A DNA stretch of 64,000 nt from Phellopilus nigrolimitatus (Eukaryota; Basidiomycota; Agaricomycetes; Hymenochaetales; Hymenochaetaceae): positions 124,001 to 188,000 of the forward strand of contig JAJOHG010000012.1 of assembly GCA_021029095.1 (NCBI GenBank), written 5' to 3'. The notes beneath the pieces were generated by a model. The model saw only the letters and a list, made by a program, of their open reading frames with translations, searched no databases and was not told the origin of the DNA. Position numbers and translations under genes: made by a program. Positions 1-64,000 of the stretch are shown in pieces (the first letter of the stretch is position 1; each line of letters starts with the position of its first letter).

Positions 1-3000
1 TTATAAGAGCTCTTACCAAAAAACTGAACACAGTCCTTGACAAGTGTACATCTTCCCATCAGGCGACTTCACCCCTTGAAGACTGCACGGCTGTATTGCA
101 GCAGGTTCGAATCAGAAATCACAGCTTTAATATTTTCGCAACTCACTTTTCCGCAAGAATGACGGCGCCCAGAGCACATGTGACCTGCTTCATCGTGTTT
201 TGCGACCTAAACAAGTCTGAAAAATAAAGTACGACAATAACAGATATAAGCAGTCTGACCTTCGTGCAACTCCCTTGACAACCCTTTCTGTCCTTGAGAT
301 CGCATTGCTGTCCACATAGATGTGACGTCGGATCGCAGCTGCGACAAGTCAGCAAAGGGAGCAACAAATTTACGATTAATAAACATACACATGTTCTCCT
401 CCGTGTCCAGCTCTTGAAAAACAAATTATTAATAAAGGAAAGAACAAACAGTGTTCCACTCACGGCAAGCTGCAAGCCTCGGGTGACCCGTCATGCTCAT
501 CAACGAATTGACACGGATGAGGGCACATATGGTTGGTTGAGCAGTTATGATCGCCCTCGTGGAATCTGGAGTTTATGCACAGTAAATGGCACTGCTCGCA
601 TTGAGTTTTGCACAGTTGCACGGTTCTCCTGACTTCAACGACCTTGGAATCGACAGCACGGTGAAGATCCTCAATGGCTGCATTACTCCCGTTGAACTGA
701 GACAGGTTGGAATCGATCCAGGCATAGACATGTGCAACTCTCTGTTCGATGAGATTTTCGAGGAACGAGGACAGCTGGGTGGTCCACTCAGGATCCGGTT
801 TATAATGCCGGCTGGCAAAATCCGGCCAGAAATGGAACAGTCTTCGCAGAGTGTCCACCTTATCACCTTGCTCTTTTTCTAAATCAGCCAACCAGAATAT
901 AGCAGGCGAATCCACTGCGTCGATCACGAGGCTTGTGTCGAAATTCTGTAGGGAAGTCAAAGTGATGTTCACGGAAGTAAATTTGAATTTCATACCTTCA
1001 ACGGCTCAACATCCGGTTCAAGTTCTGTGGCCCCGAATGCCAGTGCTCGTGGCAGCAGGGATAACAGGTGTTGTGCTCTATGCGTGGACATGTTTTCTAT
1101 GCGAAGCAAATGTCAGATTCAGCTCTATCGAGACAGAAGAGTGGTTCGCCTGACGTGTTAAAGCACCCCAATCATTCGTCTGTAAAGGAAGAATAAGACT
1201 TATGCACGTGCCTTCGCTGCGTACACATACCTTAAGTTTGGCCATGAGCATCTTTAATTTAAGTAGAAATGTGCCTGCCCCCTCATGCGTCGGCGATTGC
1301 GTGTCTAAATGCCGCTTTAAAGTCATGAAAAGAGTGTAGAATTGACGGGATTCAATGACAGGCCACGGGATAATGCTCAGGCGCCCCCGGTACAGACGAG
1401 AGATGAAGTTCGATGTCTGCTCCTCTTGAACATTTCTATGCAGTTTGAGCTTAAATCTGTTTTACGGTCAACATGCAACACGAGAATCAAACTGATGAGA
1501 GCACACACTCTCTCGCAATTTCAATGCGGTCAGAATCTACAACATCCTAAAGAAGAGTCAGGGGTAGATCAATGATGAGCCATATAACCTTCTCACCTTG
1601 ATGATGATAACCAAAGTAGACTGGAAAAGAGACGGGTTTGCGTCAGGGTCTAAGACCGACGAAGACGCTTGAAAGCTCTGGAAGAGATTGGTGATGTCTC
1701 TCGACATTGCAAAATTGTCTCGAAAGAGAACCTGTTTCGGATTAATATAATAAGTATACTCGAATGATAAAGCGAGCTCTTCTCACCAGATTTGAAATAG
1801 CAGCACTAAAAAGAACAAGAAGTGTGCCCTCCTGTGCAGATCTCTCAATGCTGTGGACACCTACAAATCTCGTTAGACATAAAATGATACAAAATCCATA
1901 CTGTAACTGACCCTCAAAATCGAGCGCCACGATAAGGTCAGTATCTGTCGGTGTCACTGACATCCAGACACCTTCGGTTGTTCGCATAGCCGATCCGGCG
2001 AAAGACGTATCGGCAAGATGGTTAAGAGTAAAACTCTTTCCAACAGACTGCTCCCCTGTAAGGTTATATTTAAGCAGTAGGAAATTTTGAAAGAGCGGTA
2101 ATATCGTAAGGCGTACCCATGGAAGAAACAACTTTAACCGGCTGTATTAAAAATAATATCAGTATGTCGCCTGCGGAATAGACGGAGAATATAGAATACA
2201 CCTTCGTGGACATATAAGATTGGAATATACTTTCATACCAGCCGAACGACAGACTATCCGCCACACGTCCGACGTCAGCCCCGAGAAGCGCCTTCTCAAC
2301 ATCTCGAGTCCAGACACCATCCTTCAACGGAATGAAACGATTGTCACGAGCGATCGCGATATGAATAGGGATGAGGCAGAAGATGTCGACCATCCATTCT
2401 CCAGCTTTGTATGACGAAACGTGAGGCCAGCCATCTTGAGTTTGCAGACCTGCTACAGCTGGAAGAGATACTTTTGCCGAAACGGAGATACGACTGAGAA
2501 GAGAACTGGTAGGCTTTTTCGTACTCTTCTCAAACTTTTGTATCATGTCATCGAAATAATCTGCAAAAGGTATGACATTTCGCGCTGGCGTGATGAACAG
2601 CAAAGATTTGTCTTTGCGAAGCTCGCTAGAGACGATGGACTGGCTCCGAACAGTAGGGATGACAGGAAATCGAGTCCAAACATCGCTGTGACAATCGATG
2701 AGTGAATTATGAAGGGTGCGTCGTTCTTCACCTTGGGTCAAATTCTTGGAGTGCTTTTCTCGAAATTGAAATTCCGTAATCTGCCGTGTAATTTCGAGAC
2801 CAACGGAGCAGCAGATGTTATCCTTCAGATCGATCCAGATGAGATGAATATTATTTCTCTCGCCAAAAGCTGAGATCAGGGGAAGTTGACGTGAAGATGT
2901 GGGGATATCAAATGAAAAGCCTTCATGTGGGCCAAAGGAAGCCCAATGATATACACGCAGCGATAGACCATTGTCCTGCGGTAAAATAGCGCAAAGGCAT

Positions 3001-6000
3001 GAGCCGTCTGGCGTCCCAAACGTTGATAAAGGGGGTGCAGGCAATTGAAGTATTGCCGGCCTGCGAAGACAGAAATTAGCAAACCTATGTATCACATGTC
3101 CTACAAGAAGCTTACCGAAATTGCTGAGTAACCGAAGAAAATATACGGACTCTCCCAGACTTTTCGACCAACGCAAATTCATCACTCCCGGAAACAAAGT
3201 GAACATTGACGATTTTTGGTATCGAGTCAGCATACCACGATGTCAGGTTGATAGCGCTTCCTTGTCCTTGTAGTGCGGTGTACCTCTCGTCAAAGCAAAA
3301 GCAATGGAGTTGCACAGATGACTGTCAATCGACGAGCGTGAGTTCAGCAGCTACTTGTTCGGAGGGAGAAAATACACTTTTTGTATATCCACGCCGCACA
3401 CGACAAGCGTTCGTCTTCCTTCGTCGTATGCTACGACAACATCGTTTCCAGTCTTCTCTCGTTTGATCAATCTCTTGAACCGCTTATACTCAATGGCCGC
3501 CTCCAAACTACTCAAGTCCGCTAAATAAACATAAAGATCTTGATTCTGATCATCGACCACGACAAGGCACTTGTCTCCTTCAAGGAGCTTGATCAAACTG
3601 CACAAGTTTCAGTCAAGGCTTCACTGGACGAGAAAAGAAATAAGAACCTGATTTCGGCACCGACGGGCAGGCTAAAGTCGTAAGCCCCGCGGCTGGAAAC
3701 CAATGGTTTTGGAACATGAAGAAAGTTCGTTTGCATCTGTTGCTTATCATGCTCCGTCAACTCCAGCGGATGAAGAGTAAATTTAAGGTTTGGTTCTGAT
3801 CGGATGAGTTGATATCCGGAAGCGTGATAATTTTCTGAATTCTCTATTGAATAACAGTCAGTAAGTACAGAACGTAAAAGACTGACTGATAGTATACATA
3901 CTGTAACTATAACGGTTAGTCACTCGCTCCAATTTTCTCAGCACGAGAACATGTTTACTATCGAGCTGTTGAGTAACAGCCAAAAGACAAAAGGACGCGC
4001 GACTTACTGATTTCCTTCGGACTCGCAAGCCCTCCCTAGATCGTCGTAAAGCTGAGTACGCGAGATATTACGTAAGTCTTTGAGGCGAGCAGTCGTCTCC
4101 CGCTCCAGCAGAGATTTACAATACTCCGTCTGCTCGTGGATAAGCTTGTGGGGAGACAATTGAAGCGCTTCCTTGAGAGTTTTTGCGAAGTGCCCGTGGG
4201 CCACATTTAAGGCTACATTGATGCCTTCTTTAAGTTCTGGCCAATCCTCCAAAATGTCATCCACGCTGTCAAAAAAAATGACGGCCTTGAGACCACGCGT
4301 TGCTGCTAGCGCCTCCTTGACAGGCCCGCCGGACTCGGTCGGCATACCAGAAGCGGAGTTCCCCAAGTGTCGTCCGAGCATCGCCATAGCCCTGAGGATG
4401 CCTGTCGCCGTCCCTGTATCATCATCTTTGAGGAACTTCTCAGCGTTCCTCATGCTTCCAATATCGATACTGGTGTCCACAAGTTCCCAAAGTTCCTCTC
4501 GTTCAGATCTGGAGAGTGCATTGTTCCGGAAGATATGGTCACAAATGAAGACCTTCCTCATTGCCATCGAGAATGTTCTGCCTTCAGTCCTGAGACCAGT
4601 GAATTTTTCGTCTGGTGCAATCTCGACCAACTTGTGCTCCAAGAAAGGGTGCAGCACAAACAGATCCCTCAAATACTCTGCGAACGCGTGTGAGCAGATG
4701 AGTCGAGATGATGCATTGGTACACACCTTTATCTTTATCCTTCTGCTCTTGGGAAGGCACGTCTTGGACTGCTTTTCCACGTAAGATGGCCTCATCAAGT
4801 TTTCTTGTGAAAATGTAAGCACCAGGGACCAAAAAAATACAACTTCTTACGGGAATTGCGCGAGGACTTTACTAACGAAGTACGTTTCCAATGCGGCAGC
4901 CAGTCTCGGTTTCTCTGACTCGATGTCTTTGATGATCGTGCCTGTCCTGTTCTTCCTCTCTTTCGAATGTTTCTCGATGTCAGCATCACGTAACTCGAAA
5001 GCTAAAGTAGCTTCAGGATATCTGTTTCTCAAACCGTTCTCCACAAGGAGCATTATCGAATCATAAGGAAGATCCTTGTCGAAGCGGAGCGCTGTGTCAT
5101 TTCTGAATCTGAATAATAAAAATGAAGATGAAGTCAGCGAGTTATTTCTTTCTCCGAATAAAACTATTCCTACAAAACCGATTTGAGCTGCATGGGATTC
5201 TGAAGAGTTTCGTGAAGGTCTTTTTGAGATTGCCGAGGTTCAGTGTATGCTACTGTCATAATGGCTTGTTTTGTGTTGCCAACCACCAATCGCGTCTGCA
5301 GTCGGGATTCGTTGACAGGAAAAGACTCTGGCACCGATGCCTCCTTTAATAGAGCATGTTTAATCTTGAATAGCAAATAAGTTCAGTTGTGAATAATCAA
5401 ATTCTGAATATCCGACGGGAATAGCATACCTCAAAACCGGGGCGCACGCGGACATTCTCCTCCTGCACGTTCGCCTTCGAAACCTCGAAGGCGAACAGTC
5501 GGTCCGCCCCTTCCTCTTGTTCATCGAATGCTAGCGCTGATGAGCTGTCTTCACTTGCGCTCGATGGATCCTCCCAAACCAGCGTCCGACTATGAGCGTC
5601 GGAGATCAACACCATGATTTGGTCAGCGATCTTAGTCAGATACCTATTCGCATCCGAACCAACAACGATCAGGGACTAAGCTTCGAACAACAGAAGTGGG
5701 CTAGAACTAACCTCATGAAAGTGATCCTGTTGCGTCGAACAGTGGATATCGCGTTGTCGTCCCATGTCGTGTCTTCGGGCCAGAAAATAACATACAGGCA
5801 CCGCTCGGCCGGGGTGCTACCGTGTACCGTCAATGCGTAAAGACCGGATCGCAAGGTTGGCGAATCGGAAGGCGCGTCTTGAGGAGCGTGCAGCAGCGTT
5901 TCCCTGTGCGGGTGTGATATTTCACATTATGTCACGATAGGGATACGCAGATAATAAAGATTCTTACGTGCGGTCGTCGATCACATTTAACTTGCGAAGG

Positions 6001-6482
6001 AATCGTACGATCTCGCTTTTGCTACCGTAAACACCGAGGGGCTTTACGTGAATCTCATCCATGGCCTTGAAGTCAACCTTGGTGAGATCTTTGTATGCGC
6101 CCGGTTTGAGATCGTTGATAAATCGACCCGTAGATTCTTGAGCAATGATGATCTTGTCGACTAGAAGAATTCGACCTCAGCTCGACCTCAGCTTACTAGG
6201 TGCGCGATCAAACGTACCTAGACCACCACTTCCTTGTTCTGAAATCAAGTCGAGTACCCTATACATGCCTTCGATGTAGTCCACCAGGTCCATAGATGGT
6301 TTTGGGTACGTAAGCACGTTCTTAAGAGGCACGGCCGATCGCATATTATCCACTGTGGTGTCCTTTGTGGTTGGGGAGAAAGTCTCAATTTTCTTGGAGT
6401 CAAAGGACGTCGGTTTGTTGGAATTTGACAGAGGCTCAGCTTCCTGTCGATATGCGGATGTTGGTGCTGGCGCGAGTGCTCA
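1..6482 (-). pseudogene. giant GTPase gene, left duplicate, first exon deleted and 3' end outside the window
   Basis: This is the left copy of the gene described at 52289-61904, and it matches that copy exon by exon. The P-loop GEQSVGKS lies near 2032-2056, followed by the switch-like TTEGVW and the G3 motif DFEG. The Cys/His-rich exons (143-993) follow, and the copy leaves the window before the VWA domain. Most exons are still open. Compared with the right copy, about 0.7 kb is missing around 6460-6485: the start codon, the acidic N-terminus and two of three 41-residue repeats are gone. Reading upstream in the coding frame meets a TGA near 6482 and no ATG; the first in-frame Met is at 6344. 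It may be an expressed truncated paralogue or a young pseudogene. The intact exons favour recent damage. Confidence 0.8.
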
Positions 6483-6887
6483 GTCTTATAGTTATCCAGG
6501 ACGATAGAAGTCATCACGTATTCACATCCATTGGTCCTTGAGAATCACATCTCTAAGAAAGCGCCTGTGGAGATTGAAAGCTTGCCAGTGGTCATTGATA
6601 GAAGGCCTGCTGTCGTAATGCGAACCTATCTCCTGACTCCTTGCACCCCAGTAATATCAGGCGGTCCTTGAGGCTTTCATTTCATAAACATGCGCATGCC
6701 TAGATAACGAGGCTGCTTTGCTTTGTAATAGTTGACGAGGAAGTGTCGAAGGTGCTGCTGTGTGAATTGGTGCTGCAAGCTTGAACTGTCACACCCTTCC
6801 TCGTGCCATGACCACATCTTTGAGTTCTGTATACAAACACATATAAGCTTCAGATCACTATTCAAAGCATAGCTCTCGAAGACGCCG

Positions 6888-7429
6888 ATGGCCGCCGTCT
6901 CTGCAATTTCTCCTTTCGCGCTAGATTCTAATGGGGTTCGTGTCTGTCGAAAGGTCTGGCTGAGGCATGTGGCACAGCGCGCATTTCTGCATCACCACCA
7001 TCACTTCAATTTTGCTATCATCTGCAAGCCAACTTTCACACAGTGAACGGTTTGGTGTAACGACACTTCGTGTTAATTTGCGAAAAACCAATGGCTATGA
7101 TTCGCCCTCGCTAGCTCAGCGAGCTACACTTCTACATCAATGTTGCAGAAGATCTTCAGCGACAAGAGGCATTTTTGTACGCATCCAGGGACTAGTCAGT
7201 ACAGCCAAGGAGGGCCGTCATCGTGCGGAATCGCCTCTATGAATTGCATACGCCACATATTGACGCTCGAGCGGGAAGGCAAGGAAGGGGATGCTCTTAT
7301 CGCTGCGTAACTTCAGAGGGAGATGATGGAAGTATGTCCGAGATTTATCGAACTTCGAAGGGCTGAGAACGGTGAACATGATAGGACATTATGTCTGTTT
7401 GTGCGCATTTATGACGGTCGCTATTGGAC
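6888..7429 (+). pseudogene. truncated copy of the peptidase-like/UIM gene
   Basis: This is the left duplicate of the gene at 62433. The ATG at 6888 opens MAAVSAISPFALDS, the same start as the right copy. The domain exon with HPGTSQYSQGGPSSCGIAS follows, so the candidate active-site Cys is still present. The exon then stops at an in-frame TAA (7318-7320) where the right copy has TTG. Homology ends at about 7429, before the exon with the candidate catalytic His, the coiled coil and the UIM. It is head to head with the GTPase remnant, as in the right copy. The stop and the truncation make it a pseudogene. Confidence 0.8.
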
Positions 7430-7557
7430 AAAAAAGATTGGACTTGGGGATTCTGGACTTGGACTTGGAAAATTCATCGATGATCATTCAATGGCAGTCG
7501 CTGTGACGTCGCGCGAGTGCGTGAGTACTAGGCAGCTTTGGAGGCAGCGGTTCAGCT

Positions 7558-8052
7558 CTGCGCGCTCGGACTACCGATCTCACCGGCCCTAATGATGTTC
7601 ATCTTGTCCCAGACGGAGTTGCCACCCTCTACATGGCCCTCCTGGTAGATCTTGACGATCTTCATGACGGCCCGCGCATTCTTCTCCTGTTCCGAGCGCA
7701 AGATGCCCGAGTCCTGCAGCAGTTGCTGCCACTCACACGGAAGGCCCATAAACTCGCCCGTACTCGGGTTGAACCCGATGTGCATCCGGTGCATGGGGTC
7801 GTACGGCGTGCTGATCTCGGGTTTATTTGCACTGCTCATGAAGCTCATGAAGCTCACAAATTGTGTGCCTTCCTTGCCCGAGCCGGAGACAGAGCCTTGG
7901 CTTAATTCCCAGGTGCTCGAGGGCCCCGCTTTGGACGTGGAGCGCAAGCGCGGTGCGAACATGTGCTCGGGCGAGACGTCGATGTGTGTGGAGCGGAGGC
8001 AGGCGGGGGCGGGGGATGGAGTGCTCGGTGGTAGCAATACCCTAGGCAACAA
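7558..8052 (-). pseudogene. PAK/Ste20-type kinase fragment with CRIB domain
   Basis: The translation contains ISTPYDPMHRMHIGF, a CRIB (Cdc42/Rac-binding) core, then GLPCEWQQLLQDSGI, the usual p21-binding-domain continuation in fungal PAK kinases (Ste20/Cla4 type). A Ser/Pro-rich stretch precedes it. In the family this domain binds GTP-Cdc42 and is followed by a kinase domain. Here the frame stops after WDKM and no kinase sequence follows, so only an N-terminal fragment remains. A diverged partial copy of the upstream part of the same gene lies at 35425-35675 inside the transposon cargo. It directly abuts the point where the segmental duplication ends. Confidence 0.75.
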
Positions 8053-8555
8053 AAGGAAGCGCTGTGCTGTGCGCCGGTCGTGCAGACCGTGTCCTTCATT
8101 CCCGCGTACCCCTACGCATGCGCAGATGCCGGCGCGACGGACCTTGCAGCGACGGCGACGGCGGCCTCAGCACGCGCGAGCACGAGCACCAGGAAGGAGT
8201 GCAAAGGTGATTTGGAGGTGCGGCAGCGATGCCACGGATGGCGGGTGGAGAGGGAGAATGAGGCGCGCCACGGCGGCGGTGAGGAGGCCGCAATTGCACC
8301 CTTGCACATGACGCGGTGGTCGAGCGCCTTGCGGTCACAGCGACCGCCGCGCGTGATGACGGTAACTGCGTCGGCCTTCCGAAGCGTCCGTGCGCACGCG
8401 TCCACTGGATGTGCGTTGCACGTACATTGTGTCGCGGCCGGTCCATAGCTGCCGCGCGTCTGCTCGCTGTCTGCCACTTTGCTTGAGTTCAAGGGGATGA
8501 GGATCTTCGAAGATGAATTGGCCAGTTTGGTCCGAAGTATTTTCAGTCTGTGTAT
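8053..8555. other. GC-rich stretch without a recognised gene
   Basis: Several overlapping open frames occur on both strands because the stretch is GC-rich. None contains a motif I recognise. It lies between the CRIB fragment and the ZZ fragments and may be further remnant of one of them. Confidence 0.4.
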
Positions 8556-9151
8556 TTAACTGTCGAAAGGATTTACCTTGATCACGATGGGGCAGGTTTT
8601 ATGACCATTATCATCAGCATCTAGGTTTCCAGGCAAGCCAGCAGCCTTGCAGTTCGAACATATATCCACCGACTCGCAAATTGCGCAATGGAAGTGTGCA
8701 CCTATTATGTACATAAGACAACTATCATATTTTGTCATCCTCTTTGAAGAAAGTGGACTTACTGTGTACACTTAACATTCGGGCGCGTTAGCGCTATTAC
8801 AATAGGACTATCAATACTTCTTCATTCAGAGATACGAAATGTCTACATTCGTCTCCGAGCCCATCATCATTCAAATTATTTGTTAGGCTCACTGCGAAAA
8901 CGGTGCGGCCGGTCGGGAACATTGAGGAAAGCATGTGAAGGATGGATTTCGTGTACTTGGCTGAAAAAAATGACAAGTTCAAGTACACAGGGCGACATCA
9001 TGATTGGTGATGACGCGGACCTGTAGCATGCGCGGAAGAGTACAAAGTTCTTGCACAATGCGCATTTGTAGCGTTGCGCTGTCATAGAGATGTCGCAGAT
9101 CGTACACTCACCTATATTGTCTCGCTCTGCTTCATCCGGACTATTCAGCAT
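8556..9151 (-). pseudogene. ZZ-type zinc finger gene fragment (two ZZ domains)
   Basis: Two ZZ-like zinc fingers are readable. The 5' one has CTICDISMTAQRYKCALCKN and, after an intron with a GT donor near 9022 and an AG acceptor near 8960, VHEIHPSHAFLNVP. The second (8556-8700, after another intron) has HFHCAICESVDICSNC and AGLPGNLDADDNGH. Spacing of Cys and His fits ZZ domains of the type that occur in series in fungal multi-ZZ proteins. A stop follows the first finger and the sequence joining the two is degenerate, with stops. No start or remaining protein is visible. It is a decayed fragment beside the CRIB fragment. Confidence 0.65.
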
Positions 9152-9164
9152 CTGCCAATATCAA

Positions 9165-9831
9165 AAAGAGACGGGTCACGCACCGATGTCTTTCCAACCC
9201 GACGCGCTCCACGGTTACTCGAGATACACACGGTAGAAGTGGCCCCTCTGCCTCGGCGCCGAGAGCTGCAGCTGGTTCAGCGTGCGCTGGTCCTTCGGCA
9301 GTGCTGGACGCGGTTCGTTGGGCGCTGTGCCGCTCGCCAGCGCGTGCAGCACGCCGTCTCGAAGCAGCCCAGACAGAGCTCGTGCCCACCGTCACCCGTG
9401 ACCGTGTCGAAGGTGATGTAGACGACGCGGAGGGCGCGGAAGGGAGCGTGGGCAGCGGGCGCGGGGAAATGGCTTGCCGTTCGTCTGCGCGCGGCGGATA
9501 CGTGAGCGGGTCGAACATCGACACGCCGACGACGTCCGCACGCTCCCTTCCCTTCCCATTCGCGTGCCCATTCGCGCCGGAGCTCGCGCGCGATCGCGTG
9601 CACTTCCCGAATGTCAAGTACGCGTAGCGGAAGGTCTTCTGAGATGCAAGCCAGTGTAGCTTCGGATCGCGGCAGTTCGCGACGCGATGACTGCCGTGTT
9701 CGCCGACGCTGACGTCGTCGTGAGCAGCGGATGCGGCGGACGACGAGTTTCCGAGGTTTACGTGTGGTAGTGTAGTAGCGACCGTTGTCTTTCTCGAGGA
9801 CGAGGTCTACATGAAGCCGTTCATTGCTCAT
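9165..9831 (-). other. GC-rich open frames, unidentified, possibly part of the ZZ gene
   Basis: Minus-strand frames contain pieces that look coding, such as FDTVTGDGGHELCLGC and, in another frame, LSAPRQRGHFYRVYLE before a stop near 9220. They need at least one frame change to be joined, so this is either unresolved splicing or a broken gene. No family is recognised. The stretch ends at the MITE-like element. Confidence 0.3.
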
Positions 9832-9833
9832 TA

Positions 9834-9964
9834 GGCCCCGCTCGGCTGCACAAGTTAGCTAGCGGGCGAGAAAGTCCAAAAAGTTAGCTAACTGCCGGTT
9901 ACCCACGTTCCCACCCGCCAAAAGTTAGCTAGAAGTTAGCTAACTCGTGCAGCCGAGCGGGACC
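9834..9964. mobile_element. 131-bp MITE-like element
   Basis: The ends are inverted repeats of about 28 bp. The left end starts GGCCCCGCTCGGCTGCAC and the right end, read inward on the other strand, starts GGTCCCGCTCGGCTGCAC. The interior repeats AAGTTAGCTA four times. Flanking trinucleotides are TTA and TCA, an imperfect match to the 3-bp TWA duplication of PIF/Harbinger elements. It has no coding capacity. The superfamily is a guess. Confidence 0.65.
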
Positions 9965-10784
9965 TCAGTGTTTTCAAAGCCAATGGAAAATGCTTTTGCT
10001 GGTGGAAAATGACAGACATAACCTGCAAAGTCATGATGACCTACTGTGTAATCTCTCTGGATGGTCTTTGTTACTTTGAAATCCCCCCTCCCAGAAATCA
10101 CGACAAAAACAACAGGAGAATATAATGGTTATTGACTGAGAAAGTCAGGAAAGAAGAAATGCTGTCTGGGGAAAGTCATAGCCCGAAGCGCCGGCATAAA
10201 GACTCCGTCGTCTACTGGGCGGTGAACGCTGGGCCGAACGTAGATGTCATGTGCGTAGGCACATCTTTTAATCAGTACATCACTCGAGTAATACCCTTTT
10301 GAACGGGCCATCCTCAAGTGGTGTCCGAGTCAGTCGAAGTGCCGACGGGGCGTTGCGCTTTTTGAAGGTCGATAAAGTTCGTGATGCTCCCCAAGATATG
10401 GCAGGCTTTGGAAATTGATGGCATGGTCACCCCACGACTCATGAGAAGCGAGGCACTGGCCACAGTACCAGCGCTACAATACCATCAGACATTGCCAGCG
10501 CGGCATGTCTACTGCATATTTGACGGCCTCGAGGGCCGAGGCCATGCGCTCGAGGGGTCACGCGGTACGAAAAGCTTCCAATGCACCAATCCGGGCATGC
10601 AGCGTGTACTTGCAGAGGTAATCGCATAGTTAACAGTGTCGAGAAGTCCGGGCAGCTGTGCCTCGCAAGCCACGGCGACCTAAAGCGCGACTAAGATCAC
10701 AAACCATGGAGGCGCCTCATGTTCGAGTGACGCCATGACAAATAATGACCTATGCAGCCTCTCCCTGGTTCAAGCTTCAGGCAG
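9965..10784. other. intergenic, nothing recognised
   Basis: Short open frames at 10129-10317 (minus) and 10381-10629 (plus) have no recognisable motif. No RNA gene was seen. Confidence 0.4.
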
Positions 10785-12960
10785 ATCAAGGCTAAGTGCC
10801 AATGGCTCGACGGCTGTGATCGAATATAGGCGGTTGTGGCTGGTTGTGGGCTCCTGTGGGTGGTCGGAAGATAAATTACTACTTTGGATCAGAATTTATT
10901 AGTCACTGCATTCACCGAGTGTAGGGCAGGAACATAACTCGGAATAAACACTTCAGGCACCCCTCACAGAAACCCATTGGGTATAACCCTATAAGATAGT
11001 GGGAATCTCATAGCCAGGAAAGACCTAATAGATCAAATCAGAAGAACGTAATTCTACTTAGGATGTCTTCTTTGACTTGTACAAAGAGCCGTAAGGTGGT
11101 TAAACTGTGTAAGTACGCAAGCAGCTAATGCATGTCGATTTTACAGGTGCTTAGCTCCGCTAGGTGTCCATATATCAAGCTCGTAAGACTAGAATAAGGG
11201 TACATGAGTGCTCTAATGCATGTCAATTCGGCTAAGCTGAAGTAGGTTTGCTGATGCAAACTACAATAGTCTTCTGTAGGAGGGGTACCTTGGCGGTAAG
11301 CTCAACTTGCGTAGAACATCTACTTTTTTGAAAGACGAATCTCCATTGGTACGATAGGTGATAGGGCGCTGCCGGAATCCTGGTGTTTACAGTATATATG
11401 TATGTACTTTGTCGTCCTCTCTTGCAAGTGCGCCGCACTGACTGCTTCCCCGCTTTCAACTGTCTGTCATGATTTTGAATCCTCAATCCCTTGTCTTGGT
11501 ATGCAAAGACAGCGAGTCACCCGAGTAGACTCTACGAGCTGATTTTTATTTTTTCACTCATAGATAACTGGCGCAACTGGCTACCTTGGGGCCCATATCG
11601 TTCATCAGGCGCTTGAGGCTGGTTATCGTGTTAGAGCGTCAGTAGTTACGCACTCCCCTGCTCATAAAGAACTCACGTATTCTTTCACTATAGGACTGCT
11701 CGCCCGGCGAAAGTGGATACTCTGAAAGCCAGCTACGAGGGGAAAATCGAAGTTGTTGCTATCGCCGATTTAGCCACAGGAGATTATACAGAGGCTTTGA
11801 AGGGTACCCTAGAACCGTTCTTATATCATCTTTTTAATTCTAAATGGTAGCATATGTAGATGTCGACGCGATTGTGCATACCGCCATGCCTCTGGGATTA
11901 AGGACAGATGCAGCAGGATTGTTTGAGGTACGTCAGCCTTGTATTCCAAGACTCTTAACTCAGATTTATATCTGCTAACCCTCGTTAAGGCTGCTGTAGA
12001 CGGAGCAATGAATATCCTGCGGCAAGGAGCAGCCGCAGGCGTCAAGAAAGCCGTTATGTGCAGCAGCTTCAGCACTGCTATCGATTTCAGCAAGCCGAAT
12101 GCGTTTGGCGCTGGTAACGTGTACACCGAGCACAGTACGTCGCCTATGAGGATTCACGTTTCTTAGAACAGCTGATCATGTGTTCCGTTATATCTTATTG
12201 ATTAGGCTGGAACCCAGCAACACGAGAAGAAGCTCTGCATGAGAAACACAGTCAACTGTGGAATTATGCGGCTGCAAAAACAGAGTCAGAGAAGGAAATC
12301 TGGAAGTTCGCGGACGAGCATCCCGAAATCGATATTACAACAAGTACGTCCTTTGGTTTAGTGCCGTACGTCGTAATTCGATCTGAATTTGTTCGATGAC
12401 AGTCAATGGGGGATTTTTCTACGGTCCACTTGCACCAGGATACGTGATGCCAAATGATGTCAAGGAACTTCCTACAGCAATGATTCTGTACACGGCTGTT
12501 CTACCCAAGAACCCATCTTCGATAAAGCCCTTGTCTGGGTCCGTTCCGGAAACGGGGGTGACGCTGAGTGTTGACGTGCGCGACATGGCGCGCGCACACA
12601 TCCTCGCGCTCAAAGACCCACCGACCGCGCAGGTTGGCCGGAAACGGATCCTTGTCGTTGGCCCGACGCTTAGAACATGGAGGGACGTGATTCTGTACCT
12701 CCGCGAGGCGCGACCGGAGCTGAAGAGCCGTCTGCCCAGGATTGAAGACAAAGACGAGGGAGAAGCGGAGATAAAGACAGCGAAGTTTGATATGAGCAGG
12801 GCCAAGGAAGTACTCGGTCTTGATACCCTTGTCGACTGGAGGAAGACGGTGGTGGATACATTGGATTGCTTGCTCGCCATCGAGAAGAGCCGGGGCGTGG
12901 ACAATTTTCCGGCCTTCGATGATAGCTGGTTGAAAGAGGATTAGGCCGTCAGCTGGCTAA
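10785..12960. repeat. SDR reductase duplication unit, copy 1
   Basis: The interval is homologous to 49160-51310 in inverted orientation. Homology covers the SDR gene and its upstream region. For example, the GTGGGTGGTCGG stretch near 10860 matches, on the other strand, the CCGACCACCCAC stretch near 51255. Confidence 0.75.
11469..12944 (+). CDS. NAD(P)-dependent reductase, extended SDR family (DFR/CCR-like), copy 1
   Basis: Seven exons with 50-70 nt introns join into one frame. It starts MILNPQSLVL and then has the Rossmann motif GATGYLG, so the cofactor-binding glycines are intact. The catalytic YxxxK is YAAAK, preceded by the VMCSSFSTAI strand. A GGFFYGPLAPGYVMP segment and a C-terminal lid complete it; it ends at TAG 12942-12944. 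This is the layout of fungal dihydroflavonol-reductase / cinnamoyl-CoA-reductase-like extended SDRs, which reduce small aldehydes or ketones in the cytosol. The substrate cannot be read from sequence. A full paralogue lies at 49176-50674 on the opposite strand, and both look functional. Confidence 0.85.
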
Positions 12961-13577
12961 GAAGGTAAGTATTAGTTACATGAATGGATTGGGCGAGAGA
13001 ACGGGAGAAATATGGAATTAATCTAACGTTGCACGTTGAGACGGGGATTTTGTAAAGAAATATATAGGCTAAATCAAGTGTTGACCGAGAGGATGGTGAA
13101 ATTATGAAGAAATCTAGTGCTAAATCTCGACTTAAGGCAGTGTAAGCAGAAAGGGGGTGGCGGGCGTGGCAAATTTCAACTGGTCACTTAACCAAGATGT
13201 GGCTGCCGGCTGAGTCAGAACTATTGCGAGTTTTGAAATCACGTGCGCGCGTTGAGCTTGTAAAAAATCGAGCTCGCAGACCTCCCAGCCCTATATCAAA
13301 TATCTTAAGTCGTGCATAACGGTGAAGAATTGGGCTTAGAAAATCGTTCTGCTCATTTGCATGCATTCGCATGTATGCGCGGCCATTCCTGCACGCGCTG
13401 AGGTTAAATTGGGAAGTGCCGATCTCTTGTCCCCTCAAAAAGTTCGGCGTGAATTACTCACGTGATATGGTGACCGTGTTCAGTCACGACGCACGTTTCA
13501 TACTTCCTGTGCAACTGCATCGACTTGGTTCTCCTTTACTCTATTTCATTGGTTCACAAATCCTTCCATTGATCAAG
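12961..13577. other. intergenic, presumed NUF2 promoter
   Basis: No gene is recognised. An open frame continues upstream of the chosen NUF2 start but has no family similarity, so it is treated as leader. Confidence 0.4.
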
Positions 13578-15310
13578 ATGAACGCGCAAACAGGGTTCTG
13601 GTTTCCGTCAATGAAGATTGTCGAAATTGTGGTTGCTCTAAAGGAGTGGGGTCTACACGTCTCCGAGGATCAGATTCAGAGACCCACCGCCGACGTTGTT
13701 CAGGCTATCTATGTCCTCTTTCTCCAACAAATCACAGGGATTACGCCGGAGTCGCTTCAGGAACCTGTTAATAGGGCGGTCGCTGTAATTGGCGAACATC
13801 CCGAGCTATATACGGCCAGCTTGAACCTCAACTTGGTCCTTCACCATACGTGGGTCTCATTTCTATCGGACGCGAGTATGATTTCTCACTGGTTCTTTCT
13901 CGTTGACTAGGCAGCGTCTGGGGCACGCAGCGAGAGTGCAGGACCTGACTATGCGCGATCTCGTTTCCCCCGAGCCGGAACGCACTCGCAACATCATGTC
14001 CGCCATCATCAACTTTGTTAAGTTCGTGGAGGAGCGGGGCGGCTTCTTGAGGAAGCTTCGCGATCAGTCCACCTCTGCGCTCGAGGAGCGGGAGCGGATG
14101 CAACACAAGGTAGCTGAGTTGAAGCAGAAGATCGCGGAAATTAAGTGCGTACTCACGTTCCTTCACTCATTTATTATTGTGTAGCTGCTAATCCAATTTA
14201 TAAAAGGAAGCAACGGCAAGCGGATGAGCCGCGCTGCTTGGCTCTACGAAAAGATAACGACCAAATCGGCATTAACATTCTCGCGATCCAAAATGCGAAA
14301 GCACAGGTGTCTAGGGAGGTTGATGCCCGTAAGAAGGACAAAAGCGAGCTCAGCCGTCAAAGGGTAAGTTGTCTAGAAGTCGTCGGGGCTCCGTCACCCT
14401 TACACTTAAGTAGGAAAATCTTATGCGAGAAATCGAACATGTCACCACTTCAATTAACACGACGCGTTCGCGGATTGTGCAGTCTCCCGACCGTATAAAG
14501 AAACACATCAGTGAAATGGGATTGATGGCACAGGATGAACGGATGATCATAGCTGCTGCAGAGGCCAAGTCGCGTGAACTCAAGATAAAGCTGGACGCGT
14601 TGAACGTCTTTGAACAGGTGGACTCTCAAGACGGCTCAATGTCTGCGGCATACTTATTGAACTCAACTTTACAAACAGGACATGAAAAAGCTCATCGATG
14701 ACCTGCGCATGATCCAGTCCGAGCACATTCACGTAGAGAACATTCAGCATAAGCTCGCCACGTTTCGTGACGAGCTCGACCGCAAGTTCATCCTGCGGGA
14801 GCAGCTACTGGGACGCTCGGATGTGCGTTTTCCCTTGTCTTCTATGATTTGTGGCTGACCTTCTATTTTTTTTGTGGGATTCAGCGAGCCAAGCGGCAGA
14901 TGCGAAATGCTGAGGACAAATTACAGCGCGCACAACAACACGCCGAGGACCGGCGCGGGAAATCTGAAGATGAAATTGCTCGTCTGAAAAAAGACTACGA
15001 AGAAATGTCGGAGGAACGCCGAGAAAACGACAAGCAGGTTGAGGAAACCAAACAGGAGGCAGCCGAGCTGGAGCGAAAGGTAGTTTAAACTCTACTTCTT
15101 TATTAGCGAGGCGTGCTGACGTTCTTGCAGATGCAAGACCATCTCCGGAAAAACGAAGCCGAGCTCAATGAGCTGCTAAACGAGTATTGGGGTTTACGAC
15201 ACCAAACAGGTCCGTCAAATTTTAATTGCTTCGCTGCTATGAGGCTCAATGTTATTTCAGAGGTATACATGGAGACACTCGCAAACAAACTTGGTATGGA
15301 TCTTGCGTGA
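13578..15310 (+). CDS. NUF2: kinetochore protein Nuf2 (Ndc80 complex)
   Basis: Eight exons encode roughly 440 residues. The N-terminal calponin-homology-like domain begins near the Met chosen as start and includes FWFPSMKIVEIVVALKEWG. It is followed by LTMRDLVSPEPERTRN and FVKFVEERG, segments typical of Nuf2. From about residue 160 to near the end the protein is coiled coil, rich in E, K, R and Q, with only a short tail ending NKLGMDLA. Nuf2 pairs with Ndc80 and binds microtubules at the outer kinetochore. The start at 13578 is chosen because the N-terminal domain starts right after it. All introns have GT..AG ends and no frame break was seen. Confidence 0.9.
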
Positions 15311-15613
15311 GAGATGGAGTTGCATATTTTGTATCGTTAGCCTCTGTTGTGTTGTAATTTGTCGTAGCTTAGTGAATTTGAAGCAGTGAGACCTGATAAG
15401 AAATCAAATAGAAAAAGGAAGAAATAGAGTTTCAATGAACAAAGGAAGAAGAAAGGGTCTTGGTACTGTGACGTGACCGATTGGCCGCCCCGGGCACGCA
15501 CGCGAGTCCGGGGCTCGACTCAGTCAGCTTGTTATCGCAAACAACGTCCAGCAGTGTCGTACACTGTCCACGACGACGAGGACATACAGCCAGCTACGCC
15601 CCGCCGGGGAGAT

Positions 15614-16980
15614 ATGCGGGGCGATCAAAAATGGTCGGCAAACAACAGCATGATTGGTGAGAGTACACTGTCTTGCCCCGCATACTCTTTTGCTGACCTC
15701 GACCGATGGTACGGCATTGGACTTGGTCGTCGTTAGCGGGTGCGGGTGGCGGGTTGGTGGCGAGTGTGGCGACGTGTCCGCTCGACGTCGTCAAGACGAA
15801 ACTGCAGGCTCAGCGCGCCCGGCGCGGAGATAAGATGTATAGAGGAGTCTTTGGTGTGACTTCTTCCTTCCGCTATGGAGCGGGGTTTCTTTTCTGACGC
15901 AGAGCAGGCACGGTGAAGCACATCGTGCTCACGGATGGCCTGCGAGGGCTGTATCGTGGGCTCGGGCCGACGATTCTCGGGTATCTCCCGACGTGGGCGA
16001 TCTACTTCGCCGTATACGACGGCATCAAGACGCGCTTCGGCGAGGAGCCACTTGGCGCGTCGTTCGGCTCGAGCACGAGCGCGCACAAGGACTCGCTCAT
16101 CTACCCCGCTGCCCAGGTGAAGGGCTACCAGCCGGTCATGCGCGAGCATCCGTGGTCGCTGCACATACTTTCTGCCATGATGGCCGGTGCGACAAGCACG
16201 GCCGTCACGAACCCTCTGTGGGTGATAAAGACCCGCTTCATGGTGCGCCTATTTTTTCCTCGTGATTTCGAACCTGCCGCCCCCGTCTAAATGCGCCATG
16301 TAGACTCAACCGTCTTCCGAGGGCCGCTACCGGAACACTCTAGATGCATTCCTTACTATTTATCGCACGGAAGGTCCCTCAGCGTTCTACCGTGGCCTCT
16401 TTCCTAGTTTGCTCGGTATAACACATGTCGCCGTCCAATTTCCGCTATACGAGAAACTCAAAATCTGGGCTCGTGAGTGTCCACTTTTGTTTTCGTCCAT
16501 CCCTTTGCTCACCGGCTGTTCCACAGAGGGTGAGACACGTGTGCCTCTTACCAGCAGCCAGATTCTCTACTGCTCCGGCGTCGCGAAAATGTGCGCGTCG
16601 CTGGCGACCTACCCCCATGAAGTCGTGCGTACACGTCTGCAGACACAGCGTCGCTTGCTCGCTGCTGCTGCATTTCCACGCAACCAGAGTCCAGGCTCTG
16701 GCCTCTCACCAGATACCCTTGAAGCGGATGTGCAGCACAAACGGGGCGGGCTCATATACACGACCAAAAAGATCATCCACAGGGAGGGGTGGCGTAGCCT
16801 CTACAAGGGGCTGTCTGTGAATCTCATACGCACGGTGCCCAACAGCGCAGTAACTATGCTCACGTACGTCCTTCCTCCTTTTCTTTTCCCCATCTACATC
16901 CGCACTCACTTGCGCTTGATATTGTCATTAATAGGTACGAACTTCTGATGCGGCGCCTCTCCAGTCAGATGGAGTCGTAG
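15614..16980 (+). CDS. YIA6: mitochondrial carrier, NAD+ transporter type (Yia6/Ndt1-like)
   Basis: Six exons encode three carrier repeats with the signatures PLDVVKTKLQ, NPLWVIKTRFM and YPHEVVRTRLQ, the standard mitochondrial carrier family pattern in the inner membrane. The segment GLGPTILGYLPTWAIYF and the third-repeat YPHE variant resemble yeast Yia6/Ndt1, which import NAD+ into mitochondria. The first in-frame ATG is 15614; the frame is open further upstream but without ATG. A GT at 15659 and the AG before 15761 join MI to AGAGGGLVAS. The stop is TAG 16978-16980. An alternative is a related nucleotide or folate/FAD carrier. Confidence 0.85.
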
Positions 16981-18138
16981 TAAACGACGCTCGCGTTTCG
17001 TATATTTCGGGGACAGCATCTTTCCATCTTTCCTTCTCTGAGGAGCACATTCGTTCCGTTGCATTGAAACAATGATTAAATCACAAGCTACCTGTTCATT
17101 ATCTTACATACTGTTCATATCTCTTCTTTTCTCTCTTGACTTTAGAGTGATCGTATCGTCATGTCGTGGTTTCTCAGCGTGTATCCTCATCAATGTACGT
17201 TAATCCGGCACTACTTATGCTGTCATCATATTCTGTGTTTTATACATCCTCGCATTTACTTCACACTCGTCTCCGAAATCCGCAAAAAAATCACAACAGG
17301 AAAACCGTCTTCGAGCTTCCCATTTTATTCGACCATTAAGAAGACATTGCAGAAAGTATGAAAAAACTAAGTAAGACACAGGAGAAGGGTGAAGATACAG
17401 TAGCAACGAGAATTGCGCATAGTCCATAGCCATGCACGCCAACATCTTTAAAAGAGTGATGTTTCGTCGGCAGCAGAGTACGACGTACGTAGGGGGGTCC
17501 AAGACTGGTTTATTCTGATCAGGAACGCGGGAGGGGGGTATTGGCCGTGATCATAAAAGCACGGTGAACGTCAAGCCTGGCGTCGTGCAAGCGGCAAAGA
17601 AGCCGATCACAGCAGTGCAGCTTGAGTACAAAAAAATGGCATAGTCGTGCGAGATCCCAGAGTCTTTGGGATGGAGGGAGGGCGTGCGCGGCTGGTATGA
17701 GAAATTGAAATAAACATATCGGGCAAGACGGACGCGAAAAAAAGCAATAAGTAACTAAAGAGCGACGAGCAGTTGAGTGAAAAACAGAAGCCAAGTCCGG
17801 GGGAAGTCGTTGTCGATGTCGAAGGAAGAGGAGTGGGGGGAAGAGAAAAAGGGAGAAAACAGCGTATGGTGATTAGAATGCCATCAGAGTATAACGCATA
17901 TGACACGAGGTTTGTGACGGATAAGGGTGAGAGGATGGAAGAACAATACTTCACAAAGCATGTGGCAGGACGAATAGATGCGACAAACGGATTGTGTGAA
18001 TGGGGGCGAGGGAATGTAGCGAAAACGAACTGCAAATTTAAGAGATGAATATAGACAGAAAACAACCAAAGAGCCCAGAACAAACATGAATAAATCTGAG
18101 AGAATAGAAATGAAAGACCGACGACCAAAATCGCCAGA
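16981..18138. other. intergenic between convergent genes
   Basis: The 1.16 kb between the 3' ends of the carrier and the membrane-protein gene are AT-richer. They hold only short open frames without motifs. Presumably this is 3' UTR and terminator sequence for both genes. Confidence 0.45.
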
Positions 18139-19836
18139 TCATCCATGACTATCCCCTGCAGTCGCAGTGTCACCATCGTCGCTAAGCGTTTCTACACGGA
18201 CACCCCGCGAAGAGCCTACGCTACGAATGTCTCTCCCTTCCTCTGCAAGTTCGCGGTTAAGTAATTCCGGTTGATCCTGCAAATTCTCAGGGCTTTCGCC
18301 TTCTAGAACTGGCCTATCAGCAAAATCTGGTTTTCGCAGCGCCTTGCGGAACGCCTCGGCCATGACAGCTGCATCAGCGCCAGAGAATGGGCTGTCGCTG
18401 TGTGTTGATGCGCCATCGGGCGCCACGAACGAGGCTGCTTGGCCGCCCGCCGCCGCACCACTAAAGGTGGGTCCCGCTCCCACTCCCAAGCCCGGAGGCG
18501 GTCCTAGCTGTGGCGAAGCCGGCTCGCCAGTGTGAATATTCGCCATCATCGGAGATTGAGAACCCATGGACCCCCGTCGCGAAAGCGAATCGATGCGGCG
18601 CCGTCGAGCGCGCGCGAGGAGAAGAAATATGAGGGCGACCAGAGCAGCGAGTGCGAAAAATCCAAGGATGACGATAACGGCAATCGCCCAGTGAGGAAAA
18701 GAGGATGCTCCGTTCGAATTCTGCAAACCACTTCCGTGGTCAGACGTTGCTGTACTTGAGCCGGATCCAGACCCAGACCCATCAGTAGCGCCAGTGCCAG
18801 TGGGCGATAATGATGATCGCGAAGCCAACGATGATGACGACGCAGCAGCAGCGGATGAAGATGCAGCTGCAGCTGATGTAGAAGACATCGAAGCAATCAC
18901 GGAGTTCGCAAATGTGGTTTCTACGATATGTCGATATTTTAGCCAGCCGCCTCAGATAGATTGCAAGTTACCACGTACGGATAGCAGTAAAGGTCGCTTG
19001 TGGAAGACCAGCACTAAGACTCGTCCCGTTCTGCACCACGACAAAGTAGAAGGCGAACGGGATATCCTGCCCCGACCACGTAGAACCGCTTGATCCCCAC
19101 CACTCATCACCAGCTGTTATGGGAAGCGAGCCAGCTCTATTTGAAGGATTCGCGTAATTTGAAACCGACGTCACAACAGCTCCTGTATCTGCACGGAAGA
19201 GACCGATATTGACAAGATTGAATTGAGCGAAGGATGGCTGATTGCTATTCCCTATAAAATCGCCAGTCCCCAATTATAAAGACGGACAAAATATGGGGGA
19301 AAAAGACTTCAACGCACATACGAACTGCGTAGCCTCGTTCTGATCCAGCACAGTGTCAGCCGTAGGCCAGCATGAAAGCACGGAGTTATCGGTGTCGAAA
19401 CACGTCGTTTTCGCTTGGTCTGGAAAAAAGAAACGATATATTTGAGATGAAAATGCGGAGTTGCGAAGAACAGGACGAAGACGCTTTCATACGCCTTCTG
19501 ACGCTCTGAGGCGGCGCACGCACCTATTTGAGATTCGTTTGCAATGGTTGCTCGTGCGAGCCTGGACGGGGGAGCACGCCTCTCGACGGCGCTGCGCTTT
19601 CTCTTCGCCGCGTGAGAGGCTGGCAACGGGAGCGACGTCTGGGCAGGCCATGGCGAGTTGTCCGTCGGGCGAGACGACATACGAGTTGTCTGTGCGTGGA
19701 CGACGATCAGAGCGATACAAAGGACGGCGAGGCAGAGCACGACGGGAAGGAAAAAGAGGCGAGAGAATGACGAAGGGGGCACGACGAGTGGAGCCTGGAC
19801 TTGATGAGACGATTGCCAGGAAAATCTATACTGCAC
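18139..19836 (-). CDS. single-pass membrane protein with Ser-rich stalk (Mid2/WSC-like layout)
   Basis: Four exons were joined. A hydrophobic segment ending IALIVVHA looks like a signal peptide. An ectodomain with CFDTDNSVLSCWPTADT and GDEWWGSSGSTWSGQDIPF follows, then a Ser/Ala/Gly-rich stalk, a membrane segment (AIAVIVILGFFALAALVALI) and an RARRRR stop-transfer. The cytoplasmic tail is about 150 residues. The layout is that of fungal wall-sensor or Mid2-like proteins, but no family is confirmed. Donor GTGCGT near 19315 and donor GTACGT near 18970 restore the frame. The start is uncertain: the frame at 19836 opens with GTG and the first ATG (19680) lies after the signal segment, so an unresolved 5' exon is likely. 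Confidence 0.65.
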
Positions 19837-21544
19837 ATAATCAAGCGCTCACGAAGAGCGACGAGCGTGGTGAACGATGTACAGTGCGGCGGGATGAGAA
19901 GGAAAGCACGACGATGATCGACACACGTTCGATAACGACGGCAATGGGAATGACGGCGGCGGCGACGACGACGACAACGACGACGACGGACGGGTGTACG
20001 GACTGCTCGTGGGATTTCTCCGAGCAGGCTAAAATCGGACTTTCAAAACCTCCCGTATTTAGAAAGTCCGGCGCTCTAGATCGCCACATTCACACTCGCT
20101 TAAAAAAAGTCTTGTATTCAGCGCCTCCAGTTCTGCTAATGCATTTTATGATATCTACTCAGTGTCCAGTGTCCCTCCTTTCTCTTGCTATTTTATTTTA
20201 TTTTTGAGACTGCTTTGCCTTGTTCCCTCGTCAGTCAAGCCATAAAAGCGCTGGGAAAGCTCCCGGGCTCGCTATAGCCCGCGGGAGCCCCATGACGATA
20301 TTCTTTTCGAGGCTCTGATCCCAGGGCAATCCTGATGATTCTCCTATTCTTGGTCCAACTGGGTCTAGCTCAGCCTTCCATCCGATCCAGCAGGCTCTCC
20401 AGCGCTCGCTGTCCCAGCATCTTGACGACATTCCCCATCCGCTCACGAGCGCCAAGTCCTCATCGCCCTCCCGGAGAAAGACAGGGAGACCAAGCTATGA
20501 ACGCATTTCGCATCTCACCGGCCTATTCATTAACGTCTTCAGCCCCAAACGGACACCGACGAAGTTAACGCAACTTCGACTTCGACTTCGCAAGTACAGG
20601 TGCCGAAATTGCAAGCGGTCATGGCCTGGCTCAGCGGCGTCTGCGCCCGCCCGAGAATTACACGCGGAGAAGCGGCTGGTCTGCCCAGTCAGCGGCAGAG
20701 GCCATGTGAGCCCATGTGCTCTGGCGTCGATACAAGATTGCCCTTTTTTTCACTTTTTCTCCCCCCTCTTCAGTCCCCCTTTCCGCTCGGCATGATCTCT
20801 CTTTTTTTGATCAGCCTCTAGAAGCACCGGAATCGGAGGATGACGGTCCGCGTTTGCGAGAACAACGCCCCGCCGAGTGAGATCCAGCAAGAAGGCGGGC
20901 ACACTTCATTTTCGCAGACCAATCACAGAGGCGCCGGAAATGAGGGGACAAGACTGAATGTTTTCGGGCGTGTACGTGTAAGTTGCGTGCCAGGGCATGA
21001 TTAGTAAGATCACAAACGCCCTGTGGCCACCGAAGATCTTTGTTGCTGTGGGCGCTCGGGATTTGCGTCCGTATTTGGAAACAAGGAGAACGTGGTCTCA
21101 CGGACCCACGGTGGCTCGCTCTGAAAAGCGGCCAGCTATTTCTCCGCACATCGATTCCTAACTACAATTCCATTCTGGCCGTTTTTTTCCATACAGATGG
21201 CTGGTTTGAGTGAAGAGGAAATTTTCAGACTTTTCTTATCGGTGAACCTTACGTTATCCGGTCTAGAAGTACCCAATCTCTGGATCCTCCGCATTGAAGC
21301 CACAAAGCAGTCAAGTCACGCAGAATGAAACGACCCGCCTCTCTATCTGACGCGAAATAAATGTCTTCTAGCGAGTATTGTAGAGCCATAGGACATCCAG
21401 CCTAGCCATTTTACATAGCTATACTCTCACACAAATCTAATGCACGCACGTCGGGACCGGGTGTATCGAAGAAATGATGGAAAGCCGACCGACGTCCGGA
21501 TGAGATTCAAAAGAAGCTACAGGCAAGGTATCATCCCACCGTCG
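19837..21544. other. 1.7-kb stretch without a recognised gene
   Basis: It contains an imperfect GAC/CGA trinucleotide tract at about 19940-19996. A plus-strand frame at 20335-20820 and a 112-residue minus-strand frame at 20811-21149 have no known motif. Either could be a small species-specific gene; codon or expression evidence would be needed. Confidence 0.35.
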
Positions 21545-24362
21545 TTACATCTTCCCTATCATACCCGTCCAGTCGAATTTGTCGTACTTCTTCCGGAACT
21601 TCGCCACCCGCTCCTTGCTGTACCGCAGGTCGACCCGCCTAGGCCTCCGCCAGCGGCGCGGCTCGAGGTCGAGTACATTACCGATTATCTCAGCCGCAAA
21701 GTACCTTTACAGAAATGAATAAACAGTATCATTAGAGTCGGTGAAGACAAAGAAAAAGGGAGCATATACCCAGGGAACTCGCCTCCGCCTTCTCGCCCTC
21801 GTCGACCGCGCCATCTCCCTCCCCGGCGCCCGCAGCGTCGTCCGTGCCCTCGATGACGTGCCCGTAGCCCTTCTCGCCTTTGTGGTCGAACTGCACCATG
21901 AAGTATGGCAGGTTCGGCACCATCGCGCGTCGGAACCCACCTGGGCGTGCGGCGAAGTCAATCAGCTTCCTGTGCTGCGTCCACTCGGTCTCAGAGGCGA
22001 GAATGGATTCCTGGTGCGAATAGAGAGGTTCAGCAGAATTCTTTATTTCCTGTCTGTGATTGGCTTACTTTGAAATATGCCGGGACTTGTTCAAACTCCT
22101 CCCATGGCATTGGCATGCATTCAATGAATGTGTGCTTTTGCCATTTAATATTAATGACCGTTTCGTAGAAAACGACGCCCTTGTCTTCCTCCGCGAACAT
22201 TCGCATGAGGCATTTCATGAAATTCTTGATAGCGAATAATCAATGCCTCTGCTAGCGAACTACACGAGCGCCATCACTCACTCGCACTTCATCCCACAGG
22301 TCGTCGTCGCCTTCAAGCATGGTAAGGTGATGTTGAATCGGTACGATGAGGCAATGGCCTTCCAGTAGCTCCTGATTGAGCGTACATGAGAGAAAACAGC
22401 GCGTAGCCATGGCTATGACTGGCGCCTTTGGCGGTGAATCGTCCTCTCCATAGCAGAGCTGACAGGATGCAAGGACTTTCTGCGTCTTTTTGTAATCTAA
22501 TAAATAGCTAGAATCAATTTTGACCTTCCTTCGGAAAATAAGATTCTGCGGACCTACCGTTGATTGCAAATTGTCTCTTCATCCCGTCGCTGCGCATCTT
22601 TTTCCGCCCGAGCTTCTCCGCATTGTCGTCCATGTATTCCAGGTCGTCCTCGAACTTGCCGTCGCGGGTGATCGCAGTCGCGAGCTCCGCGTCCAGGCTC
22701 TTTTGGTCCGCCATACCCGCACCGAAGCGCTCCTGGCGCAGCATCTCGCCGAGCGTCAGCTCGTCGTCGTCCGCATTGTAGCGTATAATGTCACCCGTCT
22801 TCGGGTCGCGCGTCTCGAACGTGTCCTTCTTCTTCCGGTTGCCCGGCACCGGCGTCTGACCGTCTTCTCTTCCGGCACCAACATCGTATAGGCGCCCACG
22901 CGAGTCGAGAGTCGGCAGGACCTCCAAGCGCGTCCTTGTCTTCCCCTCCTCATCGTTCCCTCTCTCCACTTCGAACCCGCTGGTGGCCCGCCGCTGCTCC
23001 TCCTCGTACTCCTTTTCCAGATTCGCCGCATCCGGTGTGCCCATCAGCTTTGCGCGAAGTACGCGCGCCTGCATTCGGTTGAGCTCCTCCGTCGACAGAC
23101 GCTTCTTGCCGGACCCAGATGCAAGCGGCGGTGGTGTCATTACGGACGGCACGGGTGTATGTGACAACGACAGCGGGCTGCCCTTCGGTGGGAGCCTGAG
23201 CGAGTCGACGCGCTTGTTCACCAGCGGCGCAGCGCTTGGTGCCGGAGAGGGCGTCGAGGGACCGCTCTCCCCTGGTCGACGGAAGGACGAAGAGCGCGAA
23301 GACGCGCCCGAGCCGCCCACATCTGTAAACATCCACCGTTGATCTCGATCACGATCCCTGCCGCTGCGTTCGCGGTCTCGTCCGCCGTCTCTTTCCCTTC
23401 CTCCTCGCGAGCTCCGCCTTCCTTCTCGTTCATCGAGGATCTGACGTTCCTCTTTTGCCTCCTCGAACGCGTCCAAAGAGCCGTACCGCTCGAGCGCGAC
23501 GTCCTCGACGGGCTTTCCCTCTTCCTCTGCTGCTTCGTACACTCGTCGTAACTTCATCATGCGCCAATTCGATCCTGGACCACCAGGCACAGTAGCCTTC
23601 GGAGCAGAGTGTGGGTACTGGTCCAGAGATATACCCTGGACGAGATTCGTATTAAGCTCCTTAGAGCTGATTTTGAACTGTTTGAGAGATATGAATTAAA
23701 CTAGATAGTTTAAAAGCAGCAGAATAAACCACAGCGCACCTTCTCTGGGTCTGGTCTGTCCTCCGTTTTCTTCTTTTTTCGTTCTGTACCCAAGTTCGAA
23801 AAGAAGTCCACACCGCCGCCCATCGTCCTCGCGTCTTGCGTTGGCTCGCCGTAGTCTTCTGTGAAAGACTCATCCCCCGTTGGAATCTGGAGCTTCGAGG
23901 AGCTCGGCTCAGCAGCGGGCACGCTGACGGCGGAAGGAGGGAGCATCATCCATTCGTCCCTGACGAGCTTGCTCTCTGCTGGCCCTGTCCGTGGCAATGG
24001 CGGGTCGTTAGCAGACACATTTGCATGAGACTTCAACTTCAGGCTTTCTACTGATGGTATGTCCGTTGCAAGTGGCTGCAATGTCCAGACACTATCATTT
24101 AGAGTATTCAAAATGAGAGAACGGCAGCACTCACATTCTCGCCGTCCATGTCGATGTTCTTCTCGACCCACATAGCTTCATCGGGGTCGTCGTCAATGAT
24201 CTTCACCTTCTTGTCGTGTCGTTTCTTGGGGCGATGTTCGTCGCGGTGCCGGTCGTCGTCTTTGTCGTGCTTGCTCCGCTTCTTGCTTTTGTGTTCGCCA
24301 TCCTTGTCCTTGTCGTGGTGTCTCTTGTGCTTTGATGAGCGATGCTCAGTGTCGTCTCCCAT
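21545..24362 (-). CDS. CWF19: CWF19-like spliceosome-associated protein
   Basis: The protein of about 750 residues starts with a Lys/His/Asp-rich stretch (KHKRHHDKDKDGEHKSKKR). A conserved middle region (GGPGSNWRMMKLRRVYEAAE), an RDRERSGRDRDRD tract and TLGEMLRQERFGAG follow. The CwfJ C-terminal domains come next: YKKTQKVLASCQLCYGED, then GHCLIVPIQHHLTM, which is the HIT-like part. The last exons have FIECMPMPWEE and end FAAEIIGNVLDLEPRRWRRP and KYDKFDWT. These are CwfJ_C_1 and CwfJ_C_2 hallmarks of Cwf19/Drn1 proteins, which associate with the spliceosome and lariat debranching. The stop is at 21545-21547. Its start lies 125 bp from the divergent lyase gene, a compact shared promoter. Confidence 0.9.
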
Positions 24363-24487
24363 GGTGATGAGTCGTTGACGAACGGTGCGAAGCCCGACGC
24401 GTCAAGCTCGAGCATGCAAAGCGGCACCGCATGAAGTAACGTCGATCTAGTCGATCGCCTCCGCATCGTCAGTCAGCGTTCTTGGAC

Positions 24488-26093
24488 ATGTTCCATGTGC
24501 GCACATCGCGTCTCGCGTCGCTCACGGCACGTTTGCCATCGGCGTCGACAGCGCTGAGACTACGGCACCACACGCTGAGCACGAATACAACCGAGCATGA
24601 GCGCCCACGTCGGTCCTACCTCTACGGTAAGCACCGCCCCTGCATGCTGAGCATGTCGCACGACACCGAACATATTTGTCTGTGTACGCTCCAGTGCCCT
24701 CGTCCTCAGAGCGCATGCTCAAGAAGTCGCTCGAGACGCCGTCCGACGTGATCATCTACGACCTCGAGGACAGCGTCGCCCCCGACGCCAAACCCGCCGC
24801 GCGCACGGCGCTTGCGCGCTTCCTAAACGTTCGCATGCTCTTCGCTCAGAGCTTGTAGTTCTTCCGCACCGCTGAAACGACTTGTGCACGAGTAGAGCCG
24901 GCACGAGCGCCCGCTGCCCTTTTCCTCGCGTGTCGCCGTCAGGCTCAACGCCATTGACACGCCGTTCTTCGAGGAGGATCTCCGAGCCGCGGTGAGCGTC
25001 TCTTGAGTCTCGTGTATAAAAACAAAATCTAACTCAAGGACCTGGTCCCTAACCTCACGACCTAGATGCAAATCCCGCACATCAGCACGCTTGTCCTGCC
25101 TAAAATCCACTCTCCCGAGGACCTCGACGTCGTCTCCGCGCACGTCGCGTTTGGATCCACTCCGGGCGGGAGCGGCGTTGCGCGAAGCCAGCCGATGCGC
25201 ATCGTCGCGAGTATTGAGAGCGCACGCGCCCTCTGGGACGTTGGCCGCATCGCGGCATGGCATACGATTCATGGGCCGGAGGCGGGCGGTGTGCTGACCG
25301 CGCTGCTGGTGCGCCCCCTCCTCGTCACCTATTATTTTAATTTATTCATTATGTAACTCCCTTCGTAGTTTGCTGCAGAAGATTGTATGTCCCTCTTCAG
25401 GATCTCTATTGCATGTACGAACGCTAATTCCGCGAATTTTGGTAGATTGCGCCGACACGTCCATCATCCGCACGCCCTCCCGCCTCGAGCTTCTGTACAC
25501 GCGCAGCCAGATCGTGCTTGCCGCAAAGGCCTTTGGGCTCGAGGCCATCGACATGGTGTGTGTCAACTACAAGGACACGGAGTATCTGAAAGACGAGTGC
25601 GCGAACGGGCGCAGGCTCGGGTTTAACGGGAAGGTGCATGCGCGCGGTTTCCTCGAGTCTTTTTTCTCTTGCTCATTGTGCGACTGCACGAGTATAGCAA
25701 GCGATTCACCCCGCGCAGGTCGACGTGATTCAGCGCACTTTCGTGCCAACAGAGAAAGGTCCTACCTTCGATACATGACTATGGTAACATCAGCTTAACT
25801 GAAAACTGGAACTTCCACAGAGATCCTCCGTGCGGCGAAGATCGTCTCCTTGATGGACAAATCTCACCGCGACCTCCGCGGCGCGGCTGGACTGGAAATC
25901 GACGGCTCGAGCGGGAAGGAAATGATTGATGCGCCGATGCTGAAGCAGGCGAGTGCAATCACTTTTTTTTTTTACACAACATTACCCTTATGCCTCGGGT
26001 CTCGAACACGATGCTAACATGTTTGCATTCATATAGGCACAGAGCGTGCTCCGCGTGGCAAAAGCGGCTGGGCTGGAGATACCAGACGTATAA
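24488..26093 (+). CDS. HpcH/HpaI aldolase / CitE-like lyase, probably mitochondrial
   Basis: Multiple exons join to about 340 residues. The N-terminus is Arg/Ser/Thr-rich without acidic residues (FHVRTSRLASLTARLPSAS), as in a mitochondrial presequence. Family features follow: SERMLKKSLETPSDVIIYDL with EDSVAP, VRLNAID, VLPKIHSPEDLD, metal-site VASIES and AAEDYCADTS. It ends at TAA 26091-26093. The CitE-like (CLYBL) branch cleaves citramalyl-CoA or similar C-C bonds in a Mg2+-dependent reaction. It diverges from CWF19. Its 3' end faces RSA3, now 21.8 kb away because of the nested mobile elements. Confidence 0.85.
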
Positions 26094-26332
26094 TGAGCGA
26101 TTGCTTAGGATAAAAGATATGTACATGTACAATAGTAAAAGAGATTGGAAAATGGAAGGAACGCGCATATTGTCAAAATGCACCTTTGGCAAACCGCAAA
26201 AGTAGTAGAGCGTATTGGGCATTGCTAGAAACACAACATTGAACTAAAGGTAATTTATAAATACACACATCACACCAACAACAGTCAACCGAACCCTTTC
26301 CTACATGTTGTGTAGACCGGGAACTACACATT

Positions 26333-26534
26333 TGTAACCTCCCGGCTACAGTTTGTCATGATTTCCTTTTTCGTCTCGTAGATATATGCGCGCGCACCGT
26401 AATTCGAGCTTCGTCTTCTCTCACTCGAATTACAGGTACGTGCAAACACTGTATTTAATTGGTCTTCTCTCACTCGAATTACAGAGTTTTCTCCCGTCTG
26501 TTTTCTAGTGTTCACACCTCTCGGTGTGCTTCCA
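26333..26534 (+). repeat. 5' LTR, 202 bp
   Basis: It begins TG and ends CA. A 20-bp sequence containing TTCTCTCACTCGAATTACAG occurs twice inside it, near 26415 and 26465. It is identical to the reassembled 3' LTR, which implies a recent insertion. Confidence 0.9.
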
Positions 26535-26764
26535 CTTTTTTTTTGACGCCGAGACTCCGTCTGTACCGGGTGCCACTGGCGGCTGCCACCGTCAGTTGCA
26601 CCCCTTCCGAGTTCCAGTCTGACAAACGCCGACTGGACCATCTAGCATCACTGCAAGTGATCTAGAAAACCCTATCTTCTCTTCTATGTCGTGTGCCACC
26701 GCGAATCTGTTGTCTACGCAGTCTGAGCTTCTTTAGCACCGGCAAATCTTGTGCCACCCGTCTG

Positions 26765-27035
26765 CAGTGCCCCAGGAAAGTCTCTGTCAACTTCTGGCCT
26801 CACTCTTTTCTCTCTGCCACCCGCCTGTTTGCGCCCCAGGGAAGTCGCTGTTACTTCCGGCCGCATCTCCGTATCCCGCTTTTTGCACTCCAGGGAAGTC
26901 GCTGTTACTTCCGGCTGCATATCTTCTCTCTACCGCCCGCTTTTGCGCCCCAGGGAAGTCGCTGTTACTTCCGGCCGCATCTTTCTACTCGTCTGTTGGT
27001 CCAGGGAAGTCGCTGTTACTTCCGGCCACCTCTCT
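26765..27035 (+). repeat. five-unit tandem repeat inside the retroelement
   Basis: The core CCAGGGAAGTCGCTGTTACT recurs at 26836, about 26890, about 26950 and 27001, with a degenerate first unit near 26771. Spacing is 50-65 bp because the linkers vary. It lies between the LTR and the captured host sequence. Confidence 0.8.
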
Positions 27036-27229
27036 TTCTCTCTCCACGACCTGGCTTGCCATCTCGTCTCTTTTTGACTGAGCTCTCGCCCATTCATCAT
27101 CGCTGTCTCTGTGTCTTTGTTCCGCCGAACGTGCTCCCTGATCATCCTTAGGTCTATCCCGTAGCTTGGCTTGCTGCCAGTTTAGGGTGTATCACAACTC
27201 AGTCACTCTCAATACCACATCCATCACCT

Positions 27230-27815
27230 CAAGCTTATCCTGCAACTAGAACGCCCCGAGGGACTCATGCGCCCTCAATCGCAGGAACATCCATCCCCAA
27301 GGGACTCTGCGCATTCCCAAACCAGTTGTCGATCGGGCGTGGTCATGCAGAAGCTCGCTTACTCCGCGTCGCCACTCGTCATGTCCAACCAGTCCAACCA
27401 GCCGAGTGCAGATTACATGAAGACGAACCCGAAGTCAGCCGCGCCACTCGAGCCGTTTGTGTGTGACGGCGCGTCGGACGAGGCAATCGCGAACGGGCTT
27501 CGCCGTGCTGGCAACCGATGGAGTCTTAACGGCTCGCAGCTTAAAATCGCGAACTGCAACCTCGCGGCAAACTCAGGATCTCTAATGGCGCGAGCGAGGG
27601 CACGGATGGTTCGACAACGCCTTCCAAAAACGTACGGGATGTGCTCCAAATTCACGACACGAGCTCGCTTGTTATCATCATCGTCGGACACCTCTCTGGA
27701 CTCTGTTTCGCCTCAAAATGCTGACGGTTTGAACTTGTCGTCGCATCCACGGGGCTCTTCAACTGACACGCTGAGCTCGGAGGGCTCTGCCTGAAGCGAC
27801 ACCCACCATCTCCTC
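27230..27815 (+). pseudogene. intron-less copy of a Pro/Ser-rich host gene in the retroelement
   Basis: The translation LERPEGLMRPQSQEHPSPRD runs on to MQKLAYSASPLVMSNQ, DYMKTNPKSAAPLEPFV and DEAIANGLRRAGNRWS. It matches the gene on the minus strand at 36190-38300. At the position where that copy has an intron (after PEGLE), this copy joins the exons directly, which points to capture from spliced RNA. A 10-bp deletion after KIANCNLA shifts the frame, and SSARSN of the other copy is here interrupted by TGA. It cannot encode the full protein. Confidence 0.8.
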
Positions 27816-28509
27816 TGACTCCCGAACAGCAAACCCCTGTTCGCGGCGTCGTTTCTCTCGTACTCTACACAACAGAACAGTCCGCCGGCCGATTTCTCAC
27901 ACGCACTTCCCCGCCCGACCCCTGTCAACGCTTCCGACATCCAGCCCATTCAAAACAACTTCACTACCAACCTCGATTCAAGTGTCGCTCCTCGCTCGCC
28001 TTTTGCTATCTTCGCTACCACCTCGAAACTCACTGCCCATTATCGCATTCCAAGAAAACTTCCGGCTCCTTCCGCTATGTCTATGATACACTTTATGTCG
28101 TTCGGCGGGTTGTCTCACCGCGTGAAGCAGAAGACGACTACTTCGGCGACGTGATTTTCGTATGACGCACTTTCGAAGTACGAAGCGAATGGACTCTTGC
28201 AAACAGTTATTCACGACCTTGCAACCATTCACACACGCTCATGACAAGAACAGCAACTCTTCACATCGACAGCGTCTCCCTACACTGCCGCGCTTCCGGA
28301 ACTACGTCTTGTAACGACCTCTGACTCCCAAGCCGCAAGCTCGACGAGCGCGAAGTGCTAAATAGCCTCCGTCCACATTTCTTTTCTCTCTACGCACTAT
28401 TTTAATGATCATGGACAATCTCGGACTGCTCCCTCTCTCTGCCTTCAAATCCAGTAGATGACTTCCCATCGACATCCCCCTGCCTTTTCTTTTTCAGAGT
28501 GGGGAGGAG
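27816..28509. other. retroelement interior, no coding sequence recognised
   Basis: This is C/T-rich sequence up to the purine tract before the 3' LTR. A minus-strand frame at 27978-28232 has no known motif. Confidence 0.45.
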
Positions 28510-28579
28510 TGTAACCTCCCGGCTACAGTTTGTCATGATTTCCTTTTTCGTCTCGTAGATATATGCGCGCGCACCGTAA
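28510..28579 (+). repeat. 3' LTR, first part (70 bp)
   Basis: It is identical to 26333-26402. It ends with CACCGTAA (28572-28579), the 8-bp target duplicated by the DNA transposon. Confidence 0.9.
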
Positions 28580-29012
28580 CACCTGTGACCCTACGCTTAC
28601 ACTATCTAACTAGACGCGTGTACGGGTGGGTCACACGCCTCTAGTTAGCTGCCATAGCGCCTATTTCCCTCTCCTGTGAATAATACTGTAGAATAATTGC
28701 TGAGCTTAGTACTGTGCTGACGTTGCCTGAGGGTTGCCGGCGGAGACCGGCTACTCGCCATCGCCGATGGCCGCGTCACCACGCGTGGATCACCGGCGCT
28801 GCCCGCGCCGGTGATCCACGCGACTTCTTGTCGCGATCAGCATGCACCGCCGGCTTGCCCCGCCACCCGCGACACCGAGATAGTCGTGCTCATCGTGCCG
28901 CACGATGAGCACGACTATCTCACTCAATTCTCCACCGTTTCCCTTCGTTTTTTTTGCACTGTATGTAGATTTTAGAGTAGATCTCAGACTAAATAAATAA
29001 ATTTTCATGTGC
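28580..29012 (+). repeat. left terminal inverted repeat, 433 bp
   Basis: It pairs with 47129-47561. Three hairpins are visible: 16-bp arms with one mismatch at 28606-28648, perfect 18-bp arms with a 5-nt loop at 28782-28822, and perfect 22-bp arms with a 1-nt centre at 28877-28921. One substitution relative to the right TIR was seen next to the 18-bp hairpin (GCGACTTC here, GCGATTTC there on the same strand). Confidence 0.92.
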
Positions 29013-29178
29013 ATTGCATAAATACATTGTTAGTTTCCTTGACAGAATTCACCACGGTCATGTGAGCGCGTCTAAATACACCACTTAGGCATACACGCTG
29101 TCCGTGTGCGCTGCAGACACGCCGCAATCTTCTTCTGCTGGGCTATATTTCTGCTGGGCTTTATTCCCCTAGGTCGCA

Positions 29179-32100
29179 ATGCCTCGTATGAATTCAGGCC
29201 TGTCTAGGAAAATCGTTTCAAAGGAGATTTCCCGGGACCGACGTGGCTACGCCAAGCTGAAGACTTCCACACGGACTGCCAGAACGGCAGAACAGGAGCA
29301 GGAAGATCTGGTGAAAGTCCGCCAAAGGGAATGGGGGAATCTTGGTGCGCAAATGAACGACAGCTCGACACCGATGGACGTCGACATCTTCCTTGGACTA
29401 GGCGAGCAAGAGGGTGCTGGGCAAGCGGAAGGGCTAGACGAATGGATCGAAGTCAACGAGGATAATGGCGAGTTTACCGAGGCGGACGTCGACAAGATTC
29501 TAGGAATACAAACGTGAGTCATGGCAAACTTCGATTCAAAGCCAAGGTTGGGACTGAACAACTCGTGACGCAGGTCGGGAAATAGGAACTTCACGTATGA
29601 GCGGAATCGAGTACAGCGCCAGAACGAAGACTGGAAGATTTTGATGCCGACCCTTGTCAAGGCGGTCCTCCTTTATGACCTGAGGGGTCCGCCAGATGAG
29701 GCGCATGCTGTCGGGCGGCATGCCCCTGTTCTCGTAGTAGATATGGAAGGTATGTGTTGATTCATATGTACGCCTTCCCAGTGTCATTTTACATTAAAAT
29801 GCAGGTCGTCGAAAGCTCTCATTCCCACTTATTCAAGACTCCGGCCTCACGGAAACGCTTGCGCGCCACGGTTATATTGCGACTGCGCCAAACCATCCCA
29901 GCCTCGCTTTCTCTGTACGAGTGCTCGAGTACTTCCAGATCCTGAATTCTCGTTGCGCGTCCCTCAGTATCCAAGCTTTCGTGCACGCCTTGTGCGATTT
30001 GCACAAGGTACGTTTTTATTTACCTCTTTCCCCTTCTGAAACTGACATATGATCATTTGTACTCAGGAACCTTACGACCGCACAATGAGACGAGCGTTTT
30101 CCTCCGCGTACGATGTTCACGTCGAAATAACCCATACGGTCCAAAATCAACTTGACGGCTTACTCCATAAAACAACTATCTCAAAGTACCAGGACGCGTG
30201 TCCAGCTTGCGTCTTTCGGGTAGACAATGAACCTCGCTTGAAATACTCCATGCTGACGTGCATGGACGGCAACGAATCAATGAAACGTGTCCGTCGGACC
30301 AGATTGGTGGACGAGCATACGTCCGTCTGTGTTGAGAGACCTGACGGCCGGGGGAGAGCTTCCCATATGTTCTTGGAGGCGGAGGAGGTCGATAAATTCA
30401 AGGACGAGGTCGCCAATGCGCGAGCAGTGCGAGCGCAAGCGCGAGCTCGTCAAGGGACTCAAGGGACACGCGAGAGGATGGCACAAACTGCCACGCCGCC
30501 CGGCTCGCAGCCAGTGACTTCGCTCGCTTCAGTTCCGACGGCCACACCATTGTCGACAGCGCAAACTGCTGCTTCAACCGCGCAAGCGTCCGCGTCGTTC
30601 GAACGAACGACGCAGACGCTTGCGCGGTCTCCGAGCATACCGCTGAACACCTTGCCAACACCGACACCGACTCCGTCAAATCAAACTACTGAACCCTTAT
30701 CGCTTGAAGGCGCAGACGACGCTTCGCCGTGCATTCCCCGATGGAAAAACATGTCCGACGACTCAAAAAAGAAAATGTGGGGTATTTTTGATGAGACCGG
30801 CATTTTTATTACGACGTGTAGGCACGGGGTAGTCCTCCTCATGTGCGATATGATCCAGAGTGGTGAACTGTGAGTTTATATATGTATTTCTCCGTTACAT
30901 GTCATGCACGTCTGCCAATCAACTCTTTATAGCGGAAAATATCCTCTCGCGATGATTGATCGCCTTATAGAAGTATTCGGAAGGGACATACTGGACGCAT
31001 CCGACATAGGATGTCAATTCTCAACGACAGCGAACAGCAGTGCGCTCGTCGGCCCAAAAATTCGCCAGAACAATTTTAGGTTTTGCGTCAACGCTTTCCA
31101 CGGGTACGCGCACTGTCGACAATGTCAACTCCAATGGCATCCGCTTTACACCGAAGGAGTCGGCCTTGAAGACTTCGAGACGTGCGAACGCGTCTTTTCG
31201 GAGTCTAACCGCGTTGCGACCTGCACAAGACATGCGTCGAAATTTCACCGCCGTCAAGCTCTTCTTCAACACTTTGCAAGATGGAACGCAGACAAAAAAG
31301 CTGAGATCAGTAAGTACTCATAGATTCACGTAAAGCACAACTTACGATATAACTTATGACAGGTCGTTTCATTTTGAATAACTATCGGCAGGCTCTGCGC
31401 AACATTCGCGACATCTCGTCAAACCTGGCCACTACAATGAGTTCTCTCCGGATAGAGAACTCGTATACTTTCATTCAGTGGCATGCGGAGGAACTCACGT
31501 ACTTGCAAAGCCTGCGTAAGCCGCCAGAAGTCGACATACTCGCCATGAATTACGTCAAGGCGCTCAAACGCTTGAAGGCTGCAGTGTAAGTCCACACATG
31601 CAATTGGTTTGCGGTTTAAAAAACTAAATGCAATTTACCATTTTGTAGTTTGTCCTATGAGAATACAAAATATAGGTGGATGAACACAGGTGCTGAAACC
31701 ATCCGCAGCACGTACAGTCGGGAGTCGGCGGCCACAAATTCGATTGAGCGCGCTCGCGAGAGGGGTTTAGAGACGGTCCTCTTCCACCAGAACTCCGCTG
31801 AAGAATACGAAACAAAATTGGGAGTTCAGCAGCGATGGACGGAAGACTCGGCAGAATGGAAAGCGGCAGATCTCACGCTCGCCGAGCAGGATTATCGACG
31901 GGCCCTCGATCATCTCGAGGGCCTCGTCGTCGCACGGCTGTTCGAGCTTTCCAAAATGGGTCGTGCAGGCACATGTAAGTCGTTAAATTTCATCTAGAAT
32001 AATGCTATATAATACGTTGATAGGTTGCAATTTGCGCACGCAAATTTCAAAAAGGCTGAAGGCAAGATCGGGCGCAGTTCGGAATGCAGTAGGCAAGTAC

Positions 32101-32643
32101 AACCGCGCAGCCGCTGCGTTGACGCCCCCCCGGCAGCCTCTTGAAATGAAGGTAGTTCTTGATTATGTTTTTCTTGCTGAATTCGACCTTCTCCGAGACA
32201 GCCGTCACAACATTCAGGAAAAGCGCTGGGCCCATTCGGCGGAGCGCGAGGCGGCAATTGCATACTACAAGCTGGAGCGTTCGCGCGAAGAAATCCCTCG
32301 TCTCAACACTGAAATCACTCGTCTAATGGCATACATTGTAGATAAGGAAAAGCGCCTTGCGGACGCTGCAACCATTCTGGAGGAAACGGATCCTGCGCTT
32401 GCGTATCAGTTGAGGAAACGTCAAAAATTTGAAGTGGCACTGAATGCGGTACATAGACGGCGTATTTACGAAATAGCTGCTCTCGACGGATTTACAGGTG
32501 ACAGGCATGCTATTTCCGCCTTCTGCACAGCAGAAGGCGGCATTATTCAGAGAGGAGATGAGTTGGAGGACGAGGGTGGTGACGGCGACAACATCGATGA
32601 TAACGTCGAGGCAGCCTTTCAAGTTCTTTCTTTCGGTGACTAG
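29179..32643 (+). CDS. KDZ (Kyakuja-Dileera-Zisupton) family transposase
   Basis: Eight exons give about 1,040 residues without a frame break. Family landmarks in order: CPACVFRVDNEPRLKYSMLT with CMDGNESMKR (Cys cluster and first Asp), MWGIFDETGIFITTCRHG, KYPLAMIDRLIEVFG, SDIGCQF, NNFRFCVNAFHGYAHCRQCQ and GLEDFETCERVFS (candidate catalytic Glu). A long charged coiled region and an acidic tail ending QVLSFGD follow. These match KDZ transposases, which are expanded in basidiomycetes and act by a DDE-type mechanism. A Ser/Thr/Ala-rich linker between the Cys cluster and DETGIF contains a 25-bp-arm palindrome (30577-30628). The intact frame suggests the element is autonomous. Confidence 0.9.
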
Positions 32644-33005
32644 GTCTTTTTCTTAAATTAATTATCATTTCCTCGTTATATACAAGAAGTTTCATGTGTC
32701 TGTACAAAAGTTGTGTTGTAAAAAGTTTGCAACTTGTGTTTTCGCTATGTAGATGTAGCTAGTTTTAAATGATCTGCATTCAACTCGGTGTGCAATCAGA
32801 GACAACTCAAAGTGATCGCTCAGACAATTATAAAGAAATCGGGAAAAAACTTTTTCTTGCTCGTATCATCTTAACATCACAAAAGCCCCTTTGTTCTCCA
32901 TTGAAAGGTGGACTACCTTTCGGAAAGGCTTGAGGCAAGAACGCGAGATACTCAAGTTCTTGGTTTCCAGTACATTTAAGAGATACGAGGGTCAAAATTC
33001 CTCAG

Positions 33006-33097
33006 TTTTCTCAATTGGACCCTTTTTACAGATAAATCAAACCAGTATCTCTAGATACTGGTTTGATTTATCTGTAAAAAGGGTCCAATTGAGAAAA
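33006..33097. repeat. 45-bp-arm inverted repeat with 2-nt loop
   Basis: The left arm 33006-33050 and right arm 33053-33097 are perfectly complementary as read, with CT between. It lies in the gap between the transposase and the zinc-ribbon gene, both on the plus strand. It could form a cruciform in DNA or a long hairpin in RNA. Confidence 0.95.
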
Positions 33098-33266
33098 AAA
33101 ACGCAGCTCTTTCGAATACTACAGAGTGCCACCAGTTCCATATAAGGTAAATCTGTGTTTGTATATTTCTTAATTTAGGCAAAGATCAACGTCGTTTGGC
33201 TTCAGATACACGTTGATCGTCGTCGATCGTCTGTCCATCTACCATCATTTCACTCAGCTTTCTGTC

Positions 33267-34723
33267 ATGCCCAACGCTCAGCTGATCCGCTGCTCGTCAT
33301 GCAATCGGGCTTACAGCCCGAGTCTGCATTGCAAGTCTTGCGGAAGCCCGCCCATTGACTACGCGACATCCTGTCAAGAATGCTCGAGCCCACTTCCGCC
33401 GCCACGGGTCGCAAAATCCTGGGACATCAACCCGGCGGCGTACGAGAAGATGCAGAAGGAAGCCCAGAAGCAACCAAACGAAAACGATTGGCGTTTCCAT
33501 CGGCCAGAGCAGGACTGGACGAATGAGCAAAAGGTCATGTTTTTTGACCTGATGCTCGCGCACGCCGCGCGTTCCGACGAAGACTTTCAGAAGGCACACA
33601 GTACGAAGAAATACTCGAACTACACTCCAAAGAAACCAATGCGCTTGATCCACGAGAGGATGGTCGACAAACTCCTCAAAGGTCTTGTAAGTTGCTCATT
33701 CGTCATTTACATTATTATGTATTCGCTCGACTCGTTTATAGGTGAATCTAGCGATGGAAGAAACGGATCGTCATTTCTTCATTATCGACTTCAATCTCGA
33801 CATGCTCACAAACCTGAAAACGCCAAACCAAGACTCTTCGGCGGTGGCCCTCTGCGAAGCGTTTTCGACGAGTATCCCCAAGTGCATGCACAAAGAACGG
33901 TCCGAAATTGAACGATACTTCGCAGACCTTTTGCCCAAGATGGCGACAACTCTCACCGACTTCGCAAATGCAGCAAAGACACGGCGGGAATGGTCCAATG
34001 AAATTATGATTGTGAGTTTTCTTTTACTCCGCTTTATTTGTTTTTATGTACTAATAATGTTTTGTTTGTCTTTAAAAGTCCAACGCATTCGCTAAACCTA
34101 ATGTCTCCGATCCACGCGCGTCTCGCGCGTCTCGCGAGGCCATCAATGAAACTCGTCACGCTCAATCCACGACTGCAAAGGCGTCTCGTCTGAAGGCGTC
34201 GGCTTCATCCCCTGCGAAGGCCATGCCTTCGCAGGGGATGCAGCCCGACATTTTTAACACAGCTACATTTTCTCCAAAAGTCGGCCCGTCACCAGCGTCT
34301 ACCCCATCACTGTCGTCCGTCTCGTCTGATTCTACGCTCGAAAAAATGCTGGATGACTTCGGCTTCGATAAAGGCAGATTTGCCGAGTTTTCACCTGCCC
34401 CCGTACCTCGCACTCCGCGACAAACCCGGCTCCAGAATACACCCACGTATGCGAGCCGCGCGAGCCCGTCATTGCATTCCCAGCCAAGTACACTCGATAG
34501 CCCGCATACCCGCACTCGCTATGTGTACGCTTCCCCGCAGCCACCCCCCCAGTATAATTTCCAGCCGCCCCCCCAGATTGTTTATCAGCCGCACCCTCAG
34601 ATGGCTTATCAGCCGCCTCAACAGATGGCTTATCAGCCGCTTCCCCAGCTCGTCTATCAGCCGCAACAGCAACCTCATCAGGAAATTTTCCGACGCTACA
34701 CACTCCTATATAGGACAATATAG
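33267..34723 (+). CDS. zinc-ribbon protein of the KDZ element
   Basis: Three exons encode about 445 residues. The N-terminus has three CxxC-type pairs (RCSSCNRAY, HCKSCGSPP, SCQECSSPL), a double zinc ribbon. A mostly helical middle follows (DWTNEQKVMFFDLMLAHAAR and, after the first intron, NLAMEETDRHFFI). The C-terminal 200 residues are Ser/Pro/Gln-rich and end in near-repeats of YQPxPQ. I do not know the family. Its place next to the transposase suggests an accessory DNA- or RNA-binding factor. A perfect 16-bp-arm palindrome (34206-34240) lies inside the third exon. The stop is TAG 34721-34723, directly before the minisatellite. Confidence 0.75.
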
Positions 34724-35110
34724 GTCATGTAGCTTTGTAGTGGTTCATAGATACCTACCCACTATATTGCCCAACATAGTGTGGGTGGTCCATAGTTCCA
34801 TAGCACTATAGGCATGTAGCGCTGTAGCTGTATAGTGATGTAGGTACGTAGCATTGTAGGTACGTAGCATTGTAGGTACATAGCATTGTAGGTACATAGC
34901 ATCATAGGTACATAGCATTGTAGGTACGTAGCATTGTAGGTACGTAGCATTGTAGCTTTGTAGTGGTTCATAGATACCTACCCACTATATTGCCCAACAT
35001 AGCATTGTAGGTACATAGGTACGTAGCATTGTAGGTACGTAGCACTATAGGCATGTAGCATCGTAGGTACGTAGCACTGTAGGCATGTAGCACTGTAGCA
35101 CTGTAGTGCG
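34724..35110 (+). repeat. left minisatellite array
   Basis: A 16-bp unit, GTAGGTACGTAGCATT with variants such as GTAGGTACATAGCATT, is repeated between about 34840 and 34960 and again at 35000-35110. A longer segment containing CTACCCACTATATTGCCCAA is duplicated within the array. The reverse complement of its core word is the core of the array at 44446-44890. Confidence 0.9.
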
Positions 35111-35149
35111 GAGAGGGATATTTCACTTTTTTTGCTCATTCAGAAACTT

Positions 35150-35164
35150 GGGGGGGGGGGGGGG
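35150..35164 (+). repeat. 15-nt G tract
   Basis: Fifteen consecutive G lie just inside the left minisatellite, and a GGGAGGGG-rich stretch follows near 35245-35275. The exact length may be an assembly estimate. Confidence 0.8.
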
Positions 35165-35424
35165 TGCTATTGTAAGGAATGCACTATATTGCAGCTCTAC
35201 ATAGGTACACTGAGAAGCTACTACATATGGGTAGCTCTGGAAAGAGGGGGAGGGGAGGGAGGGGAGGGAGAAGCTTTATGAGAGAGAAAGCGGGGGAAAT
35301 GCGATGGGAACATACAGGATAGGCACTCACCTCATACTCAAGAGGCGGCGAGGCCTAAGATCGTGAACCCATGAGACCTAGATACAAGATATCGTAAACA
35401 TTTCTGCTCCCCCTATCCATGGCT

Positions 35425-35675
35425 CTACTCTTGCCCGGGCCCGAGATAGTGCCTAAGGCTGACCCCGAAGCGCTCGAGGGGCCCAACTTGGACACGGAGC
35501 ACGAGCGCGGGGCAAACCTGAGCTCAGGGGAAACATCGATGTGGGTGGAGCGGAGGCAGGCGGGGGCGGGAAGTAAAGCGCGGGCTCGGCGGCGTAGTAT
35601 GTGTCAGGGGCAAGCGGCGACGTGCCAGGCGGCAAAAGGAGGCGCTGTGCTGTGCACTCGGAAGCCCCTGTTGCA
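35425..35675 (-). pseudogene. PAK-kinase gene fragment in the transposon cargo
   Basis: The nucleotide sequence aligns with 7865-8100, the Ser/Pro-rich coding segment upstream of the CRIB domain of the PAK fragment near 8 kb. The shared word is GTGGAGCGGAGGCAGGCGGG. In the corresponding frame there is a stop, and the CRIB part is absent. A short piece of the same region seems repeated near 35870-35920. Confidence 0.6.
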
Positions 35676-35734
35676 CGTCACCTGAATCCCATGAGTTTCG
35701 TGTCCGGCGACAATGAGCTTATGCCGCACCTTTA

Positions 35735-35825
35735 TATTGTTCTCGATGAGTCGTATTCGCGACAGGACCTCCTCCGTGCTGAGACTCATAATCTCCTCTG
35801 CAGACCCAGGTGCGGAGAGATCGGC
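35735..35825 (-). pseudogene. RPT5-like (26S proteasome ATPase) N-terminal exon fragment
   Basis: One short exon reads SAEEIMSLSTEEVLSRIRLI followed by ENNIKV, then a GT donor. This resembles the N-terminal coiled coil of the proteasome base ATPase Rpt5. No ATPase domain follows in this window, so only a fragment is present. The match is short and the call is tentative. Confidence 0.45.
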
Positions 35826-36189
35826 GCATCACGTTTGTGACGCATCACACTTTTGTGCTAGGCAGCGCAAGGCGGCGGCACTGTGCTGTGCGCTCTGGGG
35901 GTCCCTGTTGTGGGGGGAAAAAGTCGTTCAGGTTGACGGTGTTCTGGCACAAGGGGCATAGGGGGGCGTAGCAGCCGTTCACCATTGCGAAGGAGTGCAC
36001 CATGGCCATGCCCGCTTAGCGTGTTCGTTGAGCTTTCCGTCTGCCCAGACAAAATACCAAACGGCGAGGAACTGCCCGAAGCATTGCAAGGTTGCTGAGC
36101 GTAGTTAATACTTGCTTCCGAACTTGTAGACGAGTGGCGGGGATTCGCGCTGGCGGTGCTGCTACCCATTCTCTGAGACGGAATCAATA

Positions 36190-38300
36190 TAATAAATGTG
36201 TGCAACAGCGGAGTAAATGCACCTGGTTCATGTCAACTACGTTGGCGTTCTTTGCAGCCATGTGCCTCCCAAACTCGGGACCTGCAGTGACAGGATCCGG
36301 GGAAAGAGCCTGGATCGAGGTGTTCGCGAACATCGGGTATGCCGACTTGTTTTGCTTCGTCGCAACAGGGGCTTCAGCATTCGTGTCAACACGTAGCGCG
36401 CCACCCGGTGGCTTGTGTCCACTGAACTGGTGATAGCCGCCACTCGCACCACTCTCCATTACCGACGCAGCGGTGGGTGTCGTCGCACTGGACGTGCCCT
36501 CCTCGTGCTTGCACTTCGCAGTAATACGCGCGAGTAGCGACGCCTGTGCGTCGTTCGGGTCACTGTTCGTGCTCAGCGAGCGAGCGCGCCCATCTGCCAC
36601 CGGCGGGGGAACATTGGTTTGTGACGATTGTGGGGTCGTCGGCACGCCATTCGAGACACCATACTGTGGCACCGTCCGCTGAAGCGCACCCATCATCTCC
36701 TGACCGTACTGAGGCTGCGGACCCACGCCAGGAAAGTACTGGTTTGGATAACCAGGAGGAGTCATTACCATCGGGGGGTACATGCCAGGTGTCGGCGGGA
36801 ACAGCATGCTCTGCATGTTGTGCATACCCGCACCGAGTAGCAGAGAGGCCGCGTCGCGCAGGCTTGCTGGATCGGATGCAGAGTACTGGCGACCAGGGCG
36901 GAATGTCTGCTGCGTACGGCCGATGGCGGGATCCAGCGGGACCGTCGTATATTTGTTGCGAGTTTCCCAGCGGGAATGCATTGTGGTGCCCATGGGCATT
37001 TGGCATGCCCGGATACCCGAAGTTCGTTGGGCTGGGGAGGAGTGTCGGCGGTGCTTGCGAGGACATCTGCATCGCTGATGGAACATGTTCACGCCGCGCA
37101 TCTGTTGGCGGTACGCATCTGGTTGAACGTGGCGCATCGGCCCGTTCGTAGGGACTTGAGCAAACGGTGCTCCACGGCCTTGGCCGCCGTTGACGAATTG
37201 ACGAGGCTGAATCGTAGGATCGACTTGTAGCTCATCATGACGCGCTGCGGGACCTTGATGAGCGAAGCCCTGCGCAGGTAGACCAACAAACTACGGGAAA
37301 AAGAGAAGATGGTCAGTGTCATAGCACGCGTGAATGTGAATAGAAGAACGAACAGTAGGCTGCTGGACATCAGGATATGCGGCTAGAGAAGGGAACATGG
37401 GCTGTGTCGGACCACTGATATTCTCTCCACTTGGTGTCGAAGACGGCGGCATGCTATCTCCGCCGCCGTTAACATCCCTAGTCAGGGGTGAACCTCTATC
37501 CTGGAGAGATTCAGGAAGCTGAGAAGGGGTATGGATGTTTTGGAGGCGGCGCAGCTCCACGTCTGAGATTGCGCCGCTAAACGACCGTGGCCTATCCTTC
37601 GTCAGTTCTGTCGAGAAAGGAGACGCTTTCAAGGAGTTCAGGTGGGCGTTGCTTCGCGCAGAGCTTTCCGAGCTCAGCGTGTCAGTTGAAGAGCCCCGTG
37701 AGTGCGACGACAAGTTCAAACCATCAACGTTTTGAGGTGAAGCAGAGTCCAGAGAGGTGTCCGACGATGACGTATCAAGCGGGCTCGTCTCGTGAATTTG
37801 AAGCACATCCCGCACGTTTTTGGAAGGCGTCGTCGAACCGTCCGTGCCATCGCTCGCGCCGTTAGAGATACTGAGTTTGCCGATCTCGTCGGCGAGGTCC
37901 CAATGTCCCAATTCGCGATTTTGGGCTCCGAGCCGTTAAAACTCCATCGGTTGCCAGCGCGGCGAAGCCCGTTCGCGATTGCCTCGTCCGATGCGCCGTC
38001 GCGCACATACGGCTCGAGCGGCGCAGCTGACTTCGGGTTCGTCTTCATGTAATCTGCATTCGGCTGATTGGACATGACGAGCGGCGACGGTGAATAAGCG
38101 AGCTTCTGCATGACCGTGCCCGATCGACGACTGGATTGGGAAGGCGCAGCGTCCTTTGGGGATGGGCGTTCCTGCGAATGAGGGCGCTGACAAGTTAACG
38201 AAGACGCATCAACAGAGGGCACTAGAAGACAGGGCTAATACATACTTCGAGTCCCTCGGGGCCTTCTAGCAGTTCGTGTGACTGGGCCCAGTCATATGAT
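36190..38300 (-). pseudogene. Pro/Ser-rich regulatory-type gene with frameshifts, cargo copy
   Basis: Exons read from the right: YDWAQSHELLEGPEGLE, an intron, then MQKLAYSPSPLVMSNQ, DEAIANGLRRAGNRWS, SSSDTSLDSASPQNVDGLNL, RSFSGAISDVELRRLQNIHT, an intron, VGLPAQGFAHQGPAARHDEL and MLFPPTPGMYPPMVMTPPG, ending near NVVDMNQVHL. An 8-bp tandem duplication ATTGGGAC (37893-37908) shifts the frame between NW and DLADEIGKL, and further frame changes lie near 37.06 and 36.93 kb. Low-complexity composition suggests an RNA-binding or signalling regulator, but I do not recognise the family. Introns are kept, unlike the copy in the retroelement. Confidence 0.7.
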
Positions 38301-38799
38301 TTTGTTTGGCGAGCGAGGGAAACTGACGAGCGATGATTTGAGGCAGGGGGTGGAGAAGCTCGTGACGGCTGTGGAGGAGGACATGAGGAAGTCGCGTACT
38401 GAAACTGGGAGGTGTGGGAGGAGGGTCAGCATCATTGCGGAGGGATGGAAAGCATCATTGCGGAGGGATGGAAAGCAATGGCGAGAGATTTGAAGGACTT
38501 ACTAGTTGATAAAGATTATGGCTGCAAGACGGATGAGGTAAAAAGGAAGAGACTTGCAGGATGAGAGGTTCTTCTGCGCTGCCTTCACAAACTCTTGCTG
38601 CTCGAGTTCCATAATCGAGTCCGGGGCGACGCGCAGTGCTTCTGGCCTACCGCGCGCGCATGCTTGCGATATGCCTCACTCTGCATACCCGTTGGAGGGA
38701 GCGACATGTGGCCCGTAATGGGTGCCTCTGCCTATAGGATGCCCGGACGCTTGTGCTGTGCGACGAGGTAAGTCCTGAACCTCTCGCAGATCCCTGAGA

Positions 38800-39305
38800 A
38801 GCTAAGTAAAAAAATAAAAAAGAACGCGCACGAGCTCGCTGCCCGCGGCGTGCGGGTAGTGCGTCATAGCAAAGTTGATGTAAATGGCGCACGAGCGCGG
38901 GGTGCGCGGCGACGAGGTCCATGATGCTCTCGCGCGTGAAGGTCTCCTCGCGGAAGCGGCGCTTGATGTCGTTGAGGACCTCTGCATGGGAGGGGTTCGC
39001 GGCGTCGAGCGTGTTGCGCAACGCGAGGTACGCGGGGCCGAGGCGGTTGCAGAAGTGCTGCGCGAAGGCCCAGCCGGCGTACGCGTACGTCGCCTCCTGC
39101 ACGGCGTGCCCCGCGCGCGCGCCGTCGGCGCGCCGGAAGAAGGGGTTCGCGGGGAGGCAGAAGAGGAGGGACGCTTCCTTCATGACCTGCACGATGGCGT
39201 GCTCGATGGGCGGGACGCCCGCGGGGGTGGCGGGCAGCGGGTTGAGGTAGAGCGAGACGATGGTGACGCCGTTCGAGAACTACTCGACGTACTTGGGGAA
39301 GCAAG
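38800..39305 (-). pseudogene. GDH2: NAD-specific glutamate dehydrogenase fragment
   Basis: The translation contains KYVEYFSNGVTIVSLYLNPL, IEHAIVQVMKEASLLFCLP, AGHAVQEATYAYAGWAFAQH, FCNRLGPAYLALRNTLD and LNDIKRRFREETFTRESIMD. This is strongly the large fungal NAD-GDH, the mitochondrial enzyme that turns glutamate into 2-oxoglutarate and ammonia. The frame changes after AAHPALVR, where YINFAMTHYPHAAGSELV continues in another frame. Less than a fifth of the protein is present and the catalytic domain is not. It is a captured internal fragment. Confidence 0.85.
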
Positions 39306-39394
39306 AAAAAGACGTGGCAAGAAAAGTCAAGTTCAACATGTAACCGTTACATTTGTGACATATCACAATTTCGAAAGAAAATTTGCTTAAGTCC

Positions 39395-39850
39395 TGATCA
39401 TGCTCCTGCTCGTCGTCTCCGAGACCGGGCTCTTGTATACCTTCACCATCGCCAAGCTGCAGCCGCTCGTCAAGCAGCTCGAAGGCAAGAACCTCATCCA
39501 GGCCTGTCTCAACGTGCCGCACCGCCCGCTCCCCTCCAACATGCCCGTTGGCGCGCCGCTCGACTTCTCGGCCCCCCGGTAGATGCAGGCACCCCCCGCG
39601 TAGGCCGGCAACAGTCCCAACCAGCCGCAGATGGCGAGCATGCAGGCCACAGGCGGCACGCGCAACTTCCCCGGGCTCTCCATCAGCGGCACGCCGCCCG
39701 GCGGGCCCGGCCAGGAGGACGACGCGGGTGGCGACCACGGCGACAATGTCGAGACGGAGGGTGAGAAGCGCAGCTCCGTTCGCTGCCGCACGTCCGCCTC
39801 CAAAAACGCAGGCGGCCCAACCTCGCCGAGCCCCGCATCAACCACAGAAG
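39395..39850 (+). pseudogene. MCM1: MADS-box (Mcm1/SRF-type) gene fragment
   Basis: LLLVVSETGLLYTFTIAKLQ followed by PLV and EGKNLIQACLN is the second half of an SRF-type MADS domain (Mcm1), a transcription factor in cell-type and cell-cycle control. The DNA-binding first half is not seen upstream. Two in-frame stops follow shortly after (SAPR-stop near 39580, QAPPA-stop near 39601). Gly/Pro-rich sequence such as TRNFPGLSISGTPPGGPGQ continues beyond. It is a non-functional fragment. Confidence 0.8.
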
Positions 39851-42792
39851 CTGGCGGAAGACTTTGTTCGGTGGATGCTCGTGCTGTGGCCTTTAGCAGC
39901 TACTCGAATGAACCTCGATGCATTATCGGAGTGCTTTGGCTCTGTACTGGCATACATGTCCTCTGACCTGGCTTTCCCAAACGGGTTTGCGTCTGTCTGC
40001 GTTTTAGTCGTCCGTTCCTTCCGTCAGTCGATTGGCAACTCGTCGAATAGAAAAAAGGTATGCCGGTTTCGTGTTCATTTTGACCGAGCTTTGCTAATAT
40101 CTTCGGTTGCAGACGTTCTCCACTTTCACTCAGTACAATTTTACGCGCTGAGTGCGCTTTATATGTGCAGAACATGCGACAGAAACTCCCGAGCAACGCG
40201 ACGAGAAGTCTCTGAAGTCCGAAGTCCTTCAGACCGGCATCGAAGTTCTTTTTCCCGTCGAGTCTCTGAAAGGCTCCGCAGATCCTCTAGAGACTCTCCT
40301 CACAGATTACTTCACGCCTTCAATTTTTCAAAAAGCACAACTTCGAGTCCTGCCCCAATTGTACAAAGTGTATGTCCAAGAAACGCGTAAACATCGTTTC
40401 GCCATTTTTGGGTCCGGCTCAAGTCAATCTCAGGAGCAGACGGTTCAGAATAAAGTCAGGGATACGGGAATGTCTGCATTCACTTCCTGCTATAAAACGC
40501 TCCGTGTATACGGCGATGAGCTGGAAGTCTGGCAAAGCGTGTTGTCCTTGTTGGAGGTCTTAGAGGAGGCAAATCTGGTTGGTTTCGGCCTGTCCGAAAG
40601 CGCGAATGTTCTAAACGACATTGTGACTTGGGCCGTCAATGCCCTTAGTACATCAACAGGTAATCATCGTCTTACTCCTAGAATAGTATATATGTTGACA
40701 CATCCGTACGTTTTCAGCCTTTCCGAAGAAATCCGAAGCCGCTCTCAAAATAATATGCGTACTAACTCACATAGACCTCGAGATTATCAGCCCCCTCACG
40801 GGAGAGATTCTCTCAGACATTATAACTGTACGCTTTGATCATAAGTACATGGTCTCCTTACCGTCTTATTGACACGATAATTCCCCGCAGATGAACCCTT
40901 CGGATTTACCTGCTAGTCAATCACTTCTACACGAACTCCTCGACTTCCACTCGAAAACCAGGACGATTCCGGTGTTCCTCGCGGTGTTGATTGATTGCCT
41001 ATCGAACTCTTCGGGAAGTTTAGCGGCGACTTTTCTGAGGTACAAAAAGCACACCGAGCGTGTACATCAGGACCTCTTCTCAGTCTCGCTCATCTGGAAG
41101 GACTGTCTCGGGCCATCAAGGGTTTCCTCACACCGGGACAGACACCTGAGACTGTCCAGGCTGTCCTCGAAGCTTTGGAAGCGGTTTGGATAACGTACGC
41201 CGATAGTTCTGGCAGTGATGATACAATGGATGTCGACGAGGACGCGAACGATAGAGCCTCTAATACGAAGTCGGCAAATGGTAGAAAGCAGAAACGAAGA
41301 AAAACTGACGAGCCAGCTGTACCCATGTCCCCAAAGGAACGCGCAGCTCTTTCGTACTCTTTCGTTGCACGCGCTGTCGCCGTCATCCTCCCATCCCTTC
41401 CCTTCTCGACTCTTCCTGAATCATCATATGCTACTGTGTGTTCGAGCATCTCTGAAGCTTGGGAAAAGTTCTTGGGAAACGCTGCTCAGTCGGCATTCAG
41501 CGAGAAGACCAATGCACCCTGCTGGACGGATCAGATTGTGACTGCTGCGACGCTGCGTATCCGCCATGCTTTTGCGACATGCTCTTCGCTGCGCTCCTTG
41601 AATACTCTAGACGCCAGGATGATCCCCTGTGGGATGACCGCCGGATTAATACGCTTCGCAGAAACAACGCCAGAGCTGATCGTCGAACTGGTACACCCAC
41701 TTCTGTTTGACCTGTAAAATTCACGCTCACGCCTGATTTTCAGCTTCGTTCTTTCTTTGATGAAAACCTACGGGTCACCGACCCCGAAGAGCAAGATGCT
41801 ATCATCAAGGCTATGCTCGCCTACCTATATACCAACTTGGCGTAGCCGACGCATCTAACAAAGGCTTTAAGCAGATCGAACGAGATGCGGCTCGCATGAA
41901 GTGGGACGCGTCATCAAGTTCACTAGACTTCTCAGAGCCAGGCGGGCACGGGAGAGGCGCACTGACTGTTCGGCATCTGTTATTAGACCGCTGGCTTTCG
42001 ATTATTGAGTATGTGTTATGTCGTACCCAATACGTCTTGCCCGTCTCCAATTGGATCAACCAGTGAAATTGCCTCAGCGGAGCGTTTAAAATCCCTCGCA
42101 GGGCTATGCGTATCGCGAACAATCACGAGCAGTGATACATGTTCGGAAAGCATAATGTTTAGTTGGGTTGTAGGACGAGCAATGTGCTCGGCCGAGTTCT
42201 GGGAGCTGACAAATTTGAGAGGTAAAGATAATGTTTCCCCTCCGAATGATATTTGCAGTGGTTTACCAAAAACCATTTAGATGCGATGACATCCATTCTT
42301 GAAGAAACTTCAGAGCATGGCCGCTGGGTCGATTTCTCCGTGCTAATGAAACAGGTCGAGTCCAAGCCGAAGAAAGTGGCCATCACATGGGATATACACC
42401 AAGTGCAGTCAACGGCCTCATTTTTTGAGTTACTGCTTCGCTCCCCAAGAGAATATCTCCCGCGGTCTTCGAAGTCCATATTCTACCGACGAGCTCTGGT
42501 ATCCGAACTGGCTGTCTTCTTGAGTATGCGGCAATCTAGTGTGGATATGACTCTTGGTTATCGTACGAGGACTATCATCCGCGCGTGGTTGAGCTCCGTA
42601 TCGGACATGTTCAGTATTCTGGATGTAGTGGTGAGACAGTATTTTACCCTGATTTTGATTGATTTTCTGAACTATCGCGCTAAGGCCGAACCAGATGACT
42701 ATATCGAACATCAGATGAGTTCGAAAATTGAGTCAGAGAATGCGGACGACTGGTACTGGTCTGCTGGTGAGCCCGACCTTTCGAGACTCTGA
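39850..42792 (+). pseudogene. large multi-exon gene fragment, possibly Urb2/Npa2-like
   Basis: Several exons with introns read as a mostly helical protein: AEDFVRWMLVLWPLAATRMN, YFTPSIFQKAQLRVLPQLYK, LLHELLDFHSKTRTIPVFLA, PKERAALSYSFVARAVAVIL, LRSFFDENLRVTDPEEQDAI and WFTKNHLDAMTSILEETSEH. The pattern reminds me of the ribosome-biogenesis protein Urb2/Npa2, but I am not certain. Frame changes near 41.01 kb and 41.84 kb (YTNL / GVADASNK) and an incomplete start mark it as broken. Introns are kept, so it was acquired as genomic DNA. Confidence 0.55.
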
Positions 42793-42819
42793 AAAAATAA
42801 CTTTTGGTTCTAATATACA

Positions 42820-43443
42820 TTGCTCGATAGCCTACGCTAATGGTCTTTCTCTGTGCACGTCGCGCCCTCACCAAACTCGGCCTCGCTGACAAGTACGAGA
42901 GTGTCGTCGAGCCTGATGGTGAACTCACTCTCACCGAGGCGCTCGACGAGGGAGATGTGCCCCGCCCTTTCAAATGCTACCTCGACTGGCTCCCGCGTCT
43001 TCGGCGCGATGAAGGGTGCGTTGCACAGCAATATCTTCATTCCGCACTCGGAGAAGCGTTTCCCCGGCTACGACCCAGAGGCGAAGACGCTCGACGCCGA
43101 AGTGCTGAAGAAGTACATTTTCAGCGGGCACGTCGCGGAGTACATGGAGTCGCTCGAGGAGGAGGACGATGAGCGCTTCAAGAAGCAGTTCGCGATGTAC
43201 CTCGCGGATGGCGTTGGCTCAGAGGACATGGAGGAGATCTACACGAATGCGTACGCTGCGATCTGCGAGGACCCGACATTCAAGCCGACGGAGAAGTCGA
43301 AGGACTGGAAGGCGGAGAGCCTCAAGCACAAGACACACCGTCTCACACACGAACAGTGCGTCGAGAACATCCAGACGAAGTTCAAGACGTTCCAGGCGGG
43401 CAGGAGCGCCGAAGCGGAGATTGACGAGGACGAGGAGGAATAA
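42820..43443 (+). pseudogene. RPL5: 60S ribosomal protein L5 fragment
   Basis: ARRALTKLGLADKYESVVEP, then PRPFKCYLD, FIPHSEKRFPGYDPEAKTLD, YIFSGHVAEYMESLEEEDDE and DGVGSEDMEEIYTNAYAAI are unmistakable RPL5 (uL18). A small deletion between FKCYLD and TGSRVFGAMKGA shifts the frame, and another frame change precedes ARRALTK. Only the C-terminal two thirds is present; the 5S-rRNA-binding N-terminus is missing. The stop is TAA near 43441. It is a captured fragment, not a working gene. Confidence 0.9.
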
Positions 43444-44445
43444 ATCCGACGTATTTTTTTGGTTCAGTTGAGAGAGGTGTTGCACCTAAACCTCCAGCCG
43501 GGCACTGCACAGTCCGGTGCGCCAGGCATGCTGATGGACGCGACGCCGTACTCGATGTTGGGCGCGCCCGCACACGGGAGTGCAGAATGCGCACACCCGC
43601 AGCCGTGCCCGTTCCAGGGACAGGTGTACCCCCACCTGGGCGTGCACCACCCCATGCCCCATGATGGGTGCGCCGCCGTACTATATCTCTGCTTTGTATG
43701 TCGTATGGTGCCCCTGCTTTCCACATACCTCCCATTTCTTTTGTCTTCTGTTTTCTGTCTTCGAAGCTGTATCCAAATGGATGAGAAATGATTCTCACCC
43801 TCTCGTTTCGAGTTTTCTTCTCTTCCCTTTGCACATTGTCTCCTATGTAATACTGCGGGCATCCCTGTCTTTGTACATGCATTGTGTTTTCTGAAATTTC
43901 CTTTGCACTGAAGCAATCAATGGAACTGTGTCTTTCTTGAATCTATCAGTTGTCTGGGGGTGTGGTGGTGTGCAGCTAGCCATAAAATTCGCAAAATGGT
44001 GACTTGTCACAAATGTGACATGCTGATCTTCCCGGAAAGATTAATACGAAACAAATTTGTCTTTGCACCTTTGCCTGCAGCCTGCAACTATTCTCTCCCA
44101 GTGAGTGCCCATTTTGCCTTTGTGTGCACTGTGCAACCACATTGATAACAGATAACCTGCCCACATCTATGTCATGTAGGGCATAGCATGAGTTGACCTG
44201 TGGGTATTAGCATTTTGCTAATAGCACAGCAAGTTCAGCTTCAATTTGAACACTCTTACATGTATTATGTGTGTGCTATTGCATACAGTAGAATACAGAA
44301 ACACCCATCTTGATTGGTGCACTATTGACAAATCTAATGTTGAGGTCATTTAAGACCTATTTATATGCTTTCCGATCTCTAATCTATTTGCTATGGGCCT
44401 CTGACTCTCTAAGCAATTTCTACGGCCCTTCCATATGCTTCCCAA
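43444..44445 (+). other. cargo remnant, unidentified, then AT-rich filler
   Basis: A plus frame up to about 43690 reads GAPGMLMDATPYSMLGAPAH and QGQVYPHLGVHHPM, typical of a His/Pro/Gln-rich tail of a fungal regulator. A 3'-UTR-like T-rich stretch follows. From about 43.95 kb to the minisatellite I see no gene. Confidence 0.35.
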
Positions 44446-44890
44446 GCTGCCACACTATGTACCTACAGAGCTACAGAAAGCTACAGACTCCTACAGTGCA
44501 ACCCAGCTATGTACCTACAGAGCTACAGAAAGCTACAGACGTCTACAGTGCAACCCAGCTATGTACCTACAGAGCTACAGTAAGCTACAGAGCTACAGTA
44601 AGCTACAGACGTCTACAGTGCAACCCAGCTATGTACCTATAGAGCTACAGTAAGCTACAGACGTCTACAGTGCAACCCAGCTATGTACCTATAGAGCTAC
44701 AGTAAGCTACAGTAAGCTACAGTAAGCTACAGTAAGCTACAGATGTCTACAGTGCAACCCTGCTATGTACCTATAGAGCTACAGTAAGCTACAGTAAGCT
44801 ACAGACGCTACAGACGTCTACAGTGCTACAAGTCAACACTACAATTTTGCTACAATAGCTATGTGACGCTACAGATGTCTACAGACGTCT
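44446..44890 (+). repeat. right minisatellite array
   Basis: Units of about 52 bp contain CTATGTACCTACAGAGCTAC and AGACGTCTACAGTGCAACCC, with internal repeats of AGCTACAGTA. The word GCTATGTACCTAC is the exact reverse complement of GTAGGTACATAGC in the left array. Confidence 0.9.
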
Positions 44891-45536
44891 ACAAACCAAC
44901 GCTGAAAATCCATTTTCCTGATGCTGCGTATGACTCGTCTGGATACATGGCTTTGCCGCCGCAACACCCTCCACCATGGCCCGCACCTTCACAGTACCAT
45001 CAAGGTACGCGTGAAACGAACTATGAGTCGGAGGAGGAAGGGGAGTCGGGGGAGCGGCTTGGCGATGTCAGCGCGCAGTGGGAGCGAGGCAAAGAAGAGA
45101 AAGGAAAGGGGAGGGCTCGCGAGTATAGTGACAACTAGGGCTCGAGGAATTCAAGGTTAGTGTCGAAATATCTCCCTTCTAACTGTCTCAACTATGCATC
45201 CAACTGATATTCAAACAGATTTTGTTCAATGTCGACAAGACGCGCACTGACGAGACGTAGTCGGCAGGCTTTATGGACGTTATCTCGATCGAGAATTGGA
45301 TCTGCTACTTTCTCTTGTTACTGGTATAGCTGCGTATCATATTCACTATAACTCATGCATTTCTTTCTACAATCTCTCGCTTTTCAGATGTAAATAAGAT
45401 ATTTGCTGAGCAAGACATCGGTTAACCCATTAATTACTTCATTGTCGCCAATGAATCGTGAGAGCTGCAATTAAGCGAAAAAAAGTTGAACGCTGACACG
45501 TTCAACTTTTTTTCTCTGTTACTACCGCCGTCTACT

Positions 45537-45569
<33 letters not shown>

Positions 45570-45626
45570 GCTGTCTATTCATTCGTCCACCGTCTCATTC
45601 GATGCGCGCTGCTTCGGGATTCCGGC

Positions 45627-46958
45627 ATGAAACACAATTTTAGAGTTTATGTGAACCGCGCGACGCAGCGCCTCATGAAAGAGCGGAGACGTCGGCGTGC
45701 CAACAATCTCAGTGCAGTCCAGAGGCATGAAGCTGCGAAAAGGAGTGCGGAGAAGGCATCGACGGTCCAGAGAGTGTGCGAGAGATACTGGGATTTGGCA
45801 GAGAATTATGTCGAGGAACTCGTGAGATTAGGGATGAAGGAGCCGGCTGCCCGAAGGCGTCTCCAACGTTTATCGGGATATGGCTTCCGCCGAAAGCCAA
45901 ACGCTTACAACGCGTTCATTCACATCAAGAGTTTGGAAATTAACCCGGGTACGTTATCATTATTCCTCTTCATGCACTTCCCCCCCTGACAAGTCAAATA
46001 GATCTCCCAGAGGGAGATAAACATCGTCTTGCTGATCTACAACAACTCGCTCAATCAATGGATTGGGCCACGTTCTCCCGGGACAGACGGAACCGCGAAG
46101 AGATCGAAAGTATGAAAGCCGCTGTCCTTCAGTACCGTCAGACGAAGGTAAAAGGCGTCCGAAGCCAGCGTAAAGCGCAGGCCAAAGACGTAAGCTTGAC
46201 ATTGTCACGGATCGATTCTGAGGTACGTCTTTTCTTTTCTTTTTTGATATGTTGTTTGCTAAGTGGATCTGCTTTTTAGCTTTCTGAACTCGCCGCTCGA
46301 TCTGATGTCTCGAACCTGCGCGTGACTGTCCGGCAGAAACCCAGTCAAACGGTCTTCCCGAATGCTTGCGGAGACCCCGTCATGAAACAGTTCGTTCAGG
46401 TCTGCTTAGGTCTAACCTGGGACGACTTTGTCAAGCAACTCGAGGCATACTCCGTCTCGGGCCTCGTGGGTGTCGTGAGTAATGAAAATAAACGTAAAGT
46501 TATGCACAAGAAAAGCATTAGAAACATGATACGTTCCTCACTCCGTAAGTGTTTGATTTCCTAGATAATTACAGCTTTCGATACTAATTAGAATAACAGA
46601 TGAAGCGACAGGTATTTCTGATGTGGAGATGTCATGGAAGAATTACGACAGGGACATCGTCAGTGAACTCGGCGTTGAGCTCGTTGGCTGGCCGGTCCGA
46701 CCCATTGGACCTATCGACAACCTCAACTGCACGACACTAAATGACATTGTCAACGGATTGACCAACGGCTCCATTTATTGGACAACTTCTGGCAAAGAAG
46801 CGCATGCGAACGGCGACGAAGGACCATCGAAGCCGCGCAAATTGCGCAGCGACAAGGGAAAGAAGAGGGGGCCATACGCTAAGAGGGCCGCCGCGCAAAC
46901 AGAGATGTCTATGGATGAGGAGAGGGATGAGGAGATGAATGGGGAGAGTGACACGTAG
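45627..46958 (+). CDS. KDZ-element accessory protein with HMG-like N-terminal segment
   Basis: Four exons encode about 385 residues with no break. It opens with a basic helical stretch (KERRRRRANNLSAVQRHEAA). RRKPNAYNAFIHIKSLEIN then loosely resembles the start of an HMG box. A Lys/Arg-rich helix follows, then GLTWDDFVKQLEAYSVSGLV, SWKNYDRDIVSELGVELVGW with PVRPIGPID, and an acidic tail with a KKRGPYAKR basic patch. I recall similar hypothetical proteins with an ELVGWP motif recurring in mushroom genomes, but cannot verify this. Its position at the other end of the transposon from the transposase suggests a mobility or regulatory role. An upstream frame at 44863-45138 might be an extra 5' exon. 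Confidence 0.7.
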
Positions 46959-47128
46959 CACTATTTTTTGCTCCCATGTTTTTTCCTTACACTAATCATA
47001 TGTCGTTAATGCTACCTTTGCTTTCGCTGAACCTCTGCCTAACGAGTCGACTATTATCAAGCCTTCATTCTTACATTGTTGTCTGTTGTGCTGGCAGCCT
47101 TATAACAGTTCTGTAACCTTCACATAGC

Positions 47129-47561
47129 GCACATGAAAATTTATTTATTTAGTCTGAGATCTACTCTAAAATCTACATACAGTGCAAAAAAAACGAAGGG
47201 AAACGGTGGAGAATTGAGTGAGATAGTCGTGCTCATCGTGCGGCACGATGAGCACGACTATCTCGGTGTCGCGGGTGGCGGGGCAAGCCGGCGGTGCATG
47301 CTGATCGCGACAAGAAATCGCGTGGATCACCGGCGCGGGCAGCGCCGGTGATCCACGCGTGGTGACGCGGCCATCGGCGATGGCGAGTAGCCGGTCTCCG
47401 CCGGCAACCCTCAGGCAACGTCAGCACAGTACTAAGCTCAGCAATTATTCTACAGTATTATTCACAGGAGAGGGAAATAGGCGCTATGGCAGCTAACTAG
47501 AGGCGTGTGACCCACCCGTACACGCGTCTAGTTAGATAGTGTAAGCGTAGGGTCACAGGTG
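47129..47561 (-). repeat. right terminal inverted repeat, 433 bp
   Basis: It is the reverse complement of 28580-29012 with one substitution noticed. The same hairpins are present, with perfect arms at 47220-47264 (22 bp) and 47319-47359 (18 bp). Its outer end reads ..GGGTCACAGGTG followed by CACCGTAA. Confidence 0.92.
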
Positions 47562-47569
47562 CACCGTAA

Positions 47570-47701
47570 TTCGAGCTTCGTCTTCTCTCACTCGAATTAC
47601 AGGTACGTGCAAACACTGTATTTAATTGGTCTTCTCTCACTCGAATTACAGAGTTTTCTCCCGTCTGTTTTCTAGTGTTCACACCTCTCGGTGTGCTTCC
47701 A
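47570..47701 (+). repeat. 3' LTR, second part (132 bp)
   Basis: It is identical to 26403-26534 and continues the LTR interrupted at 28579. ACATT (47702-47706), the retroelement's target duplication, follows directly. Confidence 0.9.
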
Positions 47702-47940
47702 ACATTGCACGCGACTCCAAAGTAGCTTCACATCTCCAGACCGTCGCCCATTTTCCGTGATCTCTGTTGCCGTCGAACGCGCCGGACCTACGATACGCCG
47801 ACTCGAGGCGCGCGCGAATCGGCGCTCGCTTGAGAATGGAATGTGGCGCGCAAATTGCAGAGTAGCTGGAAGGCTCGAACGACAGTGGATCGACGCCTAC
47901 GTGCTCCATACATCCATTTTTTGCTCTTTTTTAACTACCC

Positions 47941-48663
47941 TCATTCGCCGAGGACAATCTGCATCTCGTCCGACTCTTTCCCACCTGATGTGTACACATC
48001 CGCGCCAGCCGCGAGCGAGTCGATGAGCAGTGCAAGGCGGGAAGGGGTCAGGTTAGGTTCCTGTGATTCCAATCATAAGTTATTATTCTTATTATTATTG
48101 GCCCTTCCAAGTCTCCAAATAACGTATCCCGGAAAGACATAAAGACACACCTTCCGAATCTCATTCAAGTCGTCCGCAAATGCATCCGCAACGCTCGCGA
48201 GCCAGAACTGGCGAAAGCGGTCCTTGAGTGCCTTCTCCTTCTCCTCCGCGTCATTCGCCCCCGCGGTCGGAAGCACGCTCGGTGCAGGCACGTTCTGGAG
48301 TGGCGGCGGCGAATCTGCGCGTGGCCTGCGGGCAGAGGCACCTTTGGCGGGCAATTCCGCACTGGCAGCGGGTTTGTCGAAAGCGGGTGCGTTTGCTGCC
48401 GCGGCTCTGGCAGAAGAAGGTCCCGATGAATCGTCCGAATCCGAGTCCGAGCTTGATTCTGAGCTCGATGAGGATGCCTTTGAGGACGGCGCCTTCACAG
48501 CTACTCGCTCCCGAGGAAGTTTGAGTGCGCTCGTAGCTTCATTCTCTGAAGATGAGTCCGAGTCGGAGTCTGACGACGAAGACGAGGAAGAAGAGACATT
48601 GCGTCTCTTGCGTTTTCTGTTTCTTTTGCGGGGCGCCGGCTGTTGTGTCGCGCCAGCCGCCAT
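47941..48663 (-). CDS. RSA3: ribosome assembly protein Rsa3
   Basis: Two exons. The long N-terminal part is Lys/Arg-rich, then Ser/Asp/Glu-rich (SSSSSSSSDSDSDSSSENE) and Ala/Pro-rich. The conserved C-terminal domain is DRFRQFWLASVADAF and DDLNEIRK, then after a phase-0 intron EPNLTPSRLALLIDSLAAGA and a tail ending EMQIVLGE. This is the RSA3 domain; Rsa3 acts in early 60S subunit assembly in the nucleolus. The ATG at 48663 (MAAGATQQ) is preferred; an in-frame ATG at 48678 adds five residues. Its stop is 235 bp from the retroelement boundary, so the insertion spared the gene but moved its convergent neighbour away. Confidence 0.85.
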
Positions 48664-48678
48664 CGAGTAAAAGTGCAA

Positions 48679-49175
48679 GGAGGCAGATTTTGAATTTTGA
48701 AGTTAAGTCGTGCCATTACATAATATTATACTGTACCGGAACAGCAGATTAGGGTTAGCACAATACGTATGACGTCCCTCATGCTAAATATTGAAAATTT
48801 AACCTGGGATCTAAAACTTCGCGAGAGGCGCTTACGTCTCCTGCATATGCCGAATACTTTCCAATTTCGATTTGACTTGGTTCATTATTTCTTGCAGGTG
48901 ACTTTTCAGCATGATCATAAAATAAGCCAGCACCGCCCGCAGGCACATCTGAGCCACACTTCAGTTATTACTTAAGAACACCACGTCACAAATCGGCACA
49001 AAAATCCCTTTGGAATTTCACTACTCTGTCAATAAGGAACATTTATTTTAGCTGATTGCTTACAAAAACCCAGTCTCAAAGTGCAATTGCACGTTACATT
49101 AATTCGATATTGATCAAAAACAAAATGTCATGTAATTGATACTTAAATCCAAGTCAACTGACGACCTATCACTCA
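48679..49175. other. intergenic
   Basis: AT-rich sequence between RSA3 and SDR copy 2. A 68-residue plus-strand frame at 48769-48975 has no motif. Confidence 0.4.
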
Positions 49176-51310
49176 CTAGTACAAGGTTTCCTTCCACCAG
49201 CGCTCATCAAAGGCCGGAAAACTGTCTATGCCCCAGCTCTTCTCGATGGCGAGCAAGCAGTCCAATGTATCCTCCACTGTCTTCCTCCAATCGATAAGGG
49301 TATCAAGGCCGAGTACTTCCTTGGCCCTGCTCATATCAAACTTCGCAGTCTTTGTCTCCATCTCTCCTTCATCTTTGTCTTCAATCCTGGCTAGGCGGCT
49401 CTTCAGCTCCGGTCGCGCCTCGCGGAGGTACAGAATCACGTCCCTCCACGTTGCAAGCGCCGGTCCAACGACAAGGATCCGCTTCTGGCCAACCTGCGCG
49501 GTCGGCGGGGCTTTGAATGCGAGAATGTGCGCGCGCGCCATGTCGCGCACGTCAACACTCAGCGTCTCTCCCGTCTCCGGAAGGGATACAGACAAGGGCT
49601 TTACCGAAGATGGGTTCTTGGGTAAAACAATCGTGTAAAGAAGCATTGCTGAGGGAAGGGCCTTGATGTCGTCTTTCGGCATCACATATCCTGGGGCAAG
49701 TGGCCCGTAGAAATATCCCCCATTGACTGTCATCGAACGAATTCAGTATTTTTAATATCGAATTGACACATATGGCACCAAGCCAAAGGACGTACTGGTT
49801 GTAATATCGATTTCGGGATGCTCGTCCGCGAACTTCCAGATTTCCTGCTCCGACTCTGTCTTTGCAGCAGAATATTTCCACAGTTGACTGTGTTTCGCAT
49901 GCAGAGCTTCTTCTCTTGTTGCTGGGTTCCAGGCTAATCAATAGAAGATAATGATACACATCATCAGCTGTTCTAAGAAGAGGTCAGAACTCATAGGCGA
50001 CGTACTGTGCTCGGTGTACACATAATCACCTCCAAACGCGTTCGGTTTGTTCAAATCGATAGCGGTGACGAAGCTGCCGCACATAACTGCCGTCTTGACG
50101 CCTGCGGCTGCTCCTTGCCGCAGAATGTTCATTGCTCCGTCTACAGCAGCCTTTACGAATGGTAGCAGATATAAATCTGAATTTAGAGTCTTGGAAGATA
50201 AGGTGGACATACCTCAAACAATCCTACTGCATCTGCCCTTAACCCCAGAGGCATGGCAGTATGCACAATCGCGTCGACATCTACATATGCTATCGTTTAG
50301 AATTAAAACGATAATATAAGAACGGTTCTAGGATACCCTTCAAAGCCTCTGTATAATCTCCTGTGGCTAAATCGGCGACAGCAGCAACTTCGATTTTCCC
50401 CTCGTAGCTGGCTTTCAAAATTTCCACTTTCGCAGGGCGAGCAGTCCTTTAGTGAAAGATGTACGTGAGTTTTTTTATGAGCACGGGAGCGAATAACTAC
50501 TGACGCTCTAACACGATAACCAGCTTCAAGCGCCTGATGAACGACATGGGCCCCAAGATAACCGGTGGCGCCAGTTATCTATGAGTGAAAAAAAGAAAAA
50601 TCAGCTGGTAGAGTCTACTCGGGAGACTCGCTGTCTTTGCATACCAAGACAAGGGATTGAGGATTCAAAGTCATGACAAACAGTTGAACGCGGGGAAGCA
50701 ATCAGTGCAGCGCACTTGCATGAGTGGACGAGAAAGTACATATATACTGTAACCTGTCAGGAGACAGAAGAGTGCAACACACTATCACATTTTTGGAGCT
50801 TTGGCTTTCGACAAAGTAGATATTTTACGCAGGGTAACTCGCAGCCAATGGAAGCCGTTGATGTTTATGTTCGCGCCCTACAGAAATTGAATAGAATCAG
50901 ATGCGTTCCTTTGTCGGTTAGAGGAGCGCCCACCAGATAAGAGCCTGTAGTGTGGACTATGCCGACATTTTATTGGACTTCTGCATTCAGTAGTTAGCCG
51001 GCGAATCGCCTTTCGGGGCCTTGATATACAGAGCCAGAGTCCATATCTTTCTTGGCGATGAATTCGTCACGGCAAATTCCGAGACGCCGGCATAACATTG
51101 AACGGATCTGAGTTTATTTCTCAAATATGCTTCTGAAACATGAGCCTGCGCGCCAGGACGGTGGTAACGAGTCGGACGAAAGAGATGCAGCGGTAGAGTA
51201 AGTCGGCGAATAGGTTTGCAGTGACTAACGAACCTTACATAATCTAAAGTAGTCCCGACCACCCACAAGCGCCTACAGTCAGCCACAGTCGTCGATGGCA
51301 CTTATCTCAG
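49160..51310. repeat. SDR reductase duplication unit, copy 2 (inverted)
   Basis: It is homologous to 10785-12960 in reverse orientation, covering the gene and about 0.6 kb upstream. Confidence 0.75.
49176..50674 (-). CDS. NAD(P)-dependent reductase, extended SDR family, copy 2
   Basis: It is a paralogue of the gene at 11469 with the same exon structure. It starts MTLNPQSLVL and keeps the glycine motif, a YSAAK catalytic motif and the GGYFYGPLAPGYVMP segment, ending WWKETLY before TAG. Compared with copy 1 the strand VMCSSFSTAI reads VMCGSFVTAI and DVKELPTAMI reads DIKALPSAML, so the two have diverged but both remain open. Substrate preference may differ; none can be assigned from sequence. 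Orientation is opposite to copy 1. Confidence 0.85.
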
Positions 51311-52288
51311 TCTGTTTAATGTTTGGGACGGGCACATCAAATTCCTTTTACAAATGAATCCGGCGTCCTCGTCGACATCAAAAGCAAGATATTGTATGAA
51401 TTCTTGTTTGTTTGGTGCTCTGAAGTACGATGCCATATCCGAGGCTCGCCTCCGTGATCGCGCATGGTTACTCTATCGTGCTTCAACACAACTTTCCGGG
51501 TTTTTGAACGTTCAAAGTATCTACGCGAGTACACGCTGCACGCCCGGATGTTTACGTTGGACGCTTTGCCTGTACCGCCACGACTCTTCAAGTGTAAATA
51601 TGCAGAGACATGCCCGCGCTAGCAATGTCTAGTGGTATCAGTATTAGAGTACCGGGGCTGTGATCATTGCCTTCCTTTTCAAGAGACTCATGCCATCCGC
51701 CTCTGAGGCCTGCGCCATCTTGAGAACAGCCCAAATTGCATCGACCTTCAAAGGCACAACACCTTCTCGACGCTCCGTCAGCATTTCGACTGGCATTGGT
51801 TGAGAATGGCCCATTCAAGACGTTAACAAGTAATGTGCCGTTTAGAAAATGCGTTTGCGCCGACATCACATCTTCGACGCTCGCTCCAGCGTTCAATCAT
51901 CTACCGCCCCAGCTGTTGTCGTTTGTTCCTCTTCTTGTGTTCTTTTTCCTATCACTCCTTTCTATCAGCCTGTATTTACGCGACAATATATTCCAAAGAA
52001 CCCTCCAAGGCACGGTTACAGTCCCGATCTTCACGCCGGCGCTTCGGTCCAAGAGTTTCCTAGGCTCACTGTCAGAACAGATTTTCGCCCAAGCTTTGCA
52101 GTCCGTGCTGGTTATTCCTCCCGTTTATTTGTTGCAATTTCCGGGAGAGGGGTAAAAGTGGCCCAATTCGACGGAATTTCACTAACCATGAGTGCATGTT
52201 GAAAGAATGTATAACACGAAATATGAGATTACAAGACAAGACGAGACACAGGAAATGGGAGATGCCCAGTTTGACATCCTTATGCTCT
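51311..52288. other. intergenic with an unassigned open frame
   Basis: A minus frame at 51588-51896 (start-like VEDVMSAQTHFLNGTLLVN) and a piece in another frame (KVDAIWAVLKMAQ, near 51700) look weakly coding but match no family I know. They could be a decayed gene end. Confidence 0.3.
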
Positions 52289-55200
52289 TTAACGAATAAG
52301 CCCTCCACGCGTCTTCCGCAACGACTCCGCAATGCCTAAGAAAGTCTCGGACAAGCGAACCTGTATATCGTAGAAAAAAATCAATATCTGTATACAAAAC
52401 GCTCCTTGGCGATATCAAGTTCACTTACAGAGTCAAGCGCGACACTGTACGAAGACTCTACGACCGCATTTGCAGGAAGGAGAGGGTCACGGGGCGCGTT
52501 TGACTGTACTTCCTGCGCGATCTGTGACATGCGACGAAGCCACGTCGACGAGCCGTCAGGACCGAATGATACTGCCTGGAATGAAAGTGCTCTCCTGCAG
52601 TTTCATTAGCCTCAATAATAAATTCACAGGACTGGGCTTGAGCATGCGCTTACCCAAGGCCGACAGCTTTGCGGCACAAATTGTACATAACGGCATCCGC
52701 CACGGAGCATTCTCCGTCCGACAAGAAGATAACAATGGGTGCTCTGAAAACGCAAATGCGACAAGAAGAGAAGTGAGCCATATATATGATTTACGGCCAC
52801 TGAAAACGGCACCTCTCCGTACTCCAATGCCTTTCCATTATACTTTGCGTCATTGTGAGAGCGGCATTGAAGTTTGTACCACCATCTGCGGAGTAATTAA
52901 GTAGCTTGTCAAGTAAACCGTCCGGTGTACTGCTGAAGTCATTGTTGAAAACTTCTAGTGCAGAGCCTGTGAAAAGAATAGCACTATAAGCATCTCGGCG
53001 AGCAGCTGCCGAAGCTTGGTTTATGGCGGCCGCTCGGGCCGACCAGAATGAATGCAACGCGGAGTAGACTGCACCCAGCCTGTTGTTGGCTACTCTTGCT
53101 ATACGAGTGGAGGCTGGATAATTCGGTAATGGTGCCCTATCACCCAAGCTCATCGAACCAGACCTATAAATGCAATGTTTAACAAAAACTTCGGATCCCA
53201 CTTTGAAAATATACCTATCAATCACAAATATACTGGCAGGACGATCAGCCTGGCTAGGACGCTACGAGAATTAGAGCACTCACACATGGAATGCCTGCGA
53301 AAGGACAGCGGGATTCTTGCATAAGAATACATGCCCGTCGTTCGACAAATGACCGTTACCGCCCGATGGCACCTGGCTGAGTGTGGCGGGTTGATGGAAG
53401 ATAGGCAAATTACAATACGACGGTTGCGCCGCGCTAGTAGCTGTTGCTTGATGCTCCGGACCTGAAGAGAATTGAGAAGGAGATTAAGTAAGCTTGAACG
53501 AAGACAATAAACAGGTATATCGCACCGGAGCACATCGCATCGCTATGATGAGAATTTATAAGCGACTCGCATGAGTAAGAATTTCAAATCGGACAAACCA
53601 TTTCGCGAAGTTCCCTTGATCTTCCTTTGAATACGGATCTAGGAGACTATGAGTTGCTATTGACCTTCCCTAGCAAATTTGAACATACCTTTGAATCCTA
53701 GTGTATTCGTGACACTCAGAACGAAATGTTCGACAACGACGATATCCACTTACCAAGGCGCCTCCAATAAAGCCCGTGTGATATCCAGTCCTTTGGCTTA
53801 TCGGGGTTCGGCTCGATTCGACCTTTGATGTGCTCTAAATCCGGCGCATTGCATGCTGTAGGGTCGGAATCGCGACAATAGTCAATATGGGCATGACGTC
53901 CCATATTGCTGCACATCAGGTTGCAAAGCATAGGAGCACCGTCATCGCTGGAACCAAACTTGTGACCGTCAAGCTCAACAACCGTCCCGTTGGGTCCGTC
54001 GACGGCCCAACGCGTTTTGGACATTGAACCATGGTTTGTAGAATGCTCCGGTTGAGAGTGACCTGGAGTTCGATAGATGAGCTAACTGAGCATTCTGAAT
54101 CTGGTAGGAATAGATGATGGTACCTTGTGGCAAGGTACACACATATCCGCAATTGTCACATCTGAGAATATGTCAGTGATATCATCCATGGAATTCCTGG
54201 TTGTAATATTTACCTCGCATCGCAATAGTGGAAAGGATTCGAAGCCGTAGAGTGAAGGTGAGCACCATCATGTTTAAGCAGACCTGGAGCAATGACCACA
54301 GCACACTGCAATCGTTTTGTGGCTATATCAAGGCCTTCAGTCACTATAATTCACGTCGGATGAGCGGGCACGAACAAACCTTGCGAGTACTAAGATTATG
54401 CAAAAGTAACAAGTGAGATTAGGGCAAAGCTTTACTATCCGAAACCAAACCTTTGTATACTGGAATCTATCGTGCGCTCCATTGAAAGTTGCTTCAATAG
54501 ACTGCGGCACAGTGTCGATCTCGCAAACTCCCTTACTGCTGCACAGACCGGAGCACTTATGCTCTTGGCTGGATTATTACACATTAAGTATCAGAGTGCT
54601 ATCAAGTATCAATTTGCAAGTCAGTTCGCGTTACTCACCCACATAGATGGGATACATCGGAATTCAGACCGTGCAAGTGATCAGGTTCCGAGCACAATCG
54701 GCCGCAAAGTTGACAGGCAATAGGACAAGCCATGATTGCGTCACAGACATGAGACTCGTGCTCTCCGTTCCTTTATGTAATAATCAGCAAAAGGAAATGT
54801 CTGACTCAAAAGAATTTTTACCAAAGTACTGAACACACTCCTTGACAAGTGTACATTTTTCCATCAGGCAACTTCACCCCTTGAAGACTGCACGGCTGTA
54901 TTGTAACAGGTTTGAACCAGAGATCACAGCTTTAACGTTTTTGCAACTCACTTTTCCGCAAGAATGACGGCGACCCGAGCACATGTGGCCTGCTTCATCG
55001 TGGTTTGCAACCTAAACATGTCTGAAAAATAAAGTACGACAATAACAGACATAAGCAGTCTGACCTTAGTGCAACTCCCTTGACAACCCTTTCTGTCCTT
55101 GAGATCACATTGCTGACCACATAGATGTGACGACGGATCGCAGCTGCGACAAATCAGCAACAGGGGGCAACAGTTTCGCAGTTAATGGACATACACATGT

Positions 55201-58200
55201 TCCCCCCCGTGTCCAGCTCTTGAAAAACAAATCGTAAATAAAGAAAAGAACAAACAGTGTCCTACTTACGGCAAGCTGCAAGCCTCGGGTGACCCGTCAT
55301 GCTCATCAACGAATTGACACTGATGAGGGCACATATGGTTGGTTGAGCAGTTGTGATCACCCTCGTGGAATCTGGGGTTTATGCACAGTAAATGGCACTG
55401 CTGGCATTGAGTTTTGCACAGTTGCACGGTTCTCCTGACTTCAACGACCTTGGAATCGACAGCACGGTGAAGATCCTCAATGGCTGCATTACTCCCGTTG
55501 AACTGAGACAGATTGGAATCGATCCAGGTCTGGACATGTGCAACTCTCTGTTCAAGGAGATTTTCTAGGAACGACGACAGCAGGTTGGTCCACTCGAGAT
55601 CCGATTTATGATGTCGGCTGGCAAAATCCGGCCAGAAATGGAACAGTCTTCGCAGATTGTCCACCTTATCACCTTGCTCTTTCTCTAAATCAGCCAGATA
55701 AAATACAGCAGGAGAATCCACCGCGTCGATCACGAGACTTGTGTCGAAATTCTGTAGGGAAGTCAAAGTGATGTTCACGGTAGTAAATTTGAAAATCTGT
55801 ACCTTCAACGGCTCAACATCCGGTTCAAGTTCTGTAGCCCCAAATGCCAGTGCTCGTGGCAACAGGGATAACAGGTGTTGTGCTCTATGTGTGGACATGT
55901 TTTCTATGCGAAGCAAATGTGAGATCCAACTGAATCAGGACAGAAGAGGGGTTCGCCTGACGTGTTAGAGCGCCCCAATCATTTGTCTGTAAAGGAAGAA
56001 TAAGATCTATGCACGTGCCTTCGCTGCGTACACATACCTTCAGTTTGGCCATGAGCATCTTTAATTTGAGTAAGAATGTGCCTGCCCCCTCGTGCGTCGG
56101 CGATTGCGTGTCTAAATGTCGCTTTAAAGTCGTAAAAAGAGTGTAGAATTGACGTGATTCAATGACAGGCCATGGGATAATGTTCAGGCGCCCCCGGTAC
56201 AGACGCGAAATGAAGTTCGATGCTTGCTCCTCTTGAACAATTCTATGTAGTTTGAGTTTGAACCTAATTTTACAGTCAACATACGACACGAAACATATCT
56301 ATTAAAACACCCACTCTCTTGCAATTTCAATGCGATCGGAATCTACAACATCCTAGAGAAAAATCAGGGGTAGTTCACTGATGAGCCAGATAACCTTCTC
56401 ACCTTGATGATAATAACCAAAGTAGACTGGAAAAGAGATGGGTTTGCGTCAGGGTCTAAGACCGACGAAGACGCTTGAAAACTCTGGAAGAGATTGGTGA
56501 TATCTCTCGACATTGCAAAATTGTTTCGAAAGAGAACCTGTTTCGGATTAATATAACAAATATACTCGAATGATAAAGCCAGCTATTCTCACTAGATTTG
56601 AAATAGCAGCATTGAAAAGAACGAGAAGTGTGTCCTCTTGTGCAGATCTCTCAATGCTGTGGACACCTACACATACCGTTAGACGTAAAATGATAGAAAA
56701 CTCATACTGTAACTGACCTTCAAAATCGAGTGCCACGATAAGGTCAGTATCTGTCGGTGTCACTGACATCCAGACACCTTCGGTTGTTCGCATAGCCGAT
56801 CCAGCGAAAGACGTATCGGCAAGATGGTTAAGAGCAAAACTCTTTCCAACAGATTGCTCTCCTGTAAGTTCATGTTTGAGCAGCTGGAAGGATTTGAAAG
56901 AGCGGTGGCATTATAAGGCGCACCCATGGAGGAAACAACTTTAACCGGCTATGTTAAGTATATTATCAGTATGTCGATCGCGGAATAAACGGAGAATATA
57001 GAATATACCTTCGTGGACATATACGACTGGAATATGCTTTCATACCAGCCGAACGACAGACTATCCGCCACACGTCCGACGTCAGCTCCGAGCAGCGCCT
57101 TCTCAGCATCACGAGCCCAGACACCATCCTTCAACGGGATGAAACGATTGTCACGAGCGATCGCGATATGAATAGGGATGAGGCAGAAAATGTCGACCAT
57201 CCATTCTCCAGCTTTGTACGATGAAACGGGAGACCAGCCATCCTGAGTTTGCAGACCTGCTACGGCTGGCAGAAACAGTTCGGCCGAAACGAAGATACAG
57301 CTGAGAAGAGAGCTCGTTGGCTTTTTCGTACTCTTCTCAAACTTCTGTATCATGTCGTCGAAATAATCTGCGAAAGGTACAACATTTCGTGCTGGCGTGA
57401 TGAACAGCAAGGATTTGTCTTTGCGAAGCTCGCTAGAGACGATTGCCTGGCGCCGAACAGCAGGGATGACAGGAAATCGAGTCCAAACATCGCTATGACA
57501 ATCGATGAGTGAATTATGAAGAGTGCGTCGTTCCTCGCCTTGGGTCGAATTCTTGGAGTGCTTTTCACGAAACTGGAATTCCGTAATTTGCCGGGTAATT
57601 TCGAGACTAACAGAGCAGCAGATGTTATACTTCAGATCGATCCAGATGAGATGAATATTCTTTCTCTCGTCAAAAGCTGATATCAGGGGAAGCTGGCACG
57701 AAGATGTAGGGACATCAAATGAAAAGCCTTCATGTGAGCCCAAGGAAGCCCAATGATATACACGCAGAGAAAGACCCTTGTCCTGTGGTACAATTGCGCC
57801 AAGGCATGAGCCGTCTGGTGTCCCAAACGTTGATAAATGAGATGCAGGCAATTGAAGTATTGCCGGCCTGCGAACACGGATTTCAGCAAGTCTACATATC
57901 ACAAGTCCTACGAGGAGCTTACCGAAATTGCTGAGTAACTGAAGAAAATATGCGGACTCTTCCAGATTCTTCGACCAACGCAAACTCATCACTCCCGGAA
58001 ACAAAGTGAACATTGACGATCTTTGGTATCGAGTCAGCGTACCACGATGTCAGGTTGATAGCGCTTCCTTGTCCTTGCAGAGTAGTGTACCTCTCGTCAA
58101 AGCAAAAGCAATGGAGTTGCACAGATGGCTGTCAATCGACGAGCGTGAGTTCAGCGGCTACTTGTTCGGAAAGAGAATACACACTTTTTGGTTATCTACG

Positions 58201-61200
58201 CCGCACACTACAAGCGTTCGTCTTCCTTCGTCGTATGCTACGGCAACATCGTGTCCAGTCTTCTCTCGCTTGATCGTTTTCTTGGACCGCTTATACTCAA
58301 TGGCCGCCTCCAAACTACTCAAATTCTCTAAGTAAACATGGAGATCTTGATTCTGATCACCGACAACGACGAGACACTTGTCCCCTTCAAGGAGCTGGAT
58401 CAAACTACACAAGTCTCAGTCAAGGATTTACTAGACAATACAAAGAAATAAGAACCTGATTTCGGCATCGACGGGCAGGCTAAAGTTGCAAGCCCTGGCG
58501 CTGGAAACCGATGGTTTTGGAACATGAAATAACCCCATTTGCATTTGTTGCTTATCATGCTCCGTCAACTCCAGAGGATGGAGCATAAATTTAAGGCTTG
58601 GCTCCGATCGAATGAGGTGATATCCAGAAGCGCGATAGCTTTCTGTATTCCCTATTGAATAACAGTCAGTAGGTGCATAACATAAAAGACTGGCTGATAT
58701 TACACATACTGTAACCATAGCGGTTAGTCACTCTCTCCAAATTTCTCAGCACGAGAACATGTTTACTGTCGAGCTGTTGAGTAGCAGCCAAAAACAGGAA
58801 GGACGTACGACTTACTGATTTCCTTCGGACTCGAAAGCCTTCCGTAGATCGTCGTAAAGCTGAGTACGCGAGCCATTACGTAAGTCGTTGAGGCTAGCAC
58901 CCATCTCCCGGTCCAGCAGAGATTTACAATACTCCGTCTGCTCGTGGATAAGCTTGTGGGGAGACGATCTAAGCGCTTCCCTAATAATTTTTGCGAAATG
59001 CTCGTGGGCCACATTTAAGGTTGCATTGATGCCTTCTTTGAGTTCCGGCCAATCGTCTAAAATGTTATCCATGCTATTAAAAAAGTCGACAGCCTTGAAA
59101 TCGCGCGTTGCTGCTCGTGCCTCCTTGACAGGCCCCTCGGGCTCGGTCGACATGCCAGAAGCGAAGTTTGCCAACCCTCGTCCAATTTTTGTCACAGCCC
59201 TGAAGATGCCTGTCACCGTCCCTCCATCATCATCTTTGAGGAACTTCTCAGCATTCCTCATGCTTCCACTATCAAAACCGGTGTTCACAAGTTCCCAAAG
59301 TTCCTCCCGTTCAGACCTGGAGAGCCCATTGTTCCAGAAGATATGGTTGCAAATGAAGACCTTCCTCATTGCCATCGAGAATGTCCTGCCTTCAGTCTTA
59401 AGCATAGTGAATTTGTCGTCTGGTGCAATCTCGACCAGCTTGTGCTCCAAGAAAGGGTGCAGCACGAACAGATCCTCCAAATACTCTGGAAACACGTGTA
59501 AACAGATGAGCCGAGATGATGCATTGGTACACACCTTTATCTTTATCCTTCTGCTCTTGGGAAGGCACGTCTTCGACTGCTTTTCCGCGTAAAATGGCCT
59601 CATCAAGTTTCCTTGTCTAAATGTGAGCAACAGCGACCAATAGACATACAACTTCTTACGGGAATTGCGCGAGGACTTTGCTAACGAAGTACGTTTCCAA
59701 TGCAGCAGCTAGTCTTGGTTCTTCTGACTCAATGTTTTGGACGAGCATGGCAGTCCTGTTCGTCCTCTCTTCTTTTTGATGCTTTTCGATGTCAGCGTCA
59801 CGTAACTCAAAAGCTGAAATAGCTTCAGGATATCTGTTTCTCAAACCGTTCTCCACAAGGAGCATTATGGAATCATAAGGGAGATCCTTGTCGACGCGGA
59901 GTGCTGTGTCATTCCGGAACCTGGATATAAAAATGACGATGAAATCAGCGAGTCATTTCTTTGTTAGGTTAAAATTCCCCACAAAAAAGAATTGAGCTGC
60001 ATGAGGTTCTGAAAAGTTTCGTAGAGGTCTTTTCGAGATTGCCGAGGTTCGGTGTATGCTACTGTCATGATGGCTTGTTTTGTGTCGCCAACCACCAAAC
60101 GCGTCTGCAGTCGGGACTCGTTGACAGGAAAAGATTCTGGCACCGATGCCTCCTTTAATAGAGAATGTTTAATCTTGAATAGCAAATAAGCTCAATTTTG
60201 AAAAATCAAATTTTGAATAACCGACGGGAATAGCATACCTCAAAACCGGGGCGCATACGGACATTTTCCTCCTGCTCATTCGCCTTGGAAACCTCAAAAG
60301 CGAAAAGCCGGTCCGTCTCTTCCTCTAGTTCATCGAATGCCAGCGCTGACGAGCTATCTTCGCTTGCGCTCGTTGGATCCTCCCAAACCAGTGTTCGGCC
60401 ATGAGCATCGGAAATTAACACCATGATTTGATCAGTGATCTTTGTCAGGTACCTGCTCGCATCCGAACCAACAACGCGACGATCAGGGACTGAGCTTCGA
60501 ACAACAGGAATGGGCTGGAACTGACCTCATGAAAGTGATCCTGTTGCGCCGAACAGTGGAGATCGCGTTGTCGTCCCATGTCGTATCTTCGGGCCAGAAA
60601 ATAACATACAGGCACCGCTCGGCCGGGGTGCAACCGTGTACCGTCAGTGCGTAAAGACCGGACCCCAAGGATGGCGAATCGGAAGACAAGTCTTGAGGAG
60701 CGTGCAGCAGCGTTTCTCTATAAAGGCACAATATTTTACGTTGCATCAGAGTAGGAGTATGCATACAAGCGAGACTCTTACGCGCGGTCGTCGATCACAT
60801 TTAGCTTGCGAAGGAATCGCACGATCTCGCTTTTGCTACCGTAAACACCGAGGGGTTTTACATGAATCTCATCCATGGCCTTGAAGTCAACCTTGGTGAG
60901 ATCTTTGTAAGCGCCCGGTTTGAGGTCGTTGATGAATCGACCCGTAGATTCTTGAGCAATGATGATCTTGTCGACTAGAAGGATCCGACGTCAGCTCGAC
61001 GTCAGCTTACTAGGTGCGCGATCAAACGTACCTAGACCACCACTTCCTTGTTCTGAAATCAGGTCGAGTATCCTGTACATGCCTTCGATGTAGTCCACCA
61101 GGTCCATAGATGGTTTTGGGTGCGCAATCTCATTCTTAAGAGGCACGGCCGATCGCATATTATTCACCGTAATGTCCTTTGTGGTTGCGGGTAAAGTCTC

Positions 61201-61904
61201 AATTTTTTTGGACTCAGAGGACGTCGGTCTGCTGGAATCTGACAGAGGCTCAGCTTCCTGGTGGCTAGTGTCGATGTGCGGATGCTGTTGCAGCGTGAGC
61301 TGCGGGACAGAGCTGGTGCTTGCTGCTGTCTCAGACTCAGAGGACGTCGCTTTGTTGGAATTTGACAGAGGCTCAGCATCATGGAGGCTAATGTCGATGT
61401 GCGGATGCTGTTGCAGCGTGAGCTGCGGGACAGAGCTGGTGCTTGCTGCTGTCTCAGACTCAGAGAACGTCGCTTTGTTGGAATTTGACAGAGGCTCAGC
61501 ATCATGGAGGCTAATGTCGATGTGCGAATGATGTTGCAGCGTGAGTTGCGGGATAGAGCTAGTGCTTGCTGCCGTCTCAAGCACCACATGGTCTTCGTTC
61601 TTCTTCAGCTCTGCAGCAGGAGCGAAACCAGCCTTGTTTACAGATACTGCACTGGACGTCGGGCTTGCTGCATCGACAAATTCTGGATCAGAATCGGACA
61701 TGTAGCTGAGGTAGTCTTCGTCGTCGTCAATGTTCGGGTTCTTGTCGACATCCATCGGTTCAGAGGAGTCCAAATTGCTGGATCCCAGAGAAGCTCGAGT
61801 AGTAGTCGGGCTAGATTGATCTTCATGACAAGAGTGTCAACCCAAAACGTTATGATAAGCAAATTTTGAGACATTATGAACGCACCACTGTCAGAGCCAG
61901 TCAT
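52289..61904 (-). CDS. giant GTPase / Cys-rich / VWA-domain protein (VLIG-like G domain)
   Basis: Many exons give a protein of probably more than 2,500 residues. Order: MTGSDSDQSSPTTTR start at 61904; acidic N-terminus; three 41-residue repeats (61200-61560); a helical region; a G domain with P-loop GEQSVGKS (56838-56861), TTEGVW and DFEG; WD-like and helical segments; Cys/His-rich repeats (CEQ/CQQCHLLC, HEGDHNCSTNHMCPHQC, CGQQCDLKDRKGCQGSC); then GLYWRRLG and FVIDRSGSMS, an intact MIDAS (DxSxS) of a VWA domain. It ends GLIR at 52289. The G domain resembles VLIG/GBP-type large GTPases. Similar VWA giants are typical of Agaricomycetes, function unknown; a guess is stress or immune-type signalling. 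Exon 1 uses donor GTGCGT and an acceptor near 61831. It is head to head with the peptidase-like gene. Confidence 0.8.
61198..61566 (-). repeat. three coding tandem repeats of 123 bp (41 residues)
   Basis: Units line up at 61301, 61424 and 61547 with an exact 123-bp period. The encoded unit contains ETAASTSSVPQLTLQQHPHI and EAEPLSNSNK-like residues. The left duplicate has at most part of one unit. Confidence 0.9.
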
Positions 61905-62432
61905 GATACGCGATTGAGAGTTTGAAAACGTGCTAGGTGGTATAAACGAAGTCAAAGTCAAACAGAACGTAAACAGTAGGAGACTGAGTCAGAATGCGAA
62001 AGTCGGCGACGGCTTAGTCTTATAGTTATCCGGGTCGATAGCAATCATCACGCATTCGCATCCATTGGTCCTCGAGAATCAAATCTCCGAGAGCGCGTTT
62101 GTGCAGTTTGCGGGCTTGCCAGTGCTAATGTTTGTCGGCTGGTATCATGATAGAAGACCTGCTGCCGTAAAGCGAACTTAACCCTCGACTCTTTGCACCC
62201 CAATAATATCAGGCGGTCATCGTGCCTTTCATTTCATGAACATGCACATGCCTAGATAACGAAGCTGTTCTGCTTGTAGTGGTTGACGAGGAAGTGGCAA
62301 GGCGATGTGGGGCATGCTGTGTGTGATCGATGCTGCAAATTGTCACACCCTTCCTCGTGCCATCTTTGAGTTCCGCAGACGAGCATATAAGCTTCAGATT
62401 GCTATTCAAAAGCATAGCTCTCGAAGACGCAA
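61905..62432. promoter_or_regulatory. shared divergent promoter region
   Basis: The 528 bp between the two start codons are the only space for both promoters. Much of it is conserved in the left copy (6483-6887), for example AGTCTTATAGTTATCC and ACACCCTTCCTCGTGCCAT. No transcription-factor site is identified. Confidence 0.5.
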
Positions 62433-64000
62433 ATGGCCGCTGGCTCTGCAATTTCTTCTTTCGCGCTAGATTCTAACTGGGCTCGTGGCTGTCGAAAGGT
62501 CTGGCTGAGGTATGTGGCACTTCTGCGTCACCACCATCAGGCCAAATTTGCTATCACTTCAAGCCGACTCTTACACAGTGAACAACTTAGTGTAACGACA
62601 CTTCATGTTAATTTGCGAAGATCCAATGGCGATAATTCGCTCTCCTAGCTCAGCCAGCTACACTTCTACGTCAACGTTGCAGAAGATCTTCAGCGGCAAA
62701 AAGCACATCTGTACGCATCCAGGGACTAGTCAGTACAGCCAAGGAGGACCGTCAGCATGCGGAATCGCTTCTATGAATTGCATACGCCACATATTGACGC
62801 TCGAGCGGGAAGGCAAGGAAGGCGATGCTCTTATCACTGCGTTGCTTCAGAAGGAGACAATGGAGGTATGTCCGAGATTTATCGAACTGTCGAAGGGCTG
62901 AGAACGGTGAACATCAATAGGACATTATGTCTGTTTGTGCGTATTGGACGAGCAATGCACATCTTGAAGTCGACTGCATCTGCAAAACGCCACTTTTTGA
63001 GTCCTCACTTAAGCATACGTCCACGAGCTATGGTAAATCTGGCGAAGATAAATTTGAAGATATGCTGCGGTAGGCAATCATCTAAGCATGCAATTATTAT
63101 TGTGTCGCTTATCTCCTGGTAGCCAGCTCGACGGCCGAGTCGATTCCAGTCCCGACGCTCGTCGTTCCTGTGCAGTCGTTATTACGCGGCCTCCCGAGAT
63201 TGTCGTATGTCTGAAAATCGCTCATCCTAAAAACAACGTCTATGTCATTTTCGACTCGCACCCTCGGCCAGCGCATCCGACAGGTGCCGCTTTCATCTTC
63301 CACACTTCCCGGTCTCGCGCGACGCGTTACCTCACAGAGCTCTTCTCCGTCGACGCGCGCCTCCTTGCTCCAAATAGCGGTCTCCAATGGCAGGCGGAAC
63401 TTCTTTCGCAAGTGCAGGGGGACTTCTTCGAGTGCAAATCCAATGACATACGCATGTCGCTCGAAGCTGAACACGCACTTTTTGAAGCGAATTTCGCTCT
63501 ACTAGCCTATAAAGCGCAGGAAAGCGAAGCGACGTCGCAATGCAGGTTCCTCACTTCGGAAAATGAGCGCCTGAAACTAGAGCTTGATCACGCGGAGGAG
63601 CAGGCGAAACACGAGCGGGCGACTCGAAATACTGAGCAGGAAGAACTGCGAGAGCTGAGAGAATATAAAAAACACATCATGCAACGGACCATAAGATACC
63701 CGATCGATCGTTCTGCAGAGTCTATCGCAAGCAGCAGTCAAGTCAATGTTGCCGATGGAGGAGCCGATACTACGACGATAAACAGATCGCTGGTGAGTAA
63801 TGGCTGGAGGGACAGCGAAAGTCTAAGGAGATCGTCTTCTTCCGTATCTTCGATCAGCACGTCTTCAGGTAGTCCTACCATCCCTCGTCGAGCAGATTCG
63901 TTTTCCGCGTCCGCCGCCGATGTGAAGGGAAAGGGGAGAGAAAGTGACCTTGGCATAGCCATGCGCATACAGATGAAATATCAAGAAGAAGACGAAGCTC
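62433..64000 (+). CDS. Cys/His peptidase-like protein with UIM, partial (continues beyond the window)
   Basis: Exons: MAAGSAISSFALDSNWARG; intron 62511-62648; FSGKKHICTHPGTSQYSQ then GGPSACGIASMN (candidate catalytic Cys at 62756-62758); intron; CAYWTSNAHLEVDCICKTPL; intron; VVITRPPEIVVCLKI then VYVIFDSHPRPAHPTGAAFI (candidate His), LQWQAELL; a coiled coil rich in E and R; a Ser-rich linker; and DLGIAMRIQMKYQEED, a ubiquitin-interacting-motif-like segment at the window edge. The paired GG-x-x-A-C-G and D-S-H-P blocks recur in a mushroom protein family whose members I recall having C-terminal ubiquitin-ligase (IBR) domains. A ubiquitin protease or ligase role is inference. All splices restore one open frame. 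Confidence 0.7.

Follow-up and report, generated by a model that had tools for sequence, protein, structure and literature searches.

The window, a stretch of 64,000 nucleotides from the genome of Phellopilus nigrolimitatus, contains three mobile elements that lie one inside another (Table 1). The outermost is an LTR retrotransposon with two identical LTRs of 202 bp each; a KDZ transposon is nested within it and, in the second gene of the KDZ transposon, a non-autonomous PlavakaB-like Pack element of 10,248 bp. All of the gene fragments of the cargo lie inside this last, separately bounded block (34676-44923). The LTR retrotransposon holds a CCCH zinc-finger gene fragment in which three stretches of the parent are missing; splicing is a possible cause, and no clear splice sites were found at the edges of the missing stretches.

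Table 1. Nested elements and captured gene fragments in the window, with matching contigs of the genome designated C.
Feature	Position	Strand	Remarks
LTR retrotransposon, outermost host	26333..47701	+	5-bp target duplication ACATT either side
5' LTR	26333-26534		
Zinc-finger (CCCH) gene fragment in LTR retrotransposon	27028..27807	+	86-92% to C1:2213905-2212682, four blocks
3' LTR	28510-28579 plus 47570-47701		split by KDZ element
KDZ transposon	28580..47561	+	433-bp inverted termini, 8-bp duplication CACCGTAA
KDZ left inverted terminus	28580..29012	+	
KDZ transposase domain PF18758, two exons	30049..31308	+	E 4.4e-26 and 3.8e-46
KDZ second gene	33267..45138	+	start and end placed by eye
Non-autonomous PlavakaB-like Pack element, 10,248 bp	34676..44923	+	ends CATCAGGAAA...TTTCCTGATG, duplication CT
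Left subterminal tandem repeats of Plavaka block	34728..35108	+	
PAK kinase gene fragment, part before p21-binding domain	35429..35673	-	84% to C457:169497-169743
RPT5 fragment, 123 bp	35678..35800	-	92% to C635:92021-92143
PAK-associated fragment	35858..35966	-	continues first PAK part in older relatives
CCCH zinc-finger gene fragment	36000..38565	-	93% to C1:2210566-2213583
LEO1 fragment	38565..38801	-	86% to C603:426980-426723; PF04004; LEO1 chains in PDB
GDH2 fragment	38828..39295	-	95% to C24:591649-591180; PF23152 in parent
MCM1 fragment, first part	39401..39843	+	85-87% to C35:350114-350599
URB2 fragment, inserted into RPL5 piece	39846..42756	+	94% to C1:2347241-2350154
RPL5 fragment with intron, inserted into MCM1 piece	42755..43479	+	87% to C223:781838-781086
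MCM1 fragment, second part	43482..43941	+	83-84% to C35:350589-351331
Right subterminal tandem repeats, CTACAG-type	44411..44900	+	
KDZ right inverted terminus	47129..47561	-	

A first-pass annotation of the sequence had proposed that the KDZ transposon itself collected the host genes. The element is real, as its borders, inverted termini, target duplication and transposase domain were all found. A genome search for the element gave 117 matches, from which 15 paired copies were set out; ends left unpaired, outside this set, include C24:30712, C327, C302, C555:758177 and C606:30741. One near-identical copy of 8,733 bp (E201a, contig C201), differing by 3 substitutions and 2 small indels, lacks exactly one block of 10,248 bp, corresponding to the whole Plavaka element, and is thus free of cargo. 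This copy also defines the empty site of the 2-bp duplication CT, and the frame of the second gene, broken by the Plavaka element at 34675/44924 in the window, is continuous across the site in C201 (last exon only). The KDZ element is therefore not the collector: the block has its own ends and its own duplication, and occurs at other sites. Equally, the cargo was not at the locus before the KDZ element, as it entered the KDZ copy later by nested insertion. That KDZ termini flank all of the gene fragments, and that a TET/JBP gene is known as cargo of KDZ elements (in the available passages of PMC12730594), might speak for gathering by the KDZ element, but in view of the cargo-free copy we consider this very improbable. 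Three other large KDZ relatives were, as judged by eye, enlarged by further inserted elements: one with retrotransposon-like frames and duplicated CTAAG in E567, one with CACTTCAGG termini and an 8-bp duplication as the first extra piece of E3, and one with TAGRGCTC termini and an 8-bp duplication in E131. E606, E629 and the 4.3-4.6-kb KDZ copies stood outside the host-gene scan.

The block within the KDZ element is bounded by inverted termini, CATCAGG...CCTGATG. Genome-wide there were ten sites per end type, and the pattern for these ends, with 36 sites versus 16 for a reversed control, is not rare alone. Other elements with the same ends are flanked by 2-bp duplications, namely TT (C113), TA (C555) and CG (C154 together with C335, presuming that these two contigs adjoin). 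Among elements with both ends known, the window block included, the duplication matches in four of five; the element on C390 has flanks CG and TA and no matching duplication. The C113, C390 and C555 elements are 22.5-23.0 kb long, are 84-85% identical to the block at the left end over an initial 375-383 bp, and each encode a Plavaka transposase (PF18759), for which no match was reported in the window block. As described in passages of PMC12730594, PlavakaB elements (CACTA-related, CMCT clade) have CATCA..TGATG termini and 2- or 3-bp duplications, in agreement with the ends and duplication length observed here. Judged by these sequence features and the PF18759 partner elements, the block is PlavakaB-like, and the transposase of the large same-ended elements probably mobilises it. 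In the C555 element (22.5 kb), 4 kb were sampled and five of the eight listed frames scanned; they gave a LAG-3 activator match (E 4.5e-6) that passes the Pfam cut-off and lies in a Gln-rich stretch, and one weak SAMP match below the cut-off. TET/JBP was rejected as cargo, the lone Tet_JBP match genome-wide being sub-threshold and located on C446, outside these elements.

Helitrons have neither inverted termini nor target duplications. The inverted ends of the block and its duplication at a defined empty site rule out the Helitron-like alternative that had been offered for the gene-capturing element, and although Helitrons are the classical stepwise collectors (maize, PMC3288121), the idea that the block is one of them can be virtually dismissed. 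The description as a Pack-type gene-capturing transposon was right: host coding DNA lies in a bounded, non-autonomous element and its sources lie elsewhere.

Similarity searches bore out the seven host genes first named from the sequence (PAK, RPT5, a Pro/Ser-rich gene, GDH2, MCM1, an Urb2-like gene and RPL5) and added an eighth, LEO1. The Pro/Ser-rich fragment is real, and its identity was revised to a CCCH zinc-finger gene; the zinc fingers themselves, detected as PF00642 in the parent, fall in a 467-bp stretch that the fragment lacks. The cargo does not represent the sole genomic copies of these genes, as candidate parents or closest copies of all eight were found elsewhere at 83-95% identity, and the parents, judging from the parts read, would be intact. 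Compared by blastn with parent pieces of the cargo, seven in number and without PAK, the block gave 10 matches, versus 0 in all 20 control versions of the block shuffled in 50-bp blocks. The RPT5 parent was named by a match to RPT5 in PDB, the MCM1 parent by an SRF-TF domain and an MCM1 match in PDB, and RPL5 by PF17144 and PF14204, its intron being located in the parent by tblastn; the GDH2 parent had no match in PDB. RPL5 also marks the host as a basidiomycete, its best named hit being Sanghuangporus vaninii at 85%. The name URB2 rests on the one PF10441 match reported in the genome, 1.2 kb downstream of the parent piece, which itself matched nothing in Pfam and nothing significantly in PDB. 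The PAK piece was recognised through DNA similarity and not a domain: no match above the cut-off was obtained with nine of 19 listed frames of the PAK/RPT5 stretch or with one frame scanned before them. In the C457 PAK copy, the aligned part directly precedes the p21-binding domain (C457:169797-169973), followed by the kinase domain (C457:170584-170994); this copy, the closest one found outside the listed element stretches, is a candidate source. The second MCM1 part lacks 284 bp of the parent, and the last 9 bases of the first may belong to RPL5.

The cargo adjoins the left end of the element at six insertion sites with six different flanks. Most of it is shared near-identically, and in the same order, by four sites on three contigs (the window, C154 twice, and C601), the C154 and C601 copies being ~99.7% or better to the window over the cargo, as reckoned from bit scores, whereas the left 525 bp, largely in repeats, vary more (91-93% in one C154 copy and C601, 84% in C87 and C417). 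C87 and C417 contain the left part of the same cargo, with different flanks. The assembly comprises 635 contigs, and some of the copies break off at a contig end, which might speak for segmental duplication or misassembly having put the fragments together; however, the recurrence of these fragments, identically ordered, at four differently flanked sites makes this extremely improbable. The finished package has since moved as one unit.

Because the Plavaka cargo family retains several growth stages in one genome, both the joints and the succession of captures are open to direct reading. In the C434 relative, MCM1 is one block, and no RPL5 match was present within the 1 kb read; the C68 relative has MCM1-RPL5-MCM1 without URB2, and PAK without RPT5. 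These stages suggest that RPL5 entered MCM1 and URB2 then entered RPL5, with RPT5 into PAK as a separate internal insertion; the zinc-finger gene, LEO1 and GDH2 would be additions placed without order relative to the other captures. URB2 replaced 10 bp of RPL5 sequence and overlaps it by 2 bp, and the RPL5-MCM1 joint can alternatively be read with ~11 bp of MCM1 repeated. RPT5 is lodged in PAK with a short target stretch on either side (copies at 35625-35650 and ~35858-35886) that is single in C68:2818-2843, and the two PAK parts adjoin in C68:2622-2914, C25, C249, C24:704091-704383 and C611. Some observations speak against this account. The C434 relative begins at a different base of MCM1, and the contig stops before a right terminus. 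A relative on C2, 85% identical to the window, seems to share the GDH2 capture, though GDH2 is 95% identical to its parent.

The RPL5 fragment keeps its intron, which indicates that DNA was copied, and RPL5 at least derives from genomic DNA. The likeliest mechanism, to judge from the joints, would be breaks inside the element repaired by synthesis off other chromosomal templates and closed by joining with little homology. Alternatively, the same Plavaka Pack element might have gained its cargo through tandem insertion and hybrid excision, as modelled for plant Pack-CACTA elements of a related superfamily (PMC8903248, PMC13317346). In its favour, C601 has two Plavaka ends separated by 878 bp. 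PAK genes lie ~4-5 kb from the C457 relative (C457:169497-170994) and ~9 kb from the C25 relative (C25:56278-56746), which would fit capture of neighbouring DNA and lends the model some probability. However, the captures are nested (RPL5 within MCM1, URB2 within RPL5, RPT5 within PAK), no transposon termini were seen at the joints read (RPL5/MCM1/URB2 and RPT5/PAK), and the MCM1, RPL5 and URB2 parents are on separate contigs (C35, C223 and C1). We regard tandem insertion as rather unlikely, and the joints favour internal break repair from distant templates. The carrier of the cargo is thus very probably a Plavaka Pack element, within a KDZ element within an LTR retrotransposon, that grew by internal insertion, most likely via break repair.

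The mode of gene acquisition by cut-and-paste elements is an open question, to which this readable order of capture is relevant. It is conceivable, if somewhat doubtful, that basidiomycete PlavakaB elements serially gather host DNA inside themselves via templated repair and, rather than Helitrons, form a main route of gene-fragment shuffling in these fungi; each PlavakaB element would then be a layered record, with captures inside captures. For annotation, the pieces of eight ordinary genes in the window carry a warning, being transposon-borne.

Among known systems, PlavakaB elements in the available passages of PMC12730594 share their type of termini and duplications with the block, and PF18759 occurs in its partner elements here; their published cargo is a TET/JBP gene, whereas the window block contains pieces of eight host genes and no transposase. 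The passages found on Plavaka report no captured host gene fragments other than TET/JBP. Pleurotus Helitrons, as presented in passages of PMC4289320, are likewise basidiomycete transposons with captured genes, but move by rolling circle, and according to the authors no P. ostreatus gene fragments had been captured. The histone H3 transduplication by hAT elements of Dothideomycetes (passages of PMC3538342 and PMC6710886) is similar in that a fungal DNA transposon multiplied a host gene; that case involves mainly one gene, in ascomycetes, with a transcript in P. fijiensis, whereas the Plavaka block holds several genes and a retained RPL5 intron. Plant Pack-CACTA and Pack-TYPE elements, in passages of PMC8903248, resemble the block in being non-autonomous, with inverted termini and coding DNA from several loci; in contrast, the block is fungal, has Plavaka termini, and bears fragments lodged in earlier fragments. 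Multi-gene Pack-type elements have been described in plants, and the fungal reports found concern mainly single genes or TET/JBP. The Pack-type is a known kind of element, and what is new here is a multi-gene, fungal and Plavaka-based example.

Three transposons are nested one within another in the window (C24:124001-188000 of the 56.4 Mb, 635-contig genome; Table). The outermost, an LTR retrotransposon, has 202-bp LTRs and the target duplication ACATT, and the empty site of the KDZ insertion is visible in its intact 5' LTR. The KDZ element has inverted termini of 433 bp, and two of its exons match PF18758. In another KDZ copy, the last exon of its second gene runs uninterrupted across the insertion site of the third element, a block of host-gene pieces. 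The LTR retrotransposon also carries a fragment of the CCCH zinc-finger gene found in this block, with related fragments on C146, C379, C22, C631 and C85. Both KDZ termini contain near-perfect palindromes, 41 and 45 bp long (28782-28822, 28877-28921, 47220-47264 and 47319-47359), which are conserved across many relatives; of three near-perfect inverted repeats in the interior (30577-30628, 33006-33097 and 34201-34245), the first and third fall within coding stretches.

Coordinates of the nested elements, their relatives and the cargo pieces (bare numbers, window positions; C plus number, contigs of the same genome; percentages, DNA identity)
Feature	Coordinates	Remarks
LTR retrotransposon	26333-28579 + 47570-47701	identical LTRs
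KDZ transposon	28580-47561	inserted in 3' LTR of LTR retrotransposon; duplication CACCGTAA
Third element (block)	34676-44923	splits second KDZ gene
KDZ copy E201a	C201:198528-207260	8,733 bp
Large Plavaka element	C113:100298-123314	one end of each type; PF18759 transposase
Large Plavaka element	C390:35750-58353	one end of each type; PF18759 transposase
Large Plavaka element	C555:761232-783781	one end of each type; PF18759 transposase
PAK piece		84% to C457 copy, which adjoins PBD and kinase domains
RPT5 piece		92% to C635
CCCH zinc-finger gene piece		93% to C1; domain match
LEO1 piece		86% to C603; domain match
GDH2 piece		95% to C24; domain match
URB2 piece		94% to C1; named from the sole PF10441 match reported
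RPL5 piece		87% to C223; domain match
MCM1 piece		83-87% to C35

The KDZ terminus has 117 matches in the genome, from which 15 paired copies were defined; 13 show an 8-bp duplication, and in the other two (E9 and E567) one or both of the ends compared fall short of a terminus. The window copy shares its interior with E201a, E567, E629 and E606, and the remaining ten are similar at the termini, among matches of about 80 bp or more. E201a differs from the window element by three substitutions and two small indels (leaving out a three-base and a one-base difference at cut edges of the compared pieces), and matches it on either side of a 10,248-bp gap. The block absent from E201a begins CATCAGGAAA, finishes TTTCCTGATG and has CT duplicated on its flanks. 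This cargo-free, near-identical copy rules out KDZ as the collector of the host-gene pieces. The first-pass annotation was right to propose a gene-capturing transposon, but the cargo-free copy and the block's own ends show that KDZ is not that transposon.

Judged by eye, three other KDZ relatives (not E606, E629 or the short copies) owe their larger size to inserted elements. E567 contains a retrotransposon with gag-pol-like frames and duplicated CTAAG; the first of two extra pieces in E3 is an inserted element bounded by CACTTCAGG and flanked by a duplication of 8 bp; and the element inserted in E131 has TAGRGCTC at its termini and likewise duplicates 8 bp. The E131 insert (about 1.56 kb, termini TAGRGCTCACCACGAGTCC, duplication TCTGCGGA) is doubled as an inverted repeat (C131:17128-26841, element positions 3074-6445), and among its ten scanned frames one matches NAD-epimerase weakly (23.1 bits against a cut-off of 20.9). 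Two KDZ copies (C201:88593 and C3:5654), one enlarged by nested insertions, have an identical 8-bp duplication and left flanks that agree over all 1,000 bp; they probably represent two alleles or one locus that was duplicated.

The block itself is a Pack element of Plavaka type. Its end pattern occurs at 36 sites genome-wide, compared with 16 for the reversed control, and each of its two exact end types occurs ten times. The left ends of the three large Plavaka elements are 84-85% identical to that of the block over the first 375-383 bp, and their transposase would move the block. Target duplications are CT in the window, TT on C113, TA on C555 and, provided that C154 and C335 adjoin, CG for the element spanning them; comparison of the C390 flanks gave no matching duplication. 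PlavakaB is described with the same termini and 2- or 3-bp duplications (PMC12730594, in excerpt). A second Plavaka-like end type, CATCAGGAAACTGCATTTTC, lies at nine sites on C13, C38, C135, C335, C518, C533, C567 and C605, and at C601:8945-9823 left-type and right-type ends are 878 bp apart.

The block's cargo occurs as a unit at several sites. The same fragments recur on C601 and at two places on C154, with an identity of about 99.7% or higher as estimated from bit scores; on C87 and C417 the left part is present at 99%. Six left ends, including that in the window, each have a different flank, and the left 525 bp are more variable among copies (84-93%). The copy on C601 and one of those on C154 reach the start of their contigs; the second copy on C154 has, from 32659 to 35042, an interruption of 2.4 kb that comes with an 8-bp repeat.

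About 8.2 of the block's 10.2 kb (the sum of listed stretches) was assigned by DNA matches to eight genes, and matches to related genes elsewhere bore out the seven named in the first-pass annotation, LEO1 being the eighth. The block gave ten matches to seven parent pieces, PAK being left out, and 20 shuffled versions gave none. The zinc-finger copy lacks 467 bp that contain the fingers, the URB2 copy follows its genomic parent collinearly over 2.9 kb, and the RPL5 copy includes the parent's intron, placed by tblastn between C223:781828 and 781765. Elsewhere in the window (7642-7818 and 7873-8013), a p21-binding domain (PF00786, E 8.6e-23, minus strand) has next to it a stretch that matches the PAK piece at 78%, pointing to another PAK gene or fragment.

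Older elements sharing the cargo contain captures inside captures. On C434 the MCM1 fragment is a single uninterrupted block, with RPL5 not found in the 1 kb read; on C68 it is divided by RPL5. If nine bases common to both genes at this joint are counted as RPL5, MCM1 continues at the next parent base; otherwise a stretch of about 11 bp of MCM1 occurs twice. The MCM1-RPL5 match spacing is 10 bp on C25 and C36, as on C68, and 846 bp on C457. In the window, URB2 substitutes for 10 bp within the RPL5 piece, with a 2-bp overlap, and RPT5 lies within the PAK piece, flanked by two copies of a stretch that is single on C68. C68 and C25 have a longer PAK portion than the window, with PBD and kinase matches just past it. 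The PAK-MCM1 interval on C68, C25 and C457 is only 435-502 bp, which leaves too little room for the pieces of the zinc-finger gene, LEO1 and GDH2. Going by identity, MCM1, PAK, LEO1 and RPL5 look like the oldest captures and GDH2 the youngest, an unsure clock since the C2 relative apparently shares the GDH2 capture at 85%.

These comparisons establish a bounded element at several sites, with related genes elsewhere, nested joints and the RPL5 intron. Host DNA would have been captured by break repair that copies other templates. The tandem-hybrid model proposed for plants (PMC8903248 and PMC13317346, in excerpt) accounts less well for the nested pieces as a capture route, although its odds are raised by the presence of PAK genes at distances of roughly 4-9 kb from the relatives on C457 and C25, an arrangement that would suit it.

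Beyond TET/JBP, carried in KDZ and Plavaka (PMC12730594, in excerpt), we found no report of host-gene fragment capture by Plavaka in literature covering a minority of Plavaka papers. Pleurotus Helitrons reportedly do not capture host gene fragments, according to excerpts of PMC4289320. Transduplication by hAT and Tc1/mariner elements is described in Pyrenophora (PMC3538342, in excerpt), and in Pseudocercospora histone H3 is carried by hAT (PMC6710886, in excerpt).
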